A stretch of 64,000 bases of DNA, from the NCBI RefSeq assembly GCF_000003815.2, contig NC_049982.1, forward strand, positions 27,583,061-27,647,060, written 5' to 3'. The position numbers were made by a program, and so were the translations under genes. Shown here piece after piece: positions 1 through 64,000 of this stretch (position 1 is the stretch's first letter; each line of letters opens with the position of its first letter). The notes under the pieces are model-generated. The model was not told the origin of the DNA and made no database searches. It was given only the letters and a program-made list of their open reading frames with translations. Source of the stretch: Branchiostoma floridae (Eukaryota > Chordata > Leptocardii > Amphioxiformes > Branchiostomatidae).

Positions 1-105
1 AATGTTTGCTCCATGGTAGGGGCATCTCGGTTGGGGTTGCGCCCATCTTTCTGCTGTTGGAGAACATAACACGAGGTCCAAAGTCATATCCAGTTACTTG
101 AGTAA
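1..105 (+). mobile_element. tRNA-derived SINE, truncated
   Basis: The stretch GGGGCATCTCGGTTGGGGTTG matches, in opposite orientation, the elements at 5975 and 14405. Left end lies outside the window. Confidence 0.55.
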
Positions 106-354
106 CTGCTTTTTTTGCGTATCTTCTTACCCTGGTGTCTTAGTTTCATCGACTTATAGTTGAATAAAGCTTATTTGCTCTCACATCCATCTAAACCTTC
201 CAACGCAGTTTATGAATGATCATACACTTTTGATAATTGTTGCACGATAGGTACCTTCAGTGTGGTCAGGAAGAGGTATACACTGCTCATCGCAGTATAA
301 GTGTTATTACTACAATCATTGTCTTTCTGAATAGTTTAATTGGTCAATTTACAG

Positions 355-510
355 ACGTGCAACCGCCTACCTTCAACAACAGCTGTCCGACAAGCCAAAC
401 TCTGTATGCAGACCCGGGGGAGACTACAGCAACAGTCACATGGACCGAACCTACCGCGACAGACAACGCAGGGGATCCACATGTGACCCTCGTTGAAGGA
501 AAAGGACCAG
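355..510 (+). CDS. Exon 1: HYR domain 1, first part
   Basis: Acceptor at 353-354, donor GT at 511-512, phase 1 to 1. The reading begins DVQPPTF and has the HYR pattern PP.F..SCP followed by [16 protein letters not shown] is an immunoglobulin-like adhesion fold of about 84 residues. It is the first exon seen in the window; its incoming phase shows that upstream exons exist. Confidence 0.8.
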
Positions 511-3500
511 GTACTTTGCTACATTTGCAACTTTACTGTTACTTTTTCTGCAGCGTTCGTAGTGGTGTTTGTAGCCATAGTTGTGTTTTAGCAACACAAG
601 GCCACACTGACTTAATTTTATGGATCACATCCGCGCACGCATTAACTTTTGCCTGAGTGTTTAAAATGTGGCCACATATGATTCAATAGTATCCATGCAC
701 TGTAAGTCAGCGATATGTTATGCAGAAGTAAGCATTTAAGTTATATACTATTCAAATAAGGCGATGCCCACACTAACTGGTGATATTGCATGGCAAAAGT
801 ATGGAGTCCATTAACCATAGTTTCTACACTGACATACTTTTTTTACATACATTTATAATTGTTCCATACAAATGTGATCAGAACAGCATCTTCAAGAGTC
901 AGGTGGGATTATATAGTTTGCGCACAAAGTAATGAAATATTAATCGTATCATATTCTGAATGAAAATTACCAAATTGGTCTTGCAGGATCTACCTTTGAC
1001 GAAGGAAAACATTCCATCAGGTACACTGCTGTGGACTCAGCAGGAGGCAACGCCGACTGCTCATTCGAGATTATAGTAAAAGGTAAGCTTCAATATTCAA
1101 AGTTATTTGGTGGTAAATACAATTCAACTTCAAATACGCTTAGAATAATGTTGATTTTTGAAACATACAGACTAGGGGTGGGTAAGCCTCCCGAAACGTT
1201 AACGGCTGCTGGTGTAATCTGTTCATTTTCGAATCGGTCCAACATCCGGTCCACAGCGACTTTTTTCAAGTCTGTTTTTTTTTCTGGTACCGTTCAATAA
1301 GAAAAACAGGTTTTCTACACACCCTAGCTTTCTTTTCGCTTGACTGTGTTTCAGCGGTATATTGCTCCACGTTGAACGCTCCAACTAGTGGCAAAATAAC
1401 GTGTGACCAAAACGACAGGCGGTATGGGACAACGTGCCAGTTCCAGTGTAACCGGGGGTACCAACTAGTTGGAAATGGCACAGCTTCTTGCGACAAAACT
1501 CAAGGCAACGTTGGATTCTGGACATCATCAGCTCCAAGTTGTGAGGGTATGCAGATCCTTTTTATAGAAAAATAATTTTGAACTGATTCGTAATAGTCAT
1601 ACTGCCCCAATGACCCACTAGAAGGTAAAGGGCTGGGTGAAGTGAGATAACTATGATGATAATAGATAGAAATACAAACAGATGAGAATGTTTTGGTCAA
1701 CAAAATTGGATATCAAATAACACCCCATAGGTAAGTTAAACACAAATAGTTGTCTAAATTTGCGAAGTAAGTATTTCGTTTTGTTGTTTGAAAATAAAAC
1801 TTTTAAGGCCCATACCTTTTTGACAAATTAAGGTAAATGTTTGAATGATGAACAGTTTGGTAATTTCTATAAAATTGGTATCTTCCTACCGATTCAAATT
1901 GAAAATACTGATGTATAAATTTTGCCCCTCCCTTGGAAAATTGATTTTTTGTTTTAATAGTGCATAATGAGTGCATAAAAAGATCATAAAATCATGCTGG
2001 ATGATGGAGTAAAGGCCCCTCTACTACCAAATTAGGACATTTTCTGTAAGGTGGGTGCAACGAAATCATATTTTTAGGACCTGGCTCTTGTACCAACAGG
2101 ACAAGCCGATGTCTGACATTAAAGATGTTGTCCTAGTTCAACTGATTTAATTTTTCTTGATATCATATTTGACTATAGCTGTAACATGCCCAAGTCTGGA
2201 CACCCCTACTCATGGGGTCAAGTCTGGATGCAACAAAGCACAGGAGGACTACAACACTATCTGTACCTTCTACTGCAACAAGGGATACAGACCAAAGATC
2301 AGCATTCAACGCACTTGTCAGCAGAATGGGACATGGTCTGGGGTGGATCTAACATGCACAGGTGAGGGTCAATGAAATATTTCGTCCTATTGTAAAACCC
2401 TTGTCCTGCTGAGCCCGTTTGTATACGGGATGGACATATTTAACACTTGTCATGCTTAGCTGTATTTTTATGAGTTTGGGGTATTTCTCATGTAAAAGAA
2501 GCATACCACTGCAAAGCCCATCGAATTAGGAAGTAAGTCTGCAGCAGCAGCACAGAAAAGGTGACGTTTTACTTATCTAATAAAGCCATCAGCTTTGGGA
2601 AGTTAAACTGACCAAAAAGCCAGCAGGACATGGGTATAATAAAACAAACAAAAGTCACAAGCTAGGGGACAGTCATTTTTCCTAGTAGTACATATTACAT
2701 ACATCCAACATCTATCTAATTACCAAATATCATGAAAATCCATCCAGAGGTTTTATAGTTGTATGCTGACCACAAATATCCGTAGACACAGACACAAACA
2801 ATTATGCCTCCCTTTTTTATTTAGATAATAAACATGCTATTTTTTAACGCTCATGACACTTCAGCTATAGCTGGATACAAGAGATGATAATTATGCTGAA
2901 TGCAAGCTAACTTACTGCGAGCTAAAGGCTATCTACAGCAGCAGCTATATAGCTATATTTGAATCACGATTTATGAATTTGTAATTGTTATCTGCAGTTG
3001 ACACATGTACACCCCTGAGCTCAATACAAAATGGCAACATCACCCAAAACGTGTGTACATCGAAGCCAAGCTACAACACCATGTGCACATATTCCTGCGA
3101 GGCCGGATATACCTTGACAGGTTCTCGCATCAACAAATGCCTAGAAGAAGGTCAATGGCAGAATAGAGATACTGTGTCCTGCCAAGGTATGCTGTGCATT
3201 GTCTTCTTTACAACTGTCAGTAGATAGGGGTTTGGACTAGGGACCCTATCCCACAAGACAGCATTTATCTACAGTAGCTCTTCTACTTTCTCTTCTACTC
3301 AACAGAAGCTAATTGACTCAGTTGCATCAACCACGCCTTTACTTTTGACTTACATTTGTTTCCCATTTGGTATCTAAAAGTTGCGTGAATCCTTTGCATA
3401 ACAATTAATAGGGCACAAACCTGCTTTTAAATAAGATCCCCTCAGTGTTATTGACGAAAAGTACCGGGTTCAACCTTAAACGTTTGACCGTTTTCAAAAT

Positions 3501-6500
3501 GAAGTCCATTTGCTTGAAAAATTTAGCTATCACTTGGATGTCTAGCATTTGTCGATATGTCAGTAGATAGGTTTGGCAAATTGTTTTGGCAAATATGATT
3601 TTTATAATATGTGCCTCATTTTCCACACGTATTCACTTTTACTGTTCGCATGGCTCTATCACAAATACACACCTGACATTTACATAACATATTAGAAAGC
3701 CTTAGTGTTGATTTGACTAATTTCTTCCGGCAAAAAATCAAATACTATTCCTGATTTGAATGCGATTATTTCAATATCTTGATATTCAAGGGAATTTGAA
3801 TATCATATCTACGTATCTAAGTACAATGCTAGTCTTTTAAGTATTGATTCTTAAACTTTGAACTGTTGACAGATGTGGCAAAGCCGGTGTTTCACGGATG
3901 TCCCGGGGACACCCACGTCACAGCTGACGGGGGAGAGGGAAGTGTCAACGTCACATGGACTACACCAATTGCAACAGATTCAACCGGTGATTTGCACCAC
4001 AGTTCCGTCCACGTTGACGACTTGTAGCCCCAATCCTGTAGTAATGTCAGCACTTATAAAAGTGTACATTAAAGGAAGAATTAATTGGAAACAATCTACT
4101 AATGCGACATCAGAATTCTCAAAGGCACACAAACTTTAGACAATACCAGTGAGCTAGTCTTTTATCTTTTTAATTTCAATTCATAGAAACTCGATAGCAA
4201 TTTTCTTTGTACATAACCAAGATTAGTGTTTTATTCAGGCGACGTTTCAAAGACTGTATGGCACCTTCCTGAGCACCTTCTGGCACCTACCTGAGTAATG
4301 CTGACTATATTAATGCTCTATTGCACACTGTAGCTAGATGTAATGTATTGGTTACTATTAATTTAGCATTCTTTTTAAAGAATTCATGGATTTATTAAAA
4401 CTCGTTTCTATTAGGTATTGCTCCTACTATTTCGGCGATGGGAGTGAAAACTGTGTTTACCGAGGGTTCACACCATGTGATCTACACTGCTGAAGATGGC
4501 GCTGGAAACAGAGCAAAATGCCAGTTTACCGTCATGGTCACAGGTAAGAATGAATAACCAATTTGTTAAAATACTATTCATACATAATCTTTATGCATTG
4601 AAGTTTCAGCTAGCGATCAATATGCCCCACATAGTGTAATTGGATAAAGATCTCTACTGTACATTTTTTGCCAAATCGAGCTATTAGTAAAGGTCATAGA
4701 AGGCAAAAAATCAAAGTTTTAATGCACAACAGTTGTAGCGGACTACTAGTACAATGGAAGGCAAAGCGTTGTCTAAGATTCCCGGATAGTTACATTAATC
4801 TAGTACAATCTATAGTGTCTATGCTATAACATATCGGTAATGTATAAGGTAAATATTTGTTTCCTTCTGAGTTTATAAGCTATAACATGTTATTAGAAGA
4901 CAAAATGTACAATGTAAGGTAAATAGGTATACATTATGAAACTGCCGGTTATCTACATCAATAAGGAACAATCTACATGTAAACACAATTTTCATGCTAC
5001 AAAATAGAAGACCAAATGTGCAATGCAAGGTAAAACGCTGTACAGTATGAGACTGCTGGTTATCTACATTAATACAGAACAATCTACATTTGAACACAGT
5101 TTGTATGCTACAAAATATTGATAGAAGACGCGGTGAACAAAGTTATGAATATTACTCATTTCAAGAAACCATTTTCACTTGATAGTGCACCGATGTAAAG
5201 CCCTTCCACCGCCATCGTTTGGTCAGTTCATCCACACCTGCAACAATTTGGAAGGAAGCAGTTGTAGTATGGAGTGTCACATGGGATATCGTCTCACCGG
5301 CTCTGCTACTAGAACCTGCGTCGTGACCAACAACGGTACAACAAGCTACTGGGACGGAGTGGAGACCAAATGCGACAGTAGGTTTACAAAGTAACTTAAG
5401 ATTTGAAAGTAACTGACATATGTTTACTTATTTTTTTCTTGTTTATTGCTGCTGGACAATATCTATCCCTTTATACACAGCAATGCTTCTGTCTGGTTCA
5501 TTGCTGATAGACAAATGAGTATAAACTTTATATACATAACGATATTTTTACGTTTATGACCGCATTATTAGCAGCGAAAATTTCCTGCAGTATGAAGTAG
5601 AACCAATCAGTGTTGTCCTGAAGAATGTGCCGGACGATCATTGAAACATAGACTGTGATTGTACTTGTACTGTGTCTTATGTACGCCAGAAGAATGCTTT
5701 AGTTGTGAGGATATAAAATGTACTGATGTTATCTGATACATTGTCTCTTGGCAGTTTACAGATGCAGCCCTCTGCCCAAGCCTACTCACGGGACCCTAAC
5801 CCCAACTAGTTGCTCTGGCCAGCCGGTAGCTGGCACACAGTGTAGCTTCCATTGTGAATCTGGTTTCGAGATGCAAAATGGCATCAACACGACACTCTGC
5901 AACGCAACAGGCCACTGGTCACCCAGTGTCTCCTCTACACCTTCGTGTAAAGGTTCGTTCTTTCGTTCAGACCGTTGTAGTGCCATAGTGTCATATAGTA
6001 CAGGGTTTCCGTGCTGTTTCTGTAACTGGGTATTTTTACAGGGATGGGTTGCTAGCTATTCCCCCTTAGATATCCTCGAGGTAGCTCTTTGAACATGAAG
6101 CCCCCATTTTACGTACCTTCAGAAGGTGGAGCCCCAACCGAATGCGGCCCATACCGAGATGTCCAATTCTTCAAGACCGGGATCTCCCAGTTACCGACTG
6201 CTTGAAACCAGGAGGCTGTGAGACTCCTACCAGTTAAGCTACAGGGTCATCCCTGAATGGCTTAGTGTTGACATGTATGAAGAGTATTTCAAATGCTTCA
6301 AATACATCGAAATCAGAAGTTAGTGTCTATCAAGAAGTGTGTAAAGACATATCATGAAGTATCAAAAATCAAATGAACTTGATATATTATTGATTTCAGT
6401 GAAATGTTACAAAATATCATGAAATATTATGAAGTATGAAAATCAAAATCAAATCAACTTAATATATTATTACTGTCTGTGTATTGTAGATGTTCAGCCA

Positions 6501-9500
6501 CCAGTCTTCACCAGCTGCCCAAGTGACGTGTATCGAGAGCCAGCAGCAGGGTTAGGGACTGTACTCGTGAATTGGGACAAACCAACAGTTATAGACAACA
6601 CGGCGGTAAGCATCGCGGTATCACCAAACGGTACAGAGCCGCCCACGGTCTTCTCTGTTGGGACACATATTATAACGTACACTGCAACGGACTCGGCTGG
6701 ACTGACAGCAACATGCAGTTTCATGGTCAACATCAGAGGTATACTTTTCATTTTCAAGTCATTTAACGTTTTCGACAATGGATAGAATCAATTTTCTGAA
6801 GATGTTCTCATTCACAGAAGAACGTGTCGAGTGGATATTATCAGAGCTCAACTACTACTAGTACTTGTTAGTGGTAGTATGATTGAAAATGCTGGTTGGA
6901 TTGATTGCAACCTTATTAGTGTCGTGTAATACAGAGCAAGTTACACGTGCCAATTACTCATTGCACTAATTACCATCGGGATGGCTCCTGAGGCGTCGCC
7001 AAAACTTTAATAGCAAACCACAAAGTTTGCCATGTGTTACATTCTAATTGTCGAAAATTGATTCAACAGACAACGAAAAACCAAACATCACTTGCCCGAA
7101 TGACGTTGAAGTAAAGACCAGTACCGTGCCCGTTGAAGTCACGTGGGCTCTGCCAGTCGCTGTGGTATGTATCTTTGACATGTGAGATAAAGTGTTGTAC
7201 TAAATTAGATACTTACATGTAGTGTATGCTATATGAAGTCATGTTGTGTTTAGCTCCTTTCTGGAAGTAGAAGAAGACGAAAAGCCCCCTTTTTATATAT
7301 GTTATTAGACCTACTTTCTGTATGTCATGTCGGAAAGTTAGTGAAAGCCTTGGTGACATTTTAAACAATTCGTTTTGTTTCTCGTCGTCGTAAAATGAAA
7401 TGCGTTTCGTCGCCCACAGCGTTTGTCATCTTTACAAATTCTTTCTTATACCGGTAATGTCTTATATTGACGTCTCCCTGCAACTAGGGGTTTAGTACTA
7501 AACTCCAGCGTTTCTTATTGCAATGAGCAAGTTGAAACATGAAATGAGCGCAAGTTCTCCTCAGTAACGTTACTCATAAAGTTACTCAAAGATTTTACTT
7601 ATCAGCGTCTCCATAGCAGAAAGTTCTCTTTTGAGCCGATGAAAGTTTTTTTTTGCAAAACTTGCCTGCTTGGGGTACATATACAAGGACACTGTTGATA
7701 TGTATTACATTGTATCATTATCACTTTAAATAATCTGTATATATCCATCCATTAGTCAGATATTTACCATTATCAAATCTTTTGTTTGATTCTTTCTGAT
7801 TGTTGAGGTTGAATCATCAAAGCTATTGATATTACGTATCTTGAATGTAAGTTCATCTGTGATGGTAGTCAACATTATGTTACAATTTTGATACCTTATA
7901 TCAGTACACATAATAAATTTAGTGCTTGCCAACAAGCTTTCGATCAGTCCTCCGATCCTTATCATGTTGAAATGACCCAAAGCCTAAGTCACACATCCAG
8001 ACAGAAGGTGTGACGTCAGCAAAGGGTCAAAGGTGTTTGGCAGTCGGTATCGGCCCCCGTCTTGGTTGAGGGAAGGTTGAAGATAACGAATCAATGTGAA
8101 CCGCTAACAATTCATTATTGCTTTCAGGATAATTCTGAGGAACGGCCAACAGTCACTTCCCTAAGCCACTTTGACCCTGGTGACGACTTCCGGTACGGAC
8201 CAGAGCTTATAGCGTACGAAGCAACTGACGGGTCCGGAAACCGTGCGACATGTACCTTCAAGGTCTTGGTAAAAGGTAAGTGTTTATATAAATGTATGAC
8301 AATTCTATGTCTTATATAATTACTTCTTATAACCTTAGACCTTAGTCCGATTAATGTTTGAGTAAGATAAACAAAGTAGTCATTTCGTAGGGTAGACCAC
8401 GTGAATGTGAACGTAACCATATTTCATTGCAAATGTTACATTTCTAGTTACAAGCTATGATGAGATGTGAGAAACCTTATACCTTGTGGATAACTCTTTT
8501 CCATTCTCGTCATCCTACCTATGCAGTTCTTGCTTGTTTTCTAATGACAATGTTTCTAATGAAAAGTAAGTATTAGTAACTTTTACATGACCTGTGCTGT
8601 GACATGGAACCACATGACATGATACTTTTATTTCAGCAACTGACTGTCCATCATTAAATGTACCAGCCAATGGCGCTCTTGTGTGCGGCATTTGGTTCTT
8701 TGGCACATATTGTAATCCGAACTGCGAGGGAAGCGATGACTTTCCAGCGGGTTACACGCCGTCTACCTACGTCTGCGATACATCAGGGACCTGGCTCACC
8801 AGCCTTGATAGAGATGCCCCACCCGCGAGGGTGCCAATACCAGACTGTAGTGGTAAATATGTTCTCCAATATTCTATACTAAAACCTCCTACGCAGGACA
8901 TCCAACGGCGAAACCGCCTGTTTGGATGTACCCTGCTTTCTCAACCGTCACTCGTAGTTCCCGTGGCCGTCGCCACAAACCAGCTGTCAGCTAATCGCAG
9001 TCTATTACCTTTTAGTTTTCGAAAGGGCCCTCGCATGTATAAGGGTAAGCTCATTAATATTTATAAGCAGGGTGGTCAGGTGGTTTCGTCGTTCGTTGTC
9101 CCTGCGTAGGAGGATGCTATATTTAAAGTCATGTTAAAACTCGATGAATAACTGATATTGTTGATGGTTATTTTACATCAATATCTATTTTGGCTTGGTC
9201 ATGGGATCCTAGGACTGTGAGCATTACCCAAATCAAAATGTATAAATAGCTCGTGCCGTAAACGAATTTCGATTGTTACATAAGGAAAACGTAGAACTTT
9301 ATATGATTATCAAGAACAGAGCCATGTTATATCGAATAAAAAGGCACACATAAGGCAACTTATTTTTCGTATCTTTATTCATAACCAAGACATAACAAAC
9401 ACAGCCGACGTTAAGTTGACTGTCTGTCACCTTCCTCAGTGCAATGCTGGCTGGTACTATTCCACACTGCAGCTAGGTGTCGCTGCTAACAATTCGGTCC

Positions 9501-12500
9501 CAAACGTAGAGAACTGTCAAGTATGTCACACTTAAGCTGCAGTGTGGAATGGTACCAGAGTACCCCCATGCATTAATTCTTGGTCGGAAGTCCTCCTAGG
9601 AGATGGAAACTCCAGATAACAAACCTGCCTCTACTGGGGCCGTCCTACACGTGGTATGCAGTTCTTTTCCCTGTGAGACTTAGTGCGCCAGTAGACGATA
9701 GGACGCACTTAAAAAGTCATGTGCAGGCCAGGCAAACGACGAGTTACTGCCTGCCTACCATTGTTTTCCTAGACAGATGGAAAAACTATGTGAAAAACCC
9801 AAATAAAGAAATAAAGGATGCCAACAACAACCTGAGGAAGGTGACAGACGGTTATGTTAACATTAGCTGTAATGTTATGACTTCGTTTTGTACAAAGTAC
9901 CTTGTTATCTAGTGATGTAGTGAGTCGCCAACCTAATGAAATTATTATGGTACTAATCATGATGTATGCGAATTACAGAAACATCACCACCCACCGCAGA
10001 TAGGCAAGGCTACATCAACTTCTACTACAGCGGGAACTGCAGTGACCCTGCTGTACAGCAGCAAATCAAGATCAGCTTTATCGATGAGGTCACCAAACGA
10101 TTCTATGTAGTTTGTAGACATGCGCTGATAAGGGACAGAGACAGCGGAGGATGCACCATTAAGCAAGTTTTCGTAAGTATATGCGCAGTAAATTTTTGCA
10201 GCCCCTCAAACTAACTCTTATCTCTTACTTTATCTATGTTACTGTATGATATGCGAGAACAAAATTTGGTACTAAATGTTAATTTTGTATAAAGTGTCAT
10301 CTGTGACAGGAATCGACGTAGAAAAAAAACTTGAAACGCTATTTCCGTACACAATGTAAAGCGCTTACCAACAACCTTTCTTTCTATCAGTCCTCTGATC
10401 TTTCTCAAATTAGAATGATTCGAAGATAATGTCACGTGAACTGGGTGGAGTGTGACGTCAAAGGGTCAAAGGGGCCAGGTAGAATTAAATTGACAAATCT
10501 TCATTTAGGCCATCGGCCATTTCTCAACAGAGACGGGGCCGATACCAATTGCCAGGCAATTTTGACTCATTGCTGTCTTCACATTATCACTCAGGTCACG
10601 TGACATTGGCTTCTGGTCATTTCAAGTTGAGAGGAATCAGCGGAGGAATTGTTTCATTTCTTTTCTATGACCATGTGACACTCTGTCTTTGAAATTAAAA
10701 TTTTACAACAATATCATTGCTACAAAAGGTCTCCGTTCAGAATCTGTATATTTTGAATTTATACGACGTAGGTGACTTGTGGAACACGTTCGTGGCGTTC
10801 GCTTTGGCAATCTCTGTCGAGGATGGTACGGCAGGCCCCCGACGAAGTACGCATTGAATTTACACTCACCGTTGCAGCTGGAAACACAACTGACAACCAG
10901 ACAGCTTCTGAGTCATTAGAATCCACACTTGCCACAATGGAAAGTCTGTTGGAGAGTCTTCAAAATGCAACTGATTCGGGAGAACTGCAGCTGGAAGTGG
11001 ACGGGGAAACGTTGGGAGCTGTTCCTAATTCCCTACAAGCAAGCGAGTTGGTGTTGACTTGTCCAACGGGAATGGCGTGGAACAATGACACAAAGAGATG
11101 CGGTAAGTCATGATAAGGAGGTTTCGTAGTCACTTTGTGTTTGTGACGATGGGGAATGTGTCCACACTTTCACTATTGGCATCTTAATGATATTAGGCAC
11201 GTCGACACTAACAGTAGTAGTTGCGATAAAAGTATTCAAAGATTACATGTAGATGCAGGAAGTGGCAGATCAGTGTTGATAAAACTACTCATAAATCAAT
11301 CGTGACATAGAGTCCATGGATTAGACAGAAAATTCATGTTTATGGTCTGTATATTCATGATTATCTATTTTCAATATATATAAATGCTAGTTTCATATGG
11401 CGTTGTAATGAGAGGTTGTGTTTAGGCCTGTTACCAATGATTGCTTTACACCCCCCTCTTCCCATTCATATATCTTACCAGCTAGGTAAATATCTGCGGA
11501 GAATCCCCTCGCAGTACCATTCTCAATCGCTCCATACCATGTTGTTTCCAAGAGTGTCCCTTCTTTTAAACTAAACTTATTATGCATATTCTCTATTTCA
11601 GTCGGCTGCCCATCAGGCTTTTACTTCGATGAACACAACGACACATGTGTGGACTGCCCTCTTGGCTCGTACCAAGACCAACATAACCAACTGTCTTGCA
11701 AGGCGTGCCCAAATGCGACATGGACGGAAGATATTGGCAGCAAAAATGACACCTACTGTAAAGGTGAGTAACTGTTTATACTGCATGGACCTAACTATAA
11801 AAGTGTACGACGTATAAGAGGACTTGAACAACTAAGAAGAGGTAAACACACATACTAAAGTATTCATACTGCTATTTATATTATGTGAGAAATAGTTTTT
11901 ACAATTTTGCTGATGTACACATACCTATCATTAGAATTTGAATTTAGCAAGAAAGCTGCTATTTTATAGAATACTTTATGTACTTTAACCATTATCATAT
12001 TTATCTCATCATGAAAGTTCATCTGTGTTAGTATATGCCATCATAAACAAAGACTGGAGTTAGCAAAACACTAACTAGAGTTGTAACCCAATCTTTCACT
12101 GATTACGTTTGCTAGCCTTTTACAAATGTAGCGGAGAGAGACGGTGAACGACATAGGTTATCTGGCACTTGAAGATTGAGGTTTGGTTTTGTAATTTTCA
12201 GTCATCATTTCTAATCTTTCATCTTACCAGAAATCTGCCAGGCAGGGCGGTACTCCTCCTCAGGAGTCCAACCCTGTACAGAGTGCCCTCTTGGAACGTA
12301 CCAGACAGATATAGGCAGTACATCCTGCCTATCGTGTCCTTCAGCTCAAACTACAAATACTACATCTGCAACGTCTGATTCATTTTGCTTCGGTAGGTAT
12401 TTTCATACTACTAGAAGTATTGTTTGCTTCTGTTCGATCGTGTTATGACACATATTGGTAACTACATGACAGCTATGTGCTCAACATCCCATTTTAATGG

Positions 12501-15500
12501 GATAATTGCTGGAAAGAGATGACAAAGATTTGGTTCTTAACTATTTTCTAAAAGATGCAGAGCACCTCGTATCCTGTTAACAGTTGGCTAATATTAGCAC
12601 ATTGTCAGAGAAGCCCTTCAAATTACACAATATAATACACATTGGAATGTAGGCTGAACTGAACTGAACTGATGTAGGCACATTGTCATTGGTATAACAG
12701 TTGAAACTTATATTTTGCTTGTCTTCAGGTATATGCAAAGCTGGACATTTCTCCACCAATGGCCTGGCTCCCTGTACACCGTGTCCACTAGGGGAATATC
12801 AGCCTACAGAGCAGAGCACATCTTGTCTTCAGTGTCCACTCGGGTACACTACAGCATCAAATGCCTCGGAAAGCAGCACAGACTGTTTCAGTAAGTGCAC
12901 CAGTGTGCTAATTCGTATCTCATTCTGTCTCAATGTCGTATGTCATTGTCTACTACGCATGTTATAAACTAATGTTGTCAAGATCATGCTATGTTTAAAA
13001 TATGTTGCAAGCTCCGATTTTTTTATTTCTATTAGCTTTAAAACTTACACCCGGAGCCAATTTTATTGGATCGGCAAGACACTGGATAAGAAAGCTATTT
13101 GTACACAGCACACACCAGAGTTTTATTCAAGACGAACTGCTACATGTTACCTTCCTCAGGGCGATTCTGATAGGTAGTGTTACACTGTGCAGGTAGGTGT
13201 CGCTGCTAACAGATGCGGCCCCAAACGTAAACTTTCACAAATATTAACACATATCCGTAGAAAGGTGGCCATGCGGTATTTATCATTAGAGGCTTTAGAG
13301 GCTTTATTTCGTCCATTAGCAGAGAGATACAAACATGAGGCTCCATACAGCCCTCAAACATTCTGGGTGTCATTCAATACATGACAGTGTAATCAATAAT
13401 TTTTTTGGACCTTTGGTATTCTTTTAAGGTTAAACTTTAAAATTAGTCACCGATACTATGTATGTAATTTGATATTCATTAATCACAAACATTGTTTCAA
13501 CCAACAGATATTGATGACTGTGTTTCATCTCCGTGTATCAACAACGGTACTTGCTCGGACAGAATCAACGCGTACCTGTGTCACTGCCTGGACGGATTTG
13601 TAGGTATGCTGTGTGTTATATCTGTCAACATGTGATGCCAACGGTTCCAGGCCTTAGGGCGTGGTCACTAAGTTTTGACACTTTGAATGACAAAAATGTA
13701 CGTCTCCTGCAAAGTTCAATTATCTTGGTGCACAAATTGCATGCTGTTTTGGATCCATATCAGTAAAATCGTACGACGACCGCACGATCTATGTGACGGC
13801 GCCCTTAATGTTAAGGCTTCTTAAAGTCCTGTCATAATGATTAAAGTTTTCGTAAGATCGTCGAAGTCGTGCGATCTTAAAGTTATCATATTCTTGAAAT
13901 AACCGTAAGTGTGCCACACGAATTTTTGCTGTCTTAGTACAGAAAAAGCTATTGGCGCTTGCCTCTGTTACATGCACTGTCTGCTTGAAATCAAAATCGT
14001 ATGACGAATCAGATGCTTACTTCAAACAGTTTAATTTTATTATTAGGCTGCTTAGATTGAGCTTTAAGCTGCCTTCATTTGGCCTTAGTCCTCACAGCAA
14101 GATATGCAATTGTCTGGTCAGTTTTGCTCTTGCTAAATCAGGAATAATATCAAATCAACCATGTTCCTTTTCGCAGGTAACGATTGTGAGACAGATATTG
14201 ACGAGTGCTCGTCTGGCCCCTGTGTGAATGGATCCTGTACAGACGAGATAGACGGTTACACCTGCGTCTGCTACCTGGGATTTACGGGAGAGGACTGCTC
14301 AACAGATATTGACTACTGTGAAGTTAACCCCTGTTCCAACGGGGCACAATGCGTCGATGGTGTTGATTCCTTCAGGTATGTGTAAAGTTATCCTGCCTTG
14401 CACTGTGGGCCTTCATTTTCTTTCAGCCCCTTGTAGTGCCATGTGGGAATTTTCCTTACTGTGTCAGTAGAAGGGTATATTTACAGGGATATGCTTCCCT
14501 TCCCCTTTAACGTGCTCGAGGTACCTTATTGATTACGGGACTCCATTCTACGTCCCTCCCGAAAGACGGATGCAACCCTAACCGAGATGCCTTACCCAGG
14601 ATTGAACCGGGGTCTCCCAGTTACCAAGTAATTGGAACCTGAGGAGCTCAACTTTGAGGCTGCTATTAATTGTGCTACAGGAACATCCATATCGTTGACC
14701 TTACTATACATATAGTACACTCTGGTATCATACAATGTATGTTACTTCAATTTTGTAGACAGGTCAAAGGCTTTATTTTTTAGTTTTCAAATCTGTACCG
14801 TTTGGTTTTGTTGAATAAACGAGCTTATCTACGAAACAAGCATCTTCGAATCGTGAAAAATGAACTGATTGTCATGTAAACAACGAGGAGTAGAGTAACT
14901 GCAATGAATTTTCGATACCTCTGAATATGTTTTTATAGGTGTGATTGCCTAAGTGGCTACAGTGGCGTGTTGTGCGACGTAGAAGTAAACGAGTGTGAAC
15001 CCAGTCCATGTGAAAACAATGCAACCTGTAGTGACCTGGTGGGCAGCTATGTTTGCAACTGCAATCCAGGATATACAGGTAATAAGCAACTACATGCATA
15101 TCAGAAAACAAAATACTGCATGTATATTCTTTCATACCTTTTGAAACGAAGTTGGAATCCTGCTGTGTACATGGTGATGTGTACATGATGATGCGTACAT
15201 TGAAATATTGCAATACATAGAGAGCTGACAGTAGTATAAAACGTGGTCCTTCTAACATGTTCGCATAGATTATGCTAATGGTATGAGTTATTCACACCTA
15301 AAAGAGAAAACGACAACCATAGAATTACAACCATAAATTATCACTGAACAGAATATATTTTGGTCAGTATTTACTCCCGTTTCATGGTCAAAACAATGCG
15401 TGATTTTTTGACAGTCAAATTTCTGGATGCTATAGTGAATGAGACGTCACTTATTGTTTCCAGGAACACATTGTGAACAGAACATCGATGACTGCGACGT

Positions 15501-18500
15501 ATCGCCATGTGTAAATGGTGGAACATGCATCGACGGTATCAACTCCTACACATGCCTTTGTGTCGAAGGTTTCACGAACGACGACTGTGAACTCAATGTC
15601 GATGACTGTGCATCTGCACCATGTGCTAACAATGGCACATGTGTAGATGCAGTGGCCGGCTACACGTGTGAATGTGTATCGGGATACGCAGGTACAAACT
15701 GCACAGAAGATGCAAACGAGTGCTCGTCGTCGCCTTGTCAGAATGACGGGACATGCGAGGACCTGTTTGACTCTTATGCCTGTACCTGCAACCAAGGCTA
15801 CACAGGAGTCCACTGCGAGTCAGAGATCGACCATTGTGCCACCTCCCCTTGCTCTAACGATGCAACCTGCGTAAATACGTACTTGGACTTTGAATGCCGG
15901 TGTAGTCCAGGATATGAGGGCTTGAAATGTGAGGTAGAAATCGACGAATGTGCCTCCAGCCCGTGCGTTAACAATGGCAGCTGTTACGACCAGGTTGATG
16001 GCTGTATCTGCATTTGCACCGACGAGTTCACAGGTCAGACAATCATGGTGTTATCAAAAGTAAAACAGGTGTACTGCTGATATGCTTAAAAAATCATGAT
16101 TATGTTTATCTTTGGGGAAGGGAATAATATTTTTTTTTGCTTCCCTTCTTCCTCGTTTCCTTCTTCTTCTCCTCCAAACAAACAAGTTTGATGACCTGGA
16201 CCAGATGGCTATCGTCACTATTACTGGTAACGTTAGATACCCTGTGGTATTCGGTTACGCCATGCAGCAAGTGGCAACTGCCATGATATGGGCAGAGTAG
16301 AAAATGCCCTGACACACTTGCTACATGACGTAACCGAATACCACAGGGTGTTTAAAGTTACCAGTAATAGTGGCGATAGCCATAATGTCCTGGTCATTGA
16401 TCTTATTTGAGGAGAAGAAGAAATGGATCGGATGTTGGATGTGCTGATCACTATTTATACAAATGTCTCTGAGTAAAGATAAACAGAGCAGTAGTTTGCT
16501 AGGCCAGACCATGTAAAGATAAAGATGTAATCGCTTTCAAATTCACTTTCTACGTCATAATATTTTTGCTGAAAGTACTATGTGCATTGTTTCCTCGTCT
16601 CTGCCCAGCTCATGACAGTTTTTCTTATGCATACACATGTAAATAACATCCTGTAAACTACACGTAATGCCTACACTAACAAAGGTTTCATTTATTACAC
16701 AGGGACAAACTGTGAGTCCAACTTTAGCCCATGTGAGCCTGCTCCTTGCCACAATGGAGCAATCTGCACTGATAAGCACCCGGACTATGAATGCATCTGC
16801 CCGACTGGTTTTGGTGGTTCTACCTGTAGCATCAACCTACCAGAATGTGCGTCCGGCCCTTGTAACAATGGGGGCACGTGTGTAGACGGAATAGGCAACT
16901 TCTCTTGTAGGTAGGTATTTTATTATTTTAAAATCAGAAGTTTTTTTTCCCTGCAAAAACCTAATCTATTAACAACAGGGGCCACTCGATTAATCTAAAC
17001 GTTAACCACAAAAGTAAGGGCAAAAAAGACTCGAAGTTTATCACGAGAGTTCAGTTGTGTTTGTAAATAACATTTTGAATGAAGACTGGAGGAGGGTATT
17101 CGAGTACTCCGCCCGGCATTAAAAAGGGACGGGGGGCGAAACAGTTTACCTAGCACATGCGACCCGTTGTTGCTGAGTCACGTGCCTCTAACGTCACGTC
17201 CCGGAAGTAGCAGTAGACAGGTCCATTCCATAAGAAAGGATGGAGGAGTTCCAATTCTTCTAAGTATTGGTTTTGTAAACTTTCAGTAAGATCTCACTCA
17301 AGATTACAGGATTAGATATTTCACTGTCTTTGTCTTCCTATAGCTGCCCATCCGGTTTTGAAGGTGATCTTTGCGAGGCTCAAATCAACGAGTGTGCTAG
17401 GCATGGCTGTGAGAATGGCGGAACGTGCACGGACACGTACGGGAGATTTGACTGCGACTGCCCGCTAGGATACAACGGAACACGCTGTGAAGTCAACATA
17501 GACGACTGTGCAACGCACGGTTGCACCAACGGTTCAGATTGTGTTGATGGGGTCGCTTCATACACCTGCGATTGCTTATCAGGTGAGATATATTTTTATT
17601 TCCTACGCATATAGTGTACGTAAATGCATTTAAGTTCGCGGGGATTTAATTTCGCGGCAGCGGGAAATTGGAGTGTTCGCGGTGGTTTTAAATTCGCGAT
17701 AGCGCTATCCCACGAACATATTTGCAGCACTGTACTGTAGTCGCATACTGTAGTATGAATATTCGCGATGGTTTTAAGTTCGCAGTTCAGTGGCCACCGT
17801 GAAAACCGCGAATACAAAACCACCGCGAAAGTTTCTGCATTTACAGTATTCCAAACTCAAACCCAAACAGATAATTTTTTTATTACATGATGCACACGTG
17901 AGAGTTGTAGCATTTCTCATTAATCATGCGAAGTATGCAATTGAAAGAAACCTGCTAGAGGGCCAAAACCTATATCACTTTGTACCTATGTATTAATGTT
18001 ACAACATTACAATTGCAAATCATTTTTTTCTGTTACTTTAAGGCTATACTGGACCAACATGTTCGGAGGACGTAGATGAGTGTTCCTCTAACCCGTGTCT
18101 TAACGCAATCAAGTGCAACAACCTCGTCGATGACTACATGTGCGAGTGCCAAAATGGCTTCACGGGGAAGAACTGTGAGATCAACATGGACGACTGTGAG
18201 AACGTCACCTGCTTCAACGGTGGAGAATGTGTGGATGAAGTAGCCGGATTCATCTGCAACTGTCCTGATGGCTTCCATGGTAGTATTTGTGAGACTGAAG
18301 TGGATGAGTGCTCTTCAGGTATGTGATTTTTTTATTATTTCTTATTTTTTATTATTTATTGCAACATATATTTACAAGACATGGTGGCGACACACTCAAG
18401 TCATAACTTATATTAATGCCGCCACCGAAAACAAAATAACAAATAAGGAAAGCACTGAAGCGAAATTTACAAATAAAAATTCAAAGATATAAACTGATGA

Positions 18501-21500
18501 TATGATAATTAACTAAGTCCCCTAAGACTGGTAGGATGATGTTAAATCGTTCTTGAAGCGATCGCTATCTATAAAAAAATTTGCACATACATTAATATTT
18601 TGGAGTTTTTTGCCGAGGACAGAAAAGAAGACCCCTTTAAAAGCAACTGTAATAAAGTGTCACCAGATGGATTGTCCATATCAAAACCTACCAGTCTTCT
18701 CAAATTGCCGAAGATGGAAGCTCTCTGTTGAGTGTAGTGCAACATATGTACAACATATGCAATGTAAATTGTTCATCTGATACCCCAACACAATCATAAT
18801 GCAAAGTTTACATTTTCAAACAAAAGTGTTTATTTTCTACGTAACAAGTAAATACAATAAGCGAAAAAAATAATAATGAAAATAACAAAAGAGGCCAGAT
18901 TATTAAAAGCTTAGATGTTGGCCACTCAAAGAACTAATTTTACAGTTCAAGTGAAATAATTCAAATTAGTTATTGCAAAAAAAAAACATATTACGTACGA
19001 AGGAAAATATCAGGTCAATAATGACATCAACATATTAAGTGAAGTAATAAAAAAGATAATGGTTAGAACATTTATCACAGTTACGCATGATAAACCAACG
19101 TCACACAAAGTGATAGTAAACCATATAGCAAATAAATGTATTGTAGATCTTTCTATGTAATATAGTCAGATCTTTTCCCGGACAATTCAGGTAAAAGAAC
19201 TACTTCATATAGCATTTACTTTCTGGTGATAGTCACAGTCCATGTCCGTGTTACATTGTACTACGTTGTGTCCAACAGACCCTTGCCAGTACTCTGGAAC
19301 CTGTATGGATGCCGTTAACAGCTACAGTTGCCAGTGTCAGACTGGATACAATGGAACAAACTGTGAACTGGACATTGATGAATGTATCAATTCACCGTGT
19401 AAGAATGCAGCTCCATGCAGCAACACACATGGGGATTACAGGTAAAGTTTTGCATATGAACTGATTTTTTTTTCTTTGGGGCCGAACTTTCTCTCCTGAA
19501 ACTATGGACAAAGTGTTAACTGTACAACTTAAAGCGAATACCAAACCTATTCTTGCCTTTACTTTTCACCATATATGTAATACTTTATATTTCATATTCA
19601 TATCTTAATATATTGATATTTCTGGTGATGCTTCTTGATGCTGATGCTGAAGTTAACGCAGTTCCAAGTATCATAAGATAGAAATCTAAATTAAAATATT
19701 CTGTAATGACCTTGTCTGATCCTAACCACTTGTCATCACAGCAGCTGTGATGTTTGTGTTAGATTCAGATCAGAAATGGCCGAGGCTGATAAAAAAAATA
19801 CAGAAAATAGAGCATTTAGGCAGTCATAAGATGGAGGACTGTGCCGTAGGACAGAATTCTCACATCTCAAGATAGATTAAAGCTTGAACCCTACACTGTC
19901 CTGTCTAATCTTGACCACTGGTCAGTACATCAACTGTGGTGTTTGTGTTTTATTTATTGATGACCCTCGACTGGTCCACCGCTTTGTACAGAGAACTCAG
20001 CGTTGATACTATCGGTATTGTGCATTTATTAAGAGGCATTTCTACTGTCTAGCACCAGATGATTCGGTGATAGTCTGACCATGACCACTGGTCATTGCTT
20101 TAAATATGGATGTTGTGTTGGATCCAGATCAGATATAGCCTAAGGCTGACGCAAAAATTTGTACAAAGAATTTAGCTTTGATGCAGTCAACCCCGAACCA
20201 TAAGATAAAATTCTAGCATCTAAAGATAGCCAGAAGTAATAGTAAAATAAAGAAATCCCTGCCCTTCCCTGTCTAATCTTGGCAACTAGTAACTTTTTCA
20301 GCAAGCGTGGTGCTTGTGTTAGATTCATTGATGTTCTGATATCCACCTTCGACCCCATACAGAGAATTCACATTTGATGGCATCGGTTGTGTTCCATAAG
20401 ATGCATTCTTAGCATCCATGGATTCACTGAGAATCTGAGCCTGCCCTAGCCGATGTGCCTGATCACTAGTCATTACAGTAGTGTTAGTGTTTTTGTTGGA
20501 TTCAGGGATGTTCTGATACTGACCTACGGCCCTGTACAGAGAATTCACATTTGATGGAATAGGCTGTGTTTCATAAGATGCATTTCTAGCATCCATGGAT
20601 TCACTAAGAATCTGAGCCTGTCCTAGCCGGTATGCCTGATCATCATCACTAGTCATTACAGTAGTGTTAGTGTTTTTGTTGGATTCAGGGATGTTCTGAT
20701 ACTGACCCACGGCTCTATATAAAGAATTCACATTTGATGGAATCGGTTGTGTTCCATAAGATGCATTCTTAGCATCCAAAGATTCACTGAGAATCTGAGC
20801 CTGCCCTAGCCGATGTGCCTGATCACTAGTCATTACAGTAGTGTTAGTGTTTTTGTTGGATTCAGTGATGTTCTGATATCCACCCTCGACCCCATACAGA
20901 GAATTCACATTTGATGGAATCGGCTGTGTTCCATAAGATGCATTCTTAGCATCCATGGATTCACTGAGAATCTGAGCCTGCCCTAGCCGATGTGCCTGAT
21001 CACTAGTCATTTCAGTAGTGTTAGTGTTTTTGTTGGATTCAGGGATGTTCTGATACCGAACCTGGTCTGCCTTATCATGCCCACCTGTCACTACAGAAGC
21101 TGTGGTGTTTGTGTTAGATTCAGCGATGGCCTGAGACTGACCCTGCCCTGTCTGATTATGTTTGTTCATGTCTTCATACTGGTTATCATGGCCACTAGCA
21201 GCAGTTGTGACCTTTGTGTTAGATTTAGTCACCTGTTCCTGACCTTTCTGATTATGTTGGTTCAAATCTTCATAATGATGACCATGGCCACTAGCTGCAA
21301 GCACACCAGTGTTTATTTTTGTTTCAGTGATGGCGTGAGGCCGGTCCTGCCGTTTTAAATTATGCTGGTTGTCCACATCTTCATACTGGTGGTCATCACC
21401 ACTGACCATTGCTATGGTGTTGGTGTTGGACTCAGTAACGGCCTGAGACTGACTCTGCCCTGCCCTGTAGTGATTATTGGTCATCACAGTAACTGTGGGG

Positions 21501-24500
21501 TTGTTGAGGGCAAATTTGTTTTTTCTAATCCCAGTAAGAAGATTCACACCCCTCCTCTTGTACCAGACTATGAAAGCAATGGCAACAGTGAGAGTTACCA
21601 ATGAACCAATAACAGTTGAAGTGATTACAGTTTTGTTGAGGCTGGGACAAGATTCACGGCAAGTGGTAGCAATCAGAGTACTGGTAACATTATTTAGTAG
21701 CACCTTTCTCTGTGTGTCATTAGGCATCGTGGCAAATATCGAGCCAACATTGCGTCTGAAGTACCAGTGATAGTGATATGTGCCATCATGGCTATTGTTA
21801 CTATCGATAGCACTGCGCCATTGTGTATCATCGGACAGATTGGCAAATTTGGAGCTTACAGTTTGTGCTGTTTGGCCAGTATTGCTAGCAGTATTGCCAG
21901 ATGGAGAAGATGTTGACATTTTGGATGAAGTAAATGAGGCGTGTTTATCAGTTGTTGTTATTATTATTGTTGTTGATTTAATTTGGTCGTTACAAATCAT
22001 ATCTTTTGGGTTGACGTCTTTAAGTTTTTGTCTCGGAGGTTGAGCACATATTATCTGATCTACAAATGATTTGATCCGTTTAAAGGGAACCATCCTACAG
22101 TCGCAATGCCAAGGGTTGTCGCCAATACGTAACGTCCGAATGGATGCGAACACGTCATAATCTGACAGGGGGAGGGAAGTTATCTTGTTGGATTTCAAAT
22201 CTAGAGTTTGAAGCTTGGGTAGGTTTGAGAAAGCTTCAGGCTGAATCTCACCTATCATGTTACAGCACAATTCCAAATTTTTGAGCTCGGGTAGATTTAT
22301 GAATATGCCTGATTGGATGTGGGTTAGCTGGTTATAGTCGATTTGCAAAATTATGAGCTTGCGTAGATTTGAGAAAACACCAGTCTGAATGCTGGTTATC
22401 CTATTCATGCTTAGGCTCAGAAAAACAAGCTGGGGGTTGTTTGAGAACGCACCTTGATGGATGTGAGTTATCAAGTTGCGGAAAAGAGCCAAATATGTGA
22501 GTTTGGGTAGGTGTGAGAGTGATGGAACAGTACGCATGCAGTTTTGGTCCAACTCTAAGTGGGAGACCGAAGTTGGGATGTCCACCTGATCTATACTGGT
22601 GAGATCCAAGCTACGGTATATACAGGATGATGAAGATGTACAGCCAGCTTCTGGCATTTTGGGTTCCTTCATGATGATAAGAAGAAAAATCAGCAGGTGC
22701 CGCAGCTTTCTTCCCATGTTATCCTGCTATCGTAATGGAACAAGGAATAGGAATAAATCAAAACAAGGCAATCGATATCACAGTCAATTATGTATAGACT
22801 TTTCCACATTGTAGTTCATATGAACGCATTATGAAGGCATCAAAATGAAATTGTTTTCTATCATTATAAAAGTGATTACATAAGATGTTATTGTTATCAT
22901 ATGTAATTAAGATACAAGTAAATGTGAAAAATACATTGTTAGAGCCGAAAATAGCGATGTCATCAAAAATGCCTCTCATCATGCGGTTGGCAAAAAATTG
23001 GAAAATTTTTTAAAACTTTGTGAAATTGTTGTCAACTAGATTTTAGAAGAACTCACTGAATTTGGTGGCTGTAGCATAAGCCGATCTGGCGTTATGCGAC
23101 ATCAAAGATAGCATAGGCCTCAAAAGACCCCCATCTGAATAGGGCTGAAAATGGGTGATAGTTGTGAGTAGAAAGCAGGAGAAAGGGCCTTAACATACGC
23201 CATACTGAGCCACTAAGCACAAAATTGAAGAACAGTTTCTCTGCTCCAATACCAATTTTTAATGCAATTTGTAACTTAAATAAAACAGAGAAATACCTTT
23301 CGGAAAGACTACAAAACAATTATCAAACATTCTAAACGGAATTATAAAGTCAATCTATTACGTGATCTAGAAAAATACAAAATACCATCAGTACATAAGA
23401 AAAAAAAACAGAAAACAGCATTTTCTTATGCACTTGTTTTTTCACATGAAGCAATTTGTGTATGATGCGTTGTTACCCATAGTGCCCCGTTTGTCCCAGC
23501 ATGTAATGAAATCAGTCTATGAGCACAATCAATATGTAGGTGGTAAGCCTGTTCTGTATAAGTGTTCTTTATACATATGTCTTGCGTGACAAACAGTTTT
23601 AAATCAGTCTGAGTCGGCATATTTCCATATCAATATTGATGAGCACTTCTCGTTAAAAGTTGGTGTAGATTTGCAGGCAACAGGCTCTTGTTTCTTACAT
23701 CAACACCTCTTGTCCCTTACACATAACAAATTAAACGACATATTTAGTCTTACTTAATATGGTTCTTCAAATATGGTCCATGTCTAGCTACACTACACGA
23801 AATCTGATCTTCTTAAGCATAGTTTTATAAAAAAAACGCATATTTATGCACGCCTTAAAGCGTGTTCACTGATTGAATTCCGTGCAGTGCTATTTGAATA
23901 TTAATGTTAAGCAAGCTGTTTACTACAATGTTTTTACGGACAGTCTTTATTTTTATATGTAATTGTATTTGGACCTCTCAGATTTGAAGACAATGATAGA
24001 GAAATGGTTTTGCCTTATTGGATATAATATTGGCGTCTCCAAAATTAAAGCTCATGTGAAAATTGATGTTCCAATTCTATGTCAAAAGGGAAAAACTCTT
24101 GCATACCAACAAACCAGAATTATTCATATCTTTTTTATATTTTGATGGAAAAGCATCTGGTATAACATGAAGTCCATTAATTGGAGCTTTTTTCTTGTTC
24201 ATGTTAGCTAAAAAAAGAACCTTCGACTCGTACTTTCAAGCAAAAACATTCAATCCGAAGAAAAAATCGGCAGATATTTCATGTAAGACATCACGAAATC
24301 GCATGGATGCGGGGGCCTGTCGGGGTCTATGCCCGATCGCGCCGTCCATGTGTAAGCTCACTAAGCTAGCCTGGGTACCATCTGGAAAGTAGTTCGCTCC
24401 GGCGTTCATTATATACTATATACAGTCGCTTCTAGCTGTGACATTCATTATACACTATATACAGTCGCTCCTCTGTGTTTCCGTCTGGGAACGCGGACCA

Positions 24501-27500
24501 TCTTAACGTCTGGAATCGTCCAAATTTTGGACGCAGGCGCTGATTGGTCCCAACGTATGAGCGAATTATGGAATGGATTCAAGCGCTCGTTCGAAGAGGC
24601 CTTTCATAACCGGACAGGCCCTCCGTCTGCTCGTGGAAGGCCTGTTGTCATCGAACAAGCGCTCTAGAACCCATTCCTACATTCGCTCATTAACTGAAGT
24701 TACCACCAAACGGTTTGAATGTGCAAGTCTCCAGACGGATAGCAGAAGCGAACATAGGAGCGACCTACTATCCGGATGGTACCCAGGCTATCACTAAGCT
24801 GCATCATCACGAAATGTGGCCAGTGATTTTGCAACATTAATATCAACCCAGGGGTACTGCAACCCCACGATTTATGGCATGTCGCTAAATTTAAGTGTAG
24901 TAAATCTAAACAAATTTACAGTATATTACAAGATACGTAAGTAAAACGTAGAAAATGCATTTTTTTCAGAAAAAAAAAACAATAAGACAACTATACATAC
25001 CTGCAAACTTATCTTTCAAGCTAGTGATTGTCTCTTCAGTTGGTTCTTTCCAAAGCTTTTTCAGTTGCAGTTGTGCCTGCTAGCTGCGAGTGGTGTGTGC
25101 CTTTCTCGTACCAATGTGACAAACAACCTTAGGTTAGTCTTACGTTTCTGGCGGTGCTGATTGTCTGAGCTCAGCTTCATGAATATTGGCGTTTATGAAC
25201 ATTATTATGACGATTGTATATATATATATATTTGTATGTTATGTATTGTTGATGGGTCATGTACTTTGTGTAACCCAGGGCCCCACTGTAAAGCAGTGAC
25301 TTACTTACACTGAGTTGGGTCACCCTGGCTAAAGAAAACAGAATAAAAAAAAATTGTTTCTCAAAATGGTGGTCTCTGAATTGCTTTGCCAGGCTAGGCG
25401 GTACCGATAACAATATAGAAGAAGTTTATTTGCAAATTCGTGCCCGAGGGCTAATTGCAAGTACATGGTATACACATAGTGACAATGGACAGTTATAAAC
25501 AATATTCTAATCTAATACTAGTGTTGGCTATTTCTAAACAGGTTGGGATTGACTTCTTTTTTGAAAGCAGAGGGAGACGAAAAGCCCCACATTTTCTATA
25601 ATTGATAACAATTCACTCAGCACGTAAACAGGGTGCGCAAACTCTGTGCAGTAAAATTGAAATTTCAGCTAAAAAAACTAACATAAGTGTTTCGCAAGGC
25701 ACAATAGTTATTCCTATGGTACTCGTTCCATCATTGTTTTTTACTGATCATTCGGCTATATGTTTAGATCCGGCAGCCTTCATATTGCTAAGATAGGTAA
25801 ATTACGTAAAAGATTTTGCTTTGTGATTAGAAAAGATAATAACACTCATGTTTAGCCCCACCTGACTGTATAGAGGTTTTCTTTTTATCCTATATTGTTT
25901 AGGAAAGATTTACACTGTATCCACTGTTTCTTTGTAGATTATATTTGTTCATACAAGAATTACTGTACTTTCTGTCGTGTCAATAAAGCTTGAGTTCATG
26001 AAGTTTTACTAATTTCAGAATCTGGTTATTTGATTAACAACATTTTTCAGGTGGCTCAATGAATGTTTTTGAACGCTATATCAGACAGATCAGATCGGGA
26101 ACTTCGCAGGGAAAAAAATTCGTACAGCATAATTTCTTGTGGGCTCTGAACTTGTTTTCATAATGTCCCATACCACTTTTAGTACAATCTGTTCCTTAAA
26201 TCAAACCAATAAATGAGTTTGGGAAATACAGAATGGCATCAGGGTTAACATTAGAACAATAACAAAAATACAAAATTTGTGTTTTGAAGGAAAAAGTATA
26301 AATTTTCACAGATCTTTTAGTTAATTTTCAAATGAATGTTTTGATTGAAAAGAAATTTTATCATTTTAAATGAAACTTGCACATACCTAAATACAACAAG
26401 AACCACGGTTATTTTCCATTTTGCGGGGAAAGCAACTGGTATAATATATGTAGTTCAGAACTGCAGAGTAATATCTTGTTCAGGTTGCTTTGAAATACCA
26501 ATCTACAATTCATATAAAAATAAAGCCATTCTGAGTATAATATGTAGATGTTTCCAAATTTTGACTGAATATAACACCAAAATTTTGTGTTATGTTCAGT
26601 CAAATTCAAAGGTTTGGATGCCCGTGTTGGACTTTTGATAAGACTTATTGTTCAACACGTTAGCTATATCAGTGGGTACACGTTACTGTAAATTGTGGAA
26701 TTTTTACAATGTTGTTAAGTTAACTACGACTAAATGTTTACAACCGTAAACATATTGTTCGTTTTCCATCGCGTTGTTATTTGTTATTTCAACAACTAAC
26801 TCAAAACGTCGTTTATGTCCCGTCGCTAAATTCTGAGGCCGCAACACAAACTGAATTTACAGTAGTTTACTGGATACGTAATGTAAAAGAATGTCTGCTG
26901 TCGTAAGAAAAAAAAAATCAAATATCATAAATTCTGCAAACTTACCTTGCAAGCTTCCTGGAGTATATTCAGTGGGTTCTTCTTGGGGTAGTGCGTTATG
27001 AAGGACTTTCTTCAGCCCTCTAGTTGCAATTTGCCTGACAACTACGAAGCTGGTGGGTAGTTTTTTTTTTTCACACCAATGTGACAAACAACATTAGATT
27101 AGTCATACTCGTTTAGCGTAGTGTTGATTGTCTGAGCTCAGTTTCATGAATATTGGCATTTATGATGATTGTAGGGATCATTTCTACGTAATTGTCATAC
27201 TGGTGGTTCCAGAATTTCTTCGCCTTTACCAACAACATTTTGTTTAGAAATCAAGCAGCGTCTACGTATCTTCAAATCTGCGCATTAAAGTCGGAATTCA
27301 AGAAATGCAAATGAAGAAATGTTTAATTGCGAGGCAGAATAGTAATTCCTGTGATAAGTGTGTCCTGTTAATCATTGGGGTTCTACAGATTGCAGAATAT
27401 GGCTGTTTCATTTCGTTTGATATTAACAGTTCACAGGTTGCTTACTCCCTCTTTGTTGTTTTTTACTGATGTTTTCAAGGCTATTTAGACCAATAAGGCG

Positions 27501-30500
27501 AGAAGCTTGGCAGAAAAAATGCCACTTAACTCTCATTTTACAGCGTAATTTCTCGTGGGTGCTGAAATTGTTTCCTGGTTTGAAAAATTTTCTTCTGGCC
27601 ACCTAATATATACTCATAAACACATATTACCTTGAAAATCAGTAAATGACTGTTATCAAATAGCTCACAAAGCGCTGTCTGCGTTTGTGTACTGTAAGAC
27701 ATCCACGTAAACAATATTAACTATAACTAGAAAAGCCGACATTTTCTTGAGAGAAAATACAGCATATTTCAGCCATACGCATTCCCATGCAATACTTAAC
27801 TGTTCCAAATCACCCCTGCGCGAAAATGGAACAATTTAACAGTATCTTCTCTGAAAAAATGTACTAATATTGTGAGTTGATTTTAGGTCAAAACGGAGCT
27901 TGCACAATATGCTCCGGGCCCATATGGAAGAATATACTTTTTTCCACAGGATCTTCTCTGGACCAACAACTTAACTTGATGTGGCTTTATCTATATATTT
28001 AATTTTCCTTCTTTGTTAAGCTTATTCTGTATACCACTATTAAACTGTTTTACTTTGTATGGAATCAGCCATCGGGCCTAATCTTGTCTTAGTGTAACAA
28101 TTTCGTGCGCGTAGCGTGCGAGACCCAGAGGATAGGAGTGTCAGAGGATTTCCGTTTTCGGAGGTCACCCTGGCACTGAGAGAATTTTATTGGTTTCAAA
28201 CTCTGGTAGTTTAAAGTTACTTACAATTTTAATTTTACGTCAAACAACAACAACACTAGAAACACCTACATTTGGTCGGGAGAAAATACAGCACTTTTTT
28301 CCAGTCCAGTGAGGGAAATGTGGCTACTATAGATAAGGTGGCCATTATAGAGAAAATGCTGATCTATTGACTAAGAGCAAGTTACACATGATATTAGTAC
28401 CCACTGATCTCTATGCATATAAATATTGTACAGGTAAGCCAATTGTTTAGATTTACGGTTCAATTAATTCTGAAGACAAATATTGATGACAAAATAATCA
28501 TTGTCACCACTGTCAAACTTACGTATCAAAACTAAACGCAACCTGGCCAATTTCTCCGCGATTTCTAGCCAAGAAGCATGATATCGATTGTCTCAAATAG
28601 CCCTGCTAAAATCAAATCTACCGAAAATGATTGATATTGCCATGCCGAATGTTGATAAATTCACCGACAAAGAATTGTACTCTAACGTCCAGGACCCACG
28701 TACCTTCCGCTACCGCCCAAATGACGCCGTAGTGAACTACAAATCCTCGCACTACGATTTTAAACCGGGCGCAGGTGACATACATCCACTGTATGGCCGC
28801 AATGTCTCTGTATGTACGGGATCGTGAAGCCCCGCTTATGAATATTAATTAGCCTTCGTCTTCGCTGATTGGCTGGCTCATTGATTCAACTACCTCTTAC
28901 TACGATTTTAAACCGGGCGCAGGTGACATGCATCCACTGTATGGCCGCAATGTCTCTGTATGTACGGGATCGTGAGGCCCCGCTTATGAATATCAATTAG
29001 CCTTTGTCTTCCTCTTCGCTGATTGGCTGGCTCATTGATTCAACCTCTTACTGGATCTGACACCGCAGCATGTGTGGGGCTCTGTGGGATCACGACTGGA
29101 GGCCGAAGGAAAATCAATTTCCCCTCAGAAAAGTGCCGAAATCAATCATTTTAAAGTGGTTTATGCCAAAATTTGTACTTGCCTTCAGTGCCTATCTATA
29201 CCAAATTTCATGTCATCTAATTGTAATACTAGGGTACTGGGAGTCGTTTTAAAAATGGTCTTAAATTGCAAAAAAACAACTCAATAAAATCATTTTAAAG
29301 GCGGATATGAAAAAATGAAGAAATAAAAACGCCTGAGTGCATTAGCCCATTTTACCATTGTGCGAAATGTCAGGTCATTCGGTCCAAGAACGACGGAGAT
29401 AACGTGCTTTGAAGATTTGACAGAAGAAAGATGAAACATTACAAATACAATATATTTCACCATACATGTGGTATGGCTGAAATATAAATACAACTCAATC
29501 TCCACAACTGGATATTTACTTCCGGACCTTTCCACTGACATCCATCACTCTCAGCGTCACTAGAATGAACTGGCAGAACAATTCGTTCCAAGTATTAGAA
29601 AACTGATATGTTCAACTGTTTTATTCCAGTTATCTGTAATTGTATCGAATTGAGAAATTTTTACATGGCTTTCTGTTCAGAAAGGGTTACCGCGGCTATG
29701 CATCTGCCATTGAGTCCAATTAATTTTTATCATATTTCAAACATCGAACGAAAGGTTCTGGTGTGACCTTAAGAAAATTATATTTTTATCATCATTATTC
29801 TTATATAATTGACACAATGCTATCAGAATCATTAGAAAACTGACATTTTCAACCATTATATTCCAGTTAAGAATGTCGAATTGAGAGAATTTTTGTTGCT
29901 TATATCCTTTCTTACATGGCTTTCTGCTCAAAAAGGGTTGGCTATGCATCTACCGATGCCATTTAGTCCAATGAATTTTTATAATATTTCAAACTCCAAA
30001 AGAAAGGTTCTTGTGTGACCTTAAGTCAATTATATTTTAATCATCATTATTCTTACAGAATTGACATAATGCTATCAGAAATGACACAATGATATCAGAA
30101 ATGACATAATGATATCAGAAATGACATAATGATATCAGAAATGACATTAAAGCCAGTGAGATTTTAATTTGATAAATGTGCTGGTTACATTGTTCCGATT
30201 ATACCCCTGTCACATTATCCACGATCTTCGGGGAAGGTCGGCCATATTTAAAATTGACAGAGGGTTGCACGTATTTTTCACCTGAAAACTGTCCCTGTCA
30301 CATATAAGCCAAACTTTGTACCTTGTACATTTGTTGTGCAATAAAGTTTTTTTTTCATTATAAGCGAGGCTCGGGCGATTGCTGCAGACTCGTCGTCCGA
30401 TCGATTGTCGCGCAATGTGACAGGGGTATTACAATTCATTCTTAGTTAAAGTGTTCTAATGATGTAAAAGTGTTCCATTAACCCGTGCACGTGTCTAAAC

Positions 30501-31632
30501 GCCTTGGAATGTAACAACTTGGGGTGGGTATAGTTACAGCGTGCTGGTATATAACGGGCTTTTAGTGTTGGACCGGTTAAAAAAACGGACATGAAAAAAA
30601 TCAGTGCACTGGATCTTCGACCGACTAGAAAATGAACAGAATATACCGGCATACGTTTAGAGGCTTGCCGGTCAAAGAAGGGCGAAGTAGAGTAGAGTAA
30701 ATTAGAGAAGTTTTTAGTCATTTCTACCAATCAAGTTTCTATAGTCAAACTTAGCAGTCTTTACACAGAGATAGAGTTTTAAAACGCCACCAAACAGATT
30801 CATTTTTAACGAAATGAACCGGACCTGGACCTGAATTTTCTGTATCGGTACCCACCCCTACAAACAAGTAAAATACAATAATCGAAAACATAGTAATGAA
30901 AATAACAAAAGAGGCCAAAATCTTGAAAGTTTAGAAGTTGCCCACCCAAAGAACTAATTTTACACTCAACTAGAAATAATTCAAATTAGGTATTGCAAAA
31001 TATTATGTACTAAGGAAATATCAGGTCAATAATGACATCAACATATTAAGTGAAGTAATGAAAGAGATAGTGGTTGAAACATTCATCACAACTACGCATG
31101 ATAAACCAACGTCACACAAAATGAGAGTAAACCATATCCAGGAAATACATTTTAGATCTTTGGATCTAACACATTAGTAATCGGATCTATTCACGGACAA
31201 TCCAGGTCTTTCTAATGAGTTAGGTAAAAGATCTACTTTATATAGCATTTACTTTCTAGTGATGGTCATAGTCCATCTCCGTGTTACATTGTACTACGTT
31301 GTGTCCAGTAGACCCTTGCCAGGCTTCTGGAACCTGCATTGATGCCGTTAACAGCTACAGTTGTCAATGCCAGACTGGATACAATGAAACAAATTGTGAA
31401 CGTATCATTGATGAATGTATCACTTCACCGTGTAAGAATGCAGCCCAATGCAGCAACACACATGGCGATTACAGGTAAAGTTTTGTATAAGAACTTATGT
31501 TTTTCTTTTGGGCCGAACTCTGTGCAGAGCTCCTGAAACTATGGATAAAGTGTTAACAGTACAACTTATAGCAGTACAAAATTTCTTTGCTTTAACTTTT
31601 CACTGTATATGCACCTACTTTATCTGTCTATA

Positions 31633-31698
<66 letters not shown>

Positions 31699-34600
31699 TA
31701 TTGGTATAATTTCTAACATTGCATTAAAAGTACTGGGTTTTTTTCTTGATGCTGATGCTGAAGCAGTCCCAAGATGTATCATAAGATAGAAATCTAGCAT
31801 ATTAAGATTCTGTAATGGCCCTGTATGATCTTGACCACTAGTCATCACAGCAGCTGTGATGACTAGTGGTCAAATGGCATGAGGCTGATAAAAAAATACA
31901 GAAAATGGAGCCTTGAGGCTGTCATAAGATGTGCCGTAAGACGGAATTCTAGCATCTAAAGATTAATTAAACAGCAACTGTGGTGTTTCTGTTGGTTATA
32001 ATAAAGGATTGTTTATTTATGTTTTGATCCGAGGAGGTTGTTTGATCCGACCACACACGGACCCGCCAGGGTCAGTTTAATTAGCTCCAGACAGGCGGGT
32101 TAGTCCGGGGCTTCATTCCCGGACCGCCTTACACGCGCGCGGACGCGAAACTCCTATCTCCCAGCGCGATTTCACGGCCTGAGACTGGTCCAACACTTTG
32201 TACAGGAAAAACAGCCTTCAGGCAGTAAATTGCAAGTAACATGCGACAGTATAATTCTGGACAAACATTCTAATTCCGGAAAACCTTAATAATTTCAAAA
32301 TAGATTAACCAGATGAATTAATATTTGTAGGTATGATATATCAAAGGACTAGAGTTCCACGACCCCATACCTTCGCCAAATGATCCTAACCTTTCTCTGC
32401 AACTGCTGTATTAATTGTGTTTGTCATTAATTATGCAAATAAGGTCCTCATTTGTATAAATTATATCAGTTGATCATCTCCTCCACCAGACAACAGAAGT
32501 GCGCAATCTATGTTAAGAAAGAAGGCTTTTATCGCATTTTCTGACAATTTATGCAAATGAGATCCTCATTTGCATAATTAATGTTCAACGATGCTCACCT
32601 GTATATAACTTCCAGATGCTACAAGTAAGAAGTTCCGGTCATTTAACAAAAAGAAAGTATAGCATTTTCTCATTCATTATGCAAATTAGGTCTTAATTTT
32701 GCATAATATATATCAATCAATATTCTTCTCCTTCTCAGTTACAAATGTCACATGTTGCAATGGTTCCATAATGGAACTGAGCGTGTTTACAAAATGTTCT
32801 TATTAATTATGCAAATTAGATACCAATTTGCATAATTAATATGTCATTATATAAATCACCACCTAAGCTATCTACATACCAAAAATCATAACAATCCGTT
32901 AACCCCTTCTTGAGTTATTCCCTTTTAAAGCCCGACACTAAACCTGCCTTGCAGTTCCAAAACAAGCCGCTAGGGGTCCAAACCTACACCACTTACTCTC
33001 GGCATCAAGAGCTGTCTACCACTAAAAAATCATAGCCACAGCATGTTCAGAACTCGAGATATCAAGCCAGGAAGTTCCGCTGCAGTACCGTAATAGGCCG
33101 CTAGGGGACCCAAAATCTAACCGTTTCCAGGACTAATGAAGACCTACCCACGTACCAAATACCAATACAATCCATGCAGGCGTTCTTGAGTTATGGTGTT
33201 TTCCTACAAACATACACACATACACACACACAAACGCTACCCAAAATATAACCTTCTTGGCGAAGGTAATAATGAATACGTAGGTTGCAATTAGATGTCT
33301 CTACGAAGAAAGGTCTGCAGAATTCTGACTCAGGGTCCAGAATTCTGGCTCAGGTTCCTAGAATTCTGGCAAAATTCTGCCTCACAGCCAGTATTCTGCC
33401 AGAATTGGCCTTCTTCATGGAGACATATAATTGCAACCTATATAATCATCATCCTTTGATGTATCATACCTACAAATATTAATTCATCTGGTTAATCTAT
33501 TTTGAAATAAATTAAGGTTTTCCGGAATTAAAGTGGTTGTCCGGAATTATATTGTCGCCTGTTAATTCTATTTTCTAGCATCAGATGGTTCGGTGATAGT
33601 CTGATCATCATCACTGGTCAATACTGCAACTGCAACTATGGCTATTGTGTTGGATTGACACTCGATCAGGAATGGTCTGAGGCTGGTCTCACACTTTGTA
33701 CAAATCTAGAGAATTAAGCTTTGGGTCAGTCGACTCTGTGCCTTAGATCAGTCTTGTGCAATAAGATACATTTCTTTTTTTGCTATTGTGTTGGATTCCG
33801 ATCAGAAATGGTCTGAGGCTGGTCCAACACTTTGTACATGGAATTTAGTTTTGAGGCAGTCGATCCTGGGCCATAAGAATTCGAGCCCCACCCTGTGCTT
33901 TCTAATCCTGCCCACTGGTAATTTTTTCAGCAGCTGCGGTGTTTGTGTAGGGTTTAGTGATGTCCTCATACGGACCCGCNNNNNNNNNNNNNNNNNNNNN
34001 NNNNNNNNNNNNNNNNNNNNNNNNNNNNNNNNNNNNNNNNNNNNNNNNNNNNNNNNNNNNNNNNNNNNNNNNNNNNNNNNNNNNNNNNNNNNNNNNNNNN
34101 NNNNNNNNNNNNNNNNNNNNNNNNNNNNNNNNNNNNNNNNNNNNNTTCTGATACTGACCCACGGACCTATACAGAGAATTCACATTTGATGGAATCGACC
34201 CTGTTCCATAAGATGCATTTCTAGCATCCAAGCCTAGAGCCTGTTCTACATGGTGTGCCTGATCATCACTAGTCATTACAGCAGCGTTAGGGTTTTTGTT
34301 GGATTCAGTGATGTTCTGATACTGACACGGCTCTGTCATATCATGCCCACTTGTCATTACAGCAGCTGTGGTGTTCGTGTTGGATTCAGCGATAGCCTGA
34401 GACTGGCCCTGCCCTGTCTGATTGTGTTTGGTCATATCTTCATACTGGCTATCATGACCACTAGCTACATCAACAGCCGTGGCCTTTGTGTTAGATTTAG
34501 TCAAGAAGTGGTGAGACGGTTCCTGACCTTTCTTGTTATGTTGGTTCATATCTTCATACTGACCACTAGTTGCAACTTCACCCGTGTTTATCTTTGTCTC

Positions 34601-37600
34601 AGTGATGGCGTGAGGCCGAACCTGCCGTTTTAAATTATGCTGGTTGTCCACATCTTCATACTGGTTATCATGACCACTGACCTCTGCCATTGCTGTGGTG
34701 TTTGTGTTGGCCTGAGACTGACCCTGCCCTGCTTGACCATTGGTCATAACAGTATCTATGGGGTTGGTGATGGCAAATTTTGTATTTCTAAACCCGGTAA
34801 GAAGGTTTTTGCCACTCCTCTTGCACCAGATTATGAAAGCGATGGCGACAGTGACAGTTACTAACGAACCAATAGCAGTTGATATGATTACAACTTGGTT
34901 GACGCTGGCACCAGATTCGTGGCGTGTGTTGGTAACAGGAGGTGGAGTAACAGCCATTGACACTTTCCTTCGTGTGTCATCAGTGCCAAATATCGAGCCA
35001 ACATTGCGTCTGAAGTACCACTGATAGTGATGGGAGTCATGGCTATTGTTATAATCGATAGCACTTGGCCATTGTGTATCATTGGACTGATTGGCAAATT
35101 TGGAGCTTACAGTATGTGCTGTTAGGCCAGTATTGCTAGCAGTATTGCCAGATGGAGGAGATGTTGGCACTGTGGATGAAGTGTATGGGGCGTGTTTATC
35201 AGCTGCTGTTTGAGAAGATGTTGACACTGTGGATGAACTGAATGGGGCGTGTTTATCAGCTGCTGTTTGAGAAGATGTTGACACTGTGGATGAAGTGTAT
35301 GGGGCGTGTTTATCAGCTTTTGTTGATTTCTCTTGGTCTTCACAAATCAAATCTTTGGGATGGACGTTTTTGAATTTTTGTCTGAAAAGGTTGGGAGGCT
35401 TATCACATATTAACTCGTTTATAAAGGGAATAAAGGGAATTATCTTAAAGGGAACCATTCTACAGTCACACTGCCAGGGGTTGTCGCCAATGTGTAACAT
35501 TTGAATGGATGCGAACACGTTATATTCTGACAGAGGGAAGGAAGATATCTGGTTTGTCTGTAGATTCAAATTTTGGAGGTTGGGTAGATTTGAAAATGTG
35601 CCAGACAGGATTTTAGTTATCCGGTTCTTGCCCAGATTCAAAATTTTGAGGTTTGGAAGATTCGAGAGTGCGGCAGCCTGAACCATAGTTATCATGTTTT
35701 CTTCAAGGATTAAAACTTGGAGCTTAGTTAGATTTGAGAACACTTCAGACTCAATCTCGCCTATCTTATTACGGCACAGATGCAAATGTTTGAGCTCGGG
35801 CAGGTTTACGAATACACCTGACGAGATGTGAGTAAGCTGGTTACTGTTCAGGTACAAAAATTGGAGCTTGATTTGCTTTGAGAAAGCACCAACCTGAATG
35901 CTTCTTATCTTGTTTGCGGCAAGGTCCAAAAAACAAAGCTTGGGTTGATTTGAGAATGTACTTTGTTGTATGTTAGTTAACAAGTTGCGGCCAAGATCCA
36001 TATATGTGAGATTGGTAAGATTTGAGAGTGATGTAATACTACTTATGCGGTTACTTCCTAACTCTAAGTGGCAGACAGATGTTGGGATGTCCACTTGTTC
36101 CATGCTGGTGAGACCCCGTCTGCGGTATGTGCAGACTGGGGAGGATACGCCTGTGCAGTCAGCTTCTGGCANNNNNNNNNNNNNNNNNNNNNNNNNNNNN
36201 NNNNNNNNNNNNNNNNNNNNNNNNNNNNNNNNNNNNNNNNNNNNNNNNNNNNNNNNNNNNNNNNNNNNNNNNNNNNNNNNNNNNNNNNNNNNNNNNNNNN
36301 NNNNNNNNNNNNNNNNNNNNNNNNNNNNNNNNNNNNNNNNNNNNNNNNNNNNNNNNNNNNNNNNNNNNNNNNNNNNNNNNNNNNNNNNNNNNNNNNNCGC
36401 CATTTTTGTACAATGGTTCTTGTTCCGTATGTTGTTGCTTTATCTGAAGCTTCTGCAAGGTGCCATCTCCCTTAAGTAGCTTCTGAGATATTGACAATCC
36501 AACATACTGTAAATGCAGAAATGTTCGCGGTGGATTAATGTTGTGACCACTTCAACTCGAACTTAAAACCAACATTTTTCTAGTATGGTATCAGACTGCA
36601 ATTTATGGTGTTACCGCGAACTTAAATCCACCGCGAAAAGTCCATTTTCCCGCTACCGCGAAATTAAATCCCCGCGAACTTACATTCATTTACAGTAATC
36701 ATGTCCCTTTTCGAAAGCGCTATAACGTTACAAGCATGTAATAAATCATTTTTCTCAACAATAAAACCGAAAAATGAATTTTGGAAATACAAAATACATC
36801 AGTACGTTAGAAAAATAACAGAAAACGGCATTACATTATCCCCCTTTTTTTATAACATACAGCATACATTTGTGTTTGTAAATTAAAAAAAAAAAAGAAT
36901 TATTACACTGCATGATACGATACCCATAGTACCCCGTTTCTCCCAGCATATAATGAAATCAGTCTATAAACCAATCAATGTGTAGCTGGTAAGCTTGTTC
37001 TGACCAGTTGATCTTTATACATGTCTTACGTGTAGACGTGACAAACAATTTTAAATCAGTCTGAGTCGGCATATTTCCATATCAACATTGATAAGCACTT
37101 ATTTCTTGTTTAAATTCTTGGTGCAAAGTAGTAGGAAACATGCACCTGTTTCTTACAAGATCAACACTTGAATCTGACGTCGTACTTAGTATTCTAAATG
37201 TGGTTCTTCAAAATATTGTCTGTTTCTAGCTACACTACACGAAATCTGATATTCTTAAGCATAGTTTTATCAAAACACGCCTTTTTGTATACCTTAAAGC
37301 GTGTGTACTGATTGGTTTTCGTGGAGTGCTATTTGAATATTAATGTTAAAATACGTTGTGTCAATGTACAATGTGTCACTGACTCTCTTTGAATTTATGT
37401 ATGACGCTATGTAGACCTCTCAGATTTGGGCGACATTAATAGAAAAAAAAATAATTTCGCCATTCTTATAGAATATCATATTGGCTTCTCCCACATTATA
37501 TTTCGTGTGGAAATTGATGATCCAATTAAAAAGAAGTTATATGGCAAATGAGAAAAAAATGAAACTATTGCACACACACCTGAACACAATACGGATTCAT

Positions 37601-40600
37601 TTGGGCATTTTCGGTGGGAAAGTAAATAGCATAATGTGAAGTTCGTTCGAGGGATATTTGCATTCGCACCCATTCATGCTGTCTCATAATAACAAACTGT
37701 GGATGCAACTTGTAATTTTAGACAAAATATTCCAAATGTAATCTGTGGAAGGTTTTCAACATTAATTTCAACCGAGAGATACTGCAAACTCTTGATTGAT
37801 GACATGTCGCTAAATTTAAGTGCAGCTAATATAAACAACTTAACAGCATATTACGTGACGCAGAAAATGCATTTTTTTTTCAGAAAAAACAACAACAACA
37901 AAACACTTATACATACCTGCAAACTTACCTTTCACGCTTGCGACAGTATCTTCAGTTGGTTCTTTCCGGAACTTCTTCAGCCCTCTAGTTGCAATTGTGC
38001 CTGTTAGCTGCGACCGTTTGGGTACCTTTCTCCTACCAATGTGACAAACAACCTTAGATTAGTCTTACGTTTCTGCTGATGCTGATTGTCTGAGCCCAGC
38101 TTCATGAATATTGGCGTTTATGAAAAATGTAATGGCGATTTCTATATGCTTTTCAAAACGGTGGACTCTCTATTGCTTTGCCAGGCGGTGCCAATAACAT
38201 TTCACTCAGCATGTAAACAGAGTAAACAATCTCTGTGCAGTAAAATAGGAATTTCAACAATCTCAAACAAGTGTTTTGCAAGGCACAATAGTAATTCCTG
38301 TGATATTCGCTCCATCATTGACATGAAGTCTTATTAATTGTCAGAATCTGGCTATTTGATTATAAACATTTTCTAGGTGACTGTTGCTTCCTAATGATGG
38401 TTTTTAAACGCTATTTTAAACGTACAGCATAATTTTTCTTGGGCTCTGAACTTGTTTTTAGTAATGCCCCTTACCAATTTTAGTGCAATCCGTTCCTCAG
38501 ATCAAACCGAGAAATGAGTTTTATAATTACAGAATGGCATCCGTGTTAATATTAGAACAATAACAAAATTTAACATCAGAAAAATGGCATTAGAAAAATA
38601 TTATTCCCCTTGTTGTTGTTAAACATGCACCAGTTTGTGTTTTGAAGTTTTTAAATTTTGACAATGTTTTGAAGTTAATTATGACTATATGTTCACAAAC
38701 GTAAACAAATGGTCCGTCTTCCATTCTGTTATTAGTTGTTATTTTACAGTATCTTACAAGATACGTGATGTAGGAAATGTCTGCTGTCGTACGAAAAAAA
38801 GTACCAAACATTATATATTCTGCAAACTTACCTTTCTAGCTTGTCAGAGTATGTTCAGTGTTTTTTTCTGGGGTAGCGCGTTATGAGGGAGATCCTCCAG
38901 CCCTCCCCTTGCGATTCTGCCTGCCAACTACGAATGTTGGGTAGCTTTTTTGGTACCAATGCAACAAGCAACATTTTATTAGTCATACTTTTAGGGTGGT
39001 GTTGATTGTCTGAGCTCAGCTCCATGAATATTGTCGTTTATGATGATTGTAGGGATCGTTTCTACTTAATTGTCAAACTGTTGGGCCCAGAATTTCTCTG
39101 CCTTTACCGACAACATTTCCTTTAGAAATCAAGCAGCGACTACGTATATTTAAATCTGCGTAGTTAAGTCGGAATTCAAGAAATGCAAATAAAGAAGTGT
39201 TTATTGTGAGGTACAATTATACTTATTCATGTGATGAGTGTGTATTGTTTATCATTGGGGTTTTACTGATTGCAGAATACTTAATATAATAATGCTAATG
39301 ATGATAACAATAATAACACATTCAGGCAGTGGATCAACTTAAAATCAAAGTAACGAAAAGTGGAATTTGCATATCAATGTGTCGCTGGTCGGGCAGTGTT
39401 TGTTATAAAGTTGATTTGCAAATGAAAAATAACAGTCAGAAGAGAACATAAATGTCAGTCTTAGCATCAAACATAATACAAAAATCAAACAAAAGTTTCC
39501 ACTGTGATATGACAGGAACTAAAGTTAAAATATATACAATCAGAATCCTTTAGTCCTGGTCATAAAATCGTTTAAACTGTGACACTGTCCTCGCAGATCT
39601 TAATTGGGACGACAGGGAATTCCAGAGCACCGCCCCTGAGTATGAAAAAGCTTTCTTTCTATATTTAGATTTACACAATGCTATGGTCAAATGAAGTCAT
39701 AAAAATGTCACAACGGCTGGGCATCTGTCGAAGCCCTTGTGTCCAGTCTGTTATTGTCACACTTTAAAATTCGACGAAGGAAACGTTTTCGCACACCCAA
39801 CACCGTCGATCTATTTAGGTCTGCCATTAGACTAATCATATTCCGGTACGGGGCGTAACATATTGTTGTATTACACTCCATATCACAGGAGTGGGAGAGA
39901 AATATTTTGATTTTCTTTATGCTCAATATCCTCTTTCTTTTCCTTAATGTACTATCATTTGATTAAATTGACTAGTCTCTGTCATTTGGGGGAACATTGG
40001 CTACAAATGTGGCACATGAGGTGAGTAGACAGATATTCCCAGGGTACTAGGTTTTCATTTACTTTTTGTATAGGCCTATTGTCTTACTTTGCTTCAAGTC
40101 TAGTGTTTAAATGTAATAAACAACTTATGTCTTTGCAGTTGTGCTTGTCTTTCTGGGTACGAAGGGAAGGACTGTGACGGGAATATTGACGACTGCCAGG
40201 TGCATGCCTGCCAGAACAACGGCACCTGTGTCGACCAGCTCAATAACTACACCTGCCAATGCGCAGCAGGGTTTACAGGTAACTCGACATCAGCTTATGC
40301 ATGTGTATTATATATGGTCAACTGTATGATTCAAAATATAAGTACCCTGTAGTAGATGCCACCAAAACTTTCCAGTGTTTTTCTTTTCCATAGCAGGTCT
40401 TTAACCCTCAAGCATCCGACTTTTTTTGTGACTAAAATGACCGAGTTTGGTCCAATTGGACCCAATTTTGTTTCGTCAATAAATGCACCTTTTTTTACAT
40501 TGTTTTGGTAATCTTTACAGATACCAATTATGAAAATAGTTGTGTAATTTGTATAATAGATACGAAAGCACCAGGTATATTTTGCGGTTAACAGTATGAC

Positions 40601-43600
40601 TTTTCGGACTTGTGACATTTATGCCTTATTTAAAGGTGTACTCGCTATGCGTAAATTATGTTAATCTGGAAGTAATTTGTATTATTTTTGAATGTTAACA
40701 TAGAATTAATGGAAAAAGTCAATGCTATTTGAAGATTAAAATCAATTCTTCATTAAAATCAATTCTTCATTAAAATCAATGTTCTTTTCCCTAACTGATT
40801 AATCTTAGGGTCAATTATTATTTATGATTTATTTATTTGTAACAACACTTTACAAATTCGGTGTAATATATTGACATTCACGGTAGAGAATTTGAAAACA
40901 ATTTTTTTCTCATGCTGAAAGGTGACCGATGTGACACTGATGTTGATGATTGTGACTTCAATTCCTGTCTAAACGGAGGGACATGTGTAGATGGCATTAA
41001 CAGCGTCACATGTCAATGCGCCCCCGGATACCACGGTAAGAAATTGTTATCTAACCATTATCATTGCAACGCCCGAGTAATGTAAAAAAAATGGTCCACA
41101 GTTAGGCAAAACACAATGCTTTCTTAGGCTATGTATTTTTCTTTCAATTACTATTTCTTTCGGGTTGTATGTGTGTGTGTGTGCGTGTGTGTTTGTGCCT
41201 GTGAGATAGTGTACAGCATAACCCTGTTAGCGAGTCTGTGGATGCCTGCTAATGATATTTGGTATGTGGCTAAGGTCTGTAAAAGAAAGGTCAAGTTCAA
41301 TTGCGGACCCTCTATAGCGATTGCCTACATAACGCAGCAGGACTTCTGGTTATGATATATCTTGTTATATACACGTATATGTTGCAGTTTTGAATTTTCA
41401 GTGATGATACACTACAAGTACTATCACCTTTATTTTAGCTTACTCGCCACCCCTATACTCTTTGCTTATAATTTCCTAAACGCTTACAATATTGTATGTC
41501 GACCAGGTGATTTCTGTGAGACGGAGACCGATGATTGTGCGGCCCTTCCCTGTCAAAACGGCGGCAACTGTACCGATATTGGCAGTGACTATAGGTAAGC
41601 TTTATTGACACGAAAGTACAGTGATTTTTATATGGTCAAATAAAAACTACAAAAAAACTGGATACAGAATAAATCTAAAAACTCTACTAACTTAACAAAA
41701 TAGGATGATAAGAAATCCATATAATCAGGTGGGGCTAAACATGAGTATCACTATCTTTTCTAATCACAAGGCAATCTTTTGATATATATTTACCTATCTT
41801 AGCATTATGAGGGCTTTCGAATCTAAAGAAATAGTCAGATCTACTTCTGGTCTCGAGTGTCTGAAAATCTATAGTATTTAGACATAGTAATGTGAATAAC
41901 TTATTGCGTAACATATCATACATAGGACACTCCATAACGAAATTAAATTCATTTTCAATTTGCTTTGGACAAAATGGGCAGAACCTTTGGTCAGCGGCTA
42001 CATTGTGGAATCTTACTGTTTTTACATTCAATTTGTGACCACTGATTCTCAACTGTGCTATAGGTGTGACTGTGCGGTGGGTTTCAATGGGAAGGACTGC
42101 GAAACAAACATTGACGACTGTGCCGGACACATGTGCAAGAACGGAGCCATATGCGAAGATGAAATCGGAAATTACTCCTGCACGTGCAAACCATCGTTCA
42201 CCGGCAGCTATTGCGAGATAGGTAATTGTATTGATGATACATACTTTTTTTTGTATAATCATGTTGTACTGGGTATGAAATTGTAAATGGTAAGCAATTT
42301 TACTTATCTCATATTATCTGGTGTTTTACTGATCTTTGCCTACAGTTTATTTATATATTAACGCGTTATATTTTAATGTTTGCATCAGCTTTTTTATCTT
42401 AGTAGTGGCAGAGATTGTAAGTGATACACAGTTCAGCCTCTGACGGCAAGGTTTTTACTGAATAATTCGTTCTACATGTATTACCATTCTATAAACCCTA
42501 TGTTTTCATTTTCAACAATAGGATGTATCCAGCCTATGCATTCCAATGCCTTGTAATTTTGGCAACCTCTACCTTCACTTTAGTGAAAACGCACTAAACA
42601 AGCTAATCATCCTGATTAAAGACAGCCGTGCACCCTTCAAATCGAGATTATCATTGTCTCTTGTAGAACTGTCCTCAGATTTCGACCTGGTGTTTGACGG
42701 TAGTGTGGATGACTACTCTTCAGCCAGCTACAACATTCCCGACATGACCGCCACAACAGTGTCATTTTGGATGCAGACCACTGACCGGAACAATTACGGC
42801 ACCCCGTTTTCCTATGCCCTGGTAAGCCAATAATAACAATATGCCTATGGCGTCGGTATGACGTCAAAATCAAACATGGCGGCGCCCGCGGACGCCGACG
42901 AAAACAAAATAGGTTACTGTAAACTATGATAACCTTATTTCTCAACAACGTGTGGCAACTTTTATCGCATAACAGTTCTTAAATGTATGTACTTTTACCA
43001 GTGTAAAAACACTGTTACTAGTGTACACAGCTGGGCCATGCATGGGTATGTATACGTAAAAGCATTCTTTATTGTAGATAAAAGAAAGATACGTCATGTA
43101 TCCCAGGTCACATTGGCCATTACTGACCAAATATGCGGTGGGGGTGGGGGGTGGTCAGACTTTCATATCATTCATTTTATTTATTTAGCCAGGCATGCAT
43201 TCTCAGGTCAAAAGCCCTGTTTTTATTGTTACTTTACTGTTTTAAGACTAACACAATACGATACATAAATTGTATTGCACAGTTGAGTTCACTATTACTT
43301 TAAGTTTAAGTCATTAATCGGATCGCACACTCCTTTCAATTATATTAAAGAATTCACCAAATTCTGTATAGTATCATCTTTCAGTTATCAAAACTACTAG
43401 ATGATAATTCGCATGAAGAACACTATTATGTAAACTTACGAGTGTATGTAGTTATACAGAGTGCTTAGCTATACATGTATATAGGCATCGTCCTGGTGTA
43501 GTGACTAGGGTGGTCGTACCCCAATACAGAGGTACTGATGACATGTCATTTGGAGTGTCCTTGAGAAAGGTACTTTACACTACTCCATAATCCAAGGAGC

Positions 43601-46600
43601 TGTTTTTTTTTTAAATTATTTTATTGGGATTTCTATTTTGTCATGTTTCTTGAAGGTCGGACTCAGCAAGATACAATACGAAATAGAAAGCCCGATAAAA
43701 TCGACTGAAATACTCAAAAACAGCCGGAGCCTAACCACTGCTTTGAGAGTAACTTTACTCAACTTTACTCATTCGCTTAAAAAAAAAAGCTTTTTTGTTC
43801 ACAATTCCTAGAGTGAGGAGGTCGGGAGTGACAACGCTTTGACGATATCCGACTACACCGCCTTCAAGATCTATGTAAACGGGGAGGCAGCCTACAGCAC
43901 ACATGGGATCCAAGACGACAACTGGCACCACATCGCCGTGACATGGACCAACACTTCGGGCGTGTGGACGCTGTACGACAACGGGCTCGTTGTCGATGCA
44001 GGCAATGGACTTGGCATTGGTGGTGTTATATCAGGCAAGTCCTGTTCCCTGAGCCATGGTTAAGGTTGAAAACTTCATGTGATCAAATGTGTATTGCTTT
44101 GATATGGTTTAAGACCAAACATTGCACGAACTGAGCTGGTAAACTATTGTAGGGGGGTAGGGGTAAATTGTTGGTTTATATGAGGTCTGTGAATTTATTT
44201 AAATACGAAGTCTATATAACAGAGTCATATGGCTATCATGGACGCCCATCTGTGTTGATAGTAATCATAGTACGATGTTAAACTTTCATCCAACACAAAA
44301 ATACACTCCACACAAATCCAACGTGGCAGTAAAGTGTAATCGGAGCCTGTTACTTTTAACTTGACTTCATGTGCTTTAAATTTAGTAGATCTAAATTTCA
44401 TACAGGACTTACCTCACTCATATTTAGAATGGTATATGAAAATGGCTTCGCTCACTCGGTGGTTTATTCGGTAGCTATAATAACCGACCCAGCTTTATGA
44501 CACCCTATACAACGTGGGGCGTGCCATTAACCCTGTATCAATGAACAGTTGATCGCGAATAGCCAACACCTTGCTTTACTATCCACGGTAGGTGGCGGTC
44601 TTGCTGTCATTGGTCAAGAGCAGGACTACCTAGGAGGTGGTTTTACCCAAGACGAGGCCTTCATTGGTTCCCTACATGGACTGAACTGGTGGAGCCGGGA
44701 GTTGTCAGTCAGTGAGATCAGTGACCTGGCTACCAGCTGTAACCACTCCCTAAGTGGTGACGTCATGGCCTGGGCAGACTTTCAGCTGAATGTTGAAGGA
44801 AACATCAATGTGACCGCTCAGTCACTGTGCGATGGTATATTTCTGTTGTATACATGTCATTACAATTTCGCGCTGCATAATTCAATACCAGCACTAGAAA
44901 TGCATCCCTGAATAATACCATCACATATTTTCTTTAACTGAAGCTAATAGAATAGGATTTAGGTACATAATGTACAGTACTGAGTATGAACCCCCTGTTA
45001 TGAAGCACATTCAAAACGTAAGTTTTCTTCCTCCTTCATCGTTCAAGTCAAGTAATGATTTGTATAATCAAAATTTTGTTTTCGACCAAGTTACAATGGT
45101 CAAAACAGGAATATTCATACACCCTTCTTGACATATTCTGTTCCAAAGTTTAGAAGATGGCATGCCTCTGCAGTTCCAAAGAACGCTGCTATATGTCTCT
45201 TCTTCCCGATCACAATGACTTTCTATGAACCAAATATCGTGACCATAGCCTGTCCAGAACACGAGATATGAAAATCTGAAGTTCCGTTGCAGTACCACAG
45301 AAAGTCGCTAATCGTCTTTTCTTTTTGCTATCCCATACCAACATACTGTATATCAAAAATATGCATCAACGACTTCTCGAGTTATGCTGTACAGACAAAC
45401 AAACAGACACACCCGAAAACATATTATTAATTCGTTTTTTCTGTTCTCTGTCTTTCACTCTAAATGTTGCAATTGCGAGTTGACTTAATTACATACTAAA
45501 ATCTACACGTAACTGTTTCAGATACTAAAGAATGCCTGTCATCGCCATGTGAAAACAACGCTACGTGCACGGACTACCTCGACGGATACCAATGTACCTG
45601 TCTCCCCGGCTTCACAAGCGTCCATTGTGAAGTCAACATAGATGAGTGCCTCTGGACGACATGCGACAACGGAGGAACGTGTGTTGATCTCGTGAACGAC
45701 TTCTATTGCACCTGCCCACCTGCCTTCCACGGCAAGAACTGTGAGCTGGATGTGACCAGTTGTAGCCCGAACCCATGTAAGCACGGCGGCAACTGTACTG
45801 AGTCTGGTGGCGGCACGTACTCATGTTCGTGCAGGTAGGTTCAATAAACCCTTTGACGGATTTAAGTGCGCATGCACAGGTCAAAGGATAAGGTCCATGA
45901 GACATAACAAAAGACGCATGGATACTATGATACAATTTTAAACTTTATAGCCGCACACAAAAATAGAGACACAGGCCGATACCGACTCCCAAGCACACCT
46001 GACCCTCTGCTGACGTCACACTTCCGCTCCGGGTGTGTGACATAGGCGTTGGGTCACTACATTTTGAAAAAAAAAAAGGTTTAGAGGACTGATCAAAAAC
46101 TTGTCGGTAAGCGCTTCATTTTTGTGTACGGTTATAAAGTTTGAAATAGTATCATAATGTAAAATACCGTCACATTAAAAACTCAAATACATACAAACTC
46201 ACATTTGAGTATAACGTATGGATATTGTTCTGCAAACCGACCAACAGGGGCCATATAAGAATGGACATGTGCAAAAATGATCGAGACCGAATGAACGTCA
46301 CATGACTTCACCTTTGACCCGCGTATGCACAGCTGGACCAGTGAAAAACTTATTGTTCAATTTGCCATGACAATCTTCATGTTTTTGAATTTTCAGGTGA
46401 AAAAAATACGTTCGAATCTCTCGTGATTTCTTAATTCAATAAAGAAAATTAAAGAATTGGCTCTGGTTGTAAAACAACGTTCCACAGGCACGGAAGGTCT
46501 GGGTAAGAACGCCCAGGCCAGGTAATTTATACTCCTGACTTAACATAGGGCGATATCTAATATATAAAGGTTCTGGGACTCTTGGAGCGAGTCAGACGGA

Positions 46601-49600
46601 GCATCATAAATGGCGCATTTGCCAGGCTTCTTGATTCACAAACCAAATGTTTTGGGTTCGAATCCGGTGATGTTTCACCAAACTTGTGCCATTGAGAAAT
46701 GCACTGAAGACGATTTTTGTCAATGAGTACCTAGCTTCGATTAGGGCCGTCCCACGGATAGAAAGTTAAATGGATGTCCTGTGCCTGTAAAGAGCAAGTC
46801 TTAGACCTCTAGCGCGTTAAAGAACCCAACGCTCTTATCGAAAAGAGTAGGGGTCCTCCCCGGTGTGAGTGAATGAAATAATTCTGTCCGGATATGCAGC
46901 TTGTACTCTTCAGTACCAACATGGTGTGTTAAGCCACAGTCTGTCTGTTTACTGGGTATACAACACAAACAAACAAACAAAGATGCTCATATTTATAGTA
47001 TCGGTTTATGTCAACAGCCCAGGGTACGATGGAAACGACTGTGAAGTGGACATTGATGAATGCTCATCGGGACCGTGCACCAATGGCGGCACCTGTGTCG
47101 ACATGGTCAACGACTACTACTGTGACTGCCCTAACGGCTTCTTCGGACAGAACTGCGATGGAGAAGTGGACTACTGTGCCCCCAACCTCTGTCAACATGG
47201 CGGGACCTGCCAACCAATCACCAACGACTACAGGTGAGTGTTAACTACAGATCTTTTGTCTTATTTGTAAATAACTATCAATTTTATATCAAGCGTGATA
47301 TCACATCTGTTATTAGTCAATTCTGCTATGTCTTAAATAAGCAATACATTTTTACACAGAAGTTAACACAAAAACGGACTTTGGAGATTCATATAACTTC
47401 CTATACATGCAAGGTATAGACGAAAATGTATCATTTTGTGTTTTATCATACATTGAAATGTTTATTTTAAATCTTTTAAAAAATTTAAGAAGAATCACTA
47501 ATGGCTCTCGATGTTACAAAAGGAGTATATGGACTATAATTTGGTTAAATTGGAAAAAGCAAAAAGGCGAATTCCAAAATCATAAAGCAAATAAAAACAA
47601 AATGAACCCTCAAGCTAAAAATTCTGTGTCCTAACAAGTTTGTTTGTTTGTTTGTTTGTTGTCATCCGCCACCTCAGATGCACCTGCCCAACAGGCTACA
47701 CAGGCTACAGCTGCGAGATCAACATTGACGAATGCGAAGGAGTCGTTTGCATGAACAACGGCACCTGCGAGGATGGGGTAGCAGCTTACACCTGCAGATG
47801 TGTAGCTGGCTTCATTGGTAGACACTGTGGTACGAACATCGACGACTGTCAAGGGAACCCGTGTGAAAATGGTGGCACTTGCGTTGACGGAGTCGCTTCT
47901 TACACATGCGATTGCCCTGATATGTTCACAGGTAAAATAATATCTTATTCGTTCGTTCAGAACCTTGCATAATTGCAGTTAAGGATAGTGGTTAGGCCAA
48001 GACAAGAGCGCAAACGAACCATCCGATATCTTTCAACTGCGCACCTTTCCAATGATAGCAAGTTTGTCCGGTCGGAATTTGACACCTAAGTTTGAATTAC
48101 AACCTTAAGTTATCACCCTCCCCCTGGCTTACGGTTAAGGGTAGCGGTTAGGTCAAAGATCAGGAATATCTCGCTAACAAATCATCCGATTGGAAAGCGA
48201 TTTTCATCTTTTGATTACGCACCAAGACATCTTTCCCCGGCCAATGGTACATATATGGGGCAGCATATTTCTTTGCATTGTCTGTATCAGGGCATACGTA
48301 TATATTTGTACATGGTGAGGCACCTCTTCGAACTCAGGACCCCATTTTATTTGTCTTCAGAACTTGAACTTTTGAACTTCAGGACTGAACCTTGGTCTCC
48401 CAGATACTAATTGGGACCAGAAACTCAACTTTGAGGTTGCTACCAGTTTAGCTACAGGGACATGCTTTCAATATCTCATTATAACAATGCATGTTGTATA
48501 TTACTGTGTCCCAGAACTATCGTAGAGTGGAATTTGTTATCACCAAGCACAGTAGGGGCATCTTCTCTGGGTAGTTTTAAAGAACGCTTGCAGATAGATG
48601 TGCAAAAGCTAGATATGACAGGTCGTTCAGTGTAATATAACCAGCTGCTGCTGCGCCGCGTGTCTGCAAAGCTGGTGTGTTAGGCCGAGGGGCGGTTATA
48701 CCGGCTATATGCTATACAATTATTAAGTAAATGTTTCAAAACTATGATTTTTCCTCAGAACACTGCAGATTTTTTAAACAGGACACAGGGTCTATTAATC
48801 TTTTTTGGTTTCATCCTTTTCATCATCAGGTTATAGATGTGAGTTGGTGATTCTTCCCAACCTTCCAAAAACTACACAGCCGTATGTCTCCACGGCTAAG
48901 ACACAAACAGCGCCAACCAAGATGAACGACGGAAACACCGCTCAGGAACAACAGACAGTGCCGATCATAGCCGGGTCCGTCGTGGGTGGCATAGCATCCC
49001 TGTCTGTCGTGGCTGTCTTGAGTTGGTTCCTTTGTAAACCATCAACTGGAAAGTGAGTAAAAAACGTTACACGTGCAAGCATGACCAATGTCTTTTTTCA
49101 GACAATTTTTTTTAACAGATAGAGATTGCAATATAGTAGAATTGCCAGTAGAAGTTCTACCGGTAGAGATCCCGATGGGAGCCTTTATTTAAAACTTTGA
49201 TTCATGTCACATTATATCTATGACAATAAATTGACTTAAATTTAGAATTGATAAATGAAAGCCAGCGTTAACACATTCCTAGGATCCTGATAGCAATCTC
49301 TGAGACAAAGATAGAGATACAAATTTAGTAATCGGTGATTCTATGTGATAGCAACCTGTACCCTGAGTCCTTAACATTAATAAACTATACATCATGTATG
49401 TATGTATGTATGTATGTACATCATGTGATTTGAAGAAAATTACATCCTCGTGAGCTCAGAGCAATACTGACTGGTTCTATTTCGCACTGCAGCTAGGTGT
49501 CGCTGTTAACAAATGCGGTTCTAAACGTAAAATATATTTACATAATATTATATAAGCCTTAGGTTACATAGTATTACATACTTTATGTGGCACAAAGCTT

Positions 49601-49902
49601 CATCGCGAAATATATAACCAGTCATATTTTCCTTGAGGAAAGTGGTAAACAGTCATCGATTTGTTTAGTTAAGTAAACCATCCTAGTGTGCCATTGTTTG
49701 CTCTAATTTGCTTTTTCTATATTTATCATATATTCCACATAGGGCAAAGATGCCGGCTCTCAAGTACGTCCACCCTAAAGTAGACGTCATAGATGACTCC
49801 ATGATTCTGGCAGAACTACCAGGGGCATCGGACCGTTCCATGGGAGCAGTGCGCGCCTTGGAAAATCCATACATCTTTGAAGACTTCGGCAGTCAGTCCT
49901 GA
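355..49902 (+). CDS. Giant SVEP1/polydom-like transmembrane HYR-CCP-EGF-pentraxin protein (3' part, 38 exons)
   Basis: Cell-surface or matrix-contact protein by architecture. I joined 38 exons with consensus splice sites; the sum is 7,346 nt and all phases agree, giving about 2,447 residues to the TGA at 49900-49902. Approximate order in window-relative residues: HYR 1-84, CCP 85-148, 149-209, 210-272, HYR 273-353, CCP 354-417, 418-483, HYR 484-566 and 567-647, CCP 648-719, linker 720-894, three ephrin-receptor-like modules 895-1056, 21 EGF 1057-1853, pentraxin 1854-2060, seven EGF 2061-2321, transmembrane helix about 2364-2389, tail to 2447. SVEP1 has vWA, EphR-like, CCP, HYR, EGF and pentraxin modules but is secreted and ends in CCP/EGF; this protein instead ends in a membrane anchor. 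The start, any signal peptide and any vWA domain lie left of base 355. One of two alternative exons (19279-19441 or 31312-31474) is used. An orthologue name cannot be given from sequence alone. Confidence 0.85.
987..1082 (+). CDS. Exon 2: HYR domain 1, second part
   Basis: Acceptor TTGCAG to 986, donor GTAAGC at 1083. Phase 1 to 1. Carries the HYR C-terminal signature Y.A.D.AGN: here [19 protein letters not shown]. Exons 1 and 2 together make exactly 84 codons. Confidence 0.85.
1355..1546 (+). CDS. Exon 3: CCP/sushi domain 1
   Basis: 64 codons, phase 1 to 1, one module per exon. Four cysteines and the terminal W...C of a complement control protein repeat are visible (YCSTLNAP...[12 protein letters not shown]...FWTSSAPSC). 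Confidence 0.85.
2179..2361 (+). CDS. Exon 4: CCP/sushi domain 2
   Basis: 61 codons, phase 1 to 1. The CCP pattern [11 protein letters not shown] ... [11 protein letters not shown] ... [10 protein letters not shown] has all four cysteines and the conserved tryptophan. Confidence 0.87.
2720..2830 (+). repeat. Dispersed repeat fragment
   Basis: ACCAAATATCATGAAAATCC, then GACACAGACACAAACA; resembles the 3' part of 32920-33250. Confidence 0.4.
2998..3186 (+). CDS. Exon 5: CCP/sushi domain 3
   Basis: 63 codons, phase 1 to 1, acceptor TCTGCAG. CCP pattern [12 protein letters not shown] ... [13 protein letters not shown] ... [11 protein letters not shown]. Confidence 0.87.
3873..3986 (+). CDS. Exon 6: HYR domain 2, first part
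   Basis: Starts [13 protein letters not shown] and contains [16 protein letters not shown] placed the donor at GGTGAT (3987), a weak but in-frame site: reading past it meets a stop, and the join to exon 7 rebuilds the HYR core. Phase 1 to 1. Confidence 0.7.
4245..4345 (+). mobile_element. Diverged fragment of the 9360 family
   Basis: GCACCTTCCTGAGCACCTTC and GCACACTGTAGCTAGATG recall the 9360 core but are eroded. Confidence 0.4.
4415..4543 (+). CDS. Exon 7: HYR domain 2, second part
   Basis: Acceptor TTAG to 4414, donor GTAAGA at 4544, phase 1 to 1. Carries [20 protein letters not shown], the typical HYR end. Confidence 0.82.
4897..5118 (+). repeat. Tandem duplication, unit about 110 bp
   Basis: Two units share TGCAATGCAAGGTAAA-like starts, CTGGTTATCTACAT and GAACAATCTACAT. 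Intronic. Confidence 0.75.
5186..5377 (+). CDS. Exon 8: CCP/sushi domain 4
   Basis: 64 codons, phase 1 to 1, donor GTAGGT at 5378. CCP pattern [12 protein letters not shown] ... [13 protein letters not shown] ... YWDGVETKC. Confidence 0.85.
5755..5952 (+). CDS. Exon 9: CCP/sushi domain 5
   Basis: 66 codons, phase 1 to 1. CCP pattern [12 protein letters not shown] ... [11 protein letters not shown] ... [13 protein letters not shown]. Confidence 0.87.
5975..6260 (-). mobile_element. tRNA-derived SINE
   Basis: On the minus strand it starts with a tRNA-like head: an A-box-like TAGCTTAACTGGTAGGAG and a box-B-like stretch before CCCGGTCTTG. Shares body sequence with 14405-14690 and 48260-48475. 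Confidence 0.65.
6490..6738 (+). CDS. Exon 10: HYR domain 3 (uninterrupted)
   Basis: 83 codons, phase 1 to 1: a whole HYR in one exon, from [13 protein letters not shown] to [15 protein letters not shown]. The other three HYR domains in this gene are split by introns. Confidence 0.87.
7070..7164 (+). CDS. Exon 11: HYR domain 4, first part
   Basis: Acceptor CAACAG to 7069, donor GTATGT at 7165, phase 1 to 0. Reads [14 protein letters not shown] ... VTWALPVAV. This HYR splits at a phase-0 intron, unlike HYR 1 and 2. Confidence 0.78.
7750..8062 (+). repeat. Dispersed repeat (TGACGTCA/GGGTCAAAGG)
   Basis: Words GTGTGACGTCAGCAAAGGGT and GTCGGTATCGGCC recur at 10215-10560 and, inverted, at 45956-46200. 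Three copies in introns of the same gene. Confidence 0.62.
8128..8275 (+). CDS. Exon 12: HYR domain 4, second part
   Basis: Acceptor CTTTCAG, donor GTAAG at 8276, phase 0 to 1. Contains [15 protein letters not shown], the HYR C-terminal strand. Confidence 0.83.
8637..8852 (+). CDS. Exon 13: CCP-like domain 6
   Basis: 72 codons, phase 1 to 1. Reads [16 protein letters not shown] ... [18 protein letters not shown] ... GTWLTS ... PDCSG. Longer than a normal CCP, with a proline-rich insert before the last cysteine. Confidence 0.8.
8881..9115. mobile_element. TIR element (CCTCCTACGCAGG ends)
   Basis: Left AAACCTCCTACGCAGGACAT and right TGTCCCTGCGTAGGAGGAT are inverted, with GGCGAAACCGCCTG pairing with CAGGTGGTTTCGTC. 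No frame for a protein. Confidence 0.75.
9360..9930. mobile_element. Dispersed element, inverted halves
   Basis: Left GACTGTCTGTCACCTTCCTC and right GAGGAAGGTGACAGACGGTT are inverted. The core CACTGCAGCTAGGTGTCGCT is shared with 13040-13230 and 49450-49530. Confidence 0.65.
9979..10172 (+). CDS. Exon 14: linker region before the EphR-like modules, part 1
   Basis: Acceptor TTACAG, donor GTAAGT at 10173, phase 1 to 0. Begins [20 protein letters not shown], then [14 protein letters not shown]. No Pfam-type domain recognised by eye. It bridges the last CCP to the cysteine-rich modules and pairs with exon 15. Confidence 0.72.
10215..10560 (+). repeat. Dispersed repeat (second copy)
   Basis: GAGTGTGACGTCAAAGGGTC, then GGGGCCGATACC, as at 7750-8062. 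Confidence 0.6.
10772..11102 (+). CDS. Exon 15: linker region, part 2, with RxxR site
   Basis: Acceptor GTAG to 10771, donor GTAAGT at 11103, phase 0 to 1. Reads VTCGTRSW, then SRMVRQAP (an RxxR match), then an amphipathic stretch [16 protein letters not shown], and ends [14 protein letters not shown], which begins the cysteine-rich run. The RxxR could be a furin-type cleavage site. Confidence 0.78.
11602..11763 (+). CDS. Exon 16: ephrin-receptor-like module 1
   Basis: Exactly 54 codons, phase 1 to 1. Pattern GCPSGFY ... [11 protein letters not shown] ... [10 protein letters not shown] ... YC (GCC2/GCC3, ephrin-receptor-like). Confidence 0.85.
12231..12392 (+). CDS. Exon 17: ephrin-receptor-like module 2
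   Basis: Exactly 54 codons, phase 1 to 1. Pattern [10 protein letters not shown] ... [12 protein letters not shown] ... [10 protein letters not shown] ... FC. Same size and phase as exons 16 and 18, so the three arose by exon duplication. Confidence 0.87.
12729..12890 (+). CDS. Exon 18: ephrin-receptor-like module 3
   Basis: 54 codons, phase 1 to 1. Pattern [10 protein letters not shown] ... [12 protein letters not shown] ... [10 protein letters not shown] ... DCF. Confidence 0.87.
13040..13230 (+). mobile_element. Dispersed element, partial
   Basis: Shares TTACCTTCCTCAGGGCG and TAGGTGTCGCTGCTAACA with 9360-9930; flanked by ordinary intron. Confidence 0.6.
13508..13603 (+). CDS. Exon 19: EGF 1
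   Basis: 32 codons, phase 1 to 1. Calcium-binding type start [10 protein letters not shown], then NNGTC and CHCLDGF; its last cysteine lies in the next exon. Confidence 0.85.
14177..14375 (+). CDS. Exon 20: EGF 1 end, EGF 2, EGF 3 start
   Basis: Acceptor TCGCAG, donor GTATGT at 14376, phase 1 to 2. Contains [11 protein letters not shown] and [11 protein letters not shown]. The donor cuts inside an arginine codon of EGF 3, a phase-2 split that recurs in this gene. Confidence 0.87.
14405..14690 (-). mobile_element. tRNA-derived SINE
   Basis: The minus strand reads GTAGCACAATTAATAGCAGC, then GGTTCAATCC (box B), then a body shared with 5975 and 48260. Lies in the intron between EGF exons 20 and 21. 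Confidence 0.68.
14939..15078 (+). CDS. Exon 21: EGF 3 end, EGF 4
   Basis: Phase 2 to 1. Reads [12 protein letters not shown], then NECEPSPC ... CNCNPGYT. Confidence 0.87.
15464..16033 (+). CDS. Exon 22: EGF 4 end to EGF 9 (five repeats, no introns)
   Basis: 190 codons, phase 1 to 1, the largest exon of the gene. Five successive EGF starts are visible: [50 protein letters not shown]. Most are calcium-binding type. Confidence 0.92.
16159..16422. mobile_element. Fold-back MITE
   Basis: Arm ATGGCTATCGTCACTATTAC (from 16206) is the near-perfect complement of the arm ending at 16382, with TACCCTGTGGTATTCGGTTA matching CCGAATACCACAGGGTG. The central loop of about 60 bp contains a short spurious frame. 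Confidence 0.82.
16703..16910 (+). CDS. Exon 23: EGF 10 and EGF 11 start
   Basis: Acceptor TTACACAG, donor GTAGGT at 16911, phase 1 to 2. Contains [24 protein letters not shown] and [13 protein letters not shown]. Confidence 0.87.
16911..17343 (+). other. Intron, nothing recognised
   Basis: AT-rich with a GC patch near 17100-17220 (GGCATTAAAAAGGGACGGGG, CACGTGCCTCTAACGTCACG). Could be an E-box/CRE-like patch by chance. Confidence 0.4.
17344..17582 (+). CDS. Exon 24: EGF 11 end, EGF 12, EGF 13 start
   Basis: Phase 2 to 1. Joins to give [10 protein letters not shown]; then [14 protein letters not shown] and [10 protein letters not shown]. Confidence 0.87.
17617..17851 (+). mobile_element. Palindromic MITE (TTCGCGG type), copy 1
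   Basis: Ends are inverted: GTAAATGCATTTAAGTTCGC at left and CTGCATTTACAGTA at right, with repeated TTCGCGGTGGTTTTAA and CCACCGCGAA inside. Related to 36507-36697 in opposite orientation. Confidence 0.78.
18043..18318 (+). CDS. Exon 25: EGF 13 end, EGF 14, EGF 15, EGF 16 start
   Basis: 92 codons, phase 1 to 1. Contains [20 protein letters not shown] and ends VDECSS, so the rest of EGF 16 must come from exon 26a or 26b. Confidence 0.88.
19279..19441 (+). CDS. Exon 26a: EGF 16/17, proximal alternative exon
   Basis: 163 nt, phase 1 in, phase 2 out; acceptor TCCAACAG, donor GTAAAG. Reads DPCQYSGTC ... [18 protein letters not shown] ... GDY. Exon 25 ends phase 1 and exon 27 starts phase 2, so one phase 1-2 exon is required between them. 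A copy lies at 31312-31474. Here the EGF 16-17 linker keeps the full DIDEC calcium-binding consensus. Confidence 0.85.
19640..20272 (-). pseudogene. Decayed LRR-tail repeats 3' of copy 1
   Basis: Antisense to the host, this stretch repeats words of the coding tail array (GTCATCACAGCAGCTGTG, GTTGGATCCAGATCAG, TTGTACAGAGAA, TCATAAGAT) at similar spacing but with stops and indels. It implies the ancestral tail was longer. The TTTATT at 20025-20030 would read AATAAA for the LRR gene. Confidence 0.65.
20273..22717 (-). CDS. LRR transmembrane receptor with tandem tyrosine-motif tail (copy 1)
   Basis: Single-exon gene of 814 residues lying antisense inside the host intron. Residues 1-25 are a signal peptide ([10 protein letters not shown] core); 26-50 a short cysteine cap; about 70-200 five LRRs of 24 residues with the L..L.L..N.I..I pattern; 201-242 an LRR C-cap ([12 protein letters not shown]); 243-363 a Ser/Thr-rich stem; 364-385 a transmembrane helix ([17 protein letters not shown]) followed by KRRG. 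The tail has three YEDV/YEDL/YEDM blocks (445-520) and, from residue 555, four and a half repeats of about 59 residues, each with YQNI and SLYRAV or SLYGVE. YxN is the Grb2 SH2 consensus and SLYRAV fits an ITIM; a signalling receptor is inferred. The start is chosen because the signal peptide follows directly; the stop is TAG at 20273-20275. Confidence 0.9.
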   Translation of the reverse strand: MGRKLRHLLIFLLIIMKEPKMPEAGCTSSSSCIYRSLDLTSIDQVDIPTSVSHLELDQNCMRTVPSLSHLPKLTYLALFRNLITHIHQGAFSNNPQLVFLSLSMNRITSIQTGVFSNLRKLIILQIDYNQLTHIQSGIFINLPELKNLELCCNMIGEIQPEAFSNLPKLQTLDLKSNKITSLPLSDYDVFASIRTLRIGDNPWHCDCRMVPFKRIKSFVDQIICAQPPRQKLKDVNPKDMICNDQIKSTTIIITTTDKHASFTSSKMSTSSPSGNTASNTGQTAQTVSSKFANLSDDTQWRSAIDSNNSHDGTYHYHWYFRRNVGSIFATMPNDTQRKVLLNNVTSTLIATTCRESCPSLNKTVITSTVIGSLVTLTVAIAFIVWYKRRGVNLLTGIRKNKFALNNPTVTVMTNNHYRAGQSQSQAVTESNTNTIAMVSGDDHQYEDVDNQHNLKRQDRPHAITETKINTGVLAASGHGHHYEDLNQHNQKGQEQVTKSNTKVTTAASGHDNQYEDMNKHNQTGQGQSQAIAESNTNTTASVVTGGHDKADQVRYQNIPESNKNTNTTEMTSDQAHRLGQAQILSESMDAKNASYGTQPIPSNVNSLYGVEGGYQNITESNKNTNTTVMTSDQAHRLGQAQILSESLDAKNASYGTQPIPSNVNSLYRAVGQYQNIPESNKNTNTTVMTSDDDQAYRLGQAQILSESMDARNASYETQPIPSNVNSLYRAVGQYQNIPESNKNTNTTVMTSDQAHRLGQAQILSESMDAKNASYGTQPMPSNVNSLYGVEGGYQNINESNTSTTLAEKVTSCQD
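20276..21055 (-). repeat. Coding tandem repeat of about 177 bp in the LRR copy 1 tail
   Basis: Four full units and one partial (residues 555-814). Each runs from YQNI through [30 protein letters not shown] and SNVNSLY. Units are 59 residues, one 61 because of an extra DD. All copies stay in frame. Confidence 0.9.
24300..24804. mobile_element. Fold-back element with 11-bp target duplication
   Basis: CATCACGAAAT occurs directly before (24289-24299) and after (24805-24815). Inside, AGCCTGGGTACCATCTGG and CCGGATGGTACCCAGGCT are inverted, and so are the arms around AGCGCTCGTTCGAAGAGGCC. Absent from duplication copy 2 at 37700-37750. Confidence 0.85.
25752..25990 (+). mobile_element. LINE 3' tail (non-LTR retrotransposon)
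   Basis: Shares TTGCTTTGTGATTAGAAAAG and TCATGTTTAGCCCCACCTGA with 41604-42060 (reverse) and ends with an AATAAA-like signal at about 25981. Present in duplication copy 1 but missing at the matching place in copy 2 (about 38325). Confidence 0.75.
28588..28827 (+). other. Short open frame with unusual peptide, not recognised
   Basis: 79 codons opening [20 protein letters not shown] and containing [11 protein letters not shown] content and codon use look more gene-like than the AT-rich surroundings. No splice sites chosen and no homology recognised. It overlaps the first 148-bp tandem unit and could be a fragment of a processed or mobile sequence. Confidence 0.25.
28752..29050 (+). repeat. Tandem duplication of 148 bp
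   Basis: CTACGATTTTAAACCGGGCG starts at 28752 and 28900; both units end in GCTGATTGGCTGGCTCATTG. Non-coding apart from a short frame described separately. Confidence 0.85.
29594..30145 (+). repeat. Tandem duplication (240 bp) ending in a 20-bp minisatellite
   Basis: Units start ATTAGAAAACTGATATG (29594) and ATTAGAAAACTGACATT (29831). From 30062 the word GACATAATGATATCAGAAAT repeats four times. Confidence 0.85.
30196..30431. mobile_element. TIR element (CCCCTGTCACATT ends)
   Basis: Left end TATACCCCTGTCACATT, right end AATGTGACAGGGGTATTA, a clean inverted pair. Lies in the spacer between the duplication copies. Confidence 0.75.
31312..31474 (+). CDS. Exon 26b: EGF 16/17, distal alternative exon
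   Basis: Same length, phases and splice context as 26a, with 18 differences in 163 nt by my own comparison (about 89% identical) and seven residue changes. Reading frame and splice sites are intact (acceptor CCAGTAG, donor GTAAAG). The linker reads RIIDEC in place of LDIDEC, losing the first Asp of the calcium consensus. It cannot be spliced together with 26a because phase 2 would meet phase 1. Confidence 0.82.
31638..31693 (+). repeat. (AT)n microsatellite
   Basis: Pure AT dinucleotide of about 55 bp, just after exon 26b. Confidence 0.97.
31740..31985 (-). pseudogene. Decayed LRR-tail repeats, distal part of copy 2
   Basis: Matches 19640-19890 of copy 1 (words TGATGCTGATGCTGAAG, ATCATAAGATAGAAATCTA, GACTAGTGGTCA). 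No open frame. Confidence 0.6.
32236..33565. mobile_element. 1.3-kb element with long terminal inverted repeats
   Basis: Left arm TAACATGCGACAGTATAATT through TTCCGGAAAACCTTAAT and GATTAACCAGATGAATTAAT pairs with the right arm ending CCGGAATTATATTGTCGCC; arm length is about 105 bp. Inside is a TGCAAATTAGGTC/ATTTGCATAA repeat and a nested hairpin at 33280-33443 (TTGCAATTAGATGTCTC). Non-autonomous: no transposase frame. Present only in duplication copy 2. Confidence 0.8.
32920..33250 (+). repeat. Dispersed repeat, nested in the TIR element
   Basis: Shares GGAAGTTCCGCTGCAGTACC, GGCGTTCTTGAGTTATG and CATACACACATACACAC with 45150-45430 and part of 2720-2830. A common interspersed family with no visible frame. 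Confidence 0.62.
33570..33901 (-). pseudogene. Decayed LRR-tail repeats 3' of copy 2
   Basis: Same decayed units as at 19640-20272: GTGTTGGATTCCGATCAG, GGTCCAACACTTTGTACA and GCAGTCGATC(C) occur more than once. Continues the copy at 31740-31985, from which it was split by inserted elements. Confidence 0.6.
33902..36171 (-). CDS. LRR transmembrane receptor with tyrosine-motif tail (copy 2, incomplete at two N gaps)
   Basis: Paralogue of 20273-22717 in the second duplicated block. The start codon and signal peptide are hidden in the gap 36172-36397; visible coding begins PEADC, matching residues 22-26 of copy 1. It has seven LRRs, two more than copy 1, then the C-cap [12 protein letters not shown], a stem with three copies of an ADKHAP..SST unit (about 35160-35330), a transmembrane helix ([17 protein letters not shown]) and a tail with YEDV, YEDM, YEDM, YQNI, SLYRSV and YEDI. 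The tail repeat array is interrupted by the gap 33980-34145; the frame is the same on both sides. Likely functional but not proven because of the gaps. Confidence 0.83.
33980..34145. other. Assembly gap (166 N)
   Basis: Run of N inside the tail repeat array of LRR copy 2, where near-identical repeats would defeat assembly. Confidence 0.99.
36172..36397. other. Assembly gap (226 N)
   Basis: Run of N covering the expected start codon and signal peptide of LRR copy 2. Confidence 0.99.
36507..36697 (-). mobile_element. Palindromic MITE (TTCGCGG type), copy 2
   Basis: Left TACTGTAAATGCAGAAATGT, right CGCGAACTTACATTCATTTA; the same words as 17617-17851 in reverse order. Confidence 0.78.
39545..39940 (-). 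pseudogene. LINE reverse-transcriptase C-terminus, remnant
   Basis: The minus strand reads [35 protein letters not shown] then stop: the typical FSYSGA.LWNSLP ending of CR1/L2-like elements. Directly follows duplication copy 2. Confidence 0.7.
40139..40278 (+). CDS. Exon 27: EGF 17 end, EGF 18
   Basis: Acceptor CTTTGCAG, phase 2 to 1. Reads [12 protein letters not shown], then [16 protein letters not shown]. First exon after the 20.7-kb intron that holds the duplicated block. Confidence 0.87.
40922..41035 (+). CDS. Exon 28: EGF 19
   Basis: 38 codons, phase 1 to 1. Reads [16 protein letters not shown] ... CQCAPGYH. Confidence 0.85.
41507..41594 (+). CDS. Exon 29: EGF 20 start
   Basis: Phase 1 to 2; acceptor GACCAG, donor GTAAGC. 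Reads [20 protein letters not shown] ... GSDY. Confidence 0.83.
41604..42060 (-). pseudogene. LINE reverse-transcriptase C-terminus, remnant
   Basis: The minus-strand frame reads [31 protein letters not shown], a zinc-ribbon-like motif at the C-terminus of non-LTR retrotransposon polymerases. Same element as 25752-25990. Sits just before host exon 30. Confidence 0.72.
42064..42221 (+). CDS. Exon 30: EGF 20 end, EGF 21
   Basis: Phase 2 to 1. Reads [12 protein letters not shown], then [10 protein letters not shown] ... GSYCEI. Last EGF before the pentraxin domain. Confidence 0.86.
42667..42821 (+). CDS. Exon 31: pentraxin/LamG domain, part 1
   Basis: Phase 1 to 0. Reads [15 protein letters not shown] and [10 protein letters not shown] ... 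GTPFSYAL, a clear pentraxin start. I chose acceptor CTTGTAG (42661-42666); the in-frame CCTCAG 12 nt downstream, giving a start at 42679, is also possible. The position where pentraxins usually have their first disulfide cysteine is Ser. Confidence 0.78.
43480..43610 (+). mobile_element. SINE fragment
   Basis: CGTCCTGGTGTAGTGACTAG and GTCCTTGAGAAAGGTACTTT match the core of the family at 58889 and 60548; the B box is eroded. Confidence 0.55.
43812..44034 (+). CDS. Exon 32: pentraxin/LamG domain, part 2
   Basis: Phase 0 to 1. Contains [16 protein letters not shown], the pentraxin signature region, with Ala where the usual second cysteine sits. The donor is GCAAGT, a GC-AG intron; no GT nearby keeps the frame. 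Confidence 0.83.
44035..44591 (+). other. Intron with GC donor, otherwise plain
   Basis: Nothing beyond the GC donor at 44035 and the acceptor at 44591. Confidence 0.6.
44592..44834 (+). CDS. Exon 33: pentraxin/LamG domain, part 3
   Basis: 81 codons, phase 1 to 1. Reads [13 protein letters not shown], then [16 protein letters not shown] and DVMAWADF, the conserved end of pentraxin domains. Two extra cysteines (TSC and SLC) could pair with each other. Confidence 0.87.
45150..45430 (+). repeat. Dispersed repeat
   Basis: Same family as 32920-33250: AAGTTCCGTTGCAGTACCAC, ACGACTTCTCGAGTTATGCT, ACAGACAAACAAACAGACAC. Confidence 0.62.
45522..45834 (+). CDS. Exon 34: EGF 22, EGF 23, EGF 24 start
   Basis: Phase 1 to 2. 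Contains [29 protein letters not shown] and [13 protein letters not shown]. Confidence 0.88.
45956..46200 (-). repeat. Dispersed repeat (third copy, inverted)
   Basis: GGCCGATACCGACTCCC, then TGCTGACGTCACACTTC, then GGACTGATCAAAAACTTGTC; the complement of the 7750 family. Confidence 0.62.
46590..46960 (+). mobile_element. Second tRNA-derived SINE family
   Basis: Carries box B GGGTTCGAATCC at about 46651, followed by a body with TTGTGCCATTGAGAAATGCAC, which resembles 60548-60720 and 43480-43610. The long 3' part reads GTCCTCCCCGGTGTGAGTG. Confidence 0.62.
47018..47233 (+). CDS. Exon 35: EGF 24 end, EGF 25, EGF 26 start
   Basis: Phase 2 to 2. Reads [25 protein letters not shown], then [15 protein letters not shown]. 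Confidence 0.87.
47636..47660 (+). repeat. (GTTT)n microsatellite
   Basis: Pyrimidine-poor run ending 17 bp before the exon 36 acceptor; it may act as a T-rich tract. Confidence 0.85.
47678..47931 (+). CDS. Exon 36: EGF 26 end, EGF 27, EGF 28
   Basis: Phase 2 to 1; acceptor CACCTCAG. Reads [28 protein letters not shown] and [16 protein letters not shown]. Confidence 0.87.
48260..48475 (-). mobile_element. tRNA-derived SINE
   Basis: The minus strand begins TGTCCCTGTAGCTAAACTGG, with a B-box-like GGTTCAGTCC. Same family as 5975 and 14405. Confidence 0.65.
48490..48720 (+). pseudogene. LINE C-terminus, remnant
   Basis: The plus frame reads [24 protein letters not shown] then TAA; then a 3' tail with GAGGGGCGGTTATACCGGC. 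Lies before host exon 37. Confidence 0.65.
48830..49052 (+). CDS. Exon 37: EGF 28 end, Thr-rich stem and transmembrane helix
   Basis: Phase 1 to 2. Begins GYRCEL, closing EGF 28, then a Thr/Pro/Gln stem of about 35 residues, then a hydrophobic run from [15 protein letters not shown] to VLSWFLC followed by KPSTGK, a normal stop-transfer. The protein is therefore single-pass, with the N-terminal part outside the cell. Confidence 0.87.
49390..49422 (+). repeat. (ATGT)n microsatellite
   Basis: GTATGTATGTATGTATGTA flanked by CATCATG on both sides. Confidence 0.9.
49450..49535 (+). mobile_element. Dispersed element, fragment
   Basis: CACTGCAGCTAGGTGTCGCT then GTTAACAAATGCGG; the third copy of the 9360 family. 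Confidence 0.6.
49743..49902 (+). CDS. Exon 38: cytoplasmic tail and stop
   Basis: Phase 2 in; TGA at 49900-49902. The tail is about 52 residues: [17 protein letters not shown], then [20 protein letters not shown] and SQS. NPY is an NPxY-like element. A serine pair at the C-terminus may bind PDZ domains only weakly. Confidence 0.83.
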
Positions 49903-50745
49903 ACTGAAATATGTTTGCTGCCCTATCACTTCTGTTTACAGCATCGTATATGTCTTGCCAAAGTGACAGGTTGTGATCAGGATCATTCAATGAGTCTGAT
50001 AATCTATTGTTTGTACCTGTGTATAATTTGTGATTTTGAAATGGTATTACATATTTTGGTTTCTTAGCTTCAAAGCTTGGTGTCGATAAGAATGTTTTTT
50101 TGCACACCATTTTTGTTATGTGGAAGTCAGAAACTTACTAGAGTAAAGACCCCACCTTTGCACATGAAGCCTTGCATCAACTTTTACTCGTAACATCTAT
50201 ATGAAGAATACGCTTATGAATGTAATGCAGATGAATGATGTTGTTTTACATACAAAGTTGTTTACTTATCTATTGATTATATCATTACAATTCCATTACT
50301 CTAAACATGATTATCTTCATTTTAATTAAGAGTTGACAAGTTGACGTGTTGTTTTTTATTTGGGCATAGGGTAATAGTATTTCTAATCGTATTCAAATGT
50401 TATCAGAAACATTTGTTGACGCTTCTCTTACTAAAATCCTGTTTGGTTTCGTACGTGTTGGAAAATTGTAATGTTTGTAAATAATGCATCATATGGTTTA
50501 GACGTTTTTGTTTTAATGAATGGAATGATATATCTGAGTGTGCAGTGGTAACACTGATGGTGGATTGTTTTACTTAACACGTGCACAATGTAGAAAGAAA
50601 ATTTCGTAAATATAATAACTGCTTGAGAGATTTCTAGGTTGGCTGAGGTCTCATTTGATGTTTGTACAGTGTGTGTTTGTGTGTGTGTGTGTTACGATTA
50701 CTTGTAAGCAAAGATGCATGAAATAAACTTTATCGTTCATACTAA
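49903..50745 (+). other. 3' untranslated region of the SVEP1-like gene
   Basis: AT-rich stretch after the stop, with a GT-rich run at 50669-50692 and an AATAAA signal at 50722-50727. Cleavage is expected near 50745. Confidence 0.6.
50722..50727 (+). terminator. Poly(A) signal AATAAA of the SVEP1-like gene
   Basis: Canonical hexamer 820 nt after the stop, following GT-rich sequence. No earlier strong AATAAA was noticed after 49902. Confidence 0.6.
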
Positions 50746-51235
50746 TTGAGGTTTCCTTTATTACTGATGTAGATATTATAATACGGAATAGTTCATGTAT
50801 ATTAGGGGTTTAGGGTTGCTAACGGTACAAAGAAATCTGGTCCATTGAACTGTGCAAGCCCCGACTATAGTACTAGTAGTACAGTAGGACTGTACCGTAC
50901 TTGGAGAGCGAAACAATGGTGAAGCTTTTTGTGAGTGCTACACATAATGTTCCAATTGTAAATTAAAACAGTGGTAGTCATTTTCCGTAGTGCCAACTGT
51001 TTCAGGAGAAATCGAATTATGATGGTGACCGTTCGGGCCAAAAAAGGGGAGAGTTGCGCCCTTTTCCAACCAATCACAGATCAGTAACGGTACCATTATT
51101 TTACATTCTATTTGTTCTAAAAACCAGTTCATTGATGTTTTCAGCAGGAAATATAGATTTTGTAACGGTACCAAGACCCGGCACCCACCCTAAGCTGTAG
51201 TATTCACCAAAAATATATGCCTGTGTGGGAAGTGT

Positions 51236-51372
51236 TCAGCACCAAGGACAGGTGTGTTTCTTGTGGGCAGATGGTGTTCAGCACCAAGGACAGGTGTATT
51301 TTCTTGTGGGCAGATGGTGTTCAGCACCAAGGACAGGTGTGTTTTCTTGTGGGCAGATAGTGTTCAGCACGA
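51236..51372 (+). repeat. Minisatellite, unit about 43 bp
   Basis: GTTCAGCACCAAGGACAGGT repeats three times plus a diverged fourth, with GTTTCTTGTGGGCAGATGGT between. Confidence 0.9.
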
Positions 51373-52807
51373 GGAGCAGGTCGCTTGCCTGTTGACAACT
51401 TACACAATCGAATCTGCTTGCCCGTGTGCTGAAAGTCTGCCACTTGTTTGCAAACTAAAGGAATGAATGACTTGTCTAAATGACAGGCATAAGTGCAACA
51501 CCACCATTTGTGGTCATGGATCAAAAGCGTCACCTAGCATTATTTGCAGGAACTGCAGGTCTAACTTATGATAGCCGAGCTAAGTTCATGGATCAAAAGC
51601 GTCGCCTATCGATCCTAGCTATAACTGCAAGCACTCAGGTAGACCATATACGATGTCACTACAACAGACGGTACACAACATCTAGAAAACTTCCCTGTCT
51701 TTACGATGGAATACATACTATCAAAGATGGCTAAATTGCCATCTACTCAAAGCGAAAGGGCACTAGTGATAAAACATATCAAATGCGTAATAATGATGAG
51801 ATATGTATTAATCTAATCAACCTGTTTGTACTCATTGTTCGAGAATATACATCAACCAATCAGCATGGACCTAATGCTTTATATGTGCACCCGATATCTT
51901 GATACTGCTCGGCATTGACCTAGCTTCCAATGCTGTTTCTAACTTTTTACATTTCAGTAGCCCCAGTATAGCCAAACACCATTTAGCTTATTACGTACGT
52001 CCTGAAAACATCATAAAAGCTCCTGCAATGATATTTTATCCCGCATAGCGGCGTCATTGACACATATAGCGTCACTGAATATTCCACTTGTCAATCTATC
52101 ATGAAATTATGCGTATACATACGTCGTATTGGTGGGCTAAAGTTTATTGCTTTAGCCGCCCACCTAGTCTCATGATATTTTTGACAACTTTGGACTTTTA
52201 TCTTAATGCTCACCATTCCTATTACGTATTAAAAAATAAACGTTTTACGCCAGACCACAAAGTGAGGCATACCTCGGTGCCATAAAAAAAAAAAAAATAT
52301 CACGTCAGTTATTTTTGTACCGTGTCACTTGGTGTCACTCTTTTAAAAAATACCAACGTTTTTTTTCTCGAAAACTAAAAAATTTAAGATTCTAGCTTTA
52401 CATAGCATTACATAACTTATTATTTACCATCGGTGTCATGGAGTCACTGGTCGGTCAGTCACCTTTAAGCTTTTAGGGTTGAAGGCAATTCATTGATCTG
52501 CCGGGTAGAGTGCAAATATAGACTTTGATACACTACAGCCATTGTACAAAATACAAAGTGGGATATTATTTTCTAACAGTGCAAGTATATTCTCAATGAT
52601 TACACAACAGAAGTTACAAGACGAGGTTAATACATTCACTCATACCTCTATCATACCGACGAGAAAATACTAGATCTATTTTTTTTTATAAGAAAATTTA
52701 CCAGGCCATTATGATATAGATATAAACAGTTTTCTAATGTTCCCACCTCCCTTTTTAACAAGAGCATATGAGCAAATTTATCCTAGGTAGTTGTTACACT
52801 AGAAAAT

Positions 52808-52910
52808 GTAAGTATTTATATTTCAATAGAATCGTCGACATATGGAACGCCTTACCACAAGAAATTAGGATGTATAATTCTGTTGCACACACCTCTCATA
52901 TCTCATAAAT
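52808..52910 (+). pseudogene. LINE C-terminus, small remnant
   Basis: The plus frame reads YFNRIVDIWNALPQEIR, the same LINE ending pattern. Followed by an AAATA-rich run. Confidence 0.5.
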
Positions 52911-54297
52911 CTTGATAAATAAATAAATGAGTAAATAAATAAATCTTAATTTTAGGAAGTAGAAAAATTCACATTACTTAACAGTAGACGATAAAGTACC
53001 TTCGTGACATGCACGCATCAAATAGCATTCATTATTATACTAAACTACCTTCTAGATGAATGAAGCAATCTCAGCTTATGTTAAAAACAATGTGTTCTGA
53101 CAAAAGTTAGGTTACAAATATAATTTTGTGGGGGGTTGGAAAATTGTCTTGTTATGATCTTTGATTTCTAACTAACAATATCGTTCTACTTGGTGTGCTT
53201 ATTACTAGCACCCCGCATATGCATTGAATTATGCTCACAAAAATATTCACGGAATGAGGTGTCAATACATTTAGGGAAGCATGGGTATGGTCTGCACATG
53301 GTTATTGAATATCCTATTGTTTAATAAACACGCTCAATTACAGGATGTCGCCTGATTACGTATTCTTTGATATATACATACAAAGTCATACTCTTATTGA
53401 GTTGTAGCATTAGAAAGTTATAATTGACATATGATATGATGATATATTGGCAAATAAAAAACGTTATTGGGTGGGCCGACTACTTTCTCTTCGCAGCCAG
53501 GGGCTGAATTGCGAGGAGCTTACAATCGCAAGGGTCTATAATGTAATCCTATATACAGCGCCTAGTGACCTCAATACTGCCCCAGTTTCGGCCATTGAAC
53601 AGTAGGAATGCAGCTACGCCATATTGGACTACATTGTTTGTCTGTACCACACATGATGATGCTAGCATTTATTCCAATTATTTGCCAAATGAACTACATC
53701 TGATTCAAATTCTAATTACTATGATGTCAATGGAAAGCCTGTATACGAACCACTCACTCTTGGAAGGTCCCTTTCTCTTTTCAATAAGTCCGGGATTTAC
53801 TATACTAGCCCGTAATTTTAAAATCTCGCTCACTAGAGTTCAGTGACCCCACGTACGTGCTTATCAGTTACCTGTGATTCACCTGCTCACCTGGTTGCCC
53901 ACCTGACATCTTGCTCTTATCTGGAGTTATTTTTGGGATGTTGTTTGTCATGCTCAGTGGAGCGCCGTTATGCATGCCTCCGGGCGGGAACTACAAAGAC
54001 TCTGACCCGCTGTCATCGAAATAGCTGTCGTCGGCTAGTTTACCGTGTTGTCAGCTGTTCTTCGTTTGGTTGTGCCGACAGCATATTGTCTACTGTTGCG
54101 TCATGTTCTCCTATTGATAACTTTGTTTGCTTGTTTGTCTCGCATAACTGGTAAACCACCTATATATATAGGCGCAACACTCCTGAGGTTTGTACAGTAG
54201 GTACAAGTTGCGTACCACTTGCCTTGGTATCAAATTAAAATAAACGTACTGTATTTCGGGTAAGGCTATCTTAGATTGCATGCAAAGCATCGAATCT

Positions 54298-54365
54298 ATG
54301 CATTCATTCATTCATTTATTCTTTCATCCATCCATTCATTCATTCATTCATTCAATTATTCATTG
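54298..54365 (+). repeat. (CATT)n microsatellite
   Basis: CATTCATTCATT-type tetranucleotide with interruptions. Confidence 0.88.
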
Positions 54366-54549
54366 GTACCCTATGATGTTATACAGGGAGTGCACAAAAA
54401 ACTTCAGGGTGACGGTGTAGAACTGAATAACTCCCTTCCCACTGTGTACCATCTCTTTATCGTTGTTTCTCTTGTTTTCATTCCCAACTCTTACATTTTA
54501 CGAAGAATGTGATATCTACATCGGTACCTTTTTTGTGTGTTTGTGTGAA

Positions 54550-54577
54550 CGTATGTGTGTGTGTGTGTGTGTGTGTG
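54550..54577 (+). repeat. (GT)n microsatellite
   Basis: GT dinucleotide run followed by a G-run (GGGGGGGGG). Confidence 0.9.
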
Positions 54578-55453
54578 AAGGGGGGGGGGTAACTCAATAA
54601 GCTGTAAATACATCTTTGTAATATTAATTGGCAGATTGGCATCGGTCTGTGAAAACAAATGTCAATGGAATTCTTAGTGGTATTGCAGGGTTCTTGTATG
54701 GTTCGATGTCTTATGTTGATGTTTCAACATCTTTTTACAGAATAGTGGTAAGTAGGCACTCGCTCTTACCACTGCCTTAATGTAAATTAAACCAATAATT
54801 AAAAACGAGACTTTGAAAAAAAGAAGGAAACTCGACAAGTTGACTTCGAACCGTCTATTTACAACATCATGGAATCGTACGACAGTATAGATCAAGACTA
54901 CAATGGTAAAACTCATTGTGTAAGTCGGACGTGGTTGGTACTTACGGTATTGTCATTGCATTGTTTTTCATAACGCAAAGTTTTAACACATGATATCTGG
55001 AAGTTAACAATAAACACTACAAAACTGACACAAATTACCGCAGCAGTTTATAACCACTGCCTGGTCATATACAAAACTCTCATGATATACACAATAATGC
55101 AATAGATATTAACCTCCAATACATCTGGAGAGGTCGAGCCTCCAACTCAGTACGGACCTTGACTTTTTTTATCCTTAGCTTCATGTGGTAGTGTAATGCG
55201 ACTTCGATACGAATCGTTAACACATGTACATATCTATGCAATGTCTTAAATGCCAACCTTTAAAAATCGTCGTTAGTATTTACAAAATATACATTTGCAA
55301 CAGATATATTGAAAAAAATGCATAAAATATTCGTACAAAAATGTAAAATGAGTACATTGCAACAAATCTCTTTGAGTTGTTACTGGAATGTATGGTGTAC
55401 AGTCGGCTCTGTTTTCAATATTTCTAATGCCTGCTTTGTTTCGATAAGATGGC

Positions 55454-62748
<7,295 letters not shown>

Positions 62749-62819
62749 CTTCTCGAAGACAGTTGTGAGCTTCTAGACAGATCGTCAGGTGAATGAAGCC
62801 GGTAGCCCACTTCTCCCGC

Positions 62820-62827
62820 CTTTTATA
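62820..62827 (-). promoter_or_regulatory. TATA box of the P450 gene
   Basis: On the minus strand the bases read TATAAAAG, about 72 bp before the ATG, which would place the transcription start near 62790 and give a short 5' UTR. Confidence 0.55.
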
Positions 62828-63079
62828 ATGGACAAAGGTCCCGCCTCACTGAGGAGAAAACAGGCCATCGTCCAATCAGCGAGCAGGTTGCAGCGAGCGC
62901 CAGAATCTAGAAGTCATTGACCCCACCGTTCAGGGAATGACCGCGCTTAGCCTGATTACAGTACGTGCAACTAACCGCAACCAAACGACCTACCCACGAT
63001 GCCATCTCTATCAGTTTATGTACCCAAGGCTTGTATAATAAACTGCTTAATTCACCATGTTACCATTATAAAACAGAGA

Positions 63080-63179
63080 NNNNNNNNNNNNNNNNNNNNN
63101 NNNNNNNNNNNNNNNNNNNNNNNNNNNNNNNNNNNNNNNNNNNNNNNNNNNNNNNNNNNNNNNNNNNNNNNNNNNNNNN
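63080..63179. other. Assembly gap (100 N)
   Basis: Exactly 100 N, a typical scaffold-join placeholder, just before the satellite array. Confidence 0.99.
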
Positions 63180-63208
63180 GTCCGAGGTCACGTACTTTTC
63201 TGTTTATT

Positions 63209-64000
63209 GCCCCGTGCAGACCGCACGTAAACAACTTACATCAGCTCCTGGCACTTCCTGGTACGTGACTCCATAGTCACAATAGACAAATTTGCCACAT
63301 GAAAACATCTGTTTACACTTAAAGAAGTCTACTCTACTCTAGCTGCCCCGTGCAGACCGCACGTAAACAACATCAGCTCCTGGCACTTCCTGGTACGTGA
63401 CTCCATAGTCACAATAGACAAATTTGCCACATGAAAACATCTGTTTACACTTAAAGAAGTCTACTCTACTCTAGCTGCCCCGTGCAGACCGCACGTAAAC
63501 AACTTACATCTTCAGCTCCTGGCACTTCCTGGTACGAGACGCCATAGTCACAATAGACAAATTTGCCACATGAAAACATCTGTTTACACTTAAAGAAGTC
63601 TACTCTACTCTAGCTGCCCCGTGCAGACTGCACGTAAACAACGTACATTAGCTCCTGGCACTTCCTGGTACGAGACTCCATAGTCACAATAGACAAATTT
63701 GCCAGATCAAAACATCTGTTTACACTTAAAGAAGTCTACTCTACTCTAGCTGCCCCGTGCAGACCGCACGTAAACAACTTACATCAGCTCCTGACACTTC
63801 CTGGTACGTGAATCCATAGTCACAATAGACAAATTTGCCACATGAAAACATCTGTTTACACTTAAAGAAGTCTACTCTACTCTAGCTGCCCCGTGCAGAC
63901 CGCACGTAAACAACTTACATCAGCTCCTGGCACTTCCTGGTACGAGACTCCATAGTTACAATAGACAAAGTTACATCTGTTTACACTCAAAGAAGTCTAC
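63209..64000 (+). repeat. Satellite array, unit about 136 bp
   Basis: Units begin GCCCCGTGCAGACCGCACG at 63209, 63345, 63477, 63616, 63752 and 63888, so spacings are 136, 132, 139, 136 and 136. Each includes CTGGCACTTCCTGGTACG and AAAGAAGTCTACTCTACTCT. The array continues past the window. Confidence 0.95.

Follow-up and report, generated by a model that had tools for sequence, protein, structure and literature searches.

The window, a 64,000-nucleotide stretch of Branchiostoma floridae DNA, carries an intron-rich gene that probably encodes a lancelet cell-surface receptor of the HYR/Sushi/EGF/pentraxin kind. Pfam detected HYR, Sushi, ephrin-receptor-like, EGF and pentraxin domains together in pieces of the window. 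The closest protein among the best 120 of 6347 matches to a query containing exon 26a (described below) was a B. floridae protein of 2401 aa named ‘neurogenic locus notch homolog protein 1-like’ (P0101), with a best local match of 81%. Along the window, this homologue gives 31 collinear matches whose identity averages about 77%, and its own Pfam scan returned HYR, Sushi, EGF and Pentaxin domains, with Ephrin_rec_like absent. Among the same 120 matches, no protein nearly identical to the host gene was found, and in a search for orthologues in other lancelets only P0101 looked orthologous by identity. The corresponding search with exon 26b covered the best 120 of 2601 matches, under length limits that excluded proteins of the size of P0101.

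The architecture is SVEP1/polydom-like; HYR, Sushi, EGF and pentraxin domains are also present in P0101. SVEP1 is secreted and carries an N-terminal VWA domain. P0101, in contrast to a secreted protein, appears by eye to end in a transmembrane segment followed by a tail; Pfam found no VWA domain in it, and its start looks incomplete. We do not assign the host gene to SVEP1.

Four exons of the forward strand are central to this analysis. Exon 25 (18043..18318) encodes EGF repeats, agrees with P0101 as far as residue 1585 and exits in phase 1 at the donor CAG|gtatgt. Exon 27 (40139..40278, phase 2 to 1) encodes the second half of the exon-26 EGF and most of the next EGF. Between them lie two 163-nt exons that enter in phase 1 and leave in phase 2: exon 26a (19279..19441), which takes in most of an EGF and the N-terminal half of the one that follows, and exon 26b (31312..31474, or 166 nt if it starts at 31309). 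The two match without gaps at 145 of 163 bases across an intervening intron of 11.9 kb, and both have GT/AG splice sites, an open frame and all eight cysteines of the exon-26 peptide. A preliminary description of this DNA had proposed these phases, a spacing of about 12 kb, an identity of about 89% and intact splice sites and frames in both copies; recomputed phases, inspection of the sites and spliced translation all agreed with it. Of 162 phase 1 to 2 candidates scored across 18319-40138, 26a reached 32.4 and 26b 27.4 (24.3 with the 31312 start), ahead of a next best of 7.7.

Since 163 leaves a remainder of 1 when divided by 3, the number of copies in a message must itself be 1 modulo 3 for the frame to be kept, and the asymmetry of the exon therefore predicts that only one-copy messages are in frame. 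In spliced translations, exon 25 followed by either copy and by four exons from exon 27 onwards was open over 312 codons, or 313 codons for 26b starting at 31309. Joining 25, 26a and 26b (31312 start) produced a stop about 10 codons inside 26b with several junctions 3′ of it, and joining 25 directly to 27 placed a stop in the exon after 27 (40922-41035). The earlier assertion that exactly one copy must be included therefore stands for productive messages, but the frame cannot force the spliceosome. Calling the arrangement a complete switch was an overstatement, since phase filters messages after splicing and does not select the exon.

The acceptor of 26b is a tandem CAG|TAG. The start originally chosen, 31312, uses a valid site, but the tandem acceptor also allows 31309, which adds one Val and leaves the phase unchanged. 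A simple site score of our own gave the upstream CAG 0.8 vs −0.3 for the TAG, which was the lowest of 21 entries; the 26a acceptor (1.0) was, together with both 26b acceptors, among the lowest. The donors and acceptors concerned are GT-AG and by eye U2-like, as judged against the U12 motif. With these sites and an 11.9-kb intron, neither U2/U12 incompatibility nor steric hindrance is available as a basis for exclusion; splicing from 26a to 26b is sterically possible, and exon 27 lies 20.7 kb from 26a.

The preliminary description had noted the likeness of the two exons but missed that a whole block, including a nested leucine-rich repeat (LRR) gene, was copied with it. Self-matches and alignment delimit a tandem duplication of a collinear block of about 8.5 kb, with copy A at 18843..27399 and copy B at 30863..39279, each comprising its exon 26, the flanks and an LRR open reading frame (ORF). 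Copy A includes stretches without alignment to copy B. The spacer (27400..30862) contains local repeats. At the threshold used, nothing 3′ of copy B matched it, and no EGF exon was found in it. No copy of exon 27 was found in block A, and block B stops 860 bp before exon 27. Synonymous divergence (NG86) is similar in the exon (0.36) and in the nested ORF (0.38), as expected of one event, and we infer that a single duplication lies behind both blocks.

The nested ORFs, both intronless, lie antisense to the host gene, in the same intron as exon 26 and downstream of the exon. ORF A (20273..22726, reverse strand) spans 817 aa from stop to stop, with its first Met at residue 4. It encodes an LRR ectodomain (Pfam LRR_8, 5.4e-37), and visual inspection adds LRRCT-like cysteines, a transmembrane segment and a repetitive, tyrosine-rich tail; the best 29 of its 100 listed matches are all Branchiostoma proteins. 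ORF B (33902..36439, reverse strand) is its paralogue, with 845 codons counting two runs of N (33980-34145 and 36172-36397) and an LRR_8 match of 1.1e-63 on 33905-36169. The two proteins share 66.6% identity over 604 aligned residues and are diverging fast, with a dN/dS of 0.52-0.65.

Tandem blocks of this kind could arise if the assembly had set two divergent haplotypes side by side, an alternative that the preliminary description had itself raised. Heterozygosity in lancelets is high, reported at 3.2-4.2% (PMC12500494), much presence/absence variation has been described in them (PMC12373286), and copy B contains the two N runs. However, substitutions amount to 14-22% in five alignable intron stretches of the blocks, which, like the divergence of the LRR proteins, is several times the heterozygosity, and the N runs are absent from the block edges and the spacer. 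The blocks are therefore probably paralogous, and we regard an assembly artefact as very improbable.

Comparison of the exon copies yielded mixed signals of constraint. Base substitutions were fewer in the exon than in its flanks (11.0% vs 14.7%), a difference that is not significant (Fisher P = 0.25). No indels were found in the exon vs 3.3 expected from the flanks (P = 0.037; about 0.19 when a single branch is considered). The exon dN was 0.07 and the pairwise dN/dS was 0.19 (NG86) or 0.26 (ML), YN00 giving no value. These ratios hinted at strong constraint on both copies, but this reading is weakened by the distribution of changes when P0101 serves as outgroup: all six polarisable residue changes fall in 26b and none in 26a (exact P = 0.031), which suggests that 26a is the default and 26b the derived copy. 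P0101 itself contains exactly one exon-26 peptide, located between the peptides of exons 25 and 27 and identical to 26a at 50 of 55 residues and to 26b at 44 of 55. At least two of the changes in 26b affect conserved EGF positions: a Gly has become Glu, and a calcium-ligand position has lost its acidic residue. The predicted loss of calcium binding is invisible to Pfam, whose EGF_CA profile scored 66.0 bits for the 26a isoform and 67.1 bits for the 26b isoform, the best 26b match beginning one profile position later.

An exon linking 26a to 26b in frame would allow both to be constitutive. None of the 107 candidate phase 2 to 1 exons scored between them was convincing: the best, a 29-nt microexon at 27024-27052 that might still serve as a linker, scored 12.0, vs 24.3-69.7 for the real exons scored alongside. 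A tblastn search between the copies, querying the peptides of exons 26 and 27, returned only short, weak matches (best E 0.08). Our home-made gene model linked 26a to 26b by way of a 53-nt ‘exon’ at 21535-21587, which we rejected, as it has a negative score and lies antisense to the LRR ORF. This model is crude: comparison with P0101 later revealed host exons that it had missed, and it contains one or more further short exons of doubtful standing, such as 43107-43153.

The FGFR2 IIIb/IIIc exons are a mutually exclusive pair of the frame-shifting, tandem-duplication type. Such frame-incompatible exons form an established class (PMC5740500, PMC6071210), including a human set of tandem-duplicated exclusive exons in which joint inclusion shifts the frame (PMC5740500). 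Exons 26a and 26b resemble this class: they are neighbouring, similar internal exons, homologous and of the same phase and of an equal length that is not a multiple of three, and joint inclusion or skipping leads to a frameshift and a premature stop. They differ in lying 12 kb apart, in belonging to a unit of about 8.5 kb with a complete antisense ORF, and in that their exclusive splicing is a prediction from sequence. For Dscam-type docking-site and selector exons, competing RNA arms have been proposed to originate when an exon is duplicated along with part of a neighbouring intron (PMC6071210). Exon and adjacent intron were copied here too, but for the two unduplicated intron stretches tested against the near flanks of both copies, pairing was no better than in shuffled controls, which equalled it in 10 of 12 cases (18319-18842) and 7 of 12 cases (39280-40138). 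Judged by title and abstract opening, none of the papers listed dealt with this exon pair, and none was found on the combination of nested gene, duplicated exon, mutual exclusivity and intron. The predicted splicing choice is of a known kind; its apparent origin, a block duplication with a nested gene, is unusual.

We favour, at a probability of roughly 0.55, the reading that tandem duplication in this receptor gene copied exon 26, its flanks and the intronless antisense LRR gene and so created an exclusive pair. Exon 26a, retaining the ancestral sequence as judged from the homologue, would be the default. Exon 26b would be a derived alternative used in some messages, probably under ordinary splicing-factor control, and would alter one EGF region through the lost calcium ligand, the Gly to Glu change and possibly the residue added by the tandem acceptor. 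Messages with both copies or neither would gain early stops and be removed by nonsense-mediated decay, so that frame and decay would clear wrong combinations. The role of 26b is probably one of three: the derived alternative just described, that of a passenger, or that of a poison exon. It is less likely, though worth weighing, that 26b is a slowly decaying passenger of a block copied perhaps for an extra LRR receptor, skipped or included at noise level, with 26a alone making protein. The one-sided residue changes, including those at the glycine and calcium-ligand positions, its TAG acceptor, the fast divergence of the nested pair and the single-copy homologue nearer 26a would all fit such a passenger. 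Simulation also counts against the favoured reading: when 26b evolved neutrally, with 9-13 substitutions on its branch, 10-22% of runs retained an open frame and every cysteine. Yet the frame, cysteines, donor and acceptor of 26b are intact and free of indels. A model of one neutral copy, with the other at omega 0.05-0.3, fits poorly, giving seven or fewer amino-acid differences in 0.9-2.4% of runs (1500 simulations each). Splicing of 26b after 26a would moreover waste messages, so that loss of its splice sites might be expected. That same splicing would be the point if 26b were a poison exon of regulatory value, its inclusion after 26a stopping translation and lowering receptor expression through decay. 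The early stop upstream of several junctions and the long, sterically permissive introns would suit this role, but neither the open phase 1 to 2 frame nor the cysteines, both kept in 26b, would be required of a poison exon, and we consider this role improbable.

If our favoured reading holds, the locus offers a candidate exclusive-exon pair in a non-vertebrate chordate and illustrates a route by which such pairs may emerge as a by-product of duplicating an intron-nested gene. Use of 26b would swap a calcium-binding EGF for one without the ligand, which could alter the stiffness of the EGF rod. More speculatively, and in our view rather unlikely, the copy number of the nested immune-like LRR gene, under selection or drift, may drag the asymmetric host exon along, each duplication creating an exclusive choice. 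If block number varies among lancelets, the splicing repertoire of the host gene would then vary with immune-gene copy number.

Exon 25 of the lancelet HYR/Sushi/EGF/pentraxin receptor gene ends at 18318 (donor CAG/gtatgt), exon 27 starts at 40139, and between them lie two copies of one EGF exon, 26a (19279-19441) and 26b (31312-31474). These positions, taken from the preliminary description, were borne out when the sites were re-read in the window. The copies, each 163 nt long, match at 145/163 bases, in agreement with the ~89% identity first reported, and both run from phase 1 to phase 2, as proposed; exon 27 runs from phase 2 to phase 1. In spliced translations, exon 25, either copy alone and four downstream exons gave a 312-codon open frame. 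Joint inclusion led to a stop ~10 codons into 26b, and with both skipped the frame closed in the exon that follows exon 27, so that using neither or both indeed breaks the frame. No convincing linking exon was detected between the copies: by our simple, home-made splice and coding scores, which use consensus frequencies, the best of 107 candidate phase 2-to-1 exons in a relaxed enumeration (29 nt) scored 12.0, versus 24.3-69.7 for real exons. The frame argument thus holds, barring an unrecognised microexon.

The two exons are parts of a collinear tandem duplication. Self-comparison delineated block A at 18843-27399 and, beyond a 3.5 kb spacer, block B at 30863-39279; in parts the two are no longer alignable. 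The duplication begins 525 bp downstream of exon 25 and ends 860 bp upstream of exon 27; the only host exon found within it is exon 26. A pure (AT)29 microsatellite (31636-31693) lies soon after 26b, with none listed after 26a. Unmerged haplotypes, which the preliminary description named as a refuting explanation, are made unlikely by divergence: across five alignable stretches, intron substitution reached 14-22%, with frequent indels, whereas PMC12500494 gives lancelet heterozygosity as 3.2-4.2%. Judged by sequence divergence, the blocks are probably not haplotypes. The near-equal NG86 dS of the exon 26 pair (0.36) and of a nested ORF pair (0.38) fits a single duplication of the whole block.

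These nested ORFs, A (20276-22726, 817 aa, in block A) and B (33905-36439, 845 codons counting two N runs, in block B), are intronless and lie on the reverse strand, opposite to the host gene. Both match LRR families, and each, read by eye, has one transmembrane segment plus a tail with many tyrosine motifs, suggesting a transmembrane-receptor-like LRR pair. The 29 best of 100 listed matches of ORF A were all Branchiostoma proteins (29-41% identity), 27 of them annotated with LRR domains; its tail holds a 177-bp in-frame tandem repeat. The two proteins share 66.6% identity across 604 aligned residues; the dN/dS of the pair is 0.52-0.65. Elsewhere in the window, a 348-aa ORF on the reverse strand (57090-58133) matches cytochrome P450 (3.8e-25) and probably represents a neighbouring gene, and a tandem array (63208-63969, period roughly 136 bp) adjoins an N run (63080-63179).

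The host gene pieces in the window matched HYR, Sushi, ephrin-receptor-like, EGF and pentraxin families. Among the best 100-120 matches that each protein search covered, the best homologue was P0101, which is 2401 aa long and comes from B. floridae ("neurogenic locus notch homolog protein 1-like"); its residues 114-2347 map to 354-49047 in 31 collinear matches (~77% mean identity). Judged by this identity, the window most likely derives from a lancelet, though probably from one other than B. floridae. P0101 holds a single exon-26 peptide, flanked by those of exons 25 and 27, matching 26a at 50/55 residues and 26b at 44/55. Four NCBI-sourced B. floridae entries picked by eye among the ORF A matches (P0014, P0020, P0026 and P0042) lie on contigs that differ in length from that of P0101, and so give no hint that an LRR gene is annotated in the corresponding P0101 intron, which is weak evidence.

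Is 26b a functional exon or, less probably, a passenger or a poison exon? In favour of function, it retains all eight cysteines of the exon peptide and its GT/AG sites, and the pair has a dN of 0.07 and a dS of 0.28 (ML) to 0.36 (NG86). With one copy neutral and the other at omega 0.05-0.3, at most seven residue differences arose in 0.9-2.4% of simulations, versus 18-45% with both copies at omega 0.2-0.3. No exon indels separate the copies (3.3 expected, P = 0.037). Against function, base-level conservation of exon versus flanks did not differ significantly (11.0% vs 14.7% substitution, P = 0.25). On a neutral 26b branch simulated with 9-13 changes, frame and cysteines stayed intact in 10-22% of runs, a test biased because the finding was picked for being open; adding the limit of seven residue changes left 2-18%. 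With P0101 as outgroup, polarisable residue changes numbered six in 26b and none in 26a (exact P = 0.031), a count that is no rate test if the duplication predates the species split, which would leave 26a as the only orthologue of the B. floridae copy. One further change had no assigned branch, and at four sites B. floridae alone differed. The six include the glycine of GYxGxxC, an EGF motif, and the first D of DIDEC, which serves as a calcium ligand in cbEGF domains. In P0101, EGF_CA (calcium-binding EGF) matches best at residues 1617-1649, the EGF that exons 26 and 27 encode and that is altered in 26b.

The forced exclusive switch originally envisaged stands in part: a productive message needs exactly one copy (1 mod 3), but phase alone chooses neither. 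Steric exclusion fails, the copies being 11.9 kb apart, and the splice sites look U2-like. RNA arms able to pair near 26a as well as near 26b, in their close flanks, were sought in the two unduplicated intron stretches, with nothing beyond shuffles (10/12 and 7/12 shuffles as good). Acceptors scored 1.0 for 26a and, for 26b (ccagtag), -0.3 at TAG or 0.8 at the CAG three bases upstream (higher is better). Control likely operates through weak acceptors, ordinary regulatory proteins and decay, which would remove messages with the wrong exon combination. The default exon is probably 26a, and 26b probably a derived minor alternative.

Tandem-duplication origin of frame-incompatible exclusive exons is already well described, as in PMC5740500 and PMC6071210; the former counts translational frameshift, with decay as its result, as one of the ways in which such exons are controlled, and the latter discusses decay and duplicated stem arms. 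What is unusual here is the origin, a nested gene having been copied along with the exon. Phase 1-to-2 and 2-to-1 exon pairs that split an EGF recur in the host gene (14177-17582 and 41507-42221), so other host exons would also be frame-asymmetric if duplicated. The tandem acceptor CAG/TAG of 26b (31306-31311; CAACAG at the 26a equivalent) offers a 166-nt exon with unchanged phase and one extra Val, which could fall between cysteines one and two of the EGF.
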